From: Ruminococcus sp. HUN007 | GTDB taxonomy: Bacteria > Bacillota > Clostridia > Oscillospirales > Ruminococcaceae | DNA length: 64,000 nucleotides | Assembly (NCBI RefSeq): GCF_000712055.1 | Contig: NZ_JOOA01000002.1 | Span: 124,001-188,000, forward strand | Reading direction: 5' to 3' | Shown here: positions 1 through 64,000 of the stretch, piece by piece | Position numbering within the stretch: position 1 is the stretch's first letter | How the letters are laid out: each line of letters opens with the position of its first letter | Notes under the pieces: model-generated | Seen by the model: the letters and a program-made list of their open reading frames with translations, nothing else | Told to the model about the DNA's origin: nothing | Database searches by the model: none | Program-made: the position numbers and the translations under genes

Positions 1-15
1 AAGGAGTTATAAGAA

Positions 16-1929
16 ATGAAGCAAAGGAGAATTGCAGCACTTGCTGCGGCATCAGCGCTTGCATTAAGCAGTTTTTCATACACCGGATCTGTTCTGGCTG
101 CTGTACAGTACAAAGATGTAACTTTTAACGGTGTTACAGTAAACGGCGGTGAAGCAATTGCCGGTGTTGACATTTCCTCAGTTATTTCTCTTGAAAAGAG
201 CGGAGTGGGTTTTAAGGATAAGGACGGAAACCCACAGGATATTTTTCTTACTCTTAAAAACGCAGGTGTCAATTACATTCGTGTACGTATATGGAACAAG
301 CCGGAAACAAATTCCGGAGTTACATACGGCGGCGGAGCGAACGACATCGGTACAGCAGTCGAGATTGCAAAACGATGCAGCAAGTACGGACTTAAACTTC
401 TCGTGGATTTTCATTACTCCGACTTCTGGGCAGACCCGGGCAAGCAGAGAGCTCCAAAGGAATGGGCGAACTATTCAGTTGATCAGAAATGCGACGCTGT
501 AAAGAAATTTACTTCGGACTGCCTTGATAAACTTAAAAGTACCGGCGTGGAAATAGGTATGGTACAGGTAGGAAACGAAACAAACGGAGGACTCTGTGGT
601 GAAAAAGACTGGCAGAATATCTGCAGGATCATGAATGCCGGTTCTTCAGCTGTAAGAAGTTTTGACAAAAAGGTTCTTGTGGCTGTGCACTTCACCAATC
701 CGGAAAAATCGGGAAACTATGATTACATTGCCGGTAATCTTGACAAATATAAAACGGACTACGACGTTTTCGCTTCATCATACTATCCTTACTGGCATGG
801 AACACCGGAAAACCTTACTTCGGAACTGAGCAAGGTAGCTTCAAAATATGGCAAATACGTCATGGTTGCTGAAACATCATGGGCTAATACTTTTGAAGAT
901 TCAGACCAGTTCGCCAATACGATCGGCGATGCTTCCAGCCTTGGAAACTATGTTTCCTATGATATAAGCGTACAGGGTCAGATTGAAGCTGTAACAAAGG
1001 TGTTTGAAGCAGTTGCTGATGTGGGTCCTAAGGGAATAGGTGCCTTTTACTGGGAGCCGGCCTGGATAACTGTCGGAAATGATCGTGCCGGCAATCTGGC
1101 GCTCTGGGAGAAAAACGGATCAGGATGGGCGACAAAAGCCGCGGCCGAATATGACCCTGATGCAGGACAGTGGTACGGAGGTTCTGCTGTCGATAATCAG
1201 GCGCTGTTCTCATCTGACGGAAAGCCGCTTGACTCACTTTATATTTTCAGCCATATCAAATCAGGTATCCAGACAGTTTCCTCTGATAATTTGATCACCG
1301 ATCCGGGATTCGAAAACGGCGGAACAGGCTGGAAACTTGAAAACACGACTTCCGGTGAATATGCGAAGTTTGAAATAAACGATGAGATGACTCATAAAGG
1401 CGGAAAGGCTGCACACTGGTATTCTGCAAATGCATTTGAATACACCGGACTTTACGCCGAATACACAGCACCTGAGGCCGGAAAATATCGTTTTACCGAT
1501 TATCTGGCCGGCGAAAAGACATCTTACAAAAATCTTATATCGGTAAACGGAGACCACAGAGCTTCTGATGAAGGTATCGTTTCCGCATATGACAAATGGA
1601 ACAAGTCAGTAGTTGAATTTACAGCAAACAAGGGCGATACAATTGGTATCTGGATAGAGCTTAACGGTGAAGCAGGCGGATACGGTTCCGTTGATGACTG
1701 TGAACTTTGTTTTACCGGACAGGCTGAGGATGATCCGATAAAGGGCGATCTTAACGGCGACCGGAAAGTTAATGCCTCTGATCTTGTGATTATGCACTCG
1801 CATATGATGGGCGGAACATCATTAAGTGATACTTCATTCCCGCAGGCAGATATGGATTACAACGGCAAAGTGAATATAGCAGATCTTCTGCTGCTTAAAG
1901 AACGTATACTCGACGGGAACTACAGATAG
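16..1929 (+). CDS. Secreted GH53 endo-beta-1,4-galactanase with CBM61-like module and dockerin
   Basis: This enzyme hydrolyses beta-1,4-galactan side chains of pectin (arabinogalactan I) outside the cell. A signal peptide covers residues 1-29 and ends at an Ala-rich site. The GH53 barrel spans about 40-400; the likely acid/base is E188 in VGNETN and the nucleophile E286 in VAETSWA. Residues about 424-565 form a jelly-roll-like module (starts DNLITDPGFENGG) resembling the CBM61 attached to other GH53 enzymes. The C-terminus (575-637) is a dockerin: two Ca-loop repeats beginning GDLNGDRKVN and ADMDYNGKVN. A dockerin implies docking to a scaffoldin cohesin, so this is a cellulosomal enzyme. AAGGAG at bases 2-7 gives a good ribosome site; any promoter lies before the window. 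The CBM family is an inference from position and look. Confidence 0.93.
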   Translation: MKQRRIAALAAASALALSSFSYTGSVLAAVQYKDVTFNGVTVNGGEAIAGVDISSVISLEKSGVGFKDKDGNPQDIFLTLKNAGVNYIRVRIWNKPETNSGVTYGGGANDIGTAVEIAKRCSKYGLKLLVDFHYSDFWADPGKQRAPKEWANYSVDQKCDAVKKFTSDCLDKLKSTGVEIGMVQVGNETNGGLCGEKDWQNICRIMNAGSSAVRSFDKKVLVAVHFTNPEKSGNYDYIAGNLDKYKTDYDVFASSYYPYWHGTPENLTSELSKVASKYGKYVMVAETSWANTFEDSDQFANTIGDASSLGNYVSYDISVQGQIEAVTKVFEAVADVGPKGIGAFYWEPAWITVGNDRAGNLALWEKNGSGWATKAAAEYDPDAGQWYGGSAVDNQALFSSDGKPLDSLYIFSHIKSGIQTVSSDNLITDPGFENGGTGWKLENTTSGEYAKFEINDEMTHKGGKAAHWYSANAFEYTGLYAEYTAPEAGKYRFTDYLAGEKTSYKNLISVNGDHRASDEGIVSAYDKWNKSVVEFTANKGDTIGIWIELNGEAGGYGSVDDCELCFTGQAEDDPIKGDLNGDRKVNASDLVIMHSHMMGGTSLSDTSFPQADMDYNGKVNIADLLLLKERILDGNYR

Positions 1930-2019
1930 TCACGGTGCTTATATTCCGTCCTGAATCCTGACTGTTTTTATTTAAACCTACAAAATTCAAAGGACAGTAT
2001 TTATGCATATCCTATAAGC

Positions 2020-2048
2020 TTGACTTTTTCATATTATTATGTTATCAT
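2020..2048 (+). promoter_or_regulatory. Sigma-A promoter of the his operon
   Basis: TTGACT at 2020-2025 and TATCAT at 2043-2048 are separated by exactly 17 bases, 62 bases before the hisZ start. No other good promoter is seen between the galactanase and hisZ. Confidence 0.7.
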
Positions 2049-2069
2049 ATTAGCATATTAGCACGCTAA
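2047..2069 (+). promoter_or_regulatory. Candidate operator: tandem ATATTAGC plus TTAGC-AC-GCTAA palindrome
   Basis: ATATTAGC occurs twice in tandem (2047-2054 and 2055-2062). The second copy runs into a perfect palindrome TTAGC-AC-GCTAA (2058-2069). The block overlaps the -10 box and the expected transcription start of the his operon, the position of a repressor site. The binding protein is not known from this sequence; a histidine-responsive repressor would be a reasonable guess. Confidence 0.4.
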
Positions 2070-2110
2070 AGCGTTCTGCAAATTTTTTACAGAAAGAAAT
2101 GAGGAAAAGA

Positions 2111-3298
2111 ATGAAAAATAATAACCTTATCACGCCGGAAGGTACAAACGACCTTTTATTCAAAGAGTGTGTAATGAGAAGAACAGTTGAAAAGGCTGTT
2201 TCCGAAGTTTTCATGGAAAGAGGATACAGCGAGATAATCACTCCGGGCATCGAATTTCTTGATGTCTTCAATCTGAATTCACGACATTTTCCTCAGGAAG
2301 AACTTTATAAACTTGTAGACCGCAAGGGCAGACTTATTGTTTTAAGGCCAGAATCAACCATGCCTATCGCACGAGTTGTAGCTACAAGGCTTAAGGAAGC
2401 AACACTTCCGCTCAGACTCTGCTACGACCAGTATGCTTTCAATGTAAGCACTCAGATGCGCGGCAGAAGCGATCAGATCTGTCAGGCCGGTATTGAACTC
2501 ATTGGTTCATCAGACAGAATAACTGATTTTGAAGTTATTGAAACAGCAGCTGCTGTTCTTGAAAAATGCAGTACAGGTGATTACTCACTTGAAATAGGCG
2601 ACATCGGTTACTTCAAGGAGCTTATGAACCAGCTCAGCGCAACCGATGAAGACAAGGAAACTATCAGAGATTTCATTGAAGAGAAGAATTATCCTGCTCT
2701 TAATGACTTCCTTGATACATTCGGTGATAACAGCATTACAAAGGCTCTTAAAATGCTTCCGCGTCTTTTCGGCGGCGAGGAAGTTTTTGAAAAGGCTTCA
2801 AAGCTTTTCTCTGATGAAAAGACTGATGCAATACTTTCTAACCTTAAGGATCTTTTCAAGGATATCAAAAAACTCGGCCTTAAGGGAAGAGTTACAGTTG
2901 ATCTTGGTATGGTAAACAAGACTGACTATTACACAGGCGTTATACTTAAGGGATACATGGAAGGTTACGGCGAACCGGTCATCTCCGGCGGACGTTACGA
3001 TAAGCTCATTTCCGAGTTCGGTTACGACGTTCCTGCTACAGGTTTTGCAGTAAATGTTGATGCCGTAGCAAAGATCAGACTCAGAAACGAAAAGATAGCT
3101 GTTCGCGAAGTTGAAGCAATCGTCTTTGCCGAAAAAGGCTTCGAGATGAAGGCTGTTCTTCACGCACGAAAGCTTCGAGCTGAAGGAATGAAAGTAGAAC
3201 TCGGTGCATTTAATGACATTGACAAGGTAAGAAAATATGCTGCTGAAGTAAAAATCGAAAAGATCATTTCAGTAGGCGAAAACATCAGAGAGATATAA
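2111..3298 (+). CDS. hisZ: ATP phosphoribosyltransferase regulatory subunit HisZ
   Basis: HisZ is a catalytically dead histidyl-tRNA synthetase paralogue that binds the short form of HisG and confers histidine feedback on the first step of histidine synthesis. The 395-residue protein shows the class II synthetase core (LITPEGTNDLLF near the N-terminus, RPESTMPIARV, then SGGRYDKLISEFG at about 290), but it lies in a his operon next to a short hisG, which separates it from a true HisS. The start at 2111 is chosen because GAGGAAAAG lies directly upstream; an ATG at 2099 has no such site. It is the first gene of the operon. Confidence 0.93.
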   Translation: MKNNNLITPEGTNDLLFKECVMRRTVEKAVSEVFMERGYSEIITPGIEFLDVFNLNSRHFPQEELYKLVDRKGRLIVLRPESTMPIARVVATRLKEATLPLRLCYDQYAFNVSTQMRGRSDQICQAGIELIGSSDRITDFEVIETAAAVLEKCSTGDYSLEIGDIGYFKELMNQLSATDEDKETIRDFIEEKNYPALNDFLDTFGDNSITKALKMLPRLFGGEEVFEKASKLFSDEKTDAILSNLKDLFKDIKKLGLKGRVTVDLGMVNKTDYYTGVILKGYMEGYGEPVISGGRYDKLISEFGYDVPATGFAVNVDAVAKIRLRNEKIAVREVEAIVFAEKGFEMKAVLHARKLRAEGMKVELGAFNDIDKVRKYAAEVKIEKIISVGENIREI

Positions 3299-3406
3299 GA
3301 ACATAAACGGCAGCCGGTCCTGTCCGTACTGAGTTTTCGGTATCCCCCGCAGCTCAGCACTGGTCAGTGTTCACCTGTTCATAAACCGAAAGGATAGTGT
3401 AATAAA

Positions 3407-4042
3407 ATGTCTAAACCATTAAGGATAGCTCTTACAAAGGGCAGACTTGAAAAAGATACAGTAGGACTTCTCGAAAGCCTCGGTTTCGACTGTACTGAGG
3501 TACATGAAAAAGGAAGAAAACTTATTTTAAGCATTCCTGATGCAAATCTTGAAGTAGTTCTTGCAAAGGCTGCTGACGTAATCACATACGTTGACAGAGG
3601 CGTATGTGACCTCGGCGTTGTCGGCAAGGATACTATCATGGAAATGCCGGGCAAGTTCTTTGAAATAGTTAATTTAGGATTCGGAAAGTGCAAATTCGCT
3701 CTCGCAGGCAAGAAGGGCGTAAACTTTTACGGTGGTTTCGGAGTAAAGACCATTGCCACAAAGTACCCTAACGTAGCAAGAAACTTCTTTGAAGCAAAGG
3801 GTATGGACGTTGAAATCGTCAAGATCGAAGGCTCAGTTGAGCTTGCTCCGCTTCTCGACCTTTCCGACGGTATAGTTGATATCGTTGAAACAGGTACAAC
3901 TCTCAGGGAAAACGGTCTTGAAGTTAAGGAAGATATCGCTCCTATCGCCGCAAGACTCATCGTAAATACAGTAAGTATGAAGATGCGCCAGCAGGAGATC
4001 GAAGCGCTGGTTGAAAAGATCGAAAAGAAGATCGCAGAGTAA
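3407..4042 (+). CDS. hisG: ATP phosphoribosyltransferase catalytic subunit HisG, short form
   Basis: HisG joins ATP and PRPP to make phosphoribosyl-ATP, the committed step of histidine synthesis. At 211 residues it is the short form, which lacks the C-terminal ACT-like regulatory domain and needs HisZ, encoded just upstream. Visible family features are LTKGRLEKDT at the N-terminus and the PRPP-binding segment IVDIVETGTTLRENGL at about 157-172. AAAGGA precedes the start. The 108-base gap after hisZ holds an imperfect hairpin (GTACTGAG with CTCAGCAC) but no convincing terminator. Confidence 0.96.
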   Translation: MSKPLRIALTKGRLEKDTVGLLESLGFDCTEVHEKGRKLILSIPDANLEVVLAKAADVITYVDRGVCDLGVVGKDTIMEMPGKFFEIVNLGFGKCKFALAGKKGVNFYGGFGVKTIATKYPNVARNFFEAKGMDVEIVKIEGSVELAPLLDLSDGIVDIVETGTTLRENGLEVKEDIAPIAARLIVNTVSMKMRQQEIEALVEKIEKKIAE

Positions 4043-4061
4043 TCGAAAGGATAATTACGAA

Positions 4062-5348
4062 ATGATAAAGAAAATAAAGGCAAACGGTACTGATGAGTAT
4101 AAGTTCCTTAAGGAACTTGAAGCACGTAACGTTGAAACAGATAAAAAAATCACAGACATTGTAAGTGACATAATAAATAATGTGCGTAAAAACGGCGACG
4201 AAGCAGTAAAGGAATACACGCTTAAGTTCGACGGAAAACTTCCTGAATACTTTGAAGTTCCGCGCGAAGTAATCAACGATGCACTTACAGAAGCAGACGA
4301 AGAACTGGTAAGCGCACTTTTAAACGCTATCGAAAACATCAGTGACTTCCACAACAGACAGAAGACTGAAAGCTTCATAGCACCAAAGGACAACGGTGTT
4401 ATTCTCGGCCAGAGGATCAGAGGTCTTGCAAAGGTTGGTCTCTACGTTCCGGGCGGTACAGCTGCTTATCCTTCAAGTGTTCTTATGAATGCTATTCCTG
4501 CAAAGATTGCAGGCGTTGAAGAGATCATCATGATCACACCACCTCTTAAGGACGGTACACCAAACAAGGATATCCTTGTTGCTGCAGCCCTCTGCGGTGT
4601 TGACAGAGTGTTCCTTGCAGGCGGTGCTCAGGCCATTGCAGCACTTGCATACGGTACTGATACTATTCCGAAAGTTGACAAGATCGTAGGCCCTGGCAAC
4701 ATTTTCGTTGCTACAGCCAAGAAACTTCTCTACGGAACAGTTGACATCGACATGATCGCAGGACCAAGTGAGATTCTCGTTCTCGCTGACAGCACAGCAG
4801 ATCCTAAGTTCGTGGCCGCTGACCTCATGTCACAGGCAGAACACGACAAACTTGCTTCAGCTATTCTCGTTACAACAGACGAATCACTCGTAGAAAAGAC
4901 AGAAGCTGAAATCAAGCGTCAGATGGAATACCTTTCAAGAAAAGAAATCATCGAAAAGTCACTTACAGACTTCGGTGCAGCTATAATCTGTGAGGACAAG
5001 GAAAAGGCAGTTGAAATAGCAAATGCTATCGCTCCGGAACACCTTGAAGTCCTCTTCGAAAATCCTCTCGAATACATCGGTAAGCTCGACAATGCCGGCT
5101 CAGTATTCCTTGGCCAGTACGCTTCAGAACCACTCGGCGACTATTACGCAGGACCGAATCACGTTCTTCCTACAAGCGGAACAGCAAGATTCTTCTCACC
5201 GCTCGGTGTTCAGAGCTTCACAAAGCGTTCAAGCTTTATTTACTACACAAGAGAAGCTCTTGAAGAAGCAAAGGATGATATTGTTCTCATCGCTGAAAGA
5301 GAAGGTCTTACAGCTCACGCCAATGCTATCAAGGTAAGATTTGAATGA
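4062..5348 (+). CDS. hisD: Histidinol dehydrogenase HisD
   Basis: HisD oxidises L-histidinol to L-histidine in two NAD-dependent steps using a bound zinc ion. The 428-residue product has the family's usual length and its typical segments: YVPGGTAAYPSSVLMN, VGPGNIFVATAKKL, IAGPSEILVLAD, DLMSQAEHD, and YAGPNHVLPTSGTARF near the C-terminus with zinc- and substrate-binding His/Glu residues. The ATG at 4062 follows AAAGGA by 11 bases; the reading frame is open further upstream into the end of hisG, but that part does not resemble the family. Confidence 0.96.
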   Translation: MIKKIKANGTDEYKFLKELEARNVETDKKITDIVSDIINNVRKNGDEAVKEYTLKFDGKLPEYFEVPREVINDALTEADEELVSALLNAIENISDFHNRQKTESFIAPKDNGVILGQRIRGLAKVGLYVPGGTAAYPSSVLMNAIPAKIAGVEEIIMITPPLKDGTPNKDILVAAALCGVDRVFLAGGAQAIAALAYGTDTIPKVDKIVGPGNIFVATAKKLLYGTVDIDMIAGPSEILVLADSTADPKFVAADLMSQAEHDKLASAILVTTDESLVEKTEAEIKRQMEYLSRKEIIEKSLTDFGAAIICEDKEKAVEIANAIAPEHLEVLFENPLEYIGKLDNAGSVFLGQYASEPLGDYYAGPNHVLPTSGTARFFSPLGVQSFTKRSSFIYYTREALEEAKDDIVLIAEREGLTAHANAIKVRFE

Positions 5349-5358
5349 TGCATGACGG

Positions 5359-5380
5359 AATCCGGAAACATTTCCGGATT
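5359..5380 (+). terminator. Inverted repeat between hisD and hisC, possible weak terminator
   Basis: AATCCGGAAA and TTTCCGGATT form a perfect 10-bp stem with a 2-base loop, followed by only TCTCTTC. The poor T tract suggests a partial terminator or an mRNA stability element inside the operon. Confidence 0.4.
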
Positions 5381-5443
5381 TCTCTTCAAAGTTTATGAAA
5401 AATCATAACAGGAAGAGGCAAGTATTTTTAAGGAGCGAAAATT

Positions 5444-6502
5444 ATGTCAACAGGTTCATGGGAGAATAATGTACGCAAAGTCGTACCGTATACTCCGGGC
5501 GAACAGCCGAAAGAAAAAGTAATAAAGCTTAATACCAATGAAAACCCGTATCCTCCTTCACCAAAGGTAAAAAGGATACTTGACGAATATAACTGCGATA
5601 AAATGAGACTCTATCCTGATCCGGATGCGACAGTTCTCGTTGATGCCATTGCAGAAAGATATAACGTAAAGCCTTCACAGGTATTTGTAGGCGTAGGTTC
5701 AGACGACGTTATTTCAGTTGCTTTTCTGACATTCTTCAATTCAGAAAAGCCGGTACTTTTCCCTGACATAACATACTCATTCTATGATGTTTGGGCAGAT
5801 GTTTACAGGATACCGTTTGTTCAGAAGCCGCTTACAGCTGATTTTAAGATAGATCCAGCAGACTACAAGTGTGAGAACGGTGGAATCATTTTCCCTAATC
5901 CTAATGCACCTACAGGCTGCGAGGAAAGCCTTTCAATGATAGAGGATATCGTTAAGGCAAATCCTGATTCAGTAGTTATAATTGACGAAGCTTACGTTGA
6001 TTTCGGTGCTGAAAGTGCTCTTTCACTTATAGATAAGTATGAGAATCTGCTTGTTATCCAGACTTTCTCAAAGTCCCGTTCAATGGCAGGCATGAGGATA
6101 GGATATGCTATAGGCAGTGAAAAGCTCATTAAGTACATGAATGACGTTAAGTTCTCCATCAATTCCTATACAATGACACCTCTTACACAGCTCTGCGGTG
6201 CCGAGGCTATAAAAGATGAAGAATACTTTGTAAGTACAGTAAAGAAGATCGTGGAAACAAGAGAATATTCAAAGAAAAAGCTTGCTGAGCTCGGTTTTGA
6301 ATTCACTGACTCAAAGAGCAACTTCATTTTTGCTTCACACAAATCAAAACCTGCTTCAGAGATCTTTGCGGCTCTTAAGGAAAAGAAGATCTTCGTCAGA
6401 TACTGGAACAAGCCGAGAATAAACAATCACCTCAGAATCACGGTAGGCACACCTGAAGAAATGGACGAGCTCTTTGCAGCTCTTAAGGAGATCCTGAAAT
6501 GA
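5444..6502 (+). CDS. hisC: Histidinol-phosphate aminotransferase HisC
   Basis: HisC is a class I/II PLP-dependent aminotransferase that moves an amino group from glutamate to imidazole acetol phosphate. The 352-residue sequence shows KLNTNENPYPPSPKV at the substrate-binding N-terminus, FPNPNAPTG, DEAYVDFG, and the PLP-lysine motif TFSKSRSMAGMRIGY at about 208. AAGGAG stands upstream of ATG 5444. The last codons overlap the hisB start by four bases (ATGA), so the two are translationally coupled. Confidence 0.95.
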   Translation: MSTGSWENNVRKVVPYTPGEQPKEKVIKLNTNENPYPPSPKVKRILDEYNCDKMRLYPDPDATVLVDAIAERYNVKPSQVFVGVGSDDVISVAFLTFFNSEKPVLFPDITYSFYDVWADVYRIPFVQKPLTADFKIDPADYKCENGGIIFPNPNAPTGCEESLSMIEDIVKANPDSVVIIDEAYVDFGAESALSLIDKYENLLVIQTFSKSRSMAGMRIGYAIGSEKLIKYMNDVKFSINSYTMTPLTQLCGAEAIKDEEYFVSTVKKIVETREYSKKKLAELGFEFTDSKSNFIFASHKSKPASEIFAALKEKKIFVRYWNKPRINNHLRITVGTPEEMDELFAALKEILK

Positions 6503-7089
6503 TAAAGGAAAGAACAGGTACAGTTACACGTACAACACGTGAAACTGATATTAAGATAAAAGTTACGCTTGACGGAAAGGGAACAGCAAATATCGATACC
6601 GGTATCGGATTTTTCGATCACATGCTCACAGCGCTTTCAGTTCACAGCGGCATCAGCATGGATATAAACGTAAAGGGAGATCTTCACGTTGACGGCCACC
6701 ACACAGTCGAGGACACTGGAATCGCCCTCGGACAGGCTCTTGCAGCTGCTCTGGGAAACAAATCAGGTATTAAACGTTATGGTACTTTCTACATTCCTAT
6801 GGATGAATCACTTGCCATGACAAGCCTTGACATTAGCAACAGACCATTCCTCGTGTTCAACGCGGAATTTACAAACCAGAGCTGCGGAGACTATGACGTA
6901 TGCCTTACTGAGGAATTCTTCAGGGCATTTGCCTTCAACGCTGGCATTACAATGCACATAAACCTGATGTACGGCTCAAACGATCACCACAAGTGCGAGG
7001 CTATCTACAAGTCCTGCGCACACGCTCTTAAGGAAGCAGTGGAGATCACTGAAAGCGGAAAGACACTTTCCACGAAAGGAGTTCTCTGA
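6499..7089 (+). CDS. hisB: Imidazoleglycerol-phosphate dehydratase HisB
   Basis: HisB removes water from imidazoleglycerol phosphate to give imidazole acetol phosphate. The 196-residue protein is the stand-alone dehydratase, not the enteric fusion with a phosphatase. It shows the metal-binding motifs FFDHMLTALSVHSG, DGHHTVEDTGIALG, and SNDHHKCEAIYKSCAHAL near the C-terminus. It overlaps hisC by four bases and hisH by one (TGATG). Confidence 0.96.
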   Translation: MIKERTGTVTRTTRETDIKIKVTLDGKGTANIDTGIGFFDHMLTALSVHSGISMDINVKGDLHVDGHHTVEDTGIALGQALAAALGNKSGIKRYGTFYIPMDESLAMTSLDISNRPFLVFNAEFTNQSCGDYDVCLTEEFFRAFAFNAGITMHINLMYGSNDHHKCEAIYKSCAHALKEAVEITESGKTLSTKGVL

Positions 7090-7694
7090 TGATCGCAATT
7101 ATCGATTACGGTGCTGGCAACATTTTCAGCGTTAAGAATGCACTGGACTACTTGGGTTTTGAAAACAAGCTTACTTCTGATAAGAATGATCTTATAAATG
7201 CTGATGCACTCATTCTTCCGGGTGTAGGTGCATTTCCGGAAGCTATGAAGATGCTCGGAAATTCCGGTCTTATCGGTGTTATAAAGGAAGAAGCAAAGAA
7301 AAAGCCTCTTCTCGGTATCTGCCTCGGAATGCAGATGCTTTTTGAAAAAGGCTATGAATTCGAGGAGACCGACGGACTCGGACTTATCGGCGGTAAGGTA
7401 GATAAGATCGTAGCTCCGGGCTATATAATTCCGCACATGGGCTGGAACAAACTCGAAAAGTTAAATGACTGTCCGCTTATGGACGGACTGGGCGACAACG
7501 AGTACGTTTACTTCGTTCACTCATTCCAGGCTTACTGCGATGACGCAAACATAGCTGCTTACTGTGAATATCCGGACAAGGTACCGGCTCTTGTTACAGA
7601 CGGAAGATTCGTCTACGGTGCTCAGTTCCATCCTGAAAAGAGCGGAAGCACCGGATTACAGATACTTAAAAACTTCGGAGGGCTTATAAAATGA
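7089..7694 (+). CDS. hisH: Imidazole glycerol phosphate synthase glutaminase subunit HisH
   Basis: HisH releases ammonia from glutamine and channels it to HisF. It is a class I glutamine amidotransferase of 201 residues. The catalytic Cys lies in LLGICLGMQMLFE and the His and Glu in GAQFHPEKSG near the end. The start codon overlaps the hisB stop and the end overlaps hisA by four bases. Confidence 0.96.
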   Translation: MIAIIDYGAGNIFSVKNALDYLGFENKLTSDKNDLINADALILPGVGAFPEAMKMLGNSGLIGVIKEEAKKKPLLGICLGMQMLFEKGYEFEETDGLGLIGGKVDKIVAPGYIIPHMGWNKLEKLNDCPLMDGLGDNEYVYFVHSFQAYCDDANIAAYCEYPDKVPALVTDGRFVYGAQFHPEKSGSTGLQILKNFGGLIK

Positions 7695-8419
7695 TAATAC
7701 TTCCAGCTATAGATATTAAAGACGGAAACTGCGTAAGACTTTTCAAAGGTGACTTCAGTACTGTAGAAAAAGTTGCTTCTGACTATCTTGAAACCGCTAA
7801 GGGATTTGAAGCGGCAGGTGCCGAATGGATCCACATGGTTGACCTTGATGGTGCCAAAGAGGGAAGACCTGTAAACACAAAGATCTACACTGACGTTGCA
7901 GAAAAGACAGGTCTTAAGGTAGAACTCGGCGGCGGGATCAGAAGTCTTGAAACTATTGATGAATATCTCCGAATGGGAATTTCAAGGGTTATTCTCGGCT
8001 CAGTTGCACTTAAGAACCCTAAACTCGTTAAGGAAGCTATTGATAAGTTCGGCAGCGAAAAGATAGTAGTCGGTATCGACGCCATGAACGGCATGGTAGC
8101 TACTGAAGGATGGCTTGAAGAATCTGATGTGAACTACATTCAGCTTGCAAATATAATGATAAAATTCGGCGTAAAGTATTTTATCTTTACAGATATTTCA
8201 AAGGACGGAACACTCTCCGGAGTCAATGCCGAGCAGCTTAAGGCTCTTGCAGAAGGCACTGATGAAAAATGCAATATCATTGCAAGCGGCGGTGTTCACA
8301 CTATCGAAGACATTAAGATCTGTAAGGCAATGAACCTTTACGGAACTATCTGTGGCAAGTCCATCTACAAGGGAACTCTCGATCTGAAGGAAGCAATCGC
8401 AGTAGCGGAAGGAGAATAA
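7691..8419 (+). CDS. hisA: ProFAR isomerase HisA
   Basis: HisA opens the ribose ring of ProFAR to give PRFAR by an Amadori rearrangement. The 242-residue (beta/alpha)8 barrel shows the half-barrel repeat: AIDIKDGNCVRL with the first catalytic Asp, VELGGGIRSLETID, FTDISKDGTLSGVN with the second Asp, and ASGGVHTIEDIK. It sits between hisH and hisF, with a four-base gap to hisF. Confidence 0.96.
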   Translation: MIILPAIDIKDGNCVRLFKGDFSTVEKVASDYLETAKGFEAAGAEWIHMVDLDGAKEGRPVNTKIYTDVAEKTGLKVELGGGIRSLETIDEYLRMGISRVILGSVALKNPKLVKEAIDKFGSEKIVVGIDAMNGMVATEGWLEESDVNYIQLANIMIKFGVKYFIFTDISKDGTLSGVNAEQLKALAEGTDEKCNIIASGGVHTIEDIKICKAMNLYGTICGKSIYKGTLDLKEAIAVAEGE

Positions 8420-8422
8420 CAG

Positions 8423-9178
8423 ATGCTTGCAAAGAGAATCATACCGTGCCTTGATGTACGCAATGGAAAGGTAGTCAAAGGCGTTAATTTTGAAGGAATC
8501 AAGGAAGTAGGCGATCCTGTTGCAAGTGCTGAGGAGTACAACAGACAGGGCGCAGATGAAATAGTTTTCTATGATATAACTGCTTCATTTGAAGGCAGAG
8601 GAGTTTTTCTTGATGTAGTCCGCGAAACTGCAAAGAAAGTTTTTGTACCTCTTACAGTCGGCGGCGGAATAAAAACTGTTGATGACATCCGCGAAACCCT
8701 CAGAGCAGGTGCAGACAAGGTATCAGTAAACTCACAGGCAGTAAAGAACCCTGATCTTATCAGAGCAGGTGCCGATATTTTCGGAAGCCAGTGCATATGT
8801 GTCGGTATTGACGCAAAGAAGATCGCTGATCACAAGTGGACTGTATATATCAACGGCGGCCGTGTTGATATGAATCTTGATCTTATAGACTGGGTACACA
8901 CTATCGAAAAACTCGGTGCCGGTGAGATCTGTCTCAATTCCATTGATGCTGACGGAACAAAGGCCGGATTTGACATTGAAATGCTTAAGGCTGTGTGCGA
9001 CAACTGCTCTATCCCGGTTATTGCTAGCGGCGGTGCCGGAAGGATAAATGACTTCTATGAGGTTTTCGAAAAAACGGGAGCGACAGCTGCTCTTGCAGCA
9101 TCACTCTTCCACTTTAAGGAACTTACAGTAGGCGAGGTAAAGGACTACTGCAGAAACAAAGGTGTTATAGTAAGATAA
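8423..9178 (+). CDS. hisF: Imidazole glycerol phosphate synthase cyclase subunit HisF
   Basis: HisF is the synthase half of the HisHF complex; it uses ammonia from HisH to make imidazole glycerol phosphate and AICAR. The 251-residue barrel shows [14 protein letters not shown] (Asp11-type catalytic residue), [34 protein letters not shown] and [13 protein letters not shown]. Phosphate-binding Gly-rich loops occur in both half barrels. Confidence 0.96.
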
Positions 9179-9190
9179 TAAGGAGAACAC

Positions 9191-9526
9191 ATGGTAAAGA
9201 TCGATCTTAATGACCTCGACAAATTCTTTGTAAAGGGAGAACTTATCCCGGCAATCTGCTATGAGGTAAATACAAAAACCGTTCTTATGCTTGCATACAT
9301 GAACAAGGAAAGTCTTAAGAAGACACTTGAAACAGGATACACATGGTTCTGGAGCCGCTCACGTCAGGAATACTGGAACAAGGGCGCGACAAGCGGTCAT
9401 CTTCAGAAAGTGGTTTCTATTTACGGTGACTGCGACAACGATACACTCCTCGTAAATGTGGAACAGACCGGAGTTGCGTGTCACACAGGCAGCTACTCCT
9501 GCTTCTTCAATGAAATTTACGGATAA
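9191..9526 (+). CDS. hisI: Phosphoribosyl-AMP cyclohydrolase HisI
   Basis: HisI hydrolyses the purine ring of phosphoribosyl-AMP with zinc and magnesium. The 111-residue protein has [34 protein letters not shown] and the zinc cysteines in [11 protein letters not shown]. It lacks the C-terminal HisE pyrophosphohydrolase domain found in HisIE fusions, and no hisE follows. AAGGAG stands 7 bases before the ATG. It is the last his gene seen. Confidence 0.95.
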
Positions 9527-9533
9527 TTTTTCT

Positions 9534-9565
9534 AGGGAACTGCCAACTGGTTTTCGCAGTTCCCT
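9534..9565 (+). terminator. Hairpin after hisI
   Basis: AGGGAACTGC (9534-9543) and GCAGTTCCCT (9556-9565) form a perfect 10-bp stem with a 12-base loop, immediately after the hisI stop. There is no strong T tract, so termination may be partial and ligA may be read through. Confidence 0.5.
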
Positions 9566-9592
9566 GAATGTGTTTATAAAGGAGATATATGA

Positions 9593-11575
<1,983 letters not shown>

Positions 11576-11590
11576 AATCATGTCTGTAAA

Positions 11591-11657
11591 GTTAAGAAAC
11601 AGCTGATTTATTCATAAATCAGCGTGGGGCACGAGGCGAAGCCCCGCAGACTTTTTT
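11591..11657 (+). repeat. Partial copy (A) of the ~115-bp hairpin repeat, acting as ligA terminator
   Basis: The left half of the repeat is present: CTGATTTAT-TCA-ATAAATCAG-type palindrome (from 11602), then GTGGGGC and GCCCCGC arms around GGCGAA, followed by six T residues. The right half with GGAAATCCGG is missing. The GC hairpin plus T tract would work as a Rho-independent terminator for ligA. Confidence 0.7.
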
Positions 11658-11697
11658 GCCGGATTTATGGGTATTATTGATATAAAGGGGGAATTGT

Positions 11698-12784
11698 ATG
11701 TCTGTATTTGATTATTTTTCTGACCACTGGGGAATGCTGGTCCTTATTCTGGGAATGACTATAGCTCTGACTTCTGAAATACATCTTGAAAAAAGAATGG
11801 TAAACCGGATAGCTGCTACCAATGTTATGCTTCTGTTATACTCAGTGGCCTGTTACATTGAAACTTATCTCGGAAATCAGGAGAATTTCAGTATTTTCAG
11901 GCCTGTACTGAGTGCCGTATGCTATTCGCTTATTGCATTTATTCTTGTTAATATAGTTATGATAGTTTATCCGAAACAGAAAGCCTATCTTCTGTTTCCT
12001 GCGATCCTCAACGCAGTGCTGTGTTTCATTTCGATACCGACCGGTATAGTTTTTCACCATAGATGAACATAATCATTTTCACAGAGGAACTCTTGGATAT
12101 CTGACCTATTTCATCAATGCACTTTATCTTACTTATCTCCTCATAAACGTATTTAAAAGCGGCAGAAAACAAAAAGAAGATTACAGAATACTGTTCTACA
12201 TGGCTCTCACTTCGCTGTTCTGCCTCGTTGCACCTCTGTTCGTTGAAACAGCTGATATGCACTGGTTCAACGTGACAATAGCAGTTAATATTATGCTTTA
12301 CTACGTTTATCTGCTTCAGCAGTTCACAAAGCGCGATCCGCTGACAAAACTTTTAAACCGTCAGACCTATTATTCCGATGCGGAAAAATATATCAACGAT
12401 GTAACAGCCGTTATAACAATGGATATGAACGGCTTAAAGGAAATAAACGACAGCGAAGGTCATGTGGCCGGAGACACTGCACTCAAGGCACTGGCGGACT
12501 GTTTCTGGAAGGCAGCCCATAAAAAAGGACAGCGCGTCTACAGAATAGGCGGCGACGAATACGTAATTCTCTGCATAGGCTCCGGTGAAGATGACGTTAA
12601 GTCACTCATCGAACGTATCAGAGCTGAAGTCTCTGAAACTCCTTACACCTGTTCCATCGGCTACGCTATGAAATCAAAGGGAAGCACGATAGACACCCTT
12701 TACTACCAGGCCGATGAAATGCTGTATGAGGAAAAGAAGGAGTTTTACGTGAAAACCGGTAAGACAAGGCAGAGGAAAAAATAA
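11698..12784 (+). CDS. Membrane-bound GGDEF diguanylate cyclase (apparent frameshift)
   Basis: The gene makes c-di-GMP from two GTP if intact. The N-terminal part (about 200 residues) is a run of hydrophobic helices, a membrane sensor of unknown type. The C-terminal part is a GGDEF domain: DPLTKLLNRQTYYSDA, MDMNGLKEINDSEGHVAGD, and the active-site motif RIGGDEYV. The frame is broken in a run of five T at 12050-12054; removing one T joins the parts into 361 residues (GIVFTIDEHNHF across the join). The part after the break reads without stops from the junction, so decay is recent or the base is an error. AAGGGGG precedes ATG 11698. Confidence 0.8.
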
Positions 12785-12794
12785 ATAAGATAAG

Positions 12795-12819
12795 AGCGGG
12801 GAGCATCCCCGCTTTTTTT
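12795..12819 (+). terminator. Rho-independent terminator of the GGDEF gene
   Basis: AGCGGGGA and TCCCCGCT form an 8-bp GC-rich stem with a 3-base loop, followed by six T. It starts 10 bases after the stop codon. Confidence 0.9.
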
Positions 12820-12839
12820 ATGTACAGCAAATTTTCTCA

Positions 12840-12933
12840 GGAAAAACACTGATTTATTCATTAATCAACACGGGGCTCCGGGGCGAAGCCCGCTGATCTA
12901 CCCTTCGTAAATCCGGATTTCTGATTTAATCAT
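12840..12933 (+). repeat. Degenerate copy (B) of the ~115-bp hairpin repeat
   Basis: The order of blocks is kept (GAAAAACACTGATTTATTC, CGGGGCTCCGGGGCGAAGCC, AAATCCGGATTTC, GATTTAATCA), but several arms are shortened or mutated. The rest of this intergenic stretch up to the sigma gene holds an AT-rich tract with a possible ECF-type -35 (GAACTTTT near 12971). Confidence 0.7.
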
Positions 12934-13035
12934 TTTTTTAGAGATAAAATAATTTTTTTAAAATTCACCGAACTTTTAGGGCAGCGAATGAGTAATATAT
13001 AATGAAGGACTTCAAAACAAGGAAAGGAGCAGCAT

Positions 13036-13545
13036 TTGAAAAGCAAAACTGATATCAGCGAACATATTGAAAAATGCGGAGAACGACTGTCACGTCTCTG
13101 CATCAACCTCTGCAGAGATCATCACGATGCTGCTGACCTTTTTCAGGACACCTGTCTCAGAGCGCTTAAGTATTATAAAACCTATGATGCCTCGCAGGAA
13201 TTTGAAAAATGGATATTCGGGATCTGTGTGAACACCTATAAATCCACGCTAAGACGACTGTATAATTCAAGACCGCTGCTGTTCGGATCAAACGATGAGC
13301 ATGATGAATTCTTTGAAATGATACCGGACGATGATGATACAGCGACTCATGAAGAATATAAAGAACTTCTTAAAGCTGTAAAACGACTGCCTGAAAAATA
13401 CCGCGTGGTAGTTGTTTTAAGATATTTCAATGACTATTCCGAAAAAGAAACAGCTGAAATTCTCGGTATACCGACAGGGACAGTAAAATCACGTCTTAAC
13501 GCGGCGAAAGTACTTTTAAGGAAGGAGATGGAACATGAAGAGTAA
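13036..13545 (+). CDS. ECF-type sigma-70 family RNA polymerase sigma factor
   Basis: This is a 169-residue two-domain sigma factor. Region 2 is at the N-terminus (LCINLCRDHHDAADLFQDTCLRA is its core, with EKWIFGICVNTYKS), and region 4 is at about 115-165 (LPEKYRVVVVLRYF, then the helix-turn-helix YSEKETAEILGIPTGTVKSRL). The start is TTG at 13036 behind AAGGAG. It overlaps the next gene by 11 bases; that product has a single membrane span and is the likely anti-sigma factor. The regulon is not visible here beyond the genes that follow. Confidence 0.9.
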   Translation: MKSKTDISEHIEKCGERLSRLCINLCRDHHDAADLFQDTCLRALKYYKTYDASQEFEKWIFGICVNTYKSTLRRLYNSRPLLFGSNDEHDEFFEMIPDDDDTATHEEYKELLKAVKRLPEKYRVVVVLRYFNDYSEKETAEILGIPTGTVKSRLNAAKVLLRKEMEHEE

Positions 13546-14536
13546 GTATAACAACGAACGTCTGGATAAAATGCTTGGAAATCTTTTAGGCTCGGAAGTG
13601 CCTGAAAATCTGCAGTTTCATAACGAAATGTCCGGCGAAATAATTGTAGCCGTAAAGAATAAAGAACATAACACCAGAGGAAAGATCATCACTGTATGCG
13701 CTTCGCTGGCTGCAGTATTTTGTATCGCACTGCCGGTTTACGGTCAGCTCAACAGTAACAAATCTTTTGATGACACTGAAACAAGCGTTTCTGAGGTCGT
13801 TTATGATGAAGAGCTTCAGAAAAGCATTGATGAATTCAATGAAGACCGCGCTGACTTCGGTTTCATCAGCATCCCCCTCGACAGCAGCGAAAATTACAGA
13901 AAGTTTGTAAAAGCTCCTGAAGTGGAATACTATAATACTCCTGAGGCCGGAATTCTTCTTTCCCTTGGCCTTATCCCGTATGAGATCACCGAGACAGAAG
14001 GAAAAGAGTTGTTTGTAAAAGTAATTTCCGCAGGCGGTAAAACCGTATTTACCGAAGACGCCTATGTTGCAGGATATGATAAAGAGGGAAATATCAATTA
14101 CCTTCTCCACACTAACGAACGTATCACCGAAGAGGAAGCTTTAAATCTAACGGAAACAGATCAGTTTAAGGGTGACGCAAATTCCCGCGCCGGTTTCCAG
14201 AAAATTGTTTCCAAATTCCAGAACAAAGATGCTCCGGTAAAAATCGACGGCATTACAGTAAGAGAAGCGCTTGACGCTGATACTGATTTTGAAGTTAAAA
14301 CAGGAGAACTTCACGCATTTGTCAGAAGAAACGGTGAACTTATCCCTGTGAATTTCTTTGAACTGGATTATACCGTCAGCAAAAAGCTTCGTGTGCCGGA
14401 AGATATTCCTGATTTCATTAAGGTTTCATCAGAGGGTGGGGAGACATCCTATTTCGGAATACTGTCGTATGACTGTACTAAATCCAATTCAGTCAGAACA
14501 TCACTTTCGGTGAAGGATAACCTCTGGCCGGTATAA
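13535..14536 (+). CDS. Single-span membrane protein, probable anti-sigma factor
   Basis: The 333-residue product has a cytoplasmic N-terminus of about 48 residues, one membrane segment at about 50-66 (ITVCASLAAVFCIALPVYG), and an extracytoplasmic part rich in Asp, Glu and Lys. No enzyme motif is recognised. The 11-base overlap with the sigma gene and the topology fit an anti-sigma factor or its co-regulator; this is inference from context. GGAG occurs inside the end of the sigma gene just ahead of the start. Confidence 0.6.
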   Translation: MKSKYNNERLDKMLGNLLGSEVPENLQFHNEMSGEIIVAVKNKEHNTRGKIITVCASLAAVFCIALPVYGQLNSNKSFDDTETSVSEVVYDEELQKSIDEFNEDRADFGFISIPLDSSENYRKFVKAPEVEYYNTPEAGILLSLGLIPYEITETEGKELFVKVISAGGKTVFTEDAYVAGYDKEGNINYLLHTNERITEEEALNLTETDQFKGDANSRAGFQKIVSKFQNKDAPVKIDGITVREALDADTDFEVKTGELHAFVRRNGELIPVNFFELDYTVSKKLRVPEDIPDFIKVSSEGGETSYFGILSYDCTKSNSVRTSLSVKDNLWPV

Positions 14537-14573
14537 AGAATGCATTGTGTATATGAACGAAAGGAAAGAATAA

Positions 14574-17500
14574 ATGAAAATAAAGAGAATACTAAGTTTT
14601 ATACTTGCGCTGTCGCTTGCAGTTACAGCTGCATCGTGCGGTAAAGAAGTCAGAGAGCCGCTTAATTCCGGTAATTCGACAGCAGAAAAAGAGATCAAAA
14701 ATACTACGTGGAAAAAGAAACCGAGCGGGTATGATACTATAACACTTTTCTATGATGAAGTACAGGTATGCGATGAAGACCTTACCGGAGCACATCCTGC
14801 TGCTGCTTCTGCTGAAAAAATATACTATATCAAACCTGTAACTGAAGAAGATGTATATACTTCAGGAACCAGCGGCTATATCGTAAATATGACTGATTCT
14901 TCTGTTATCGCTGACGATCATGATAAAATTGATGCGCAGGACATAATTTACCGTGATGACAAGAGAATAGTGTATTCCGGTATTGGAGATGAATGGAATA
15001 AAATTATTTCATATGATTTACAGAGCAGTAACAGAAAAACCGCGGACGCAGAAAATGTCTGGTATGCCAAAGCAGATTCATCCGGAAACTTATACTTAAT
15101 AGACCGTGATAATATACTTAAATGTTTCGATTCATCTCTCAACCTTGTAAAACAGATCGATTTATCAGATCAGATGTCAAAAGAGCTCTTCCTGAAAGAT
15201 ATCTGTATTTCTGACGACGGAAAAATCTATCTGGTAATGGATGTAAAATATGAGTATTACACTGTTTTTGCTATAGACGAAAATGACAAACTGACAAAAC
15301 TCACCGGTGAAAATCCTCTTGGAGATATAGTAACCGGCTTTTTCACTGACAAAGACGGGAACGTTGTCCTGACCAGTCAGCAATCTGTTGATGTCATCGA
15401 TCCGAAGACCGGTGATCTTGTGCACATGTATGATCTGTACGGCGTTAATGAATTCATAGGACCATCCCTCGACTATGATATGGTATTTGTATGTTCGGAC
15501 GGTATCTACGGCTATCACTACGAAGATGACAGTAAGGAACTCATAGTGTCTGACGACACGCTTCCAAAGCTCGGTTCTAATTACAGATCTGCGTATCTGA
15601 GCGGAAACAGTCTTTACGTAGCTCTTGCAGATGCGGGAACTGCATCTTTGTATGAGATCGACAGAAAAACGGGTGAAACAGTTATAACAGACTGCGAAGG
15701 AAACGGAGCATCATGCATTTCACCTGACGGTACTTTCTATTATATTTCTGCTGAACACATGCTGAAAGGATCTGAAGACGGATATACATACGAATCTGTC
15801 AGCAATTCAGTATACCGCCATGAAAAAGACGGTAATGACACTCTGCTTTTCAGGCTGCCTGAACTTCATTTTGAAGCATACACCGGCAGGATGGTAATGA
15901 ATTCATCCGGCGAACTGATGATAGTTTATCCGGACGAAGAAGACAATGCGTGTATTATGGTCTATGATACTTCCGGAAATCTGAAAAAAAACAATTATTC
16001 CTGAAGTTTATGATGAACACTACGGACTTACGCTGGTGCAGAACAGTGACAATACTGTATACACTGTTATTCAGACGTACAGCGATAATAGCGAACAGGT
16101 TCAGGTTTTTAAATATGATAATGAACATAATGATATCGGAGAAAAGATTACATCATTTACCTGGAATGACAGCTGGTGTACCTTTATGGACGGATACGGA
16201 GATCATGATATTGTCATTTGTGACGAAACAGAAATTCATGGCTGGAATGAAAATACAGGAAAAACAGAGCTAATCGCATCTTTTTCGGATTTTTCAACCA
16301 GCTTCTATCACGTAGGTGAATCACTGCCGATAAGCGATACTGAAATCCTCGGCATAGACGGCATCAAACTTGTAAAGGCGGATGAGGAACGTCTTGCTGT
16401 TCTTAATTCAAGAGAGGTCATCACTCTGGCAGTTCCTCATAGCTATACAATAAAATCGCTTGCTGCTGATTTTAATAAGAAAAGTGACACTTGCTATATT
16501 CTCCTGAAAGACTATTCGAAGTATTATTATGATTCAGAGGATGCTGAAAGTGAAAAGAACTATAATGAGATAATCGATAATGCTCTTTCAAAAGATATCA
16601 TCAATAATGACATTCCTGATATTATACTGATGGATCAGCTTGATCTCTCATCGTATATCATGAAAGGTCTGTTTACAGATATGCGACAGATCGCTGATAC
16701 AGATCCTCAGTTTGATCTGAATGGTATTTCAGAATATATCATCGATGCATTCACTTATAAAGACTGCCTGTATACTATTCCTGCAGGGATCACTCAGTCG
16801 GTACTTTTTTCAGATGAAAAACTTGAAAAACTGGATTATAATGAATTTATGTCCCTTGATTCAGGTGACAAAGATCTGTTTCCGTATTATCATCTCGATT
16901 ATGATAATATTTCAGGCAGTGTTCTCCTGCCGTATTATACTGAACACGTTGATCTTGAAAATAAAAAATGTGATTTTGATAACGATGAGTTTATTTCGCT
17001 TATAAAATTTTTAAAGGAAGAGGGAATCACTAAAGAAGAAGCGGAGGAAATAAACGAATCTGATAATTCCCAGAACAGAGAGGATAAACTGGTAGGAGCG
17101 GAAATCTCATGTCTGAATGATTTTTTTCAATGTTACAGAAAGATATAGTGACAGACCATCTGTTGAATATGTTTCAGGCTGGCCGTCAGATAAAGGCGGT
17201 ACAAGACTAATTTCTCCTGTTCTTTCTTTCGGAATAACCAGCAGTTCGGAGCATAAGGAAAATGCATGGGAATTCATTAAATATGTCATAAACAACATGA
17301 ATACCAATTACAGCTATGGTCAGTATACATATTCATCCTCAAACGATGCAATATCTATTTCATGCATTTCATCAGATTCTTCTGTAATGAAAAGTCAGAT
17401 TGATGAAGAAATAAAAAAACTCTTATAATGACACTTACATAAATTTTACATCTGATGATGAGAATGCATACCGCAGTATATATACACTGCCGGCAGTAAC

Positions 17501-17639
17501 AGATGTCATGTACAGAAAAGTTTCCGAGATCGTAAATGATGAACTTCTTACATATTTCTACTCAGACGATTTAGCAGCAGAAGAAACTGCCAGAACAATT
17601 CAGAATAAAGTTACGCTGTATCTGAACGAGATCTCATGA
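14574..17639 (+). CDS. Large lipoprotein with beta-propeller-like and solute-binding-like parts (three apparent frameshifts)
   Basis: The N-terminus is a lipoprotein signal with lipobox-like AASC at residues 20-23. The first half has repeated short strands with Asp-Gly turns, like a beta-propeller. The second half resembles an extracellular solute-binding protein (LAADFNKKSDT, IPDIILMDQLDLSSYI, YTIPAGITQSVLFSDE, ENAWEFIKYVI). The frame breaks at A8 15984-15991, T7 17121-17127 and A7 17413-17419; removing one base from each gives a single 1020-residue protein ending at TGA 17637. The last segment (reads SYNDTYINFTSDD onwards) is intact after the third repair. AAAGGA precedes ATG 14574. Following the sigma/anti-sigma pair, it may be a cell-surface target of that sigma factor. 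Confidence 0.7.
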
Positions 17640-17658
17640 TTTCCTAAACTCTAAAAAA

Positions 17659-17699
17659 CAAGCGAGGGCTTAAGTGAAAGTCATCGCTTGATTTTTTTT
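17659..17699 (+). terminator. Rho-independent terminator after the lipoprotein gene
   Basis: CAAGCGA (17659-17665) and TCGCTTG (17684-17690) flank an 18-base loop and are followed by A and eight T. It ends the sigma-lipoprotein transcription unit. Confidence 0.85.
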
Positions 17700-17791
17700 A
17701 TAATTCTGATCTTTTTAACTTATCAAACAAATCAGAATATTCTACGCTTTATCTTTTTTGCTGATTTGTACCGATGAAACGATTGATATCA

Positions 17792-19018
17792 TCATCTCTT
17801 CGCCGTCAGCCTTACCAGTATCTCCACGATCTTCTCCATTGAATCGGCGCAGCAGTATTCGAATCTGCCGTGGTAGTTGTGGCCGCCGGTACAGATGTTC
17901 GGGCACGGGAGGCCGCGGAAGGAGAGGGCGGAGCCGTCTGTGCCGCCGCGGATCGGCTGGATTTTCGGTTCGATGCCGAGTTCCTTCATTACCTCGCAGG
18001 CGTTGTCGATGAGGAACATAAAATCAGGCTCTATCTTTTCGCGCATGTTGTAGTAGGTATCTTTTATGTTCACTTTGACCGTTCCGGCGCCGTAGCGGAG
18101 ATCAAGCTGGTCGCCGATGCCGTACATGATGGCTTTGCGGTTTTCGAAGATCATTCTGTCGTGATCACGTATGAGATAAACGAGTTTCGCACTTTCCGTG
18201 CTTCCTTCAATACCCATAAGATGATAGAATCCCTCGCGCCCCTCGGTAAATTCCGGTCTCTGTTCAGCCGGCAGCATGGAATCAAATTCAGTGGCAATAC
18301 GAGCGGCATTGATCATCTTGTTTTTAGCTTCGCCGGTATGAACATTTACGCCGGTTATTTCTATTACTGCTGATGCAGCATTGAATGTTTCATATTCCAG
18401 TTCACCGATGCCACCTCCGTCAACCGTATAGGCGTAATCAGCGCCGAAGCGTTCCATGTCAAAATTAACTGTACCGGCACCGATCTCTTCATCAGGAGTA
18501 AAAGCAACAGCGACAGGTCCGTGCGGGATCTCCGGATGGGAGAGGAGAGTGTCTGCCATTGTCATTATTTCAGCGACACCGGCTTTGTCATCTGCACCAA
18601 GAAGTGTTGTTCCGTCGGTAACGATGATCCTCTGACCTTTATATGCTTTAATTTCAGGATATTTTGCGGTTTCCAGTACAATGTTCAGTTCTTTGTTAAG
18701 GACAATATCCTCGCCGTCATAGTTTTCAATAATACGCGGCTTAACATCTTTTCCGGAAGCTTCCGGAGATGTATCCATATGTGCGATAAAACCGAGAGTT
18801 TTTCTGTTTTCATATCCTTCCGAAGCCGGTATTTTCGCATATACATAGCAGTGTTCCTCATCGTAGAAAACATCTGAAGCTCCCATATCAGTCAGTTCCT
18901 TATAAAGCAGTGACGCAAGATCGCGCTGACCTGCCGTACTCGGTGCAATTTCACTCGTTTCCGATGATGTTGTTTCTATTTTTACATATCTTAAAAAGCG
19001 TTCGATAACTTCACTCAT
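17792..19018 (-). CDS. pepT: Peptidase T (tripeptide aminopeptidase), M20B family
   Basis: PepT removes the N-terminal residue from tripeptides in the cytoplasm using two zinc ions. The 408-residue length matches the family. Metal and active-site motifs are GFIAHMDTSPEASG (His, Asp), TLLGADDKAGVAEIM (Asp), AFTPDEEIGAG (Glu-Glu pair), and IRGGTDGSALSFRGLPCPN near the end. AGAAAGAAGG upstream of the start serves as ribosome site. The 3' part (17860-17960) is visibly richer in G and C than its surroundings, but the protein stays normal there. Confidence 0.95.
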   Translation of the reverse strand: MSEVIERFLRYVKIETTSSETSEIAPSTAGQRDLASLLYKELTDMGASDVFYDEEHCYVYAKIPASEGYENRKTLGFIAHMDTSPEASGKDVKPRIIENYDGEDIVLNKELNIVLETAKYPEIKAYKGQRIIVTDGTTLLGADDKAGVAEIMTMADTLLSHPEIPHGPVAVAFTPDEEIGAGTVNFDMERFGADYAYTVDGGGIGELEYETFNAASAVIEITGVNVHTGEAKNKMINAARIATEFDSMLPAEQRPEFTEGREGFYHLMGIEGSTESAKLVYLIRDHDRMIFENRKAIMYGIGDQLDLRYGAGTVKVNIKDTYYNMREKIEPDFMFLIDNACEVMKELGIEPKIQPIRGGTDGSALSFRGLPCPNICTGGHNYHGRFEYCCADSMEKIVEILVRLTAKR

Positions 19019-19150
19019 TTAAAAGCCTTCTTTCTGATCCGATATATTCAAACAATTTACCATTTAATTGTATCATATTTGTATTCTGATGTAAAGATTA
19101 TTTAAGTCTCATTACTCAGCATGCTGCGTGTAAGATATCTTTTTAAAATA

Positions 19151-19206
19151 TTGACTTTTCCGTTGCGGAATGCTATAATACTAACAGGCAATATCTTGTC
19201 AGTTAG
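19151..19206 (+). promoter_or_regulatory. hipBA promoter with two candidate HipB operators
   Basis: TTGACT (19151-19156) and TATAAT (19174-19179) have a 17-base spacer. The spacer holds the palindrome TTCCG-TTG-CGGAA (19158-19170). Just after the -10 lies a 26-bp imperfect palindrome (19181-19206) with CTAAC and GTTAG ends and inner CAA/TTG. Both positions suit autorepression by HipB; that role is inferred. Confidence 0.6.
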
Positions 19207-19266
19207 ATGACGTTTTACAGCTTAATTATTAATATATTATCTGTTATATTTACCGAGGTGATATGT

Positions 19267-19611
19267 ATGGATCTGGACGGAAAATTTGAAAGTGAGATTT
19301 TCAATGAAATAACTGAACGTGTAAGGCAATACCGCATATCCTGTGAGATGACTCAGTCCGAACTCGCTGACAAAGCTTTTGTTGCTCCGGGAACGGTGGC
19401 AAGGTTTGAACGCGGAAAAGATATCAGTCTGCTTAATTTTATTAAGATAATGAAGGCGCTCGGACTTGAAAGCAATATGGAACTGCTGATACCCGATCAT
19501 ACTAAGCGCCCGTCATACTACGTTTCTGAACGTAAGGAAAAACAGCGCGTCAGAAAGAACAGAAATGATGAGAAAAAAGAAAACACATGGAAATGGGGCG
19601 ATGAAGAATGA
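19267..19611 (+). CDS. hipB: HipB-like XRE family antitoxin/repressor
   Basis: The 114-residue protein has a lambda-repressor-type helix-turn-helix at about residues 15-65 (MTQSELADKAFVAPGTVARF, then FIKIMKALGLE). The C-terminal third is highly charged. In HipBA systems HipB binds the kinase HipA, neutralises it and represses the operon. The start at 19267 follows GAGGTG by 6 bases; the open frame further upstream contains the promoter region. It overlaps hipA by four bases (ATGA). Confidence 0.88.
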   Translation: MDLDGKFESEIFNEITERVRQYRISCEMTQSELADKAFVAPGTVARFERGKDISLLNFIKIMKALGLESNMELLIPDHTKRPSYYVSERKEKQRVRKNRNDEKKENTWKWGDEE

Positions 19612-20894
19612 TAAATTCAGTTGAAGTCTTTTTATGGGGAAAAAGAATAGGTATTCTGTATCAGAACGAAAATGCCTTGTGTGCTGACTTCGAATATGAC
19701 AGAGATTTTCAGAAGAGCGGAATCGAACTTTCACCGTTTAAAATGCCGCTTGGCGGAAGAGTATACAGTTTTCCGGAACTTGGCCGTTCCGATGCATTTC
19801 ACGGTCTTCCTGGACTTGTGGCCGACTCGCTGCCGGACAAATTCGGTAACGCAGTAATAAACAGCTGGCTTGCACGAACAGGCCGCTCACCGGAAAAGTT
19901 CACAGCATTGGACAGACTTTGCTACACGGGCAAAAGAGGCATGGGTGCTCTGGAGTATCAGCCGGCTTCAGATCTTGTACGCACGGGTACTGACCTTATC
20001 GATCTTACCGAAATGACAAAGCTTGCATCAGACGTTCTTGCAAACCGCACGAATCAGTCACTTACAAGCGACGACGTCAGCAAAATGCAGCTTCTTGAAA
20101 TAGGTTCATCTGCCGGCGGCGCAAGAGCCAAGGCGATCATTGCCTGGAACGAAAAGACGGGTGAAATACGCTCGGGACAGATAAACGCCGGTGACGGTTT
20201 TGAATACTGGCTCATCAAGTTTGACGGAGTAAAAAACAACGGCGATCACGAACTTGCCGACCCGAACCAGTACACACTTATCGAATACGCCTACTATCTG
20301 ATGGCGAAAGATCTCGGAATAGAAATGAGCGAATGCCGCGTTATAAAAAAAGACGGTCTTAATCATTTCATGACGAAAAGATTTGACCGGTTAAACGGGG
20401 AAAAGATCCACATGCAGACACTTGCGGCACTGTGCCATTTTGACTACAACTACCCGAACATATGCAGCTACGAGGAATACGCACTGCGCGCAAGACAGCT
20501 CGGGATAACAAAGAAGGAAACCGAACAGATATTTAAGCGCATGGTATATAACGTGATCGGTATAAACTGTGATGACCATGTAAAGAACTTTTCATTCATG
20601 ATGAACAAGGCAGGGAAATGGAGTATAACTCCGGCCTATGACATTACATATTCCTACAACCCGCAGAACCGCTGGATCTCACAGCACCAGATGTCTGTAA
20701 ACGGAAAGTCGTTTGACATTACCGATGAAGACATGCTCGAAACAGGAAAGAAAATGGGACTTTCCTCAGTCTTCTGCCGTGAAACAATAGAAAAAACCAG
20801 AAGTGTGACAGCGAACTGGATGCACTATGCTGAGCTTTCCGGGTTAAGTGACGAAAGATCGAACGAAGTAAATGAGCTTATAAACAAAATATGA
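19608..20894 (+). CDS. hipA: HipA-like serine/threonine kinase toxin
   Basis: HipA kinases phosphorylate glutamyl-tRNA synthetase (in E. coli) and cause growth arrest and persistence. The 428-residue length is typical. An N-subdomain (VFLWGKRIGIL, GLPGLVADSLPDKFG) is followed by the kinase fold: the Gly-rich loop GSSAGGARAKAI, HFMTKRFDR, the catalytic loop INCDDHVKNFSF around D322-D323, and the metal-binding Asp in TPAYDITYSY. All key residues are kept, so it should be active. The target in this organism is unknown. Confidence 0.92.
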   Translation: MINSVEVFLWGKRIGILYQNENALCADFEYDRDFQKSGIELSPFKMPLGGRVYSFPELGRSDAFHGLPGLVADSLPDKFGNAVINSWLARTGRSPEKFTALDRLCYTGKRGMGALEYQPASDLVRTGTDLIDLTEMTKLASDVLANRTNQSLTSDDVSKMQLLEIGSSAGGARAKAIIAWNEKTGEIRSGQINAGDGFEYWLIKFDGVKNNGDHELADPNQYTLIEYAYYLMAKDLGIEMSECRVIKKDGLNHFMTKRFDRLNGEKIHMQTLAALCHFDYNYPNICSYEEYALRARQLGITKKETEQIFKRMVYNVIGINCDDHVKNFSFMMNKAGKWSITPAYDITYSYNPQNRWISQHQMSVNGKSFDITDEDMLETGKKMGLSSVFCRETIEKTRSVTANWMHYAELSGLSDERSNEVNELINKI

Positions 20895-20989
20895 AACAGT
20901 GGTGCCTGTGGCACGATAATATGATATGATCCTTTAGTACAGGAATTTAATCAGTAATCTGGATCAGATAAGGAACCGAGGTAAATTCA

Positions 20990-21778
20990 TTGAAGAAAAT
21001 AATGTTTTTTGATATAGACGGAACACTTATACCTGAAGTACATGGTGCTGCCGTGCCGGAAAGTACGCTGAAGGCGCTTGAACTTGCCAGAAAAGCCGGG
21101 AATCTGCTTTACATCAATACAGGAAGACCGTACGTGAACGTTGATGACGATGTACGCAGTCTCGGATTTGACGGCTACGTTTACGGATGCGGTACCATGG
21201 TCGAGTGCGAAGGGGAGGAGATCTGGTACAACCGGCTTGAAAAGGATCTCTGCATGAAAACTGCGGAACTTATCCGTTCCTGCAATGCGGTTCCGATGTA
21301 TGAACGAAAGGACTGCGTTCTTTTTGATTTTACTGTAAGAAAATCACCGGTTATCGACAAAATAAGAGAAAACTTTGCTCTGGAAGGTAAAAACGTTGAC
21401 CACTGTACTGAAGACGAGGACTTTTCTTTTGATAAATTCATAGTGGCATTTGATGAACACACTGACCTTAAAAGACTTATGAAGGAACTGGAAAAGGATT
21501 ATTTCTGGATAGACCGCGGCCCTGTGTTTGCTGAAATAGTTCCGAAACCATGCTCAAAGGCGACAGGAATAGAAATGGTGCTTAAGCACTACGGAATGGA
21601 TAAATCACAGGCTTACGCAATAGGCGACAGTCTTAACGACCTTCCTATGTTCAGTGCAGCAGGAACATCTATATCAATGGGCAACGGAGAAAAGCTCAAA
21701 CAATATGCTGATTATGTAACTGATGACATTATGGAAAACGGAATATACAACGCAATGGAGAAATACGGATTTTTCTAA
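20990..21778 (+). CDS. Cof-type HAD superfamily phosphatase
   Basis: The 262-residue protein has the HAD nucleophile motif FFDIDGTLIP at the N-terminus, Thr in INTGRP, Lys in PKPCSKATG and the acidic motif AIGDSLNDLPMF at about 213. The cap between residues 80 and 190 is of the C2b type, so substrates are likely small sugar phosphates or cofactors. The start is TTG at 20990, behind GAGG; an in-frame ATG at 21002 is a possible alternative. Its stop codon TAA is part of the first bases of repeat copy C. Confidence 0.88.
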   Translation: MKKIMFFDIDGTLIPEVHGAAVPESTLKALELARKAGNLLYINTGRPYVNVDDDVRSLGFDGYVYGCGTMVECEGEEIWYNRLEKDLCMKTAELIRSCNAVPMYERKDCVLFDFTVRKSPVIDKIRENFALEGKNVDHCTEDEDFSFDKFIVAFDEHTDLKRLMKELEKDYFWIDRGPVFAEIVPKPCSKATGIEMVLKHYGMDKSQAYAIGDSLNDLPMFSAAGTSISMGNGEKLKQYADYVTDDIMENGIYNAMEKYGFF

Positions 21779-21891
21779 AGAAATGCTGATTTATGAATAA
21801 ATCAGCGTGGGGCTCCGGGGCGAAGCCCCGCAAATCCCACCTCCGGAAATCCGGCGAAGCCGGATTTCCGATATAATCAGTATTTCCCTAA
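21776..21891 (+). repeat. Complete copy (C) of the ~115-bp hairpin repeat
   Basis: The copy runs from TAAAGAAATGCTGATT to AATCAGTATTTCCCTAA and so has inverted ends. Between them lie three hairpins: the GCTGATTTAT palindrome, GTGGGGCTCC/GGCGAAGCCCCGC, and GGAAATCCGGC-GAA-GCCGGATTTCC. It begins inside the stop codon of the preceding HAD gene. Confidence 0.85.
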
Positions 21892-21928
21892 GATAAATGG
21901 ATTTCTGTTATAGCCAGAATTTATATTC

Positions 21929-21957
21929 TTGTAAAACCTTTCAGATTGGTGTATAAT
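21929..21957 (+). promoter_or_regulatory. Sigma-A promoter of ridA
   Basis: TTGTAA (21929-21934) and TATAAT (21952-21957) are spaced by 17 bases, 61 bases before the ridA start. Confidence 0.7.
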
Positions 21958-22018
21958 ATTATAGTGACGTCATAATTTCAGATATGACTCAGAATAACCG
22001 AAAAAAGGAGAAAATACC

Positions 22019-22399
22019 ATGATAAAAATACAGACTGAAAAGGCTCCGGCTGCTATCGGACCTTATTCACAGGCGATCGTTTCAAACGGAATGGTTTACT
22101 TATCCGGACAGATAGCTATAAACCCAGAAACAGGAAATGTAGAAGCATCAGATATCAAAGGTCAGACAGAACAGATAATCAGAAACATTTCAGCAATTCT
22201 TGATGTCTCAGGTTCATCTTTCGAAAAGGTAGTAAAAACAACATGCTTCCTCGCTGACATGAATGACTTTGCCGCTTTCAATGAAGTTTACGGAAAGTAC
22301 TTCGTTTCACTTCCTGCAAGAAGCTGCGTAGCTGCAAAGGCTCTTCCGAAGAACGTTCTTGCAGAGATCGAAGTGATTGCAGAATCATCATACAAATAA
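22019..22399 (+). CDS. ridA: RidA/YjgF family enamine/imine deaminase
   Basis: RidA hydrolyses reactive enamines and imines such as 2-aminoacrylate and protects PLP enzymes. The 126-residue protein has PAAIGPYSQAI, YLSGQIAINPETG, the Arg of LPARSCVAAKALPKN that binds substrate carboxylate, and the terminal AEIEVIAE. AAAAGGAG precedes the ATG. It forms a unit with its own promoter. Confidence 0.95.
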   Translation: MIKIQTEKAPAAIGPYSQAIVSNGMVYLSGQIAINPETGNVEASDIKGQTEQIIRNISAILDVSGSSFEKVVKTTCFLADMNDFAAFNEVYGKYFVSLPARSCVAAKALPKNVLAEIEVIAESSYK

Positions 22400-22501
22400 T
22401 AAACGAATATCCGGAACATGCAGTATGCCGGCGTATACTGCTCGTTATACATAACACAAAACATCGTATCAGTATTGTATTATTAAGAAAGGCGGATCAT
22501 T

Positions 22502-22843
22502 ATGCCATTTATAAATGTTAAAACAAACACACCTGTTTCAAAGGACAAGGAAACTGCTTTAAAATCTGCGCTCGGTAAAGCTATATCAATTATTCCTGGC
22601 AAGTCTGAAAGCTGGCTCATGGTTGAAATAGAACCTGAAAGAAAGCTCTACTTCAAGGGAACTGACGCTCCTGCTGCTATGGTATCAGTAAGCGTATTCG
22701 GTTCAGCTGATTCAGCTTCATTCAGCAAGCTTACAGACAGCATCTGCACCATCCTTAACAGCGAACTTGGTATCGATACAGCAAGAACATACGTTAAGTA
22801 CGAAGCAACAAGAGACTGGGGCTGGAACGGATCTAATTTTTAA
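22502..22843 (+). CDS. MIF/tautomerase superfamily protein
   Basis: The 113-residue protein has the length and layout of macrophage migration inhibitory factor homologues: Pro right after the initiator Met (MPFINVKTN), PGKSESWLMVEIEPE, and the C-terminal YVKYEATRDWGWNGSNF. Family members trimerise and use Pro1 as a general base in keto-enol tautomerisation. The physiological substrate is unknown. GAAAGGCGG precedes the start. A second MIF-like gene lies at 44444. The stop overlaps the methyltransferase start (TAATG). Confidence 0.85.
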   Translation: MPFINVKTNTPVSKDKETALKSALGKAISIIPGKSESWLMVEIEPERKLYFKGTDAPAAMVSVSVFGSADSASFSKLTDSICTILNSELGIDTARTYVKYEATRDWGWNGSNF

Positions 22844-23799
22844 TGAAGAAAAAAGTAAAGCTTGATATATACTGCGGGGATATCCTCGAAAAAATGAAAG
22901 ATATTCCGGACGAATCCGTCGATCTTATAGTAACCGATCCTCCGTATAATCTCAGCAAGAACTACGGCAACACGCACGACACGCTGGAATTTGCCGAGTA
23001 CCTGAATTTCACCGAGGAGTGGATGAAAGAAGCCGACAGAGTTCTTAAGCCGGAGGGGACTATCTACATTTTCATGGGTATGAGGTATATTTCCTACGTC
23101 TACAATTATCTTGACAGCCAGCTGAAGTACCACTTCAACTCATGGATCGTATGGTACTACACCCAGGGAATAGGTAAGACCATCGGATTCAGTCCGCGTC
23201 ATGACGACATACTTATGTTTACCAAAAGCAAGAAGTTCACCTTCAACCTTGATGCAGTAAGAATACCTCAGAAATATTACCGCTCGGTAAACAACATGCG
23301 CGGTGCAAATCCGGGCAACGTATGGGAATTCTCACACATGCACTACTGCAGCAGAAACCGTCTGTCCCATCCGACACAAAAGCCGGAAGGACTGTACGAG
23401 AGGATCATTCTTGCAAGCACCAACGAAGGAGATACCGTACTCGATCCGTTTGTAGGATCAGGCACTGCACTTCGTGTATGCCAGCAGACAGGGCGAAACT
23501 GCATTGGGATCGACATCAACCCGGAATACGTGAAAATGTGTAAGGAAAGACTTGCAAAACCATTCACCGGCTTCGATTCTATCGATGACAGAATGACAAG
23601 AGTGCCTAATGATCTCAACGACCCGGAACTTCGTGCTGAATACATCAGAAACCACGTAAAATGGTTCCTTGTCAATCACGAAGATGCCATTCCTGAATTT
23701 ATAAAGGAAGTAAAGGCAAAGTACGGTGAAAAGCTGAAAAAAGACGGTCAGATGGATCTTCTTGACGAACTGACAAAAGGAGTAAAGAAACCCCGATGA
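22843..23799 (+). CDS. Orphan site-specific DNA methyltransferase (adenine-N6 or cytosine-N4)
   Basis: The 318-residue enzyme has catalytic motif IV TDPPYNLSKNYG at about residue 31 and the AdoMet-binding motif VLDPFVGSGTALRVC at about 200, followed by GRNCIGIDINPEYV. The order IV before I marks the beta class of amino-methyltransferases. The recognition site cannot be read from the sequence. No restriction endonuclease lies beside it, so a regulatory or orphan role is likely. It overlaps the previous stop by one base and the next start by four. Confidence 0.9.
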   Translation: MKKKVKLDIYCGDILEKMKDIPDESVDLIVTDPPYNLSKNYGNTHDTLEFAEYLNFTEEWMKEADRVLKPEGTIYIFMGMRYISYVYNYLDSQLKYHFNSWIVWYYTQGIGKTIGFSPRHDDILMFTKSKKFTFNLDAVRIPQKYYRSVNNMRGANPGNVWEFSHMHYCSRNRLSHPTQKPEGLYERIILASTNEGDTVLDPFVGSGTALRVCQQTGRNCIGIDINPEYVKMCKERLAKPFTGFDSIDDRMTRVPNDLNDPELRAEYIRNHVKWFLVNHEDAIPEFIKEVKAKYGEKLKKDGQMDLLDELTKGVKKPR

Positions 23800-24822
23800 T
23801 ACTCCGCATGCCTGACTACTGCTCTGATTTCCGCTGTACCGCAGAAAGATGTACTGACAACTGCTGTATAGGCTGGGAGATCGACATTGATGACAGCACA
23901 CTTGATTATTACCGCTCCGTATCCGGAGAATTCGGCAGAAGACTGAAAGACAATATAAGCACCGTAGAAACCGCATCATTCAAGCTCCTTAATAATGACC
24001 GCTGTCCGTTTCTGAATAACAGAAACCTCTGTGATATTTACACTGAACTCGGCGAAGAACATCTGTGCCAGATCTGTACGGATCATCCACGTTACTTTGA
24101 ATGGTTCAAAGGCGTAAAGGAAGGCGGAACCGGTCTTGGATGCGAGGAAAGCGCCCGTATCATAATCACTCAGGATAAGAAATTTTTGTTTACGGAAACA
24201 GTTATTCCTGACGATGACTGCGAAGACTATTCTGACGTGCTTTATGACTTTCTTTATAAGGCAAGAGAGAATATCATAAATCATCTTCAGGACCGAAACC
24301 TTTCTGTTGATGAACGTATTGCTGATGTTCTTTCCTATGCGGAAGAACTGCAGTACCGTTTGGATAACGGTGAGTATGGAACCTTTAAAATAGCAAAGGA
24401 CATGGAAAGGGAACTGCCGGACGAGGAAAAGCTTCTGTCCTTCTTTTCAGAACTCGAACCTCTTGATCCGAAACGTCCTGAGTACTTAAAACACTGCTTT
24501 TCACTTGCGGACGATGTAAAAAAGAACAGGAATGCCTTCCGGAATGCAGTTCCGGATATGGAACGTTATCTTGAAAACATTGCTGTATATTTTATCTGGC
24601 GGTATTTTATGAAAGGCGTTTTCAATGAGGAATTTTATTCATACGTTTTCCTTATGGCAGCAAGCGTCACGGTAATACGTTATCTTTACGAATGCTTTTA
24701 CCTTGAAAACGGAACACTGACTGTAAAAAGACGTTATCAGAATAGCCAAGGAGTACTCAAAGGAAACAGAGTATTCAGATGACAATATAAACGCAGTCCT
24801 TGATCTCGCATATAATATTTAA
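23796..24822 (+). CDS. FliB-family (flagellin lysine-N-methylase-like) protein (apparent frameshift)
   Basis: The product is a Cys-rich protein of the FliB family: YCSDFRCTAERCTDNCCIGW, CPFLNNRNLCDIY, LCQICTDHPRYFEWF and GLGCEESARI. FliB methylates flagellin lysines in Salmonella, but similar proteins occur in bacteria without flagella, and no flagellar gene is present here. The frame breaks in A5 at 24725-24729; deleting one A restores the family's C-terminal helix (TVKDVIRIAKEYSKE) and a stop at 24820, giving 341 residues. Without the repair the protein ends at 24782 in an unrelated tail. It is coupled to the methyltransferase by a four-base overlap. Confidence 0.78.
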
Positions 24823-24830
24823 AAAAACAG

Positions 24831-24877
24831 ACCACGTAAACTTATGAAAACAGGTAAGTTTACGTGGTTTTTGTTTT
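24831..24877 (+). terminator. Terminator of the ridA-fliB unit
   Basis: ACCACGTAAACTTA and TAAGTTTACGTGGT form a perfect 14-bp stem with a 10-base loop, followed by TTTTTGTTTTT. It starts 9 bases after the repaired fliB stop. Confidence 0.93.
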
Positions 24878-24898
24878 TATCCTCCGGTATTACCGGAC

Positions 24899-24936
24899 AC
24901 AAAAATCCCCTGTCCTGAATAAACGGGACAGGGGAT
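24899..24936 (-). terminator. Terminator of the iorA-iorB-paaK operon
   Basis: ATCCCCTGTCC and GGACAGGGGAT form a perfect 11-bp stem. On the minus strand it is followed by TTTTT (A tract 24900-24904). Confidence 0.9.
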
Positions 24937-24999
24937 AATTATTATCAGTGAACAGACAGATGAAATACATCGTCAGTCAGTATTATACTGAATATAAGA

Positions 25000-26244
25000 T
25001 CAGAGCTTTCTGTCGTCTGTAACTCTCTTTGTCTTCTTTTCAGATCTTGGAAGTGTACCGATCGGAACAACGATTACCTTGTTAGGTGTCATACCGATAA
25101 GAGCCTTGAACTTCTCCATGATTTCTCCTGAAACCTGATTGAAGTCATACTTACCGTCACATTCAACTGTAAGAAGCATAACATCCTTGTTTGTACCTTC
25201 TTCACGTGCGATTCTGATAGCATATTCACTTGATGTACCTTCAACCTTTGCAAGGAGCTCTTCAACCTGCTTAGGGAACATGTTTACGCCGCGAACCTTG
25301 AACATGTCATCGCTTCTGCCCTTGATAGTATCGATTCTCGGATAGCATCTTCCGCACTTGCACTTACCAGGAATTATTCTTGAAAGGTCATGAGTTCTGA
25401 ATCTGAGGAGAGGAGCACCTTCCTTAACGAGAGTTGTGATAACGATCTCGCCGTCTTCGCCGTCTTCAACCGGCTTGCCTGTGATAGGATCGATAACTTC
25501 AATGTAAATAAAGTCATCCCAGTAATGGATACCGTCGTCTTCTTCACATGTGATACCGATACCAGGTCCGTAGATCTCTGTAAGGCCGTAGATATCATAG
25601 ATCTCGTCAACGAGTTCCTTACGGATTCGTTCTCTTGTTGTCTCGCTCCATCTTTCTGAACCGAAAACGCCCTTCTTAAGCTTGATCTTGTCCTTAAGAC
25701 CTCTCTTCTGGATCTCTTCAGCAAGAAGGATACCATATGAAGAAGTAGCAGTGATAACTGTAGTTTCGAGATCCTGCATCATCTGAAGCTGCTTTTCTGT
25801 GTTGCCAGGGCCGAGCGGTACTGCCATTGCGCCAAGCTTTTCGCATCCTGCCTGGAAACCGATACCTGCTGTCCAGAGGCCGTAGCCAGGTGTGATCTGG
25901 ATTCTGTCCTTTTTGGTTACGCCTGCTGTTTCATAGCATCTTGCAAACATGATAGCCCAGTCATCAACGTCCTTAGCTGTGTAAGGAATGATAACAGGCT
26001 TGCCTGTCGTACCTGATGATGAGTGGATTCTTACGATCTCAGACTCATCACATGCCATGATTCCAAGAGGATAAGCATTTCTGAGGTCGTCCTTACCTGA
26101 GAAAGGAAGCTTTTCAAAGTCCTCCTGACATGTAACACCAGTGATGCCAGCCTTCTTGTAAACTTCGCCGTAGTAGCTTCCGGAAGCAATAAGTCTTTTC
26201 ACCTGCTTGTCGATAAGCTCGATCTGCTTTTCGGTTAATTTCAT
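25000..26244 (-). CDS. paaK: Phenylacetate-CoA ligase
   Basis: PaaK activates phenylacetate (or a related aryl acetate) to its CoA thioester with ATP. The 414-residue length is right for this short adenylate-forming subfamily. Motifs are SSSGTTGKPVIIPYT at about 88, YGLTEIYGPGIG at about 219, FRTHDLSRI and GRSDDMFKVRGVNMFPKQVE. The next genes upstream encode indolepyruvate:ferredoxin oxidoreductase, a frequent neighbour. Together they can interconvert aryl acetate, aryl acetyl-CoA and aryl pyruvate. GGAG precedes the start. Confidence 0.92.
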   Translation of the reverse strand: MKLTEKQIELIDKQVKRLIASGSYYGEVYKKAGITGVTCQEDFEKLPFSGKDDLRNAYPLGIMACDESEIVRIHSSSGTTGKPVIIPYTAKDVDDWAIMFARCYETAGVTKKDRIQITPGYGLWTAGIGFQAGCEKLGAMAVPLGPGNTEKQLQMMQDLETTVITATSSYGILLAEEIQKRGLKDKIKLKKGVFGSERWSETTRERIRKELVDEIYDIYGLTEIYGPGIGITCEEDDGIHYWDDFIYIEVIDPITGKPVEDGEDGEIVITTLVKEGAPLLRFRTHDLSRIIPGKCKCGRCYPRIDTIKGRSDDMFKVRGVNMFPKQVEELLAKVEGTSSEYAIRIAREEGTNKDVMLLTVECDGKYDFNQVSGEIMEKFKALIGMTPNKVIVVPIGTLPRSEKKTKRVTDDRKL

Positions 26245-26304
26245 TATTCTTTCTCCTGTCTTGTTTTGATTTTCCCGTAATTAATCCCGTAATAAGCATT
26301 TTAT

Positions 26305-26898
26305 TTATGTGTTTGCCAAACTTTCGCCTTTTTCAAGTGCACGAAGATTGAGGTCAACAAAACGTTCCTTGACACGTTCCCTGATCTCAGCAACAACGTG
26401 ATCCTTTTTAAGGCCAGCCTTGCCTGTGCCGAGAGCAACGCCAAGAATTGCAACGTTGAAAACTTTTGATGAACCAAGTTCACTGCATATCTTTTCAGCG
26501 TCAACAACGATCACTGAACACTTCTTTTTAAGATATTCTATCATTTCGCTGCCGTCGTAGCCAGTGCTCTTAAGAGACTCAGTAACAGGTTTAACAGGAA
26601 CTGAATTTACGATAACAACGCCGTCTTTCTTAAGATATTTAAGATTTCTAACAGCTTCAGAAGGCTCAAATGCAAGAATAAGATCTGCTGATCCGAGCGG
26701 AATAAGGGGAGCGCTTGCCTTTTCGCCGATGCGAACATGGCTTGTAACAGAACCGCCGCGCTGTGCCATACCAATAGTTTCAGCTGAATGAACGATATTT
26801 CCGTCACGCATTGCTGCTGATGCGATAAGCTTTGAAGCGAGTACAGTACCCTGACCGCCTACACCGCAGAGAAGGATATCCTTATTCAATTGTAACAC
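26305..26898 (-). CDS. iorB: Indolepyruvate:ferredoxin oxidoreductase subunit beta
   Basis: This is the gamma-type domain subunit of a 2-oxoacid:ferredoxin oxidoreductase. The 197 residues include LLCGVGGQGTVLASKLIASA at the N-terminus, AQRGGSVTSHVRIG and a long central segment that ends KVFNVAILGVALGTGK, all typical for IorB. It works as an alpha/beta complex with IorA. The start overlaps the iorA end by 17 bases, and an RBS (GGAGG) lies inside iorA. Confidence 0.93.
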   Translation of the reverse strand: MLQLNKDILLCGVGGQGTVLASKLIASAAMRDGNIVHSAETIGMAQRGGSVTSHVRIGEKASAPLIPLGSADLILAFEPSEAVRNLKYLKKDGVVIVNSVPVKPVTESLKSTGYDGSEMIEYLKKKCSVIVVDAEKICSELGSSKVFNVAILGVALGTGKAGLKKDHVVAEIRERVKERFVDLNLRALEKGESLANT

Positions 26899-28675
26899 CT
26901 CCTATCGCATTTACAGGGCAGATCTGACCGCAGAGTCCGCAGCCCGTACAGAGTGACTTGTCAATTGCAACCTTACCGTCTTCGATAACGATAGCAGGAC
27001 AGCCTATCTCTCTTATACACTTTTTGCACTGAATGCACTTGTCAGAGATCACCGCTCTCTTTGTCGCTCTGAAAAGTGCGATACAAGGTGACCTGAAGAT
27101 GATCGCCTTTACACCAGGAGTATCAGCACATTCCTTAACAGCTGCAACTGATGCTTCAAGATCAAGAGGATCAACTGTTATGATCTTCTTAAGACCGATA
27201 CCTTCAAGGATTTTTATAATATCAACCTTTTCAATTATGTCACCCATCATGTTCTTTCCTGTACCAGGATGAGGCTGATGACCTGTCATAGCAGTTGTTG
27301 AGTTGTCAAGAACGCAGAGGATCATATCTGCTTCATTGTATACAGCGTTTACAACACCGGTCATACCTGAAGCAAAGAATGTCGAGTCACCGACAAATGA
27401 GAATGCCACGCCGTCCTTTTCAAGGTGATTGAAGCCCTGAGCCATTGTAATGCCGGCACCCATACATAGACAGGTATCGCACATGTCAAGAGGCATAGCG
27501 TTGCCGAGTGTGTAGCAGCCGATATCGCCGCAGTAGAATGTCTTTCTGCCAGCCATAGCCTTCTTTACAGCGTAGAAAGATGCACGGTGAGGGCAGCCTG
27601 CGCAGAGCACCGGAGGTCTTACAGGAAGTTCCGGAAGATCTGAAATATCAAGCTTTTCAGGAAGAGTCTCACCAAGAAACTGTGAGATGATTTCAGCAGC
27701 GTAGTCGGATGAGTTTTCACCTGCAAGGGCGCCGTGTCCTGTAGCCTTGCCGAGGATCTTTACAGGAAGATGATGCTTTCCTGCAGTCTTAAGAAGCTGG
27801 TTCTCAATATAAGGGCTGAGTTCCTCAAAGCAGAGAACTTCGTCACATTTTTCGAGAACAGAAAGCGCAAACTTTTCAGGGAACGGATGAGGTGTTGCGA
27901 TCTTTACAAGAGTAACGTCCTCACGGTCACCGAGGTATTCCTTAGCATATGAGTAGCTTACACCGGAAGCAAAAACTGCTTTTCTGCCTGAGCCCTGAAC
28001 TGTATTGTGTGAATATTCCGAGAAATCATCACCCATAATGACGTTTCTCTTCTCAATCGCAATATGATTGTTATATGAAAGGCGAGGGAAGATGACCCAT
28101 TTCTTTGAGTCCTTGATAAATCCTTCGTATTCCTTTGCCTTAAAGTTTTCATCGAATTCGATTGACGCATACGCGTGACAGACTCTTGTAGTCGGTCTGA
28201 AAAGAACAGGTGTATTATACTTTTCAGAGTAGTCAAAAGCATCCTGGATCATCTGGAAAGCTTCTTCAGGTGAAGTCGGATCAAAAACAGGAATGCGGGC
28301 AAAATCCCCGAACATTCTTGTATCTTGTTCAGTCTGAGATGATATCGGACCCGGATCGTCTGCGGAAACAATGACCATACCGCCCTTAACGCCGACGTAG
28401 GCAAGTGACATGAGAGGATCGGAAGCAACATTGAGTCCGACCTGCTTCATTGTTACCATTGTACGTGCGCCCGTATACGCTGCACCAGCAGCAACTTCAA
28501 GAGCAGCCTTTTCATTAACTGACCACTCAAGATATACATCTTTCCCCTTGTATTTCTGAATTGTCTCAATAATCTCTGATGAAGGTGTTCCCGGATATCC
28601 GGAGACAAGATTTACTCCGGCAGCAAGTGCACCGAGTGCTATGGCGCTGTTGCCCATAACATATTCTTTTTTCAT
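26882..28675 (-). CDS. iorA: Indolepyruvate:ferredoxin oxidoreductase subunit alpha
   Basis: IorA carries the thiamine diphosphate site and ferredoxin-like clusters that convert aryl pyruvates and CoA to aryl acetyl-CoA, or the reverse. The 597 residues show the pyrimidine-binding part (LVSGYPGTPSSEII), PPVLCAGCPHRASFYAVKK, the TPP-binding GDSTFFASGMTGVVNAVYN, and two C-terminal 4Fe-4S motifs (CIQCKKCIREIGC and CTGCGLCGQICP). AAAGGA precedes the start. It is the first gene of the minus operon iorA-iorB-paaK. Confidence 0.95.
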   Translation of the reverse strand: MKKEYVMGNSAIALGALAAGVNLVSGYPGTPSSEIIETIQKYKGKDVYLEWSVNEKAALEVAAGAAYTGARTMVTMKQVGLNVASDPLMSLAYVGVKGGMVIVSADDPGPISSQTEQDTRMFGDFARIPVFDPTSPEEAFQMIQDAFDYSEKYNTPVLFRPTTRVCHAYASIEFDENFKAKEYEGFIKDSKKWVIFPRLSYNNHIAIEKRNVIMGDDFSEYSHNTVQGSGRKAVFASGVSYSYAKEYLGDREDVTLVKIATPHPFPEKFALSVLEKCDEVLCFEELSPYIENQLLKTAGKHHLPVKILGKATGHGALAGENSSDYAAEIISQFLGETLPEKLDISDLPELPVRPPVLCAGCPHRASFYAVKKAMAGRKTFYCGDIGCYTLGNAMPLDMCDTCLCMGAGITMAQGFNHLEKDGVAFSFVGDSTFFASGMTGVVNAVYNEADMILCVLDNSTTAMTGHQPHPGTGKNMMGDIIEKVDIIKILEGIGLKKIITVDPLDLEASVAAVKECADTPGVKAIIFRSPCIALFRATKRAVISDKCIQCKKCIREIGCPAIVIEDGKVAIDKSLCTGCGLCGQICPVNAIGGVTIE

Positions 28676-28706
28676 GACAAAATCCTTTCACGATAAAATT
28701 AGGACC

Positions 28707-28735
28707 GTACTGAACAGTAAGAAACTGCACAGTAC
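28707..28735 (-). promoter_or_regulatory. Candidate operator upstream of iorA: two ACTG-N2-CAGT palindromes
   Basis: ACTGAACAGT (28709-28718) and ACTGCACAGT (28724-28733) are copies of one 10-bp palindrome, 15 bp apart, and the outermost bases also pair (GTACTG with CAGTAC). They lie 32-60 bases upstream of the iorA start. The spacing suggests a dimeric repressor site; the regulator is unknown. Confidence 0.4.
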
Positions 28736-28819
28736 ATAATATGAGAAAACCATATGATCCCATTTATATAAAAACACAAAACAATCCGCATTACAGCAGG
28801 TTATATTAAGAGTGTTTTA

Positions 28820-31808
28820 TCAGCAGAATTCAAGAATGGATATCTCACCGGAAGAAGCAGCTTGATCGGCAGAGTTTTCTCCGGCAATGACATACTCCAC
28901 AGCACTGTGTGATATCATTCTTATGTAAATATATGAATCATCTGACGGCGATTTGATTCTTATAATATGTTTCTGTGCCATTGAAGCAGACATCTTATTA
29001 TCAGCAGCTTCAGGCAGACACGTATAGTACAGTTCGATCCTCGGAACATCCGCCTCGGTAAATCTGACCCATTCGCCGTTTTTAAGAGCTGTCTTCGGAA
29101 GATCACATATGAAAATATCGTCCTCACAGTGACCAAGGTAGTAACCAAATGAGTTTTCCTCCCTGGTTTCATTGGATGACACAACTTTGATACGTGAACC
29201 AAGTCTTCCTTTTATAAGTCCGTAGGCAACGCCGGTCTTTCCTGTAGGACCGGACAGTTCTCCCGGAACGGCACTGATACCGTTTCTGCGCTGGATTTCA
29301 GCAGCTTCAGGAGTTCCTAGCGACGGGTAAATTCTGAACAGTTCTGTGACATATTTCTTTTCCGTCGAATTTGAATAGAGTTGAATATATTTTTCAAACA
29401 GCTTTTTGAGAAGAGGACATTTTCCTGAGTTTCCGGCGAGAAATATCTCCATACCACCGTACTCAGCAATTTTATCGATGCTGAAACAGTTTTTCAGAAA
29501 AATGAAAAACTGACGGACACCCTGCTCAATACGGTCTTCAAGAAGCTGGGAAAGATCAATGTATATACCAACGGCGTCATTGCAGATATCAAGCATAAAA
29601 TCTTCAAGCAGATCACCGTCATTGTCGAAAAGGTCAACTTTTATATAACCCTTGTCAAGCTGTTTGAGAGAAGTAATGCTTGCTTCATCCAGGTTCGTTG
29701 AATCAGAATACGGATCAACTCCGCTCCCGAGAGTTTCCCAGAACGGACGAAGTTTTTCCATAAGCTGCTTCATATTACGCTTTGCTTTCTGTGAATTTGA
29801 AATAAGCGTTTCAGAACCAAGAAATCGCTCACATCCGTTCGGAAGAGAGAATTCAATACCCTTGAAATCATATTTTCCGTTCCGGCGGAGGAGTCTTGAA
29901 TAATTTGCCTTGAAAATCTCGAAGGCAAGCAGTTCAAGAAGATTTTCACCGCCGAGGTAGCGGTCACCGCCTGAAGAAATATGGGTAATAACATAGTCAT
30001 ATTTCTTCTTTTCAGAAACATCGGAACGTCTGTAGGAACCGAAGCTGAAATCAGTAGTACCGCCTCCGAAGTCAAAAACACCGTAAAGGAATTCTTCACT
30101 GTCAGAAGGCTTCAGTCCGAATTCACTGAATGCTGTAATGGCATAGGCCACAGGCTCACTGACACCGGTCTGCACACTAAAAATATCCATACAGTTCCTG
30201 TCAGAAAGAACAGTCACCGGAAGAGATTTTCTTATGCCCCTGCGGAAACTGTCAAGTATCTTTTCCTTAAGCTCTTTCTCGTAGGTAATAGGGAAGGAGA
30301 GCAGATAGTCAAGATAGATACCGTTGCGGATATTGTTTATATACAGCCCGAGATAGTAAGCATAGATCTCAAGCGGATCGAATCTGTTATCATTATCTGA
30401 AGTATATGAACTCAGCTGATATTCGTTGCCGCACTGGTCTTTGATAGTAACGATATGATTTTTGTCAGAATCTGCACACCACTGCTTAAGATCATAAAAA
30501 TAGGAATAGAAATTATCTGAAACAGTGCTGGAAGTCATGTTCCTGTACGCAGTATGGGAAACAGTAACATCATTCCATTCAGTATCCGGCCGTCCTTCGG
30601 CTTTTTCATAGCTTTTCATGAAGGACTCCATATCCTTGATTTCAATTACAGTCGGGTTTTCATATTGTTCAGGGCGTATCTGCGAACTCATATCTCCGAC
30701 ACCTATTCGCATCGGCATGATAGTATCCGTTCCGTCCTGAAAAACAACGATCGTGCTCCTTGTTCCGAAATCAATGCCCACAATACCGTCTTCTTTTACG
30801 TCGGCCAAAGGATTCCTTCCGACAAAGGTATGATCTGTTGCTATTTTAATTTTGTTTCTTCCTCTGGATTCTGATTCCCAGAGTTCCCACATTCCCTGAT
30901 TAGGGTCAGTAAGACGTTTTTTATCGTATTCTTCTATTTCAGCACGGACTTTGTCCGCACAGAGAACAGAAGTCTCAAATTCTTCCCTGAATCCGTCATC
31001 GAGAATGACAATACTGTTCTGAGCATCACTTTTAAGACTTTCAGAAAGACTGGTAAGCTCGAATTTTATTCCGAATATCTCATTGATCCTGTCTTCAAAA
31101 ACATCACTCTTAAACTTTTCAGTAAAAGAAAATCCGCCTTTTTTTACTTCGATATACTCTGACTCAAACAGCTTGTTCAGCATTCTGAGCAGAGCCTTGC
31201 CTGATTCAGCAAGTTCTTCAGGTACAAGATCGTAGTAAACAAGATTTTCTATAAGAGTCCTGTGCTTCAGTTCAAATACAGGAATTTTCACACCATAGCC
31301 CCAGCTGCAGTTCTTGCAGTGGTTATAGAGGCTTTTATAGCAGCATGAACGATTTCCCTGAGTATTTATACACTCAAAGGTATTGTCACTCTTTGTACGG
31401 TATCTGACAACACAGTGGTTGTCACCGCCGTTTGAAAAACCATACGCTGTCTGCAAAGAACGGGTTCGATGAACGTCCTGCGAAGAACATGTCATATGCC
31501 TCATCTTCAGCAATGATACGTCCTTCAAATCCGTCGAATACGTTTCTGAATGAGCTTTCATTAACGATCGAACACCGGAATGTATTTATATCAGGAATAA
31601 GAATGCGATGTTTGTGAATATAATAAACATCTCTGTCTTCAAGCTTCATCCATGCTGATGAAACTGAAGTGAGTTCCTTTGAAAGAACTGATGCATATTC
31701 ATTAAGCTTTTTTTCAGCTTCCGCGATCTGTTTTCTGCAGTGCGACCGCGCAAGATCCTCAAAAAAGTTTTCATTGACCCAGATCTCATTAGTACTTTTG
31801 GTATTCAA
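28820..31808 (-). CDS. Very large Hsp70/actin-fold ATPase-like protein (apparent frameshift)
   Basis: The repaired product is about 995 residues. The N-terminal ~280 residues have no recognised fold but hold a Cys-rich patch (CCYKSLYNHCKNC) that may bind zinc. An Hsp70/actin-type ATPase core follows: phosphate-1 loop GIDFGTRSTIVVFQDG, phosphate-2 loop GVFDFGGGTTDFSFGSYR, and an adenosine-type motif EIFLAGNSGKCPLLKKLF. No DnaJ or GrpE gene is nearby. The frame breaks at A5 31435-31439 (T5 on the coding strand); dropping one base joins VWF with SNGGDN. The start is taken as TTG 31808, 8 bases after GGAGG; the GTG at 31817 overlaps that site. The function is unknown; similarity to SrfB-type virulence proteins is possible but not established. 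Confidence 0.7.
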
Positions 31809-31911
31809 GAGATCCACCTCCGTCCGCTATATCATAAAGGAAACGCTGCTCTGTAATCATCAGAACATATATTATAATTCTACTATATTAATTAGTTTAT
31901 GTCAAGTACTG

Positions 31912-31956
31912 GAAAGAAAAAAAGAAAGGTCTCTCTGAAATTTTACAGAGAGGCCT
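31912..31956 (-). terminator. Terminator of the hydE-murL-murD-nadA operon
   Basis: AGGTCTCTCTG (31927-31937) and CAGAGAGGCCT (31946-31956) form an 11-bp stem with one G-T pair. On the minus strand it is followed by TTTCTTTTTTTCTTT. It begins 17 bases past the nadA stop. Confidence 0.88.
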
Positions 31957-31973
31957 AAAATCAATGCTTAATT

Positions 31974-32885
31974 TTATCCAAGTTCTATCATTTTGTCAAT
32001 ACAGCGTTTTGCAGACTTTATCATATCATCAGAAAGGCTTATTTCTGTTCCGCCGGTTCCGTTTACGGCATTAAGTACATCCATAAGTGTTGTGATCTTC
32101 ATATTGTGACACATAAGGTCAATAGACAGTGGATAGAATTTCTTGTCCGGACATTTATACTGAAGGTGTTCAGCAATACTTACTTCCGTTCCGATTATGA
32201 ATTCCTTATGATCTGACTTTTCTGCAAAGTTCATGATACCGGATGTAGAGCCAACATAATCAGCCTTTTCAGTTACCTTCGGCACACATTCAGGATGAAC
32301 AAGAAGAAGAGCCTCAGGATGAAGTGCCTTTGCCTTTAAAGCTTCAGCTTCTGTGATTTTTGCATGCGTAGGACATCCGCCCTGAAGAAGCTTTATATTC
32401 TTGTCAGGAAGCTGCTTTGCCACATAAGAACCAAGATTGCAGTCTGGAATAAAGAGAATATTTTTGTTCTCAAGCTTGCTTACTATATTTACAGCAGAAG
32501 AAGATGTAACACAGACGTCACAGATAGTTTTGAGTTCCGCAGTTGTGTTGATATAAGCAACTACAGTGTAATCCGGAAACTGTTCCTTGACTGAGCTGAT
32601 AAGCTCCTTATCCATCTGCTCAGCCATAGGACAGCCTGCATAAGGGTTGGCAAGAATAACTTTCTTTTCAGGTGAAAGTATCTTTACTGTTTCAGCCATG
32701 AATTTTACACCACACATAATTACTGTGTCAGCGTCAGTCTTTTCAGCCATTACGCTTAACTGGAACGAGTCACCTGTGTAGTCAGCAACTTCAAGTATCT
32801 CAGCAGCCTGATAGCTGTGAGCGAGAATGCAAATATTCTTTTCTTTCTTAAGTCTGATTATCTCATCCTGGATATCTCTTATCAT
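31974..32885 (-). CDS. nadA: Quinolinate synthase NadA
   Basis: NadA condenses iminoaspartate with dihydroxyacetone phosphate to quinolinate, for de novo NAD synthesis, using a 4Fe-4S cluster held by three Cys. The 303-residue product has ILAHSYQAAEI, CGVKFMAETVKIL, NPYAGCPMAEQMD, CVTSSSAVNIV, FIPDCNLGSYVA and HPECVPKVTEKADYVGSTSG. The start at 32885 is set by GAGGTAA just upstream; the open frame extends back into murD without family similarity. No nadB or nadC is adjacent. Confidence 0.94.
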   Translation of the reverse strand: MIRDIQDEIIRLKKEKNICILAHSYQAAEILEVADYTGDSFQLSVMAEKTDADTVIMCGVKFMAETVKILSPEKKVILANPYAGCPMAEQMDKELISSVKEQFPDYTVVAYINTTAELKTICDVCVTSSSAVNIVSKLENKNILFIPDCNLGSYVAKQLPDKNIKLLQGGCPTHAKITEAEALKAKALHPEALLLVHPECVPKVTEKADYVGSTSGIMNFAEKSDHKEFIIGTEVSIAEHLQYKCPDKKFYPLSIDLMCHNMKITTLMDVLNAVNGTGGTEISLSDDMIKSAKRCIDKMIELG

Positions 32886-32904
32886 TATTATTACCTCATT
32901 ATAA

Positions 32905-34242
32905 TTATTCGGCGAAAACAAGTGCCTTAAAGGCATCGCCGCGTTCCTCAAAGTTTTTGAAATCATTGTAGCTTGCAGCAGCAGGGGACATAACGCATGA
33001 TTTTCCCTTTGCAGTAAGTTCCTTCGCAAGCTTTACAGCACCTTCAAGTTTTTCAGTAAGATGAAGCTTTGAAAGGAATGTTTCATCGGAGTATTTTGCT
33101 CTTATTTCGTCGTTTATTCTCTTTCCTGTATCGGACATGAGAATAATGTTTGATACACTGCATGATGAAAGAAAATCAGTGAGTTCAGTATAGTCAATAC
33201 CGCGGTCCATACCGCCGATTATCAGTGTATCCACATCCTTAAGGCTCTTTACTGCCTGAATTGCAGCAGCGCATATTGTGGAAATGGAATCGTCGTAATA
33301 CTTTACTTCATTTACCGTACCGATATATTCGAGTCTGTGCGGGAGAGGGGAGTAGGTACATACACTCTTCATAATGTTTTCAATGCTGAGTCCGTACATA
33401 CGGCACACCGCATATGCAACAGCAACATTATAGCAGTTATGTGTTCCTGCAAGCTTCATTTCACCGACAGGAATGTTTACAGTCTCACCGTTATAGGAAA
33501 TAATATTTGACGGAACAAAGATGTCAGCCATTCTGTTCTTCTGGGAAACGGTGATTATTTCAGCAGGGCAGTCAGCCTTTTTAGGCTTGATGTCAGCGTT
33601 ACAGAAAAGCCTGTCGCCGGCTTTCTGATGCCTGTAAATATTCTGCTTTGCCTCAGCATATTTTTCAAATGAACCGTAGTGGTCAAGATGCTCCTCAAAA
33701 AGATTAAGGAAAACGGCAATTGAAGGAGAGAATCTGATATTTTCAAGCTGATGGCATGAAAGTTCAAAAACTACCTTTGTATCATCCTTTATATTATCGA
33801 TAACGTCAAAACACGGAATGCCGATATTTCCGGTAAGAACAGCATCCACACCGTTTTCAGAGAGTATGTGATGTATAAGAGTAGTAGTAGTGCTCTTTCC
33901 CTTGGTTCCTGTAATACCAATAACGTTTGAAGCATATCTTTCAAGGAATATCTCAGTCTGTGACGTTATTTTACATGTATATGAATCAAAGTCATTCTTA
34001 AGAACAACTCCGGGACTTTTGAAGACAATGTCGTAGTCATTAAGGCTTTCCTGATACTGATCACCTGAAATGATCTTTACGTCATCAGGAAGTTCATCCT
34101 TTATCTGATTCTGGTCAGCGATCGTAACAGATGCATAACCGCCGGTTTCGCAGAGTCTTCTGTAAGTGGACTTTCCCTCACGGCCGAAGCCAAGAATAAG
34201 AACATTTTTTCCTTCAGTGTACTGCTTTAATAAGTTTAACAT
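32905..34242 (-). CDS. murD: MurD family UDP-N-acetylmuramoyl-L-alanine:glutamate ligase (possibly MurD2, adding L-Glu)
   Basis: The enzyme adds glutamate to UDP-MurNAc-L-Ala with ATP in peptidoglycan precursor synthesis. The 445-residue Mur ligase has the N-terminal substrate domain (VLILGFGREGKSTYRRL), the ATP loop ITGTKGKSTTTTL at about 109, EEHLDHYGSFEKYAEAK, and the terminal domain. Its neighbour is a MurL-like epimerase, which in Xanthomonas works with MurD2, a ligase that uses L-Glu instead of D-Glu. The same split pathway may operate here; the stereospecificity cannot be read from the sequence. The gap to nadA is 19 bases. Confidence 0.9.
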   Translation of the reverse strand: MLNLLKQYTEGKNVLILGFGREGKSTYRRLCETGGYASVTIADQNQIKDELPDDVKIISGDQYQESLNDYDIVFKSPGVVLKNDFDSYTCKITSQTEIFLERYASNVIGITGTKGKSTTTTLIHHILSENGVDAVLTGNIGIPCFDVIDNIKDDTKVVFELSCHQLENIRFSPSIAVFLNLFEEHLDHYGSFEKYAEAKQNIYRHQKAGDRLFCNADIKPKKADCPAEIITVSQKNRMADIFVPSNIISYNGETVNIPVGEMKLAGTHNCYNVAVAYAVCRMYGLSIENIMKSVCTYSPLPHRLEYIGTVNEVKYYDDSISTICAAAIQAVKSLKDVDTLIIGGMDRGIDYTELTDFLSSCSVSNIILMSDTGKRINDEIRAKYSDETFLSKLHLTEKLEGAVKLAKELTAKGKSCVMSPAAASYNDFKNFEERGDAFKALVFAE

Positions 34243-34260
34243 TTTTAAATCCCCCTGTGC

Positions 34261-35619
34261 TTAAAAGCATTTATTCCTAACGATCGCTGCGAATTCTTCA
34301 GGCAGACCGTTTTCATTATTATAATAAGTATAAAGCGGATTTTCCTTAGCGGAAAACTCCTTAAAAAGATCAGTTGTTTTATAGAACTCAAAAAGATAAG
34401 GAAGTTTCTTCTTCTCGCTTTCCATATTGCTTATAGCCTTAACGATAGAAAAGTTTATCTCTTCACGGCTTCCGACGCACTCAAAAGGCTTTTCATCTGC
34501 CATACCGATAAGTCCTTTGAACATATCAAGCATATCCTCACGGTCTGTCATATCGTTTCCAAGGATATCACAGAGTTCCTCATGAGCGATAAACGGAGAA
34601 AGAATGAGGAAAACAAAAAGACACTTTGAGCAGTTACCGCACCATGAATCCGTTTTGCTTCCGGCATTGCAGCTTCTGAAAAGTTTATGGAACTTTTTAA
34701 GGCCGGCAAAATGCTTTGCGATCTGGAATTCACTGAGCGGTCTTAAAAGACTGAAGTAGTAAACACCGGATCCGATGTATTTCTTTTCATAATCAACAAA
34801 ATCCTTTTCAAACTGATAACTCTTGGAATACTGATGATTAACGTCAGAATCCTTCACCGTGCTCTCATTTGCACTCGCTTCGTTTGAAAGAACAACATAC
34901 TTTCTTCCGTTAATGAAGGCAGCGATAACTGCTGAAAATGCAACTATTGCTGAAAACGGAGTATGCCCGTTCAGAAAGCCTTCGGAATTGAGCCTTATCA
35001 TGTTCTGGTCAAGAGTTCTGCGTGACAGAATTATATCTTCATCGGAAAAACCGGCAGTATAGGCTTCCTTATAAATAGATTCCCTGCGGTTGATAAGATA
35101 GCAGGAACTGTTTCTTCGCATTTCACTTAAAAGATCAAGAGTAACAATGGAATCCTTGCCGCCGCCGACTGGTATAAGGCAGCCGCTCAGTGAACGGTCT
35201 TCTGAAGATCCTTTGACTTCACTTCCGGAAGATGTGATAGTCATAAACGACTCAAAATCAGCAGCTATACCGTTTCTGTAGAAAAACTCGCCGAGGCCGT
35301 TGAAATACTGGCGTTTCCACCATACTTTCTGTTCCTCGTCCAGAGATCCGCAGAGAACGGTAACGGAAGGGGAGCAGGTGATTTTCCAGTAGCTTACGAG
35401 CTCGACCATTCCAAGTGAGAAAACAAGCTTTCTCAGAACAGCGCTGTCTGTAATGTTTTTACCTGCAGGCTTTTTGATTTTCCACTCAGGTGAAAACTCC
35501 GAAAGACCCTTAATTTCGAAATTATACTTTATATATATTTCATCAGTGTTTTCGTCCAGTCCAAAGCTTTTGTAAATGAATTCAGGATATTCCGAACGAA
35601 ACTGTTCATATTTTGACAT
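34261..35619 (-). CDS. murL: MurL-like UDP-MurNAc-L-Ala-L-Glu epimerase
   Basis: The 452-residue product has a PP-loop-like motif CLIPVGGGKDSIVTLDLL at about 170 and a Cys cluster WCGNCSKCLFVFLIL at about 345, the layout I associate with MurL. MurL epimerises the terminal L-Glu of UDP-MurNAc-L-Ala-L-Glu to D-Glu with ATP. Length, motif and the position directly upstream of a murD gene support this. The start at 35619 is behind GAGGTG and overlaps hydE by 14 bases. If the assignment fails it remains a PP-loop ATP pyrophosphatase family protein. Confidence 0.75.
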   Translation of the reverse strand: MSKYEQFRSEYPEFIYKSFGLDENTDEIYIKYNFEIKGLSEFSPEWKIKKPAGKNITDSAVLRKLVFSLGMVELVSYWKITCSPSVTVLCGSLDEEQKVWWKRQYFNGLGEFFYRNGIAADFESFMTITSSGSEVKGSSEDRSLSGCLIPVGGGKDSIVTLDLLSEMRRNSSCYLINRRESIYKEAYTAGFSDEDIILSRRTLDQNMIRLNSEGFLNGHTPFSAIVAFSAVIAAFINGRKYVVLSNEASANESTVKDSDVNHQYSKSYQFEKDFVDYEKKYIGSGVYYFSLLRPLSEFQIAKHFAGLKKFHKLFRSCNAGSKTDSWCGNCSKCLFVFLILSPFIAHEELCDILGNDMTDREDMLDMFKGLIGMADEKPFECVGSREEINFSIVKAISNMESEKKKLPYLFEFYKTTDLFKEFSAKENPLYTYYNNENGLPEEFAAIVRNKCF

Positions 35620-36667
35620 CAGTTGCACCTCTGTTATAGTTTTTATGATCACCGCGTGAGAAAGACATTTCATACCCCGCAACCCTTATGCGGTTTTTCA
35701 GGCAGTTCAGGCATTCAGCAGCTTCTTCACCGGTACATATTTTATTTTCATAAAGGCTGTATTTTTTTCTTACACCGACAGGTGAAAGATTTGGCATTAC
35801 GACATTTGCTCCGGCTTTAAGAGCACGTTCACGTCCGTCACCGGACAGAGTTCCCATAGCAGTAGTAGCAGGGAGCAGGACTTCCGGAAACATAAGTCTC
35901 AGAACCGAAAGAAGTCTCAGCGTAACAGAAACACTGCCGTCCGGCCGGTCAGCAAACGGAGTCTGACTGTGATGAATAAATGGTCCGATACCGATCATTT
36001 CAGGTTTCAGTTCTTCAAGAAAACGTATATCGGAAACCAGTTCTCTTACTGTCTGAAAAGGAGAACCGACCATAAATCCCGCTCCGGTCTGAAAGCCCAG
36101 TTTTTTCAGATCAAACAGGCATTGTTTTCTGTGTGACAGATCCATTGAAGCCGGATGGAGCATCCGGTAATGTGCTTCGTCTGCAGTTTCGTGCCTTAAA
36201 AGATAACGGTCAGCACCAGCCTTTCGGTATGCAGCAAAGCTTTCATATGATTTTTCTCCAAGTGAAAGAGTAACAGCACATTCCGGGAATTCTGATTTGA
36301 TCCTGCTTACCAGTGAACAGATGATATCGTCGGAAAAAGCATCATCTTCACCGCCCTGAAGAACAAAGGTTCTGAAACCCAGTTCATAGCCGTTTCTGCA
36401 GCAGGAAAAGATCTCAGCGGATGTAAGCCTGTATCTTTCGGCATCTTTGTTACCGGCTCTGATACCACAGTAATAGCAGTTGTTTTTACAATAACTGCTT
36501 ATTTCTACAAGCCCTCTTATAAAGACTTCCTTTCCGTACACCTTCTGCCTGACAGCATCAGCTTTTTCAAAAAGCAGGCTGTCATTATATTCACCTGAAA
36601 TGATATACGCAAGTTCATCGTCACTTACAGGACTGCCTTTAAAAAGTTTATTAATTATTTCTGTCAT
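35606..36667 (-). CDS. hydE: [FeFe]-hydrogenase maturation radical SAM protein HydE
   Basis: HydE is a radical SAM enzyme that takes part in building the 2Fe subcluster of [FeFe]-hydrogenase. The 353-residue protein has the 4Fe-4S/SAM motif CKNNCYYCGIR at about 60, FVLQGGEDDAFSDD, LSLGEKSYESF and YLLRHETADEAHYRMLHP, which match HydE more than BioB. HydF and HydG are not adjacent. It heads the minus operon with the cell-wall genes and nadA. Confidence 0.9.
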   Translation of the reverse strand: MTEIINKLFKGSPVSDDELAYIISGEYNDSLLFEKADAVRQKVYGKEVFIRGLVEISSYCKNNCYYCGIRAGNKDAERYRLTSAEIFSCCRNGYELGFRTFVLQGGEDDAFSDDIICSLVSRIKSEFPECAVTLSLGEKSYESFAAYRKAGADRYLLRHETADEAHYRMLHPASMDLSHRKQCLFDLKKLGFQTGAGFMVGSPFQTVRELVSDIRFLEELKPEMIGIGPFIHHSQTPFADRPDGSVSVTLRLLSVLRLMFPEVLLPATTAMGTLSGDGRERALKAGANVVMPNLSPVGVRKKYSLYENKICTGEEAAECLNCLKNRIRVAGYEMSFSRGDHKNYNRGATDVKI

Positions 36668-36738
36668 AAAAACCTGACCTTATGTTATTATGGAAAACAC
36701 TGACCTGATAATAGATCAGCACTATCTCATACTACTCA

Positions 36739-36767
36739 ATTATAGCATAAAATGATCAGTTAATCAA
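36739..36767 (-). promoter_or_regulatory. Sigma-A promoter of the hydE operon
   Basis: On the minus strand TTGATT (36762-36767) and TATAAT (36739-36744) are spaced by 17 bases, 72 bases upstream of hydE. The 316-base gap between hydE and the acyltransferase-like gene otherwise holds only this, the divergent promoter at 36916 and AT-rich sequence. Confidence 0.75.
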
Positions 36768-36915
36768 TCTATTATCGTTTATAAAATCGTCGTGCAAAAT
36801 ATAACATAAAGTTATTTTTATCATTTGACCTGACAGATCTATATGTACACTATGCACAATTTGCTGTTGTTTCAGTTGTTAAAATAGTACCACTGAATGA
36901 AATTCCGAAATTTGC

Positions 36916-36944
36916 TTGAAATCTCCCTTAATTTTTGATAAAAT
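36916..36944 (+). promoter_or_regulatory. Sigma-A promoter of the acyl-processing cluster
   Basis: TTGAAA (36916-36921) and TAAAAT (36939-36944) have a 17-base spacer and lie 39 bases before the first gene of the cluster. The AGGAGG ribosome site at 36969-36974 follows. Confidence 0.75.
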
Positions 36945-36983
36945 ACTATGTAATGGGAAATTAACAATAGGAGGATTTTATAT

Positions 36984-37928
36984 TTGGCAGGAGACACAGA
37001 AACAAAGAATGTTTTCCTTTTCCAGGGTATCGGATGCAATCTGGACAGACTTATTAAAGCATTAAGTGAAGAAGAATCAGAAATGCTGAATACAATCTGC
37101 GCTGAAGCTTCAGAATATGCAAAAACAGATTTGCTGAAATATCTTAATTACAGAAAAGAAGACACTGAAACAACCGATGTTTTTTCAGAATGGCTTGTGG
37201 CAAGCTTAACGGACGTTGCAGTTTTCAGGACTTACCAGAAAAAAGGAATCACACCTGACTACATTGTCGGATATAGTCTTGGTCTTAACAATGCCATGCA
37301 CTGTGCCGGATCAATATCGCTTGAAGCATGTGTTAATATACTGAAGAGCGGAATTGAATGCCGTGAAGAAGCAAGCAGAAACGGACAGTCAAAATATGAA
37401 ATGGCTGCAGTTATCGGCCTTGAGGAAGATGTTATAACAGACCTGATCAGGCGTTACTCTTCTGATGAAAAGGTGAAGATAGCAAGCATTAACACAGAAT
37501 TTATGATGGTTTTGTCAGGGGAGAAGGAAGAGATTCAGATAATACTTGACAAGGCGATGGAAGAAGGGGCGCTTAAAGCATTTCTGCTTGGTGTAGGGAT
37601 TCCTTTCCATACCAGCATGATGAAAGATTATTCATCATGCTATTTTAATGCAATAAACAATGTTCGATATGGCGACGCTGTATACCCGATAGTGTCTATT
37701 TATTCACAGAAAAAGCTGATCACAGCTGAAGAAATGCACATCGAAATGTCAAGAAATGTTCTTGAAGAAATGAAATGGAAAGGCACTATTGAATATCTTG
37801 AAAGTATTGGAGTCAGGGATTTCTATGATATGAGTGCTACAGAAGCCAACAGAAAGGCAAGCACTTTAGGAAATAAAGGATCCAGATTCATTACTATAAA
37901 AACTTTAAAAAAAAACGGAGGATTTTAA
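36984..37928 (+). CDS. Acyltransferase-fold (FabD-like) protein lacking malonyl-binding residues
   Basis: The 314-residue protein has the malonyl-CoA:ACP transacylase fold. Catalytic Ser98 lies in GYSLGLNNAM (FabD GHSLG) and His209 in IPFHTSMMK. In FabD, Gln11 (GQGSQ) and Arg117 bind the malonyl carboxylate; here the first motif reads FQGIGCN and the Arg position is Gly123 or Ser122. The enzyme may therefore use a different acyl group or hydrolyse acyl-ACP. The start is TTG 36984, 9 bases after AGGAGG. Its stop is followed two bases later by an ACP gene whose ribosome site (GGAGG) lies in its last codons. Confidence 0.75.
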   Translation: MAGDTETKNVFLFQGIGCNLDRLIKALSEEESEMLNTICAEASEYAKTDLLKYLNYRKEDTETTDVFSEWLVASLTDVAVFRTYQKKGITPDYIVGYSLGLNNAMHCAGSISLEACVNILKSGIECREEASRNGQSKYEMAAVIGLEEDVITDLIRRYSSDEKVKIASINTEFMMVLSGEKEEIQIILDKAMEEGALKAFLLGVGIPFHTSMMKDYSSCYFNAINNVRYGDAVYPIVSIYSQKKLITAEEMHIEMSRNVLEEMKWKGTIEYLESIGVRDFYDMSATEANRKASTLGNKGSRFITIKTLKKNGGF

Positions 37929-37929
37929 A

Positions 37930-38232
37930 ATGAAAGAAATTACACCAGAAATCAGAAAAGAAATCGAAGACATGATTTTTGACTACTACGCTGAAGAATG
38001 CGAGATTGACAGAAGCGAGATCTCAATGGACGCAGACCCGCAGGAAGACCTCGGCGGAGATTCACTCATGTTCGTTGAACTTATAGAAATGGCATCTGAC
38101 AAGTACGATATTGACGTAAAGCTTCAGAGTGTCGGCAAATACATGCTCAAGGCTCCTCTCAAGTCAATGAAGGACGTTGTTGATGTATTCTGCAAGATCT
38201 ATCAGTACGGTAACGATATCGTTAATTTATAA
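37930..38232 (+). CDS. Acyl carrier protein (cluster ACP 1)
   Basis: The 100-residue protein carries a phosphopantetheine attachment serine, S45 in DLGGDSLMFVEL, and the four-helix ACP pattern. It is longer than a standard 76-80-residue ACP at both ends. It would carry the growing acyl chain for the acyltransferase-like and ketosynthase proteins of this cluster. It is distinct from the second ACP at 46470. Confidence 0.9.
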   Translation: MKEITPEIRKEIEDMIFDYYAEECEIDRSEISMDADPQEDLGGDSLMFVELIEMASDKYDIDVKLQSVGKYMLKAPLKSMKDVVDVFCKIYQYGNDIVNL

Positions 38233-38234
38233 TC

Positions 38235-38960
38235 ATGCCGGAAATAAGCTCAAACATCTCAGTTCTTGAGATAAAGGATGATAAAGCAATCCTCACACTG
38301 AATAACGGACCAAAGAATCTTCTCAGTATTCCGGAGTTTTTCAGTCTGGATCTTCTGAAGAAAACTATTGATTCCAATCCGCAGCTGAAAGCACTTATCA
38401 TCACCGGAGCAGGAAGGCATTTTTCACATGGTGCTGACACTTCAAAGTTCTCTCCCGAAGGACTTTCAGAGATTCCTGAAAATCTGAGAAAATCAAGAGA
38501 ACTTCTCAACTATATCGAGGCACTTCCGCTTGTAACTGCTGCCGCCGTAAACGGCGGCTGTTTCGGCGGAGGAATGGAAGTGGCCATGAGCTGTCAGTTC
38601 CGTGTATGCAGCAAAAACGCTGTATTTGCTTTACCTGAAACCTCAATAGGAGTTATACCTGGAATGAGCGGTGTGGAACGTCTGGCAAGACTTGTCGGAA
38701 AAAGCAAGGCCATCTCTATGGTACTTGGCGGAAACATGATTTCAGCTTCAGAAGCTGCTGATCTTGGTATTGCAGATCTTGTAACTGAAGAAAAGAATTG
38801 TCTTGATAAAGCAGTTGAATTTGTAACAGAACTTACTGCTGACAGAACTGTACTTCAGATAAGATCAGTTGTTTCCAGAGTAAACAAGGCTCTCGCATCT
38901 CCTGAAACAGACGTATCTGATGACAGTTTTGAAAAAATACTAGAGGAAAAGCTTAAATAA
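38235..38960 (+). CDS. Enoyl-CoA hydratase/isomerase family protein 1
   Basis: The 241-residue crotonase has the oxyanion-hole segment GAGRHFSHGADTS and both catalytic Glu residues: one in FGGGMEVAMS and one in FALPETSIGVIPG (Glu144 and Glu164 of the rat enzyme). It should therefore be able to add or remove water from a 2-enoyl thioester. In this cluster it could act as dehydratase on an acyl-ACP or acyl-CoA chain. It follows the ACP gene after two bases. Confidence 0.88.
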   Translation: MPEISSNISVLEIKDDKAILTLNNGPKNLLSIPEFFSLDLLKKTIDSNPQLKALIITGAGRHFSHGADTSKFSPEGLSEIPENLRKSRELLNYIEALPLVTAAAVNGGCFGGGMEVAMSCQFRVCSKNAVFALPETSIGVIPGMSGVERLARLVGKSKAISMVLGGNMISASEAADLGIADLVTEEKNCLDKAVEFVTELTADRTVLQIRSVVSRVNKALASPETDVSDDSFEKILEEKLK

Positions 38961-38964
38961 CAAA

Positions 38965-39363
38965 ATGGATAAAAGTATATTTAGATTAACTGTACGCGGC
39001 TATGAGCTTGATTCATTCGGTCACGTTAATAATGCTGTTTATCTTCAGTACGCTGAAGAAGCTAAATGGCATTTTTTTTCGGAAACGAAACTTCTCGGTC
39101 TAATGAACGAAAGGGGACTGTTCCCGGTAATTCTTGAAAACAAATTAAGATACATGCATGAACTTAAAATGCATGATGAAGTGAGGATCGAAACTTCATG
39201 GTCCACAAAAGGAAAGACCCTTCACTTTACGCAGACTATTTTCAATGAAACTGAAAATGTTAAATCATGTGTAGTAAAAGGCACGGTTGCTTTTGTTGAC
39301 CACGAAAGAATCATGCATGATATACCTGAAGAATTATTTAAACTGGAGATACTACAAAAGTGA
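38965..39363 (+). CDS. Hotdog-fold (4HBT) acyl-CoA/acyl-ACP thioesterase
   Basis: The 132-residue protein begins with the YbgC-type active-site pattern ELDSFGHVNNAVYLQYAE, in which the Asp is catalytic. It should release acyl chains from CoA or ACP. A run of eight T (39072-39079) inside the gene remains in frame. It overlaps the next gene by four bases (GTGA). Confidence 0.85.
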   Translation: MDKSIFRLTVRGYELDSFGHVNNAVYLQYAEEAKWHFFSETKLLGLMNERGLFPVILENKLRYMHELKMHDEVRIETSWSTKGKTLHFTQTIFNETENVKSCVVKGTVAFVDHERIMHDIPEELFKLEILQK

Positions 39364-39932
39364 ACATAACAAAAAAGAATAATTACCTGCACATCACAGA
39401 CATTGATTCTCTTGCAGATGCGGTGTCTGTATGCTGTAAAGAATATGACAATGATTTTTTTGCTGCAGTATTTGAAGGCATAAAAGAGCCTTTAACTCCT
39501 GAAGAAAAGAAATTACTGGCAGATGTGCCTTTTATCACAGCTGTTTACTCAGACAGTTTAACCATGCCGGCTGAAGACCTTCTCTGTTTCGACCTTCGTT
39601 TTTCAGCTGATACATTTAAAACAGACAGGGAAACTGCAAAAAAGCTTTCTGAAGAAAAGAAGTTTTCTGTACTTTTCAGTGACAAAAGAGCTTATGCTCT
39701 CAAAGAATTCGCAGAAAATTCAGATGCAGATGAAACTGAACTTGAATATTTTTCTGTTACAGCCGAAAACTTCGATGATTACTTCAAAAGAATATATAAA
39801 GATAAAACTCCTTTCCAGATCAAAATCCTCACAGAATGTCTTGTATCTCTGAGAACAGGCGATGCTGAAACAGGTTTTGCAAAAGAATCAGAAAACTTTT
39901 ACAAGCTGGCAAGAGTAATTACAAAGGAATGA
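39360..39932 (+). CDS. Unrecognised cluster protein, possible degenerate crotonase
   Basis: I do not recognise this 190-residue acidic protein. Its last 35 residues (ILTECLVSLRTGDAETGFA, then KESENFYKLARV) resemble the C-terminal helices of enoyl-CoA hydratases, and FITAVYSDSLTMPAEDLLCF could match the region before the oxyanion hole, but both catalytic Glu residues and the Gly-rich motif are missing. It starts with GTG, overlaps the hotdog gene and lies between two full crotonases. A non-catalytic partner or decayed duplicate is possible. Confidence 0.6.
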   Translation: MNITKKNNYLHITDIDSLADAVSVCCKEYDNDFFAAVFEGIKEPLTPEEKKLLADVPFITAVYSDSLTMPAEDLLCFDLRFSADTFKTDRETAKKLSEEKKFSVLFSDKRAYALKEFAENSDADETELEYFSVTAENFDDYFKRIYKDKTPFQIKILTECLVSLRTGDAETGFAKESENFYKLARVITKE

Positions 39933-39933
39933 T

Positions 39934-40644
39934 ATGATGAGTGAATCAGCTTTTTTCACTTTGGAAAACAAAGATAATATACTGGACCTGACAATGAATG
40001 CTCCGGGCAACAATATCATGACTGCAGATTTCATGACCGGATTTGAGGATATTGTTAAGGAAGTTCAGAAAACTGCCGCAGAAAACAACAGTATAAAGGG
40101 ACTTATAATCCATGGTGCAGGCAGACATTTCAGTGTAGGCGCTGATGTTACATCGCTTCTTGAAAGAACCGGTGATGAACTTTCCGAATACGAAAAGACC
40201 GGTAAAATTCCTGAAGGACATGTTATTCAGAAAGGTTCAGTACTTTCGTTTAACAGTTTAAAGTTTCCTGTTGTCAGTGTAGTGAATGGTTTCTGCATTG
40301 GTTCAGGCAGCGAGATTGCAGCAAGCGCACATTTCAGAATATGTGAACCTGCAACAAGAGCCGGTCAGCCGGAATCTACTTTCGGTATTCTTCCTGCTCT
40401 GGGCGGTATCACAAGATCCGCTGCAATATGCGGACTTTCACAGGCAATAGACATTGTAATGTCAGGAGAGCTTTTTACAGCTGAACACGCCGGAAAGATC
40501 GGCTGGGCAGATATATTATGCGAAAAGAAACAGGGCTACGGCAAAGCGGTGGCTCTTATAGAATATATTAACGGTACCGGATCATTTGATCCTGCCAGAA
40601 GCGCTGAATACATAAGCGGATTTCTTAAAAGCGAGGAAAAATAA
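39934..40644 (+). CDS. Enoyl-CoA hydratase/isomerase family protein 2
   Basis: The 236-residue crotonase has HGAGRHFSVGADVTSLL for the oxyanion hole, and Glu in GSGSEIAAS and in GQPESTFGILPALGG, so the catalytic pair is complete. It differs enough from the cluster's first crotonase to suggest another substrate or chain length. A ribosome site AAGGA precedes the double ATG start. The stop overlaps the start of the dehydrogenase by one base. Confidence 0.88.
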   Translation: MMSESAFFTLENKDNILDLTMNAPGNNIMTADFMTGFEDIVKEVQKTAAENNSIKGLIIHGAGRHFSVGADVTSLLERTGDELSEYEKTGKIPEGHVIQKGSVLSFNSLKFPVVSVVNGFCIGSGSEIAASAHFRICEPATRAGQPESTFGILPALGGITRSAAICGLSQAIDIVMSGELFTAEHAGKIGWADILCEKKQGYGKAVALIEYINGTGSFDPARSAEYISGFLKSEEK

Positions 40645-41769
40645 TGAACTCACTTAAAAAAATCGGTATTCTTGGATACGGAAAGATGGGAAAAGAGATC
40701 TTCGATCTTTTCCACAGCAAACTGCCTGATTCTGAATTCGTTGTATTGCTCAGACACGATATAAGCGAAGAAACGGAAAAGGTAGAAAAAAATCTTTCGA
40801 AATCACTCAGAAGGAAAAAGATAACTGAAGAAGTATTTGAAAAGATGAGCAGAAACTTTCTTTTCACTGATGATTTAAGCAGCTTCTCTGACTGCACACT
40901 TATTATAGAAACAGTAGCAGAGAACCTTGACATTAAGAAACAGCTTTTTGCTGAACTTGATAAAAAGGTAAATGATCAGTGTGTATTTGCCACAAACACT
41001 TCTTCTCTTACTGTAAGCGAAATATTTTCGTTATGCAGCAGCGAAAGAAAAAACAATGGGCATGCATTTCTTCTATCCGCTTAAGCTTACCGGATTCATT
41101 GAAATGAACGAATGTAAAGATGCTGAAACTGCTGAGAAGACAGCTGAAGTTACAGGAAAATCTCTTGTTAATTTTTCAAAGAGCTATTGTTTTTATCTCA
41201 ATCAGTACATTTTCTTCTGTACAGCTCATGCATTTCTGCTGTCAGAAAAATACGGCACAGGTATTCTTAAGGCAATGGATATATTAAATGACCTGTTCCC
41301 GATGCACAGCCTTTTTGGTATGGCCGATTCGATCGGACTCGGGCTCATGACATCAGGTACAACTGAAACTTCTGTCAGAAGAATCAAACCTCTGCTTGAC
41401 TCAGGAAGAGCCAAAATCAGTTCTTATCTTTCAGCCGGCTGTTCTCCTGAAACGGGAAAGTTTATTGAATTTATAACCGGTCAGGAAAAGGGCAGGGAAG
41501 AAAAGGACATTGACTCAGACAGCTTTAAGCTTGATATGATATCAGCAATGCTGAATGAAGCGGTAATCGCAGCTTCTGAAAATGAAGGAAACATTACAGA
41601 AGCACTTTATGATGCCGTTGGACTTTCTGAAAAATTCAGCTTCTATTATAAAAATTTCGGTTACGATAAGATCGCCGGAAGTCTTGAATCGCTGAAATCT
41701 TTCAGTGGTATGGAGCTTTATCAGTGCGCTGACAAAAGCTTATACGAAAAGTATTTATTAACAGAATAA
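40644..41769 (+). CDS. 3-hydroxyacyl-CoA dehydrogenase (apparent frameshift)
   Basis: The NAD-binding domain starts GILGYGKMGKEIF, with TLIIETVAENLDIK and FATNTSSLTVSEI, typical for HBD/PaaH-type enzymes. The second half begins MGMHFFYPLKLTGFIEM, with the catalytic His, and contains the helical C-terminal domain. The enzyme interconverts 3-hydroxyacyl and 3-oxoacyl thioesters with NAD(H). The frame breaks in A6 at 41048-41053; dropping one A gives 374 residues and the family's exact order. In a cluster without a ketoreductase it may supply that step. Confidence 0.85.
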
Positions 41770-41908
41770 ACTGTTATCCGAAAGCATGGGGTACGGAGCT
41801 TGTGATTCATTCTTTCCGTAAAACTTCGTAAACAGCAGTGATTATGATAAGGGATAAGGCTTGTAGGTATGTAAAATATTAATTTATAAGCAAAGCGAGG
41901 CAATTAAA

Positions 41909-43048
41909 ATGAAAAAATGGCCACTTAGAAATTTACTTAATCCTGTAGTTACCCGTTCACTTCTTTACGGAACCGATTCATTCGATATGGAATATGTTCT
42001 TCAGAAGATCGACCAGATCAAGACAATGAGCGGTAAAGAAGTAAAAAGAGTCTGGTTCGGCGAATGGGAAAGAAAAGCAGCACGTTATATCGAATGTGCT
42101 GAAAAAGCTGAAAAAGCCGGAAACAAGATTTCTGCTGAAGCTTTTTACATGATGACAGCTCAGTGCTATTATGCCGGTTATCAGATAAACACAGATGATA
42201 TCGAGCAGAAACGTGAAGTTTATGAAAAACTTGCTAAGTACTACAAAAAGGCTGTAAGCTACCGTGAAAACAAGGTTGAATACATCGAAATACCTGTTCC
42301 TGCACTTGGCGATGTAAAACTCTGCGGTTATATTCATTATCCAAACAAGGGCAGAAGCAAAAAGTATCCTATCGCAATTACATATTCAGGTGTAGGAAGC
42401 TGCAAGGAAGAACTTGATCTTCTTGCACGTCCTCTTATCGAAAGAGGCATTGCTGTACTTACTGTTGATATGCCGGGTACAGGCGCTACTCTGTTTGATT
42501 ATGACGGAAAATGTATCGGAAGCCAGCTCGAAGCTGCAATTGATGCGATCGGTGAATACGTTGAAAACCGTGACAACATAGATAAAGACAGAATCGCAAA
42601 CTTCGGTCTCTGCATGGGCGGCGGTTACTCATTCCGCGCTTCTGCAAAAAGAAAAGCTGTTAAGTGCTGCGTAAGCCTTTTCCCTCTTTTCATGAATATT
42701 GCCGATACAGATTCTATTCCGATCTGGATGAAGCACGGTAAGTGGGCAATGTTACAGTACGGCACAGGCGATGACGCTAAATTCATGACTGAAATGAAGC
42801 TTCTGGAACAGGGAACTATCGACTGTGATTTCCTGCTTGTATACAGCCCTGATGATAACTGGATGAACAGCAGCGCTTCACTTTCAATGCTCGACAGAGC
42901 AACCGGATACAAGGAAAGCCTTGAGGTCAATGAAAAGCCTGCATATGTATCTGAAGAAACTATCATGCACGCAATGCCGGTCGGTGAACAGTTCCACTGG
43001 GTAAAACACATTGCTGCTGACTTTATTGCTGACAGACTTAAAAAGTAA
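41909..43048 (+). CDS. FrsA/DUF1100-like alpha/beta hydrolase with Cys nucleophile
   Basis: The 379-residue protein has an N-terminal helical part (about 1-125) and an alpha/beta hydrolase core. The nucleophile elbow reads FGLCMGGG, with Cys235 instead of the usual Ser. The acid is likely D315 or D316 in YSPDDNW and the base H363 or H367 in QFHWVKH. A Cys at this site occurs in dienelactone hydrolase and in some thioesterase-type cyclases. In this cluster it may release or cyclise the chain. An RBS-like GCGAGG stands before the ATG; the 139-base gap after the dehydrogenase may hold a promoter of its own. Confidence 0.8.
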   Translation: MKKWPLRNLLNPVVTRSLLYGTDSFDMEYVLQKIDQIKTMSGKEVKRVWFGEWERKAARYIECAEKAEKAGNKISAEAFYMMTAQCYYAGYQINTDDIEQKREVYEKLAKYYKKAVSYRENKVEYIEIPVPALGDVKLCGYIHYPNKGRSKKYPIAITYSGVGSCKEELDLLARPLIERGIAVLTVDMPGTGATLFDYDGKCIGSQLEAAIDAIGEYVENRDNIDKDRIANFGLCMGGGYSFRASAKRKAVKCCVSLFPLFMNIADTDSIPIWMKHGKWAMLQYGTGDDAKFMTEMKLLEQGTIDCDFLLVYSPDDNWMNSSASLSMLDRATGYKESLEVNEKPAYVSEETIMHAMPVGEQFHWVKHIAADFIADRLKK

Positions 43049-43079
43049 ACGGATACTTGGTGTTTGCATCTGTCCCCAT

Positions 43080-43121
43080 ACGCTGATTTAAATACAAATC
43101 AGCGTTTCCTTATGTTTTTTT
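43080..43121 (+). terminator. Hairpin and T tract after the hydrolase gene
   Basis: ACGCTGATTT (43080-43089) and AAATCAGCGT (43096-43105) form a perfect 10-bp stem; a run of seven T ends at 43121 after TTCCTTATG. The stem resembles the left palindrome of the ~115-bp repeat. It separates the first eight genes of the cluster from the ketosynthase part. Confidence 0.55.
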
Positions 43122-43164
43122 ACTTTTTAAAGCAGCGTTAATAACAGCTAAATAATGTAGGTAT

Positions 43165-43196
43165 TTGTATGGGTAATTTATCATTAGTAATATAAT
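43165..43196 (+). promoter_or_regulatory. Probable promoter of the ketosynthase part of the cluster
   Basis: TTGTAT at 43165-43170 is followed after 17 bases by TAATAT (43188-43193), with an overlapping TATAAT at 43191-43196. The ketosynthase start follows 25 bases later, behind GGGAGG. Confidence 0.55.
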
Positions 43197-43221
43197 TGAT
43201 TTATTAAAGGGAGGAACAACA

Positions 43222-44427
43222 ATGGAGAAAGTTGTAATTACAGGTATGGGCGCTATCTGCTCATTAGGAAATGACGTAGAAGAACTCTGGAATAATCTTA
43301 TAGAAGGTAAAAGCGGAATTGGTAAAATAGAACGTATATCAACTGAAAACCATGATTCTACTGTTGCTGCTGAAATAAAGAGCGACGCTTTTGAAACAGT
43401 ATGCAAAAAATACTGGACTAAGAGACAGCTCAACACTGTTACTGGCCCGGTACGTCTTGTAATGGCTACTGCCGCACAGGCAATAGAGGACTGCGGAATT
43501 GATCTTGAAAATTATGACAAAGACAGGGTAGCTGTAATATACGGTATTGCAGACAGTGGTTATGAAGACGACGAACGCTTAAAGACGACAAATATAGTTC
43601 TCAAAACAATGCCAAGTTCCGGACCGTCTCTTATATCTGAGAAATTTGGTTTTCACGGCGTAAGTTTTAACCTTTCATGCGCATGCGCAAGCTCAGGATA
43701 TGCAATTGCGCTCGGAGCACAGCTTATTGAAACAGGTGTTTATGACATGGTAGTTGCAGGCGGACTTTCAAACTACGTTACACATGACAGAGTCAAGGGA
43801 TTTAACCAGATACTTGCAATGTCTGCTAATCCGGATCCTGAAACAGCATGCCGTCCGTTTACAAAGAACCGTGACGGTTTTATCCTCGGTGAAGGTGCAG
43901 GTACTGTTATACTTGAATCTGAAACATCTGCAAAGAAGAGAAATGCAAGAATCCATGCAAAGCTTTCAGGTTATGCATGCTACAGTGAATCTTCGAATAT
44001 GACTGCGCCTCTTGAAAACGGTGCCGGTATGAAGATAGTTATGGAAAGAGCTATTGAAAAGGCTGGTCTCACACCTGACAGGATCGACTACATAAACGCT
44101 CACGGTACTTCTACAAACCTCAACGACAAGTATGAGACTATGGCTATCAAAAATCTCTTCGGCAAGCATGCCTATGAGCTTTCAGTATCATCAACAAAAT
44201 CAGCTATCGGTCATACACTTGGTGCGGGCAGTGTTATAGAGGGTATCGTTACAATAAAAGCACTTAACGAAAACCTCGTTCCGCCAACAATTCACTATGA
44301 TGAACCAGATCCGGATCTTGATCTTGACTACACTCCTAACAAGGCTAAGAAGAGAGAGATCAATGTTGCATTATCCAATTCATATGGTTTTGGCGGACAG
44401 AATGTAACTCTTATTTTTGAAAAATAA
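43222..44427 (+). CDS. Stand-alone beta-ketoacyl synthase (FabF-like)
   Basis: The 401-residue ketosynthase has a complete Cys-His-His triad: Cys155 in LSCACASSGYA, His294 in NAHGTSTNLND and His331 in SAIGHTLGAGS. It should catalyse decarboxylative condensation on an acyl-ACP. The active-site sequence CACASS and the lack of fabD/fabG/fabZ neighbours suggest a special pathway instead of primary fatty acid synthesis. GGGAGG precedes the start by 11 bases. The next gene begins 17 bases after the stop. Confidence 0.93.
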   Translation: MEKVVITGMGAICSLGNDVEELWNNLIEGKSGIGKIERISTENHDSTVAAEIKSDAFETVCKKYWTKRQLNTVTGPVRLVMATAAQAIEDCGIDLENYDKDRVAVIYGIADSGYEDDERLKTTNIVLKTMPSSGPSLISEKFGFHGVSFNLSCACASSGYAIALGAQLIETGVYDMVVAGGLSNYVTHDRVKGFNQILAMSANPDPETACRPFTKNRDGFILGEGAGTVILESETSAKKRNARIHAKLSGYACYSESSNMTAPLENGAGMKIVMERAIEKAGLTPDRIDYINAHGTSTNLNDKYETMAIKNLFGKHAYELSVSSTKSAIGHTLGAGSVIEGIVTIKALNENLVPPTIHYDEPDPDLDLDYTPNKAKKREINVALSNSYGFGGQNVTLIFEK

Positions 44428-44443
44428 TAACGGAGATATTAAA

Positions 44444-44797
44444 ATGCCAATTTGTCAGATCAAAACAAATTACAAGTTTACACCGGAAGAAAAAACTGAG
44501 TTTTTAAAATGCGTGGCTTCTGAACTCTCAGTAATACTTGACAAGCCTCTGCCGGCTGTAATGACAATGCTGTCTGAAGAATACATGTTTATGAACAATT
44601 CTGATGACACTGTGGTTTTTGCAGAGTTCAGATATTTAAAAGATTTTGCTTCTCCTGAAGAAAAAAGCGCATTCTTAAAGGATTTCGCTGACAGGGCTCT
44701 TGCTCTGTTCAGAAAATTTACTTCAGTTGATCCTTACAGGGTCTACATGCAGTTTACAGAAATGACACGCGAAGGCGCATGGAGATACACAGAATAA
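44444..44797 (+). CDS. MIF/tautomerase-like protein inside the biosynthetic cluster
   Basis: The 117-residue product begins MPICQIKTNYKFTPEEK, with Pro right after Met as in MIF and 4-oxalocrotonate tautomerase relatives. Length and helix-strand order match MIF, and the C-terminus reads VYMQFTEMTREGAW. The start at 44444 is selected because of GGAG 8 bases upstream and the Pro at position 2. A tautomerase or isomerase acting on a beta-keto intermediate is plausible. It lies between the ketosynthase and the AMP ligase, 17 bases from each. Confidence 0.8.
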   Translation: MPICQIKTNYKFTPEEKTEFLKCVASELSVILDKPLPAVMTMLSEEYMFMNNSDDTVVFAEFRYLKDFASPEEKSAFLKDFADRALALFRKFTSVDPYRVYMQFTEMTREGAWRYTE

Positions 44798-44814
44798 TAA
44801 GGAAGGCATATTAA

Positions 44815-46377
44815 ATGAAAGACAATTTTTTCAGCAAATACAAAGAGTATGCAGCAAAGACACCTGACAAGGTTCTTCTTCGTATCGATGACAGCGAACT
44901 CACTTACAGTGACTTTCTTGAAAGAACTGCTGTAATGAGTTCAGGAATGAGAAAACTCGGCATCGGAAAAGATGATAAGGTAGGTATTATAATGCCTAAC
45001 AGTATCGACTGGTACATTGTATTCTGGTCAGCTGTAAGAATCGGAGCACAGCCTGTTCCGATTGATCCTCAGAGCGGTGTGCTGGAACTTTCCAGACTCA
45101 TTCCTGCAACCGGAATAAAGATCTGCTTTGCTGCGGAAAAATACAAGACAAACAATATCAGAGAAGCTGTTAAAAAAGTAGAACCTGATAAACTTACTGT
45201 TGATCATGTAGTATTTTTCGGTGAAAGTTCAGCATCTGAAGAAACGGACAAATTCATCTCATCATCAGTATTCTTTGATAAATATACAGATGATTATTCT
45301 GAGATCTATGTTCCTGAAGATGATCACGTAATGAATCTTGCCTGCACATCAGGAAGCACAGGTACACCTAAGATGCTTTCTATACCTTACTACGGTTTCT
45401 ATCAGGCTGCTGTGGATATGGGTAACTATCTTGGCTTCAGTGAAAATGAAGTTATGATGCTCGGAATGACTCTTTATCATCAGGGCGGATTCGGCATGGG
45501 TCTCCAGACAACAGTTAACGGCGGTACAGTTATGTATCAGCCTCAGTTCAACCCTGTTACATTCCTTGAAACAGTTCAGAAGTACAGAGTTACTGTTATC
45601 CAGCTCACATCAACACTTGCAAAGGTGCTACTTTCAACTCCGGACTTTGACAAATATGATCTTTCAAGTGTAAAGGCCTGCTATTTCGCAGGAGAAGTTC
45701 TCCCTAAGGAGATCGCTGACACATTCGTTGAAAAGCTCGGTATCAGAGTAATCAATGTAATCGGATCATCTGAAACAGCAACAATGGTTGTCTGGGATTC
45801 AGACAAGGACAGAGGAACTGATCCAAGCGATTTCAGAAAGCTTCCTTTTACCGACTTTATAGTTGCTGACGCAAAGGGAAATAATATTGAAGCTGAAGAT
45901 GAAGTCGGCGAACTCGTTATTTATACAACAGCAGTTATTCCTGACTATTACGGTAATCCGGAACTTTCTGCTGAAAAAATCAAGACTGATTCTGAAGGAA
46001 GACGCTGGTTCTTCACCGGTGACCTTGTAAAGCGCATCCCGGACGGAAAAGTAAGATTTGCCGGAAGAAGCAAGAGAATCATCAAGCGCGGTGGTAATCT
46101 TGTACACGCTGAAGAAGTTGAAGCTTGTCTTCTTACACATGAAAACATTGAAGCTGCAGCTGTTACTGACGATCTTCACCCGGTAATCGGTCAGCAGATT
46201 ATTGCTTATATTCAGACCGTTAATAACCAGAAAATAACAAGAGGGGAGATAGCTAAGTTCTTCGAGGGCAAGCTTTCTGCCTATAAAGTTCCTGATAAAG
46301 TAATCGTTGTTGACGAGATTCCTAAGGATGTCGGCAAGGTACAGTTCAAGTATCTCAGAGAACAGAATAAAAAGTAA
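44815..46377 (+). CDS. Class I adenylate-forming ligase (acyl- or aryl-AMP ligase)
   Basis: The 520-residue enzyme has the full ANL fold: ACTSGSTGTPKML as the phosphate loop at about 180, INVIGSSETATMVVWD at about 307, FTGDLVKRIPDGK, the hinge RSKRIIKRGGNLVHAEEVE, and the late Lys in PKDVGKVQFKYL. It should activate a carboxylic acid and load it onto CoA or the ACP encoded next. That would provide the starter unit. The substrate cannot be read from sequence alone. AAGGAAGG stands upstream of the ATG. Confidence 0.9.
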   Translation: MKDNFFSKYKEYAAKTPDKVLLRIDDSELTYSDFLERTAVMSSGMRKLGIGKDDKVGIIMPNSIDWYIVFWSAVRIGAQPVPIDPQSGVLELSRLIPATGIKICFAAEKYKTNNIREAVKKVEPDKLTVDHVVFFGESSASEETDKFISSSVFFDKYTDDYSEIYVPEDDHVMNLACTSGSTGTPKMLSIPYYGFYQAAVDMGNYLGFSENEVMMLGMTLYHQGGFGMGLQTTVNGGTVMYQPQFNPVTFLETVQKYRVTVIQLTSTLAKVLLSTPDFDKYDLSSVKACYFAGEVLPKEIADTFVEKLGIRVINVIGSSETATMVVWDSDKDRGTDPSDFRKLPFTDFIVADAKGNNIEAEDEVGELVIYTTAVIPDYYGNPELSAEKIKTDSEGRRWFFTGDLVKRIPDGKVRFAGRSKRIIKRGGNLVHAEEVEACLLTHENIEAAAVTDDLHPVIGQQIIAYIQTVNNQKITRGEIAKFFEGKLSAYKVPDKVIVVDEIPKDVGKVQFKYLREQNKK

Positions 46378-46387
46378 TACATGAAGG

Positions 46388-46422
46388 ATAACCCGTAGCA
46401 GACCGGATCTTCTGCGGGTTAT
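46388..46422 (+). terminator. Hairpin between AMP ligase and second ACP
   Basis: ATAACCCG and CGGGTTAT, extended inside by AGCAGA/TTCTGC pairing, form a strong stem 11 bases after the ligase stop. No T tract follows, so it is more likely an mRNA processing or partial-termination signal that sets ACP level. Confidence 0.45.
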
Positions 46423-46469
46423 CAGTACTTTCATTATAAATTATAACTGAATTTAAGGAGTAAACTATT

Positions 46470-46718
46470 ATGAATAACATTTCATGGGATGAATTCACTA
46501 AAGAAGTATCTGACTACGTTGGTGTAGACGCCTCAGAGATCACAAAAGACACTGATATCTATGAAGACCTTTGCCTTGATTCACTTGGCGTATTTGGTCT
46601 CGGCACACAGCTTACAGAGACATTCGGTCTTACAGTTGCACTTTCTTCAGTAGCTGTAGTAAGTAAAATTGGTGACATGTACGATATTCTGAACGAAAAA
46701 GGCGTAAAAAATGCATAA
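46470..46718 (+). CDS. Acyl carrier protein (cluster ACP 2)
   Basis: The 82-residue protein has the phosphopantetheine serine S38 in DLCLDSLGVFGL and a standard ACP length. Having two different ACPs in one cluster suggests separate loading and extension carriers, or two partner specificities. AAGGAG lies 8 bases before the start. The end overlaps the thioesterase start by eight bases. Confidence 0.9.
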   Translation: MNNISWDEFTKEVSDYVGVDASEITKDTDIYEDLCLDSLGVFGLGTQLTETFGLTVALSSVAVVSKIGDMYDILNEKGVKNA

Positions 46719-47431
46719 TGAAATAAAGCTGTGTTTTTTTGCACATGCCGGCAGTTCAGCAAGAAGCTATTCAAGCTTCAAAAAATTTCTTGACCCATCT
46801 ATCAAACCGGTACCGATCGAGTTAGCAGGACGTGGAAGCAGACTTTCAGAACCAAGATTCACAGATGCGGAAAAATGCGCAGGAGATGTATTTCTTAAAA
46901 ATAAAGAGATATTTGAAGAAGGAAACTATGCATTTTTCGGACACAGCCTTGGCTCGATCATATCTTATGAAACGATTAAGATAATAAAAAAATGCGGACT
47001 TCCTGCTCCTTTCCATGCATTTTTTTTCCAGTAGGCCGGCACCTCAGTCAAGAATAGAAAGTGCTGTATCAGGTTCATCAACACTTCCTGATGACGAGTT
47101 TATCCGAATCTTTTCATCATACGGTGGACTTCCTTCGTCTCTTACTGAAAACAAGGAAATGCTTAATATGCTGCTTCCGATACTCAGAGATGACGTTACA
47201 ATGGCAGACAACTACCATCCGACATTCAGTGAACCGGAAATTGATACAGACATTACAGTCTGTTACGGCCGTGGTGACAGCATCTATTCAGGAGAAAACC
47301 TTGAACTGTGGCAGAAATGCACGACCGGCAGTTTCAGCAGTATTGCATTTGACGGTGATCATTTTTATTTCAATATTCCTGATAATAAAGAAAAACTCTG
47401 CGAGTATATAAACAGAACTTTACTTGGATGA
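46711..47431 (+). CDS. Type II thioesterase (apparent frameshift)
   Basis: The protein belongs to the GrsT/TEII group that clears wrongly loaded acyl groups from carrier proteins. It has FFAHAGSSARSY, ELAGRGSR, the nucleophile Ser79 in FFGHSLGSIIS, an Asp-containing CYGRGDSIY and the His in FDGDHFYF. The frame breaks in T8 at 47020-47027; dropping one T joins HAFF to SSRPAPQ, the place of the usual SGRRAP motif, and gives 239 residues, the family's normal length. TEII proteins typically accompany NRPS or PKS systems. Confidence 0.85.
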
Positions 47432-47534
47432 TCACTGCAGATATTATTTCTGAAAAGCAAAACTGTATGTGTAAACTAAAAAAACATGATATGAATAAGT
47501 CCGGATATAATTACGGACAATATAAAAACATCAG

Positions 47535-47576
47535 AAAAGCTGGTTTTACCGTTGTTTACGGTATACCGGCTTTTTT
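47535..47576 (+). terminator. Terminator of the acyl-processing cluster
   Basis: AAAAGCTGGT and ACCGGCTTTT pair with one G-T, and inside them TACCGT pairs with ACGGTA; six T follow. It lies about 100 bases after the thioesterase stop. Confidence 0.85.
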
Positions 47577-47612
47577 ATGGTTAATGCTGTTTTCTGTCTT
47601 TTTCCGCTTCTC

Positions 47613-47732
47613 TTATTTCGCAAAAGTGTCCTTTTGCGAAATAATATATAGAGATAAAAGTGCACTCTCCGACGGATCAGTTTGTCTGAAAAAAACTGAT
47701 CCTGTACGTGATTAAATTATACGTACAGGATC
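47613..47732. repeat. Array of perfect palindromes between convergent genes
   Basis: The 405-base gap between the thioesterase and ddh holds, after the terminator, a perfect 14-bp stem with 4-base loop (47613-47644, arms TTATTTCGCAAAAG and complement), a 10-bp stem GGATCAGTTT/AAACTGATCC (47674-47702), and a 12-bp stem GATCCTGTACGT/ACGTACAGGATC (47698-47732). The last two share GATCC and cannot form at once. The third stem could end ddh transcription from the other side. No gene is convincing here. Confidence 0.7.
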
Positions 47733-47836
47733 TCTGATATTTCAGATATCATAATTACATGTCCGGAAAAAAATAATTTACGATAAATGTAATTCATTTA
47801 ATTCACAATTATATAATACAGATTCAAACCTGCGGA

Positions 47837-48823
47837 TTAAAGTAAATGTGATCTGAGTTCGTCCGGGCTCTGCTTGCAGAGATATGCAGGAGCAATATCA
47901 AATATAGTCTTGCATCCGGTTACGCCTTCAGCATTGAGTCTGTATGCAGCTCTTGCAAATGCACAGAGAACACTTGATGTGAATTCAGGGTTTGAACCAA
48001 GCTTGAGACTGAATTCTACAGTGTGTTTTGTCTGGTTATTTTCACCAGTTGTACCTGTGCGGATAACGAAACCGCCGTGCGGTATTCCGCTGTGATTCTT
48101 TATAAGTTCTTCTTCAGTGATGAAGTGAACTGTTGTATCGTAGTCTGAGAAGTAGTTAGGCATTGTCTTGATGTCCTTTTCGATCTGTGCAAGATCTGCA
48201 CCTTCTTCAGGAACAACAAAACATTCTCTTGTGTGCTTTTCGCGTGTTGTAAGTTCCGGATTTTCGCCGTTTCTTACTCTTTCAAGAGCGCTTTCTACAG
48301 GAATAGTGTACTGCTTGCCGTTCTTTACGCCCTTAACGCGTCTGATAGCATCTGAATGGCCCTGGCTTACGCCCTTGCCCCAGAATGTATAGTCTTTTCC
48401 GTCAGGAAGAACTGCGTTGCCGTACATTCTGATAAGTGAGAAAAGGCCCGGATCCCAGCCGATAGAGATGATGCCTACCTTGCCTGCTTCCTTTGCAGCC
48501 TTGTCAACATTGGCAAAGTGTTCAGGAATTCTTGCGTGTGTATCAAAGCTGTCAACTACGTTGAAAAGCTTAGCAAATTCAGGAGTCTGTACAGGAAGGT
48601 CGTTTGCACTTCCTCCGCAGAGAATGAGAACGTCGATTTCTGAAGCGTGAGCTGCAGCATCGTTTACTGAGTAAACGGGAACGTCCTTTGTCATGATCTT
48701 GACTGTAGATGGATCACGTCTTGTGAAAACCGCCTTGAGACTTAAGTCATCGTTCTGAGCGATAGCATATTCAACGCCCTTGCCAAGATTGCCATAGCCT
48801 AAAATACCAATGCGAATACTCAT
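47837..48823 (-). CDS. ddh: meso-Diaminopimelate D-dehydrogenase
   Basis: Ddh makes meso-diaminopimelate in one step from tetrahydrodipicolinate, ammonia and NADPH, for lysine and peptidoglycan. The 328-residue length is standard. The Rossmann loop is RIGILGYGNLGKGVE; other features are LILCGGSANDLPVQTP, VVDSFDTHARIPEH, SIGWDPGLFSLIRMYG and WGKGVSQGHSDAIRR. AAGGAG lies 10 bases before the start. Confidence 0.96.
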   Translation of the reverse strand: MSIRIGILGYGNLGKGVEYAIAQNDDLSLKAVFTRRDPSTVKIMTKDVPVYSVNDAAAHASEIDVLILCGGSANDLPVQTPEFAKLFNVVDSFDTHARIPEHFANVDKAAKEAGKVGIISIGWDPGLFSLIRMYGNAVLPDGKDYTFWGKGVSQGHSDAIRRVKGVKNGKQYTIPVESALERVRNGENPELTTREKHTRECFVVPEEGADLAQIEKDIKTMPNYFSDYDTTVHFITEEELIKNHSGIPHGGFVIRTGTTGENNQTKHTVEFSLKLGSNPEFTSSVLCAFARAAYRLNAEGVTGCKTIFDIAPAYLCKQSPDELRSHLL

Positions 48824-48977
48824 TTTAAAAACTCCTTAGGTTTAATTTGTGGTAATGGTTTCCTACAAAGTCTGTAGTTTTTATACCTCAAAGTTTATTT
48901 TATCAAATAATCCTTTTTATGTCAATATAATTTTGAAAAAAAATTTTTCGTTATTTAAAATTTTTTTAAAAATAGAT

Positions 48978-49006
48978 TTGAAAACAAATTTTCATTATGA
49001 TATAAT
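48978..49006 (+). promoter_or_regulatory. Sigma-A promoter of the asnB-like gene
   Basis: TTGAAA (48978-48983) and TATAAT (49001-49006) are spaced by 17 bases, next to a very AT-rich tract (48935-48975) that may act as an UP element. The 311-base gap between ddh and the asnB-like gene holds this promoter and the repeat-like leader at 49023. Confidence 0.8.
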
Positions 49007-49022
49007 TATTAAGTGATGCGTT

Positions 49023-49097
49023 TTAAGGAAGCCCTGATCATAAAGAACAAATAATCAGCGGTACGCAGAAACGGGTCAGCCCGTTACGTGTTTCCTT
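49023..49097 (+). repeat. Possible diverged relative of the ~115-bp repeat in the asnB leader
   Basis: The segment begins TTAAGGAAGCCCTGAT, similar to the repeat end TTAGGGAAACACTGAT, has a CTGAT/ATCAG inverted pair and a central ACGGGTCAGCCCGT hairpin, and ends GTGTTTCCTT. The GGCGAAGCC cores are missing, so the relation is uncertain. It lies in the transcribed leader. Confidence 0.35.
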
Positions 49098-49134
49098 TGC
49101 GTTCATAAAAATGATATTCGGCAGGTGCAATATA

Positions 49135-50673
49135 ATGAAAGAGTTAAAAACATACAGAGGACACATCAGAAACTGGAAAGAACTGTGTGCAGTTCTTGGG
49201 ATAGACACTTCCCTTTCACGTGAAAAAAGAGAAGAAGAGATCATACTCAAAGGCTGTGAAAAATGGGGAGAAAATATTGCTGACCACTTATACGGAATGT
49301 TTGCCTTTGCTGTCTGGGACACAGATGAAAAGAAACTTTTCTGCGTAAGAGACCATTTCGGCACAAAGCCTTTCTACTACTACGAAACAAAGGACGGCGA
49401 ACTTCTTTACGGTACATTCATCCGTGATATAACAGAGAAAAAGGAATTTGTAAAGGAAATAAACAGGGACATGCTCCAGATCTACATGACGCTTACTTAC
49501 GTTGCCGGCGAAGACACGTTCTTCAAGGGGCTTAAGAAGCTCATGCCGGGATGCCATCTTACATGGCAGAACGGAAAGATCAGTATCGTCCGTTACTGGA
49601 AGCCTGAGTTTAAGCCTGACAATTCAAAGAGCCTTGAAGACTGGGCAGATGAGATCCACACAACAGTAAAACAGATGATCGATGAAGTAAAAACACCTGA
49701 TGAAACTGCTGAATCATTCCTTTCAGGCGGCGTGGATTCATCTTATGTATTTGCTGTATCCGATGCAGAAATGTCAGATTCATGCGGATATGACGACGAA
49801 AGATTCGATGAGTCATTCCTTGCAAAGAAGACAGCAGATATGCTCGGCAGAAAGAATTCAAGATGCCTTATTACTCCTGAGCAGTACTTTGAAGCTGTTC
49901 CGTACGTAATGTACAACATGGAACAGCCGCTCGGCGATGCTTCGGCAATCGTTTTTGCCATTGCCTGCAAAGCTACTGCTGAACATACAAAACTCTGCTA
50001 CTCCGGTGAAGGAGCTGACGAATTCTTCGGCGGCTACAACATGTACAGAAACGCTGAACGCTACGGCGAGAACCTTAAGACTTTCTACGTAGGCAATACA
50101 AATATCATGAAGGAAGAGGAAAAGCAGAAGATCTTAAAGCATTACGATCCTTCAGTCCTTCCAATCAATCTTGTTAAGCACATCTACGAAGAAACAGAAG
50201 GACTTGATCCGCTTTCAAAAATGTCAGACGTAGATATTCAGATCTGGCTTGAAGGCGATATCTACTTAAACGTTGACAAGATGAGCACATGCTGCGGTCT
50301 TGAAATAAGAATGCCTCTTACAGACAGAAGGGTATTCGACATCGCTTCCCGCCTCCCTTCAAAGTTTAAGGTAAATGAAGAACAGAACAAGGTCGCATTC
50401 AGAACAGCTGCAGCCAAGGTTCTTCCTGATGAAATAGCTTTCAGAAAGAAGCTCGGTTTTATCGTTCCGATCAGAATATGGCTTGCAGATGACAGATACA
50501 ACAGCGACGTAAGAGCAAAGTTCAACAGCGACTACGCAGCTGAATTCTTCAACACTGACGAGATCAACGCTATCTTCGAGGATTACAAAAACGGTAATTC
50601 AGACAACTGGAGAAAGGTATGGACTATCTATACATTCCTCGTATGGTATGAAGAATACTTCATCAAAAGATAA
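49135..50673 (+). CDS. Asparagine-synthase-like amidotransferase without the glutaminase Cys
   Basis: The 512-residue product carries an incomplete N-terminal glutaminase part and a full synthetase domain. The usual MCGI start with catalytic Cys and about 60 residues are missing; the protein begins where AsnB has the YNY-type strand and continues LYGMFAFAVWDTDEKKL and CVRDHFGTKPFYYYE. The synthetase has the PP-loop SFLSGGVDSSYV and YSGEGADEFFGGYN. It may use free ammonia or a separate glutaminase. It stands next to ddh; AsnB relatives amidate meso-DAP of peptidoglycan in lactobacilli and Bacillus, which is a possible role. Upstream DNA does not contain the missing piece in any frame. AGGTG precedes ATG 49135. 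Confidence 0.82.
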   Translation: MKELKTYRGHIRNWKELCAVLGIDTSLSREKREEEIILKGCEKWGENIADHLYGMFAFAVWDTDEKKLFCVRDHFGTKPFYYYETKDGELLYGTFIRDITEKKEFVKEINRDMLQIYMTLTYVAGEDTFFKGLKKLMPGCHLTWQNGKISIVRYWKPEFKPDNSKSLEDWADEIHTTVKQMIDEVKTPDETAESFLSGGVDSSYVFAVSDAEMSDSCGYDDERFDESFLAKKTADMLGRKNSRCLITPEQYFEAVPYVMYNMEQPLGDASAIVFAIACKATAEHTKLCYSGEGADEFFGGYNMYRNAERYGENLKTFYVGNTNIMKEEEKQKILKHYDPSVLPINLVKHIYEETEGLDPLSKMSDVDIQIWLEGDIYLNVDKMSTCCGLEIRMPLTDRRVFDIASRLPSKFKVNEEQNKVAFRTAAAKVLPDEIAFRKKLGFIVPIRIWLADDRYNSDVRAKFNSDYAAEFFNTDEINAIFEDYKNGNSDNWRKVWTIYTFLVWYEEYFIKR

Positions 50674-50686
50674 ATAAACCGTAAAA

Positions 50687-50745
50687 AAGAGCATATACGT
50701 TTTTCACCGGAAAAAAGTGAAAACATATATGCTCTTTAATTTTTT
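50687..50745. terminator. Bidirectional terminator between asnB-like and RES genes
   Basis: AAAGAGCATATA near 50687 pairs with TATATGCTCTTT ending near 50737, with inner GTTTTTCAC/GTGAAAAC pairing, followed by AATTTTTT. On the minus strand the A tract before it gives TTTTTT, so it can serve both genes. Confidence 0.85.
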
Positions 50746-50747
50746 AT

Positions 50748-51524
50748 CTACAGTTCAAGTATCTCTTCGGCATTGATATCTTTGAATTCGTACTTTACTT
50801 TACTGCACCGAAGTACTGTACTTCGCACAAACCGGCATTTCTCCTCGTCAAAAATCGCTATGTTATAGCCTCCGATATGCCTCATGGAGGAATAACGTAT
50901 TCCGGAAATATCCTCGTGAGCAATTCTTATATATTCCGATACAAACTGGCTCGGCAGATAGTCGATAAGTTCATTTGTAACAGGAAGTGAAAAGCTTCGG
51001 AACATATCCTTTAAAAACAGCATACCCTCAGGAGTATCCTCGTAGCTCGGTATGTTGTCAAGAACGAAATCAGCTACGACAATGTCCTCGGCAACTTCAT
51101 ATTCCGCAATACTCACAAACTCATTCTTTATAGGTCTAAGTTCCGCGCATGCAGTATACTGTTCAGCTGCGGTATACAGAACCGGTATACCGGCTATATT
51201 GACTCTGCCGTTATGTGTTTTCCTGTACGGAGGAACGCCTGACTGCTTTTCATCAAAACCGCAGTTTATACCGTTCGACTTTCTTATTTCATCTTCGGTA
51301 ATTTTTCTTCCCCTGTACAGGACAGCGCCTTTCGGAATACTGTAGGTCAGCTTGTTCTCACCGATTATCTTGTCAAGAAACCTGCAGACATTTTCCTTTT
51401 CCTCAGAACCCGTAAATCTGTTATGAAAAACGAGATGATCAGCAAAATTCTTCCATGAAGGAACATTTATCGTTTTAGGATCTGCTTCATTAAATGAAAT
51501 CCTGTGTTCTGTATTATTCCACAT
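50748..51524 (-). CDS. RES-domain protein
   Basis: The 258-residue product has the RES pattern: Arg in VLYRGR at about 85, GRVNIAGIPVLYTAAEQYTA and Glu in CAELRP at about 138, then EDIVVADFVL. RES-domain toxins degrade NAD and usually pair with an Xre-type antitoxin; none is seen upstream or downstream. It also has an extra N-terminal part of about 75 residues, so it may be a single-gene version with another role. The start at 51524 follows GGAGG; the frame is open further upstream without a ribosome site. Confidence 0.75.
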   Translation of the reverse strand: MWNNTEHRISFNEADPKTINVPSWKNFADHLVFHNRFTGSEEKENVCRFLDKIIGENKLTYSIPKGAVLYRGRKITEDEIRKSNGINCGFDEKQSGVPPYRKTHNGRVNIAGIPVLYTAAEQYTACAELRPIKNEFVSIAEYEVAEDIVVADFVLDNIPSYEDTPEGMLFLKDMFRSFSLPVTNELIDYLPSQFVSEYIRIAHEDISGIRYSSMRHIGGYNIAIFDEEKCRFVRSTVLRCSKVKYEFKDINAEEILEL

Positions 51525-51729
51525 TATGACATTTCCTCCGGCGGCGGCATTTTTTATTGTATACCCGGACAGACCAGAGTTCAGGCATACAGTGCGATAT
51601 AAATAATACATTGCTGAATAATGTTAATAGATTTTTACGTTCCTTATAATTATAGCATTAAAAAAGCAATTACGCAAGACCAAATCAAGTCCCAATTATA
51701 CAAAACAGAGAATTTTCACTTAATTTTCA

Positions 51730-51758
51730 TTGTTTAAAGCCTATAATCGTGGTATAAT
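51730..51758 (+). promoter_or_regulatory. Sigma-A promoter of the RND transporter gene
   Basis: TTGTTT (51730-51735) and TATAAT (51753-51758) have a 17-base spacer, 65 bases before the TTG start. Confidence 0.75.
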
Positions 51759-51823
51759 TAGAGTGATTTTTTATAAACACATTATTAATTCGTGCCAATC
51801 AACTAAACGGAAGGTGAATATTA

Positions 51824-54800
51824 TTGTTTTCTAAAGAAAGTGTAAAGAAACCTTTTACAGTACTTGTTTGCGTAATTATAGTTCTTGTAATGGGTTTTGT
51901 ATCATTCACAAGAATGGTGCCTGACCTTCTTCCGAGCATTAACCTCCCCTACGCTATCGTAATGACCACGTACGTCGGAGCAAGCCCTGAGGAAGTGGAG
52001 CAGACCGTTACAAGACCGGTCGAGCAGTCCATGTCCACAATAAACAACATAAAAACTGTAAGTTCAACGTCGCAGGAAAACGTATCGCTTGTAATCCTGG
52101 AATTTGATGACAACGCCAATATGGATTCTGCTACGATCGATATGCGTGAAAGCCTTGACACCCTTTCGAACGGCTGGGATGATACAATAGGCAATCCGCT
52201 TATCATGAAACTCAATCCTGATATGCTTCCGGTTATGATCGCCGCACTCAGCGTTGAAGGAATGGACAACAAAGAAGTATCAGACTATGCCAATGAAACC
52301 CTTATCCCGATGCTCGAAGGCATTGACGGCATAGGCAGCGTTTACGCTTCAGGTCTGATAAACGAAAACATAAATGTCGTTATCAGGGAGGAAAAGGTCG
52401 ATAAAATCAATGAAAAACTGAAGAACAGTGTTTCCGGTAAACTTGATGACGCAAAGGTAAAACTTGACGACGCTAAAACAGAAATAGCTGATAACAAAAA
52501 GAAGCTCGAAGATGCCAAAAAGCAGTTTAACGACGGCATGATCCAGGGATCCCAGGGTATCGACGAAGCAAAATTCGAGATATTAAAGAATGAGATCAAA
52601 CTTGCCAACGGCAGAGAAGAACTTGCAAAAAAAGAAACTGAACTTCTTGACGGTCTTAAACAGATCGAGGAAAACGAAAAAAACTCTCAACGATAATATG
52701 CAGGCCCTGCTTGAAGGTCAGAAACAGCTGGATGAAGGAGCTGCTCAGATTGAAAGCGGCATCAAACAGATCGATGACGGAATAAAAGCCATAGACACAG
52801 GACTTGAGGCAATGAAAGCCGGCCGCGAACAGCTGGAACAATCCGCTGAGGCAGCAAAAGCCGGTCTTCTTCCTGATGAAATGGTGAAAATGATAATTTC
52901 GCAGACAGCAGTACAGATGGAACTCGATACATCCGGTATCACGGACCTTGACGGACTGCTCGCTGCCTTTGATGCTAAAAAGACAGAAACTGAAAAAACA
53001 CGTTCCGAACTTCTGACCCAGAAGGCTGATCTTTTAAATAAATCTGAAGAACTCGAAAACAAGAAGACTGAACTTTCAGAAGGAAAAACAAAGCTTGAAA
53101 GCGGTATGGCAGAACTCGCAGCCGCTAAAAAAACAGGCACTGGAAGGCAAAACAGCACTGGAAGCTGCAAAGAAGGAACTTGAATCCGGTTCTGATCAGA
53201 TAAAGAATGCCAAAGACCAGATTAATGAAAAAGAATCAGAACTCGAAAACACAAGAAATGAAAAAGGCAAGGAAATCAGCGACGGCCTTGACGCTATCAA
53301 CGAGGGCGAAACTAAACTCAACGAAACCCTTGACAACTGGGATGATACAGTAAACAACGCTCTTGACAGTGCTGATGTCACTGAAACACTCACTGTCGAT
53401 ATGATATCGAATATTCTTAAGGCACAGAACTTTGCTATGCCTGCCGGCTACATAAACGAAAGCGACGGTTCCCAGTATCTCGTCAAAATAGGTGACAAGA
53501 TCGACAACGCAGAAATTCTCAAAAACCTTGTACTCTTTGACCTTAAGATCGAGGGAATGGATCCTGTAAAGCTTTCCGATGTTGCTGATGTATTCGTTAC
53601 AGACAACTCTGATGAAGTCTATGCTTCAGTTGACGGAAAAGACGGTGTTATCCTCACTTTCCAGAAACAGAACAATTTTGCTACAGCAAAAGTAGCAGAA
53701 AGCATTCAGGAAAAGTTCGCTTCAATTACAGAAGAAAACAGCAATGTCAGGTTCATTGAACTTATGAACCAGGGCGACTATATCCACCTTATCGTAAACT
53801 CTGTTATCAAGAATCTTCTTCAGGGTGCGGTATTCGCTATAATAGTTCTACTGCTCTTCCTGAAAGATGTAAGACCTACATTCATCATTGCATGCTCTAT
53901 TCCGATAAGTGTTATTTTCGCTGTAGCACTGATGTATTTTACAGGAATAACGCTCAACCTTATTTCCCTTTCAGGTCTTGCGATCGGTGTCGGAATGCTG
54001 GTTGATAACTCAGTCGTGGTAATTGAAAACATCTACCGACTGAAGAACAAAGGCTATTCCGCTGTACAGGCTTCAGTCAGCGGTGCAAAGCAGGTTGCAG
54101 GCGCTATCACAGCTTCAACGCTTACTACTGTCTGCGTATTTGCACCTATCGTATTCGTAGAAGGCATTACCAAAACACTCTTCGTTGATATGGCGCTCAC
54201 TATCGGTTTCTCACTGGGAGCAAGCCTTATAGTTGCGCTTACGGTCGTTCCGGCAATGACTTCCAGAATGATGAAGAATTCAAAACCTGTAAGCACTAAA
54301 TTATTTGATAAAATACAGGCAGCATATGCAAAATCAGTAAAAGTCGTACTTCGTTTCAAGATCATTGCTCTTCTCGCAGTTGTGATCGCGCTCGGAGCTT
54401 CTGCCTACGGTGCCTACTCAAAGGGCGTTTCATTTATGCCGGAAATGGACAGCACACAGGTTTCAGTTGACCTTGAGATGCCTGACGGAACAAAACTCGA
54501 TGATACTGTAAAGGTTTCAGAAGAGATCATGGAAACCATCGGAAAAATGGAAGACGTTGAAACAGTTGGTGCCATGCTTTCAAGCGGTCAGGCTGCAATG
54601 TTCGGTCTGAATATCGATGCCAGCACCACTCAGGTATCAATGTACGTTATCCTGAAGGAAGATAAAAAACGTACAAGCCAGTCCATTGCTGCAGAGATCA
54701 ATTCAATGTACGAAGACAAGGAATACAAAGTTACAGCAAGCGGATCACAGATGGATCTTTCCGCTCTCGGCGGATCAGGCGTAACTCTCAGAATCGTCGG

Positions 54801-55977
54801 AAACGACATTGAAAAGTTACAGGAAACAGCGGTAAAAGCTGCTGAAAAACTCGGCAAAGTTGAAGGTATCGGTGAAGTTGATGACGGAATCGATAATCCT
54901 TCACCTGAGCTCAAAATCACAGTAAACAAGGAAAAAGCTATGCTCAACGGTCTGACAGTAGCACAGGTATTCGGTGACATAGCAAAATCACTCTCAGATT
55001 CATCAAAAGCAACAACGATCACAACAAACGGCAAGGATTTCGATATAATCGTTGAAAAAGGCGAAGAAGGCAGCATTACCAAAGACAATATAAAGGATTA
55101 CAAATTCAAGATAGTCGATATGGCAGCTGCCGGTAATACAGATGAAGCAATCGCATTTGACATGAAGGAAGAAAAGGAAGAGGATGAAGACGAAGAAAAG
55201 GAAGAGGAACCGAAAAAAGAAGAGGTTGCTCTTCATGAAATAGCTGAAATCGAAGAGACCACTACCCTTTCTGCTATTTCAAGACGTGATCATAAGAGAT
55301 ATATCACAGTAAGCGGAACTATTGCAGACGGATACAACGTAGGACTTGTAAGCCGTGACGCAGAAAGCCAGTTCGAAAACTTCGAGCTTCCTGAAGGATT
55401 CACTCTCGAATTTGACGGTGAAAACGAAACTATCATGGAGTCAATGAAACAGCTGGGACTCATGCTTGCACTCGCTGTTGTTCTTATCTATCTTATCATG
55501 GTAGCTCAGTTCCAGTCTCTTAAATCACCTTTTATCGTCATGTTTACAATGCCTCTTGCGTTTACCGGAGGTTTCCTTGCTCTTATCATTACCGGAAAGG
55601 AACTCAGCGTAATCGGACTTTTAGGCTTTGTAATGCTTTCAGGTATCGTCGTAAACAACGGTATCGTGCTTGTAGACTACATAAACCAGCTTCGTCTTGA
55701 AGGTATGGAAAAACGTGAAGCTATTGCTGAAGCAGGCGCTACACGACTAAGACCTATTCTCATGACAGCAATAACAACGATTCTCGGTCTTATTATGATG
55801 GCCGTCGGAAAGGAAATGGGTTCTGACATGGTTCAGCCTATTGCAGTCGTTACTATAGGCGGTCTTGTATATGCCACATTTACAACGCTCTTCATCATCC
55901 CGATAATCTATGACATGTTCAATAAAAAGGAAATGAAGAAGATAGACAGCTCTGAACTTGAGTTTATAGACGATTAA
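51824..55977 (+). CDS. RND superfamily (AcrB/HAE1-like) efflux transporter with coiled-coil insertion (two apparent frameshifts)
   Basis: The repaired product has 1383 residues, larger than the usual 1020-1050. It begins with a membrane helix and PDLLPSINLPYAIVMTTYVG, TRPVEQSMSTINNIK, as in AcrB. After the porter part a long coiled coil (about 190-500) rich in Lys, Glu, Asp and Leu is inserted. Then come six-helix membrane blocks with GLAIGVGMLVDNSVVVIENI and later GIVVNNGIVLVDYINQLR. No membrane-fusion or outer-membrane protein is nearby, as expected in a Gram-positive. Breaks are A7 at 52677-52683 and A7 at 53127-53133; dropping one A at each restores the coiled coil. The start is TTG behind GGAAGGTG. 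Confidence 0.85.
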
Positions 55978-55984
55978 AAAAACA

Positions 55985-56029
55985 AACGGTGTGAAGATCA
56001 TTATCTGATATTCACACCGTTATTTTTTT
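55985..56029 (+). terminator. Terminator of the RND gene
   Basis: AACGGTGTGAA and TTCACACCGTT form an 11-bp perfect stem followed by A and seven T, 8 bases after the stop. The T tract runs directly into repeat copy D. Confidence 0.93.
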
Positions 56030-56142
56030 AGGGAATCGCTGATTTATTCATAAATCAGCGTGGGGTTAGGGGCGAAGCCCCGCAAGTCCTACCTCCGGAA
56101 ATCCGGCGAAGCCGGATTTCCGATTTAATCAGTATTTCCTTA
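56028..56142 (+). repeat. Complete copy (D) of the ~115-bp hairpin repeat
   Basis: The copy runs from TTAGGGAATCGCTGATTTA to AATCAGTATTTCCTTA, so the ends are inverted repeats. The same three hairpins as in copy C are present: the GATTTAT/ATAAATC palindrome, GTGGGGTTAGGGGCGAAGCC and GGAAATCC/GGATTTCC arms. It lies between the convergent RND and marR genes. Confidence 0.88.
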
Positions 56143-56154
56143 GGAAAACAATAG

Positions 56155-56598
56155 TTATAAGCTATGCGAAAACTTATTGAAAAGTTTTATATACTGTTCC
56201 TGGACATCGTTCATCTGCCTGAAGTTATCAATGCCAAGCTCCCTGACGGAATCCATTTCTATTTTCAGAAGATCAGCTATGAGTCTGTCTGAAATCTCGC
56301 GGCCTTTCTTGGTGAGCTTAATAAACTTGCTGCGTTTATCCATTTCATTGACTGTAAGCTCAACATAACCGTCATTTTCAAAGCGCTTAAGTATCATGTT
56401 GACCGTCTGCTTGGATATTTCAAGTTTTTCAGCTATCTGTTTCTGGGTACAGAATTTGCTTTTGGCAACAAAGTTGAGAACAAGAGTCTCATTGCAGGAA
56501 AAGCCATAAACCTTTGACCAGTTTTCATACATAGCTTTGCACAGGCACCATAAAGTGAAGTATCTGTCAAGTTCATTTGAATAAGCTTCGGTAATCAT
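56155..56598 (-). CDS. MarR family transcriptional regulator
   Basis: The 147-residue protein has the winged helix-turn-helix of MarR: FCTQKQIAEKLEISKQTVNM at about 50-70 and the wing RFENDGYVELTVNEMDKRSK, LTKKGREISDRL. It is convergent to the RND gene and may control it, as MarR proteins often do for efflux pumps; this is inferred. The start at 56598 follows GGGGATG; upstream frame is open but not similar to the family. Confidence 0.88.
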   Translation of the reverse strand: MITEAYSNELDRYFTLWCLCKAMYENWSKVYGFSCNETLVLNFVAKSKFCTQKQIAEKLEISKQTVNMILKRFENDGYVELTVNEMDKRSKFIKLTKKGREISDRLIADLLKIEMDSVRELGIDNFRQMNDVQEQYIKLFNKFSHSL

Positions 56599-56705
56599 AT
56601 TATCATCCCCATAATTTAATCCGGTAACCAAACTGAAAAAATTACGACAGAAAGCACAGAAATAATAAAGAAACAAATTCTTTTCATGTGTTTTCTTTTA
56701 ATAAT

Positions 56706-56734
56706 ATTATAACATAAACAGGCTTATAAAACAA
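56706..56734 (-). promoter_or_regulatory. Sigma-A promoter of marR
   Basis: On the minus strand TTGTTT (56729-56734) and TATAAT (56706-56711) have a 17-base spacer, about 108 bases upstream of the marR start. Confidence 0.7.
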
Positions 56735-56766
56735 GTCCGTTATTTTACTACAGCCGCACTTTATTC

Positions 56767-56795
56767 TTGACTTTTTTTATAAAAAATGCTAAAAT
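56767..56795 (+). promoter_or_regulatory. Sigma-A promoter of the exonuclease gene
   Basis: TTGACT (56767-56772) and TAAAAT (56790-56795) have a 17-base spacer. The divergent marR promoter lies 33 bases away. Together with the leader hairpin at 56837 these fill the 308-base gap. Confidence 0.75.
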
Positions 56796-56836
56796 TAATA
56801 GGTAACTTATTAATGTATTTTAAGCATAATATAACA

Positions 56837-56877
56837 GACCGGGAAGTTGGAATTAACGTTCTGAAACTTTCCCGGTC
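56837..56877 (+). promoter_or_regulatory. Strong hairpin in the exonuclease 5' leader
   Basis: GACCGGGAAGTT (56837-56848) pairs with AACTTTCCCGGTC (56865-56877) with one bulged T, forming a 12-bp stem with 16-base loop about 35 bases downstream of the predicted transcription start. There is no T tract. It could protect the mRNA 5' end or act in regulation. Confidence 0.5.
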
Positions 56878-56906
56878 ATCAGAAATAAATCGATCCGGAG
56901 GTTTTT

Positions 56907-57677
56907 ATGACTGGATTAGTTGATATTGAGTTTAATACCGGTGGTCCGACCGGAAGAGTAAAAAGCGACATAACAATGATCGAGTTCACGCTTCAGATTG
57001 TTGACGAAACACAGAACTACAAAGAGATCGATCTGTACGACGTCGTAGTAAAGCCGCCGAAGGGCCGCACTATAATCAACGAAAAAATCAAAGAGCTTAC
57101 GACCATAAGCCAGGAAGAAATAGACAACGGCGTCAGAATGGACGAATTCTACAGAAAGCTTTACGAATACTACCAGAAATATGATCTGAAAGAAATATAC
57201 ACATGGGGCAACTGTGATCAGGACGTTGTTCACTGGAATTTCGGAAGATATGACATTGAAGCACTTACAGGACTCAAACGTGAGCAGGTTTGTATAAAGT
57301 TTACTGATCTGAGTACTGTGATCAAGGACAAATATGACGGAAGGCATCCCCTCTCGCTTATAAACATGGCTGTTCTGTGCGAATACAAGCCTGTAATGCA
57401 GCACAGGGCCTATGCCGATGTTGAGACAATGCGTAATATCCTTATTGAGCTGAAGCATACTGATGATGCTGATATGCGAAGCAGATTCAGCGCGTATGAC
57501 GTATACGCTGATCTGAAAGATATGTACAGTAAAATGAGAAAAGTTATTTCCATTGCAAAGGAATATGACATTGACGTAGACGAAATGCTCAGCACAGCAA
57601 AAAACGGTCATGAATTTCCTGTTTTTGATGAAGCATACAACGACACATACAACAAGCGCACTTTCGGCTGGCTGTGA
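56907..57677 (+). CDS. DEDDh 3'-5' exonuclease family protein
   Basis: The 256-residue protein has the three exonuclease motifs of the DnaQ/KapD group: Exo I as LVDIEFNTGG (D and E), Exo II in WGNCDQDVVHWN, and Exo III as HRAYADVETMRNI (H and D). It should remove 3' nucleotides from DNA or RNA with two metal ions. The fold ends at about 185 and a ~70-residue charged tail follows. GGAGG precedes the ATG by 7 bases. It is 13 bases from the acyltransferase gene and probably co-transcribed. Confidence 0.85.
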   Translation: MTGLVDIEFNTGGPTGRVKSDITMIEFTLQIVDETQNYKEIDLYDVVVKPPKGRTIINEKIKELTTISQEEIDNGVRMDEFYRKLYEYYQKYDLKEIYTWGNCDQDVVHWNFGRYDIEALTGLKREQVCIKFTDLSTVIKDKYDGRHPLSLINMAVLCEYKPVMQHRAYADVETMRNILIELKHTDDADMRSRFSAYDVYADLKDMYSKMRKVISIAKEYDIDVDEMLSTAKNGHEFPVFDEAYNDTYNKRTFGWL

Positions 57678-57690
57678 ACAGGAGGCAGTT

Positions 57691-58830
57691 TTGATAAAAC
57701 CAGATTTCAGAAAAATCATTAAAAACACAGTAAAACCTGAAGAAAAGGTATCTTCAGGTTTTACTCTTGTATCAAAGTACAGGTCTGCTATAATGGGCTT
57801 TGCCGCATTATGGATACTGTATTTTCATGTATTCGGTACCGTAATTACCATGGATCATCCCATAGCAGCATGGATAGAAGCAAGGGCAAAACGCTTCGGC
57901 TACTGCGGCGTGGATATATTCTTTCTGCTTTCCGGCATGGGACTTACCTACGCTATCACCAAATCAAAACTTCCCGTATTTTACTACAGAAGATTCAAGC
58001 GAATCGTACTGCCTTTTGTTACGGTTGCCCTGCTTAAAGCACATACGGATCACTGGACGGTAAAATGGTTTTTTGAGTGCATATCGGGTAAAGCTTTCTA
58101 CGTAAATTCAATTTACATGTTTCTCTGGTTCGTACCCGCCATACTTACGCTTTACATCCTGTTTCCGCTTTACTGGCTCGGTTTCCGGAAAACCGGCGGC
58201 GCTTTCTGGACCGTAACAATGATACTTGCATGGTTTTTCGTAATTCTTATTCTTCGCGATAAAATCAGAGGCGATCTTTTCGGATTTTTAAACCGTATAC
58301 CGGTTTTCATGCTTGGCGTTCTGCTCGGTGATCTCACAAAAAAACACAGGGAACTTGCTTTCAGGCGAAGAGCCTGGCTGCCGCTGTTCCTTGTGTTCGC
58401 ACTTGGGATCTATATGCTTGAACTTGCTAACTTCCAGTCGTATTACATTCTTGTTCCTACTTCCAACTGTTTCCTGCCTACCCTGTTGTGTGCCGTTTCT
58501 CTTCCGTTTCTTGCGGCTAAATTTCTCAACATACTTGACAGTCACAGATTCACCTGTATCGCAGGACACATTATCGGCGGAATTCTTAAGTTTTTCGGTA
58601 TGTTCTCCATGGAGATCTACTGTCTGCAGGAATGGTTCGCAGGCCAGGTCAGACCAAAATTTGAAGAACAGGGATGGACTCCTTTAAAAATGAACATAGT
58701 TCTCTTCATCGAAATAACCGCTCTTTCATTTGCAGGTTATCTGGTGTTCAAATACTTCTGGAAACTGCTTGAATTTATATGCAGAAAAACCGGAGGACTT
58801 ATAAAGCGGGCCGTCAGACATTCCGCTTAA
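57691..58830 (+). CDS. Acyltransferase family 3 membrane protein
   Basis: The 379-residue protein has about ten membrane helices and the acyltransferase-3 pattern: WILYFHVFG with the His, GYCGVDIFFLLSGMGLTY and YYRRFKRIVLPF. Such enzymes O-acetylate sugars or peptidoglycan components at the membrane. The substrate is unknown. The start TTG 57691 lies 5 bases behind AGGAGG, and the frame upstream inside the exonuclease is not family-like. The end overlaps the convergent small gene by 17 bases. Confidence 0.8.
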   Translation: MIKPDFRKIIKNTVKPEEKVSSGFTLVSKYRSAIMGFAALWILYFHVFGTVITMDHPIAAWIEARAKRFGYCGVDIFFLLSGMGLTYAITKSKLPVFYYRRFKRIVLPFVTVALLKAHTDHWTVKWFFECISGKAFYVNSIYMFLWFVPAILTLYILFPLYWLGFRKTGGAFWTVTMILAWFFVILILRDKIRGDLFGFLNRIPVFMLGVLLGDLTKKHRELAFRRRAWLPLFLVFALGIYMLELANFQSYYILVPTSNCFLPTLLCAVSLPFLAAKFLNILDSHRFTCIAGHIIGGILKFFGMFSMEIYCLQEWFAGQVRPKFEEQGWTPLKMNIVLFIEITALSFAGYLVFKYFWKLLEFICRKTGGLIKRAVRHSA

Positions 58831-59050
58831 TAACTTCCATTATAGCTTCAAGGCGCTTTTCCCCTATTCCGCTGATCGCTGAAATTTCATTTTTCAGCTT
58901 TTCAAGGTCAGTTTCTGAGGACGACGCCGGATGATCTTCAAGAGCTTTTTTATAACCGTCCTCGTAGATGCGTTTTAAAAAGCTCTTCATTTGTTCCCGG
59001 TTCATATTTTTTATGTCTTTGTACATATTTCTTGCAAGTATTTCTTCCAT
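58814..59050 (-). CDS. Small helix-hairpin-helix protein
   Basis: The 78-residue product is highly charged. Its C-terminus ISAISGIGEKRLEAIMEVI has the GIG turn of a helix-hairpin-helix, which binds DNA without sequence preference in many proteins. The N-terminal part is helical with no known motif. The start 59050 follows TGGAG by 5 bases. The 283 bases from here to the GAF-GGDEF gene hold only that gene's promoter. Confidence 0.65.
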   Translation of the reverse strand: MEEILARNMYKDIKNMNREQMKSFLKRIYEDGYKKALEDHPASSSETDLEKLKNEISAISGIGEKRLEAIMEVIKRNV

Positions 59051-59242
59051 ATACACTCCAGTCTGATAATAAGCTGATCTCATAAGTTCATAAAAGGCAC
59101 CTTCAGAGCGCAGATAAGGCTTCAGAAATAATACGCAGCGGCACCCGGACTTATGATACGAACAAAGTTTTATACAAGTTTTATTATACTCTAAATCTCC
59201 CGTCAGTGCAAGTGTTACATTGACACTGAGTGTACAAAATAA

Positions 59243-59271
59243 TTGATTTTACAGACTGATTATGCTATAAT
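59243..59271 (+). promoter_or_regulatory. Sigma-A promoter of the GAF-GGDEF operon
   Basis: TTGATT (59243-59248) and TATAAT (59266-59271) have a 17-base spacer, 62 bases before the ATG. Confidence 0.8.
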
Positions 59272-59333
59272 TAACATATATCGATAAGAACGGCTCACCT
59301 GAGTATTCTTTTATTTTTTGCGGAGGGATTATT

Positions 59334-60764
59334 ATGGATTTACAGCAGCTCGCAGACAGCTTTACACCTATGACATGCATTATTTCCGTTGAAGTTTTTC
59401 CTGACGGTAACTACGGAAATATAAGACTCGTATGCGGAAACAAGGCGTATATTGATTCCATTGAAGTTAAGCAGTCTGATAATATGGCTTACGATACAAT
59501 GCTCAGTAACAGGTTTATACCGAATTCACCTTATGAAAACTATATTCCAAAGGATCTTAACTTTGAAAACGCCTGTTATCTCAGCGCTGTAATGAAAAAA
59601 CCGTTTCACACTTACATGCATCCGGAAAGATATCCTTTCTGGGTCGATATGTATATCATGCCCGTAGCGTACACAAACGGAAATACTCACTACTGCACTT
59701 ACTCAATGGATCTTACTCCTGAAGCAAGTGTCAGCCGTATGTCAGACAAGGAAGCAGCAGTAACAGCATCTGTACTTGAAACCTGTATCAAGCTTCGCGA
59801 CACAAAAGACTTCAAGCATACAATGGATGAAGTTATCGAAGATATAAGACTGCTATGCAGTGCAGAAAATGTATGCATTCTTCTTACCGACTACAAAACA
59901 AGATCCTGCTCCATACTGTGTGAATCCACTTCGCCTGATTTTGACAACAGACGTATAGCAGAATACTTCAACAACGGTATTGACAGTTTCTTTGACGTCG
60001 TAGACACCTGGAAAGATACGATCGCAGGAAGCACCTGTCTCATCATACAGAATGAAAGCGACATGAATGTAGTCCGTGAAAGGAATCCTGAATGGATAGC
60101 ATCACTCGAAGAATACGGTATAAAGAGCATCGTTCTCTATCCGCTCAACTACAATAATGAAACTCTCGGATATGTATGGGCAGTTAATTTTGCTACTGAA
60201 AACACCGCCAAGATACGTTCCACTCTGGAAACAACAACTTATTTCATAGCATCTGAAATAGCAAATCATCAGCTTCTTGCAAGACTTGAATACATGAGTT
60301 CTGTCGATCTGCTTACAGGCGTGATGAACCGTAATGCCATGAACAAAAGAGTTGACGACATTATTTCCGGCAAAGAGGTCCTGCCTTTACGTGTCGGCGT
60401 TGTTTTCGCCGATCTGAACGGACTGAAAAAAGTCAACGATACAGGCGGACACACTGCCGGTGACAGCTACATAAAGAAAGCAGCCGGCCTTCTGAAGGAA
60501 ACTTTCCCTGACAGCGAGATCTACCGTGCCGGCGGCGATGAATTCATGGTCATAAACTGTTCACTTTCCGAAGCAGAACTGAGATCCAGAACCGATGAAC
60601 TCAGAAAACTTCAGGAAAATGCTGATGATGTCAGCTTTTCACTAGGTTACTTTTACAATGAAGGAAAGACCGATATTCGCAAAGCTATGAGTTCTGCCGA
60701 TATGGAAATGTACAGAGACAAGCAGAGTTACTATGAGCGTTATCCTGAACGCAGAAGAAAATAA
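59334..60764 (+). CDS. GAF-GGDEF diguanylate cyclase
   Basis: The 476-residue soluble protein has an N-terminal PAS-like part (about 1-140), a GAF-like sensor part (about 150-310) and a GGDEF domain (about 320-470): VDLLTGVMNRNAMNKR, FADLNGLKKVNDTGGHTAGD and the active motif RAGGDEFMV at about 400. It should make c-di-GMP in response to a cytoplasmic signal. GCGGAGGG precedes the start. The HD-domain gene follows after 21 bases, so they are likely co-transcribed. Confidence 0.9.
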   Translation: MDLQQLADSFTPMTCIISVEVFPDGNYGNIRLVCGNKAYIDSIEVKQSDNMAYDTMLSNRFIPNSPYENYIPKDLNFENACYLSAVMKKPFHTYMHPERYPFWVDMYIMPVAYTNGNTHYCTYSMDLTPEASVSRMSDKEAAVTASVLETCIKLRDTKDFKHTMDEVIEDIRLLCSAENVCILLTDYKTRSCSILCESTSPDFDNRRIAEYFNNGIDSFFDVVDTWKDTIAGSTCLIIQNESDMNVVRERNPEWIASLEEYGIKSIVLYPLNYNNETLGYVWAVNFATENTAKIRSTLETTTYFIASEIANHQLLARLEYMSSVDLLTGVMNRNAMNKRVDDIISGKEVLPLRVGVVFADLNGLKKVNDTGGHTAGDSYIKKAAGLLKETFPDSEIYRAGGDEFMVINCSLSEAELRSRTDELRKLQENADDVSFSLGYFYNEGKTDIRKAMSSADMEMYRDKQSYYERYPERRRK

Positions 60765-60785
60765 ATTATCACGGAGGCATTTTTA

Positions 60786-61764
60786 ATGATAAATGACAGA
60801 TTCACAAAACTCGCAGACGCTGAAATAGGAACATCTTTAAGCAGACCTGTTCTCATTTCAGGCATAAGCGAAAGCGTTGCAAAAAACGGAAAAAACATTC
60901 GTAAGAATGACCATGAAGGACGGTGCAACGGAACAGACTGCAACTATGTTCGACACTTCTGTCGCATCACTTGAACTCAAAGGGATCACTAAGGAAACAA
61001 TAGCAGACGTTATCCTGAACGTAAATGAATATCAGGGTTCAAAGAACTTTATCGTAAACGATATAACGATCACGACAGACCACTCGCTTTCAATAAATGA
61101 TTTTATCAAAGTTCCTCCGGTAGCCGTTGATCTTATGTACAATGAGATCATTTCGATAATACGAAACAGTGCTGACGACTGTAACGGTAAGTACACTCCG
61201 CTTTCCGAACTTGCCGTAAAAATAATCGAAAGCAAGAAAGAAGCCTACACTTCATCCTCCGCTGCAATTTCAATGCACCATAATCTCAAGGGCGGACTTA
61301 TTTATCATTCCTACCGCATGGTAAAGGCTGCGGAAAAAATCTGCGAGGTGTACAATAATCTTGACAGGGAACTCATGGTATGCGGAGCGGCTCTTCACGA
61401 CATCGGCAAGATATGGGAATATGATACTGATCCGACCGGCAATGCGGAATTCACTGTAAGCGGCGTTCTTTTCGGACATCTCTACATGGGTGCTTCACTT
61501 ATCAAGAAAAGTGCCGACGGACAGAATTATAATCCGGAAAAGATAAAAATGCTTACACACATGATCCTTGCACATCACGGTGAACAGGAATACGGAGCAG
61601 TAGTCTCCCCTGCCATCGCAGAAGCATTTGCACTTTACATGATCGACAATCTTGACGCCAAAATGTACGTATTCGACGAACAGCGTGATCTTCTTGGTCC
61701 TGGCGGACTTACTGAAAAACGTCCTTTCGGAATGGAAAACAAGATCTACGTTCCTGATCTCTGA
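60786..61764 (+). CDS. YhaM-like OB-fold/HD-domain 3'-5' exoribonuclease (apparent frameshift)
   Basis: The repaired 325-residue protein has an OB-fold part (FVRMTMKDGATEQTATMFDT) and an HD domain with MHHNLKGGLIYHSYRM, CGAALHDIGKIWEYD, LAHHGEQEYGA and IDNLDAKM. This order and length match YhaM of Bacillus, a 3'-5' exoribonuclease. The frame breaks in A6 at 60890-60895; removing one A joins AKNGK to TFVRMTM. GGAGG precedes ATG 60786. Confidence 0.85.
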
Positions 61765-61843
61765 TAACTGACAGAACATGGCGTACGGGGCGAAATATAT
61801 CCCTCCTCCCGTCATTCCGGAAAAGCAATTTGAGGTACCTGCA

Positions 61844-62761
61844 ATGTATTATTACATAAAAAACACTCTTGAAAAGGCGGATTCCATCAACTTCAGGAAT
61901 TCACCTGATCAGTTCGTATCAGTACTTACTTCTGCCGAATGGCTTGAAAACAAGGATAATTTCGACATGGGCATCGAAATGGATATCGACCTTTCATCGA
62001 TCCATTCAACCAAGGCCGAAGTAAACTACGATTCACTTACAGGAACATTCTCCGTTCCTGACCGCAGTAATATTTCCGCTCCGAACACCACATTTGCATT
62101 TGCTCTCGATGAAAAAGGCATTGTATTTATTGATGACAGCGGACTCGTAAATGATATAATCGGAAACATCCAGCGCTCAAAAAAATGGGCTAAACCAAGC
62201 CTTGAACGTTTTATTTACGACTTTCTCGAACAGATAGTCACAAAGGATCAGAGCATACTTGAAACACTTGACAAGGAGCTGGATGACATTGAATCAGAGA
62301 TTCTTGCAGGCGGCGGTGAAGATCCTTCGCACAGAGTAAACAAGATTAGAAGTGATCTCCGTGACATGAGGGTACACTATGAACAGCTTCTGGATCTTTC
62401 ACAGGAACTTGAAGAGAATGAAAACAACTTCTTCAAGGCTGAAAACGTTCGTTACTTCCACCTTTTCTCACAGAGAACTTCAAGACTTCACGACCTCACA
62501 AATTCACTGCGAGAATATTCGATCCAGATACGTGACCTCTATCAGTCACAGCTCGACGTAAGACAGAACCGCATTATGGGGCTTCTCACAATAGTAACAA
62601 CAGTATTCACCCCGCTCACACTCATCACCGGCTGGTACGGAATGAACTTCAAATACATGCCGGAACTTGAATACCGTATATCCTACCCTATCGTTATTCT
62701 TCTGTGCATAGTTATCGTAATCTCCTGTCTGGCATTCTTCAAAAAGAAAAAGTGGCTCTGA
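61844..62761 (+). CDS. CorA-family divalent cation transporter
   Basis: The 305-residue protein has a long N-terminal cytoplasmic part with helices and two C-terminal membrane segments. The first is followed by the signature GWYGMNFKYMPE (GMN motif) that forms the pore entrance for Mg or similar ions. The C-terminus KKKKWL is positively charged, as usual. ATG 61844 has GAGGT 8 bases upstream; an ATG at 61778 in the same frame has no ribosome site. It follows the HD gene after 79 bases. Confidence 0.88.
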   Translation: MYYYIKNTLEKADSINFRNSPDQFVSVLTSAEWLENKDNFDMGIEMDIDLSSIHSTKAEVNYDSLTGTFSVPDRSNISAPNTTFAFALDEKGIVFIDDSGLVNDIIGNIQRSKKWAKPSLERFIYDFLEQIVTKDQSILETLDKELDDIESEILAGGGEDPSHRVNKIRSDLRDMRVHYEQLLDLSQELEENENNFFKAENVRYFHLFSQRTSRLHDLTNSLREYSIQIRDLYQSQLDVRQNRIMGLLTIVTTVFTPLTLITGWYGMNFKYMPELEYRISYPIVILLCIVIVISCLAFFKKKKWL

Positions 62762-62840
62762 TATCAAAGCAAAACATAAACTCTGCTGTGATCAGCTTTG
62801 CAGTTTCACCCCAAAAGTTACAGAATAACTAATAACCAAA

Positions 62841-62888
62841 ATAAAACCACCGGTGTTACCTTAAACGGATAACGCCGATGGTTTTATT
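62841..62888. terminator. Bidirectional hairpin terminator
   Basis: ATAAAACCACCGGTGTTA and TAACGCCGATGGTTTTAT pair with two mismatches around an 11-base loop. A-rich and T-rich flanks allow it to serve both the corA side and the convergent lipoprotein gene. Confidence 0.75.
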
Positions 62889-62938
62889 TATGCTTACTAA
62901 GATTATTAAAAAAGTCCTCTGTGCGAATGTGCATGGCA

Positions 62939-63868
62939 TTATTCAGCTACTGCACTGTTTACAACTTCATCCGGTATTTCCAGTGTACCTGATTCATATC
63001 CGTCTATAGTAACGTTCAGTGTGAACGAATTATATCTGCTTATATTATTCAGGGATTTACCACTCATCATCGGCGTGAAATCAACATCATAGGACTTAAA
63101 CGCCTTTGTTTCCTTATCAAAATACATTGTCATATCCAGTAAAGATGACAGTTCAGCATCTGCAACGCCGTACGGAATGATCACTCCAAAAAGATTCTGG
63201 TTTAAAAAAGCGTACTTGATCTGACCTTTGATTATATACTGGTCATCAGTTTCTTCAAGAGCAAGTTCACGGAAATGAGTGCTTCCGAGATATGATCTTC
63301 TTTTACCGCTTCCGGTTAGCTTATGCCATACACCAGGTTCATCGGAAGTCTTTTCATACAGGGTAGTATAGCCATCAGCATAAATGCTCCAGAACTCTGC
63401 GGATAAAGAATCATCGTCCAGCGAAGTTGAGATCGAACCGCCTACATAGGCAGTTTCGTCATATTCCCTGTAGCTGTAGCTGCTGTAGAGTGTATAATCC
63501 AGTGTCTCACCGTCCAGCTCTGCTGTCATCGAGCATGTTTCGGAAATTGTGCCGTATGTGATGTCGTACTGATGAGCAAAATAATCGACACCGTCGATCA
63601 GGCTTTCCGCGGTTATCTCTTCTTCTGCAGGCTCGGTTACCGGTTCTTCAGCTGTTTCTTCGGCTGTAGTTTCCTCTGCACCTTCTGTCGTTATTTCTTC
63701 AGACACTGCAGTTTCTGCTTCATCATACAGAAGGTCCGTCACAAGTTCGGTTTCTGTTTCTTTGTTTTTCCCGGAACTGTTGTCTCGGCCCGGAAAGCTG
63801 AATGAACAGGATGTGAGTGCTGCGCATAAAAGAAGTGCAAGAACCACAGACAGTTTATTTCTTTTCAT
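62939..63868 (-). CDS. Lipoprotein with Glu/Thr-rich linker
   Basis: The 309-residue product has a lipoprotein signal with lipobox LTSC at residues 18-21. A low-complexity linker rich in Glu, Thr, Ala and Val spans about 40-88 (repeats of EETTAEE type). The rest (about 90-309) is a beta-rich domain without a recognised motif, similar in look to LppX/DUF6612-type surface proteins. AAAGGAAAAC precedes the start. Function unknown; a surface-exposed lipid-anchored protein is likely. Confidence 0.75.
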   Translation of the reverse strand: MKRNKLSVVLALLLCAALTSCSFSFPGRDNSSGKNKETETELVTDLLYDEAETAVSEEITTEGAEETTAEETAEEPVTEPAEEEITAESLIDGVDYFAHQYDITYGTISETCSMTAELDGETLDYTLYSSYSYREYDETAYVGGSISTSLDDDSLSAEFWSIYADGYTTLYEKTSDEPGVWHKLTGSGKRRSYLGSTHFRELALEETDDQYIIKGQIKYAFLNQNLFGVIIPYGVADAELSSLLDMTMYFDKETKAFKSYDVDFTPMMSGKSLNNISRYNSFTLNVTIDGYESGTLEIPDEVVNSAVAE

Positions 63869-63909
63869 TATTTCTGTTTTCCTTTTCTGAAATTATAGTT
63901 AACGTCAAA

Positions 63910-64000
63910 TTAGGGAAACACTGATTAAATCGGAAATCCGGCTTCGCCGGATTTCCGGAGGTGGGATTTGCGGGGCTTCGCCCCGGAGCCCCACGCTGAT
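63910..64000 (-). repeat. Copy (E) of the ~115-bp hairpin repeat, inverted and cut by the window end
   Basis: Read on the plus strand it runs TTAGGGAAACACTGATTAAATC, the GGAAATCCGGCTTCGCCGGATTTCC-type arm, then GCGGGGCTTCGCCCCGGAGCCCCACGCTGAT, the reverse of copies C and D. It stands just upstream of the lipoprotein gene, the only copy in front of a gene. Confidence 0.85.

Follow-up and report, generated by a model that had tools for sequence, protein, structure and literature searches.

A conserved cluster of thirteen free-standing acyl-processing genes in Ruminococcus flavefaciens and its relatives, a putative dissociated iterative polyketide synthase

Comparison with the closest described systems

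A yellow pigment characteristic of Ruminococcus flavefaciens is described in two articles (PMC8865330, PMC9653558), and the matching yellow pigment of Acetivibrio thermocellus was solved in a 2025 study (PMC12144888). The celluxanthene/flavoaffinin (cex/faf) cluster of A. thermocellus and its relatives uses the type I iterative polyketide synthase (PKS) CexF together with two KASIII enzymes, and its hydrolase gene is repositioned between groups (PMC12144888). R. flavefaciens DSM 25089 had neither a cex cluster nor celluxanthenes in that study (PMC12144888, 2025). According to PMC10698177, polyenes are made by dissociated, iteratively acting enzymes in a subgroup of the highly reducing type II PKSs, namely a ketosynthase (KS) that forms a heterodimer with a CLF, a reductase and a dehydratase.

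The locus described here is a block of thirteen genes at positions 36984–47431 of the window, i.e., the whole analyzed stretch of 64,000 nucleotides from Ruminococcus sp. HUN007 (Table 1). It resembles cex/faf in that both are found in anaerobic cellulose degraders, and that both bring together, in kind, an AMP ligase (CexD in cex), a free-standing acyl carrier protein (ACP; CexB) and an alpha/beta-hydrolase (CexE). The repositioning of the hydrolase gene between lineages is a further likeness, since it occupies two different positions among the loci of the present cluster. In contrast to cex/faf, neither a multidomain PKS nor a KASIII enzyme is among the thirteen proteins; the parts are separate, the KS is of the FabF type, and a 3-hydroxyacyl dehydrogenase (HAD) and crotonases are present. 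While the yellow pigment is the known product of cex/faf, it is a candidate product in the present case. The highly reducing type II PKSs differ by their KS-CLF pair from the single KS without CLF found here, where the roles of ketoreductase and dehydratase fall to HAD and crotonase.

The aryl polyene (APE) cluster of Escherichia coli CFT073 shares in kind with the present cluster a stand-alone AMP ligase, two ACPs, a KS, a reductase, a dehydratase and a thioesterase, and no enoyl reductase is annotated in it. However, it has two KSs plus a CLF, a FabG-type ketoreductase, a dehydratase of its own, an MMPL exporter and LolA, whereas the present cluster has one KS and no CLF. In BLAST comparisons with the E. 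coli locus the only matches were the KS, with 28–32% identity, and, weakly, the ACP and the hotdog protein. The AMP ligase, the reductase and the dehydratase of APE were not matched at an E-value of 0.01 by the proteins of the window and of two other loci (L035 and L096). This bears out the sequence-only reading, which had found a poor fit to aryl polyene clusters and also to HMGS beta-branching clusters; an HMG-CoA synthase-like enzyme was absent from the Pfam scans of the thirteen proteins.

Table 1. Features of the thirteen-gene cluster in the window.
Feature	Coordinates	Strand	Evidence
Acyltransferase, FabD fold, TTG start	36984..37928	+	TIGR00128 1.8e-33 (below its cut-off); PDB profile match to malonyl transacylases 3.8e-30
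Acyl carrier protein 1 (ACP1)	37930..38232	+	PF00550 2e-7; DSL motif 59/59
Crotonase A	38235..38960	+	PF00378 3.2e-38; both catalytic Glu 59/59
Hotdog thioesterase (4HBT_2)	38965..39363	+	PF13279 8.9e-22
Pseudo-crotonase, 190 aa	39360..39932	+	crotonase fold (predicted)
Crotonase B	39934..40644	+	PF00378 1.1e-22; both catalytic Glu 57/57
3-Hydroxyacyl dehydrogenase (HAD), N-terminal piece	40644..41084	+	PF02737 3.6e-26
HAD, C-terminal piece	41056..41769	+	aligns to C-terminal part of intact orthologues
Two-domain alpha/beta hydrolase, AntI/FrsA type, Cys nucleophile	41909..43048	+	predicted fold
FabF-type ketosynthase (KS)	43222..44427	+	PF00109 3.1e-48
MIF-like tautomerase, N-terminal Pro	44444..44797	+	PDB MIF/L-dopachrome isomerase profile match 4e-8
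Stand-alone AMP ligase	44815..46377	+	PF00501 4.5e-60
Acyl carrier protein 2 (ACP2)	46470..46718	+	PF00550 3.6e-7; DSL motif 61/61
Type II thioesterase (TEII), N-terminal piece	46711..47034	+	PF00975 9.1e-13
TEII, C-terminal piece	47015..47431	+	PF00975 1.6e-13

Conservation and layout of the cluster

Public genomes were searched with one FrsA-like protein as query, using a finder that needs exact peptides. This yielded 67 loci, every one of which contained the cluster or, on cut contigs, a part of it, with no fewer than four of the thirteen genes in any of them. All thirteen genes were recognized by BLAST alone in 39 of the 67 loci. Flanks of 1.5 kb or more on either side were available for 46 loci, and 42 of these contained the complete set, when an open reading frame of more than 110 aa in the right place was counted as the pseudo-crotonase where BLAST had missed one; the hotdog thioesterase was not found in L091, which also belongs to the 46. 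The main catalytic residues tested were invariant across the orthologues, with the exception of the acyltransferase, in which this was true for the Ser-His pair only. The thirteen genes are thus real, and their grouping is a conserved biosynthetic cluster and not chance. All thirteen plus-strand genes that had been predicted were present, and their order was kept in other genomes instead of the homologues being scattered. A prior description of the cluster was not found in the literature searched, which lay mostly outside subscription journals.

The carriers include nine isolates named R. flavefaciens, and the others are relatives. The occurrence is patchy, with 13 carriers among 396 genomes of the family. 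R. albus 7 and 8 were not among the 67 loci, which is no proof of absence with an exact-peptide finder. Cohesins were encoded in all 13 carriers, compared to 126 of the 383 non-carriers (396 family genomes; Fisher p 8e-7, relatedness ignored), and many genomes with cohesins were devoid of the cluster. An extension of the cluster beyond thirteen genes was considered and rejected, because the most widespread flanking family occurred in just 25 of the 68 loci compared, more than 2 kb being available upstream in 54 of the 68 and downstream likewise in 54 of the 68. The TEII of L044, L045, L133 and L134 is followed by a further AMP ligase that is dissimilar to the first, a lineage-specific extra of these four loci.

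The intergenic gaps in gene order are 1, 2, 4, −4, 1, −1, 139, 173, 16, 17, 92 and −8 bases. The tight order that had been claimed is real within sub-blocks, and a terminator-like hairpin lies at 43080–43105. Of the clear promoter in the same reading, a good-looking −35/−10 pair at 36916–36944 remains; however, the number of promoter-like sites in the region was no higher than in shuffled sequences (34 versus a mean of 37.8, sd 6.6).

In Ruminococcus sp. HUN007 the HAD and the TEII genes are each split over two frames, while the intact copies in relatives encode proteins of about 373 aa and about 241 aa, respectively. It seems rather unlikely that these breaks are real mutations of a decaying copy in a strain without product, an explanation that could draw on the fact that the two genes were split in none of the other loci where they were seen. 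Against decay, the dN/dS ratios of the halves of the broken genes versus L034 and L035 were 0.05–0.19, compared to 0.00–0.22 for intact genes, all values being rough at a high dS of 0.6–2.3. In addition, a third gene in the window, for an RND transporter at 51824–55977, is also split, in this case over three frames. Both the HAD and the TEII breaks lie beside runs of a single base, which fits an assembly error, and this is probably what they are.

A putative dissociated iterative polyketide synthase

Pfam or NCBIfam models backed the gene identities of the sequence-only reading for most of the genes, the exceptions being the "unknown" 190-aa protein and the MIF-like protein. The latter was recognized by a profile comparison with solved MIF structures; the gene start at 44444 yields Met-Pro, which was kept in 65 of 65 orthologues. 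Sequence profiles were of limited help for the 190-aa protein: profiles of 7 rows gave nothing convincing, and a profile of 49 rows matched crotonase A with a P of 8.7e-6, but not crotonase B. Its identity was settled by the predicted fold, which is a shrunken crotonase fold that is new here. The invariant residues in 40 rows were D78, E176, S177, F180 and Y181 only.

The Cys hydrolase is, as judged from structure prediction, a full two-domain protein of the fold common to the AntI/Ayg1-type polyketide-trimming lyases, DHPON hydrolase and FrsA, with a Ser to Cys exchange of the nucleophile that is new here. The nucleophile was Cys in 65 of 65 orthologues, and the Ser of the GXSXG motif was not found. 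The corresponding residue of AntI is Ser245, and the substrates of AntI are chains that a type II PKS carries on its ACP (PMC11165489). The claim that the cluster has no recognized counterpart thus stood at the level of sequence families, but not at the level of folds, where both the 190-aa protein and the Cys hydrolase have relatives.

The stand-alone parts of an assembly line that had been proposed were present, i.e., an AMP ligase, two ACPs, a KS with an intact active site, and reducing and dehydrating enzymes. The Cys-His-His-Lys active site of the KS was kept in 62 of 62 orthologues, and in a phylogenetic tree the KS adjoined FabF-like KSs, away from the type I KSs. Its score did not reach the cut-off of the fabF model TIGR03150 (410.6 versus 493.75), while that of NF005589 was reached (396.7 versus 387 bits). 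The latter result would be in line with a variant fatty-acid pathway, leading to an unusual membrane lipid or a branched or aryl fatty acid and not to a pigment or antibiotic, and the absence of any enoyl reductase family among the thirteen proteins would allow that a housekeeping enzyme is shared. The patchy occurrence unlike that of a core lipid pathway and the two dedicated ACPs make such a pathway improbable, and to our knowledge neither an AntI-like lyase nor a MIF-like tautomerase has a role in fatty-acid synthesis.

The HAD retained its Ser, His, Glu and Asn in 58 of 58 intact orthologues. Over 58 rows the column after the second strand held R, L, I, T and other residues, and with an uncertain alignment at this place it points to neither NADH nor NADPH. 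Crotonase B and HAD are fused in two genomes, represented by L020 (on the same contig as L038) and L023, with the catalytic residues kept, and the pseudo-crotonase is fused to crotonase B in L083, L090 and L097. By these fusions, also new here, reduction and dehydration are linked to each other. The former fusion is reminiscent of FadB-type crotonase-dehydrogenase fusions, and AMP ligases, crotonases and hydroxyacyl dehydrogenases are families of beta-oxidation, as would be expected of a catabolic operon that activates and oxidizes a plant-derived acid. Such a function is very improbable, because the cluster, unlike FadB-type systems, combines these enzymes with two carrier proteins, a TEII and a condensing KS with intact Cys-His-His, and lacks a thiolase and an acyl-CoA dehydrogenase; the reductive direction is presumed.

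In the acyltransferase Ser98 and His209, which align with Ser92 and His201 of E. coli FabD, were each kept in 58 of 58 orthologues. The column of FabD Gln11, the oxyanion residue, had Ile in 55 of the 58 sequences, Val in two and a gap in one, i.e., the Gln is not kept. At the column of Arg117, the malonyl-binding residue of FabD, Arg was found in none of the 58, while the next column, shifted by a register of one gap, had Arg in 46 of the 58; the protein of the window and its nearest relatives have it in neither. An acyltransferase that does not use malonate is thus a possible reading only, since the Arg is one column off in those 46. The PDB neighbors of the AMP ligase included luciferases and NRPS A domains besides ligases of aryl and acyl acids, and no substrate was deduced from them.

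Taken together, we slightly favor the view that the cluster encodes a dissociated iterative PKS that starts from an activated acid and makes a conjugated (poly)enoyl chain. Counted for this view were the co-conservation of the whole cluster with flanks that are not shared, the invariant catalytic residues, the gene fusions, the place of the KS beside FabF-like KSs, the predicted AntI-like fold, which matches an enzyme acting on type II PKS chains, and the link to the pigment considered below. For this pathway, of which we infer the direction, the iteration, the starter, the ACP partnerships and the product, the following steps are proposed. The AMP ligase would activate a carboxylic-acid starter and load it onto ACP2, which would be cleared of wrong loads by the TEII. 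The FabD-like transferase would hand over malonyl or starter groups, with ACP1 or the KS as acceptor, the sequence not settling which, and the KS would extend the chain on ACP1. The HAD would reduce the 3-keto group and crotonase B would dehydrate the product with the pseudo-crotonase as a putative structural partner, all of them beta-oxidation enzymes run in reverse, while the positions of double bonds may be set or changed by crotonase A. As no enoyl reductase is present, repeated rounds would yield a conjugated (poly)enoyl chain, and the AntI-like Cys enzyme, the MIF-like tautomerase and the hotdog thioesterase might trim, cyclize or release the product.

Alternatively, the reducing enzymes could act only once and the AntI-like and MIF-like proteins could perform ring chemistry, so that one to three extensions would result in a short cyclized acyl metabolite, e.g., a small aromatic, a pyrone or a tetronate. 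This is regarded as unlikely, because the HAD-crotonase pair, fused in two genomes, and the two ACPs fit repeated processing better, and because no cyclase or aromatase family is among the thirteen proteins.

A candidate for the yellow pigment of R. flavefaciens

A gene for the yellow pigment of R. flavefaciens was not found in the literature searched. In seven of twelve genomes just two PF00109 ketosynthases were detected, the FabF-like enzyme and the KS of the cluster. A carotenoid was rejected as the pigment, because PF00494 (phytoene/squalene synthase) was found in none of the twelve genomes, while the control was positive in 7 of 14. With the cluster KS as the sole KS besides the FabF-like one in those seven genomes, and no PF00494 in any of the twelve, the cluster is, as judged from gene content, a leading candidate for the pigment, and the 2025 study found no cex cluster in R. 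flavefaciens DSM 25089 (PMC12144888). Tentatively, and with some reservation, it can be suggested that the pigment is a polyene that is made by the dissociated synthase, with reduction and dehydration by beta-oxidation enzymes and the pseudo-crotonase, and that is finished by the Cys-containing AntI-type lyase.

Fibre degradation in the rumen and gut owes much to R. flavefaciens, for which the yellow pigment serves as a diagnostic trait; the conserved cluster makes the origin of this pigment directly testable. If the suggestion is true, the cluster would represent a new type of iterative PKS, with a HAD and enzymes of the crotonase fold in place of the usual ketoreductase and dehydratase, and the yellow pigment associated with cellulose would have been arrived at twice, independently, here and in the celluxanthene producers.

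The unit of thirteen genes

The sequence-only reading had placed thirteen genes in a row on the plus strand, and their positions and strand were verified. With Pfam and NCBIfam the families were, in order, a FabD-like transferase, an ACP (ACP1), a crotonase (A), a 4HBT_2 hotdog protein, a protein without family (pseudo-crotonase), a second crotonase (B), a 3-hydroxyacyl dehydrogenase, a FrsA-like hydrolase, a FabF-like ketosynthase (KS), a MIF-like protein without family, an AMP ligase, ACP2 and a thioesterase (TEII). The order had also been called tight and to lie behind a clear promoter. Most intergenic gaps are indeed at most 17 bases, but gaps of 139 and 173 bases surround the hydrolase gene and 92 bases precede ACP2, and the promoter scan count did not exceed that of shuffled sequence.

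The FrsA-like profile matched 10 of 11 same-genus genomes, and the cluster was present in all ten, although only as a fragment in G004, where the contig is short; all thirteen genes, with 25–62% identity, were found in G002 and G006. The pseudo-crotonase was matched in 8 of the 11, including the window genome, and in none of 50 others. In the named genome collection the profile led to 67 loci, every one with at least four of the thirteen genes. By BLAST alone, 39 loci had thirteen and 13 had twelve, while the remainder was mostly cut by contig ends; interior genes were missing from L056 and L086, two contigs of one MAG. Forty-six loci have 1.5 kb or more of sequence on each side, and all thirteen genes were found in 42 of them, with an ORF of more than 110 aa in the right place scored as pseudo-crotonase; thus the same gene set is kept together in relatives, a check that had been proposed earlier. 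The exceptions were three loci without pseudo-crotonase by either BLAST or the ORF test and one, L091, without the hotdog gene. At L091 no hotdog thioesterase match was found between crotonase A and pseudo-crotonase, and from this absence the gene may be dispensable. The hydrolase is flanked by MIF and AMP ligase in 44 of 47 full clusters (window counted) and by dehydrogenase and KS in three, one of which is the window. The most widespread gene family of the flanks occurred in 25 of 68 loci, and therefore the unit consists of these thirteen genes.

Downstream of the cluster, 20–23 of 68 loci (L057, L060, L088 and others) have an ABC ATPase and two families of ABC-2 type permeases, mostly on the opposite strand and absent at the window; they are possibly an exporter. 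Further features are listed below.

Positions of the cluster and of other features
Feature	Location	Positions	Remark
Thirteen-gene cluster	window	36984–47431	plus strand
Glycosyl hydrolase family 53 protein, type I dockerin	window	16–1929	cohesin matches in same genome
Second MIF-family tautomerase	window	22502–22843	PF01187 3e-13; outside cluster
Radical SAM protein overlapping 473-aa protein without confident family	window	34261–36667	minus strand; pair just upstream of cluster in 4/68 loci
Asparagine-synthase-like protein	window	49111–50673	after cluster; 3/68 loci, window counted
AcrB/RND-type transporter	window	51824–55977	overlapping frames 51824–52696, 52590–53183, 53095–55977
Second, dissimilar stand-alone AMP ligase	L044	8353–9840	straight after TEII
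Same	L045	4173–5657	straight after TEII
Same	L133	6278–7855	straight after TEII
Same	L134	14541–16118	straight after TEII
Long ORF(s) with carrier domains, NRPS/PKS size	window genome, G000:C1	10240–26489	
Same	window genome, G000:C2	198497	about 10 kb beyond window end

When the family was sampled evenly, 13 of 396 genomes (5 of 126 genera) had the hydrolase, in every case within this cluster (G004 in part). Cohesins were found in 13/13 carriers versus 126/383 non-carriers. In the class sample (n = 391) the hydrolase was confined to the window genome, plus one weak partial match, and the MIF-type profile matched the window genome only among 295 genomes of the order. The isolate carriers, taken from matches only by a search that leaves non-carrier strains unlisted, were R. 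flavefaciens FD-1, 007c, ATCC 19208, ND2009, MA2007, YAD2003, Y1, SAb67 and YL228, and 'R. albus' AR67 and KH2T6.

Active sites and frame-broken genes

After length filters had excluded short, edge-cut or fused rows, invariant residues were Cys-His-His-Lys of the KS (62/62), the Glu pairs of crotonases A (59/59) and B (57/57), Ser, His, Glu and Asn of the dehydrogenase (58/58), Pro of MIF (65/65), Ser of the two ACPs (59/59 and 61/61) and of TEII (60/60), and, in the hydrolase (65/65), Cys235 and the candidate catalytic residues Asp316, His354 and His363. The transferase retains Ser and His (58/58), but its oxyanion Gln is lost, with Ile there in 55/58. Arg occupies the FabD malonyl-binding column in 0/58 and the next column in 46/58, and a malonyl-binding Arg is doubtful.

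In the window, dehydrogenase and TEII are each split over two frames; both genes are unsplit in all other loci where they were seen. Assembly error is more likely than decay, because the dN/dS of their halves against L034 and L035 (0.05–0.19) lay within the range of intact cluster genes (0.00–0.22), with dS being high, and because the RND transporter, split into three frames, is also broken, which makes it the third such gene of the window and suggests indels from assembly.

Known systems and yellow pigment

The KS-CLF pair on which highly reducing type II PKSs rely (PMC10698177) is absent here. The cluster shares AMP ligase, two ACPs, KS and thioesterase with the E. coli aryl polyene locus; the poor fit to aryl polyene clusters noted before was upheld, as reductase, dehydratase and ligase of that locus had no BLAST match in the cluster. 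In a tree, the cluster KSs adjoined FabF-like KSs, apart from type I KSs, and one aryl polyene KS with a long branch was unplaced among them.

ATCC 19208, which we take to be DSM 25089, has all thirteen genes (L096). Ishida et al. (2025, PMC12144888) describe DSM 25089 as lacking the celluxanthene (cex) cluster and making no celluxanthenes, and R. flavefaciens is described as having a characteristic yellow pigment, on cellulose especially (PMC9653558, PMC8865330). Exactly two PF00109 ketosynthases (KASIII enzymes excluded), the FabF-like one and the cluster KS, were present in 007c, MA2007, YAD2003, Y1, YL228, AR67 and KH2T6; the other five of 12 carriers had three (ATCC 19208, window genome), six (ND2009), seven (FD-1) and 21 (SAb67). 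Phytoene/squalene synthase was found in none of the 12 cluster-carrying genomes. The link between cluster and pigment is circumstantial, because no colours of individual strains were found in the literature, R. albus isolates have also been called yellow (one paper), and in genus g20, apparently that of ND2009, the hydrolase was seen in only 2/7 sampled genomes.

Proposed pathway

The thirteen proteins probably form the following pathway, of which we infer direction, iteration and substrates. The AMP ligase would load a starter onto ACP2, with TEII as editor, and the KS would extend the chain on ACP1. Dehydrogenase and crotonase B would perform reduction and dehydration, and because no enoyl reductase is among the 13 cluster genes, the chain would stay unsaturated. 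Cys hydrolase, tautomerase and hotdog enzyme would then finish the product.
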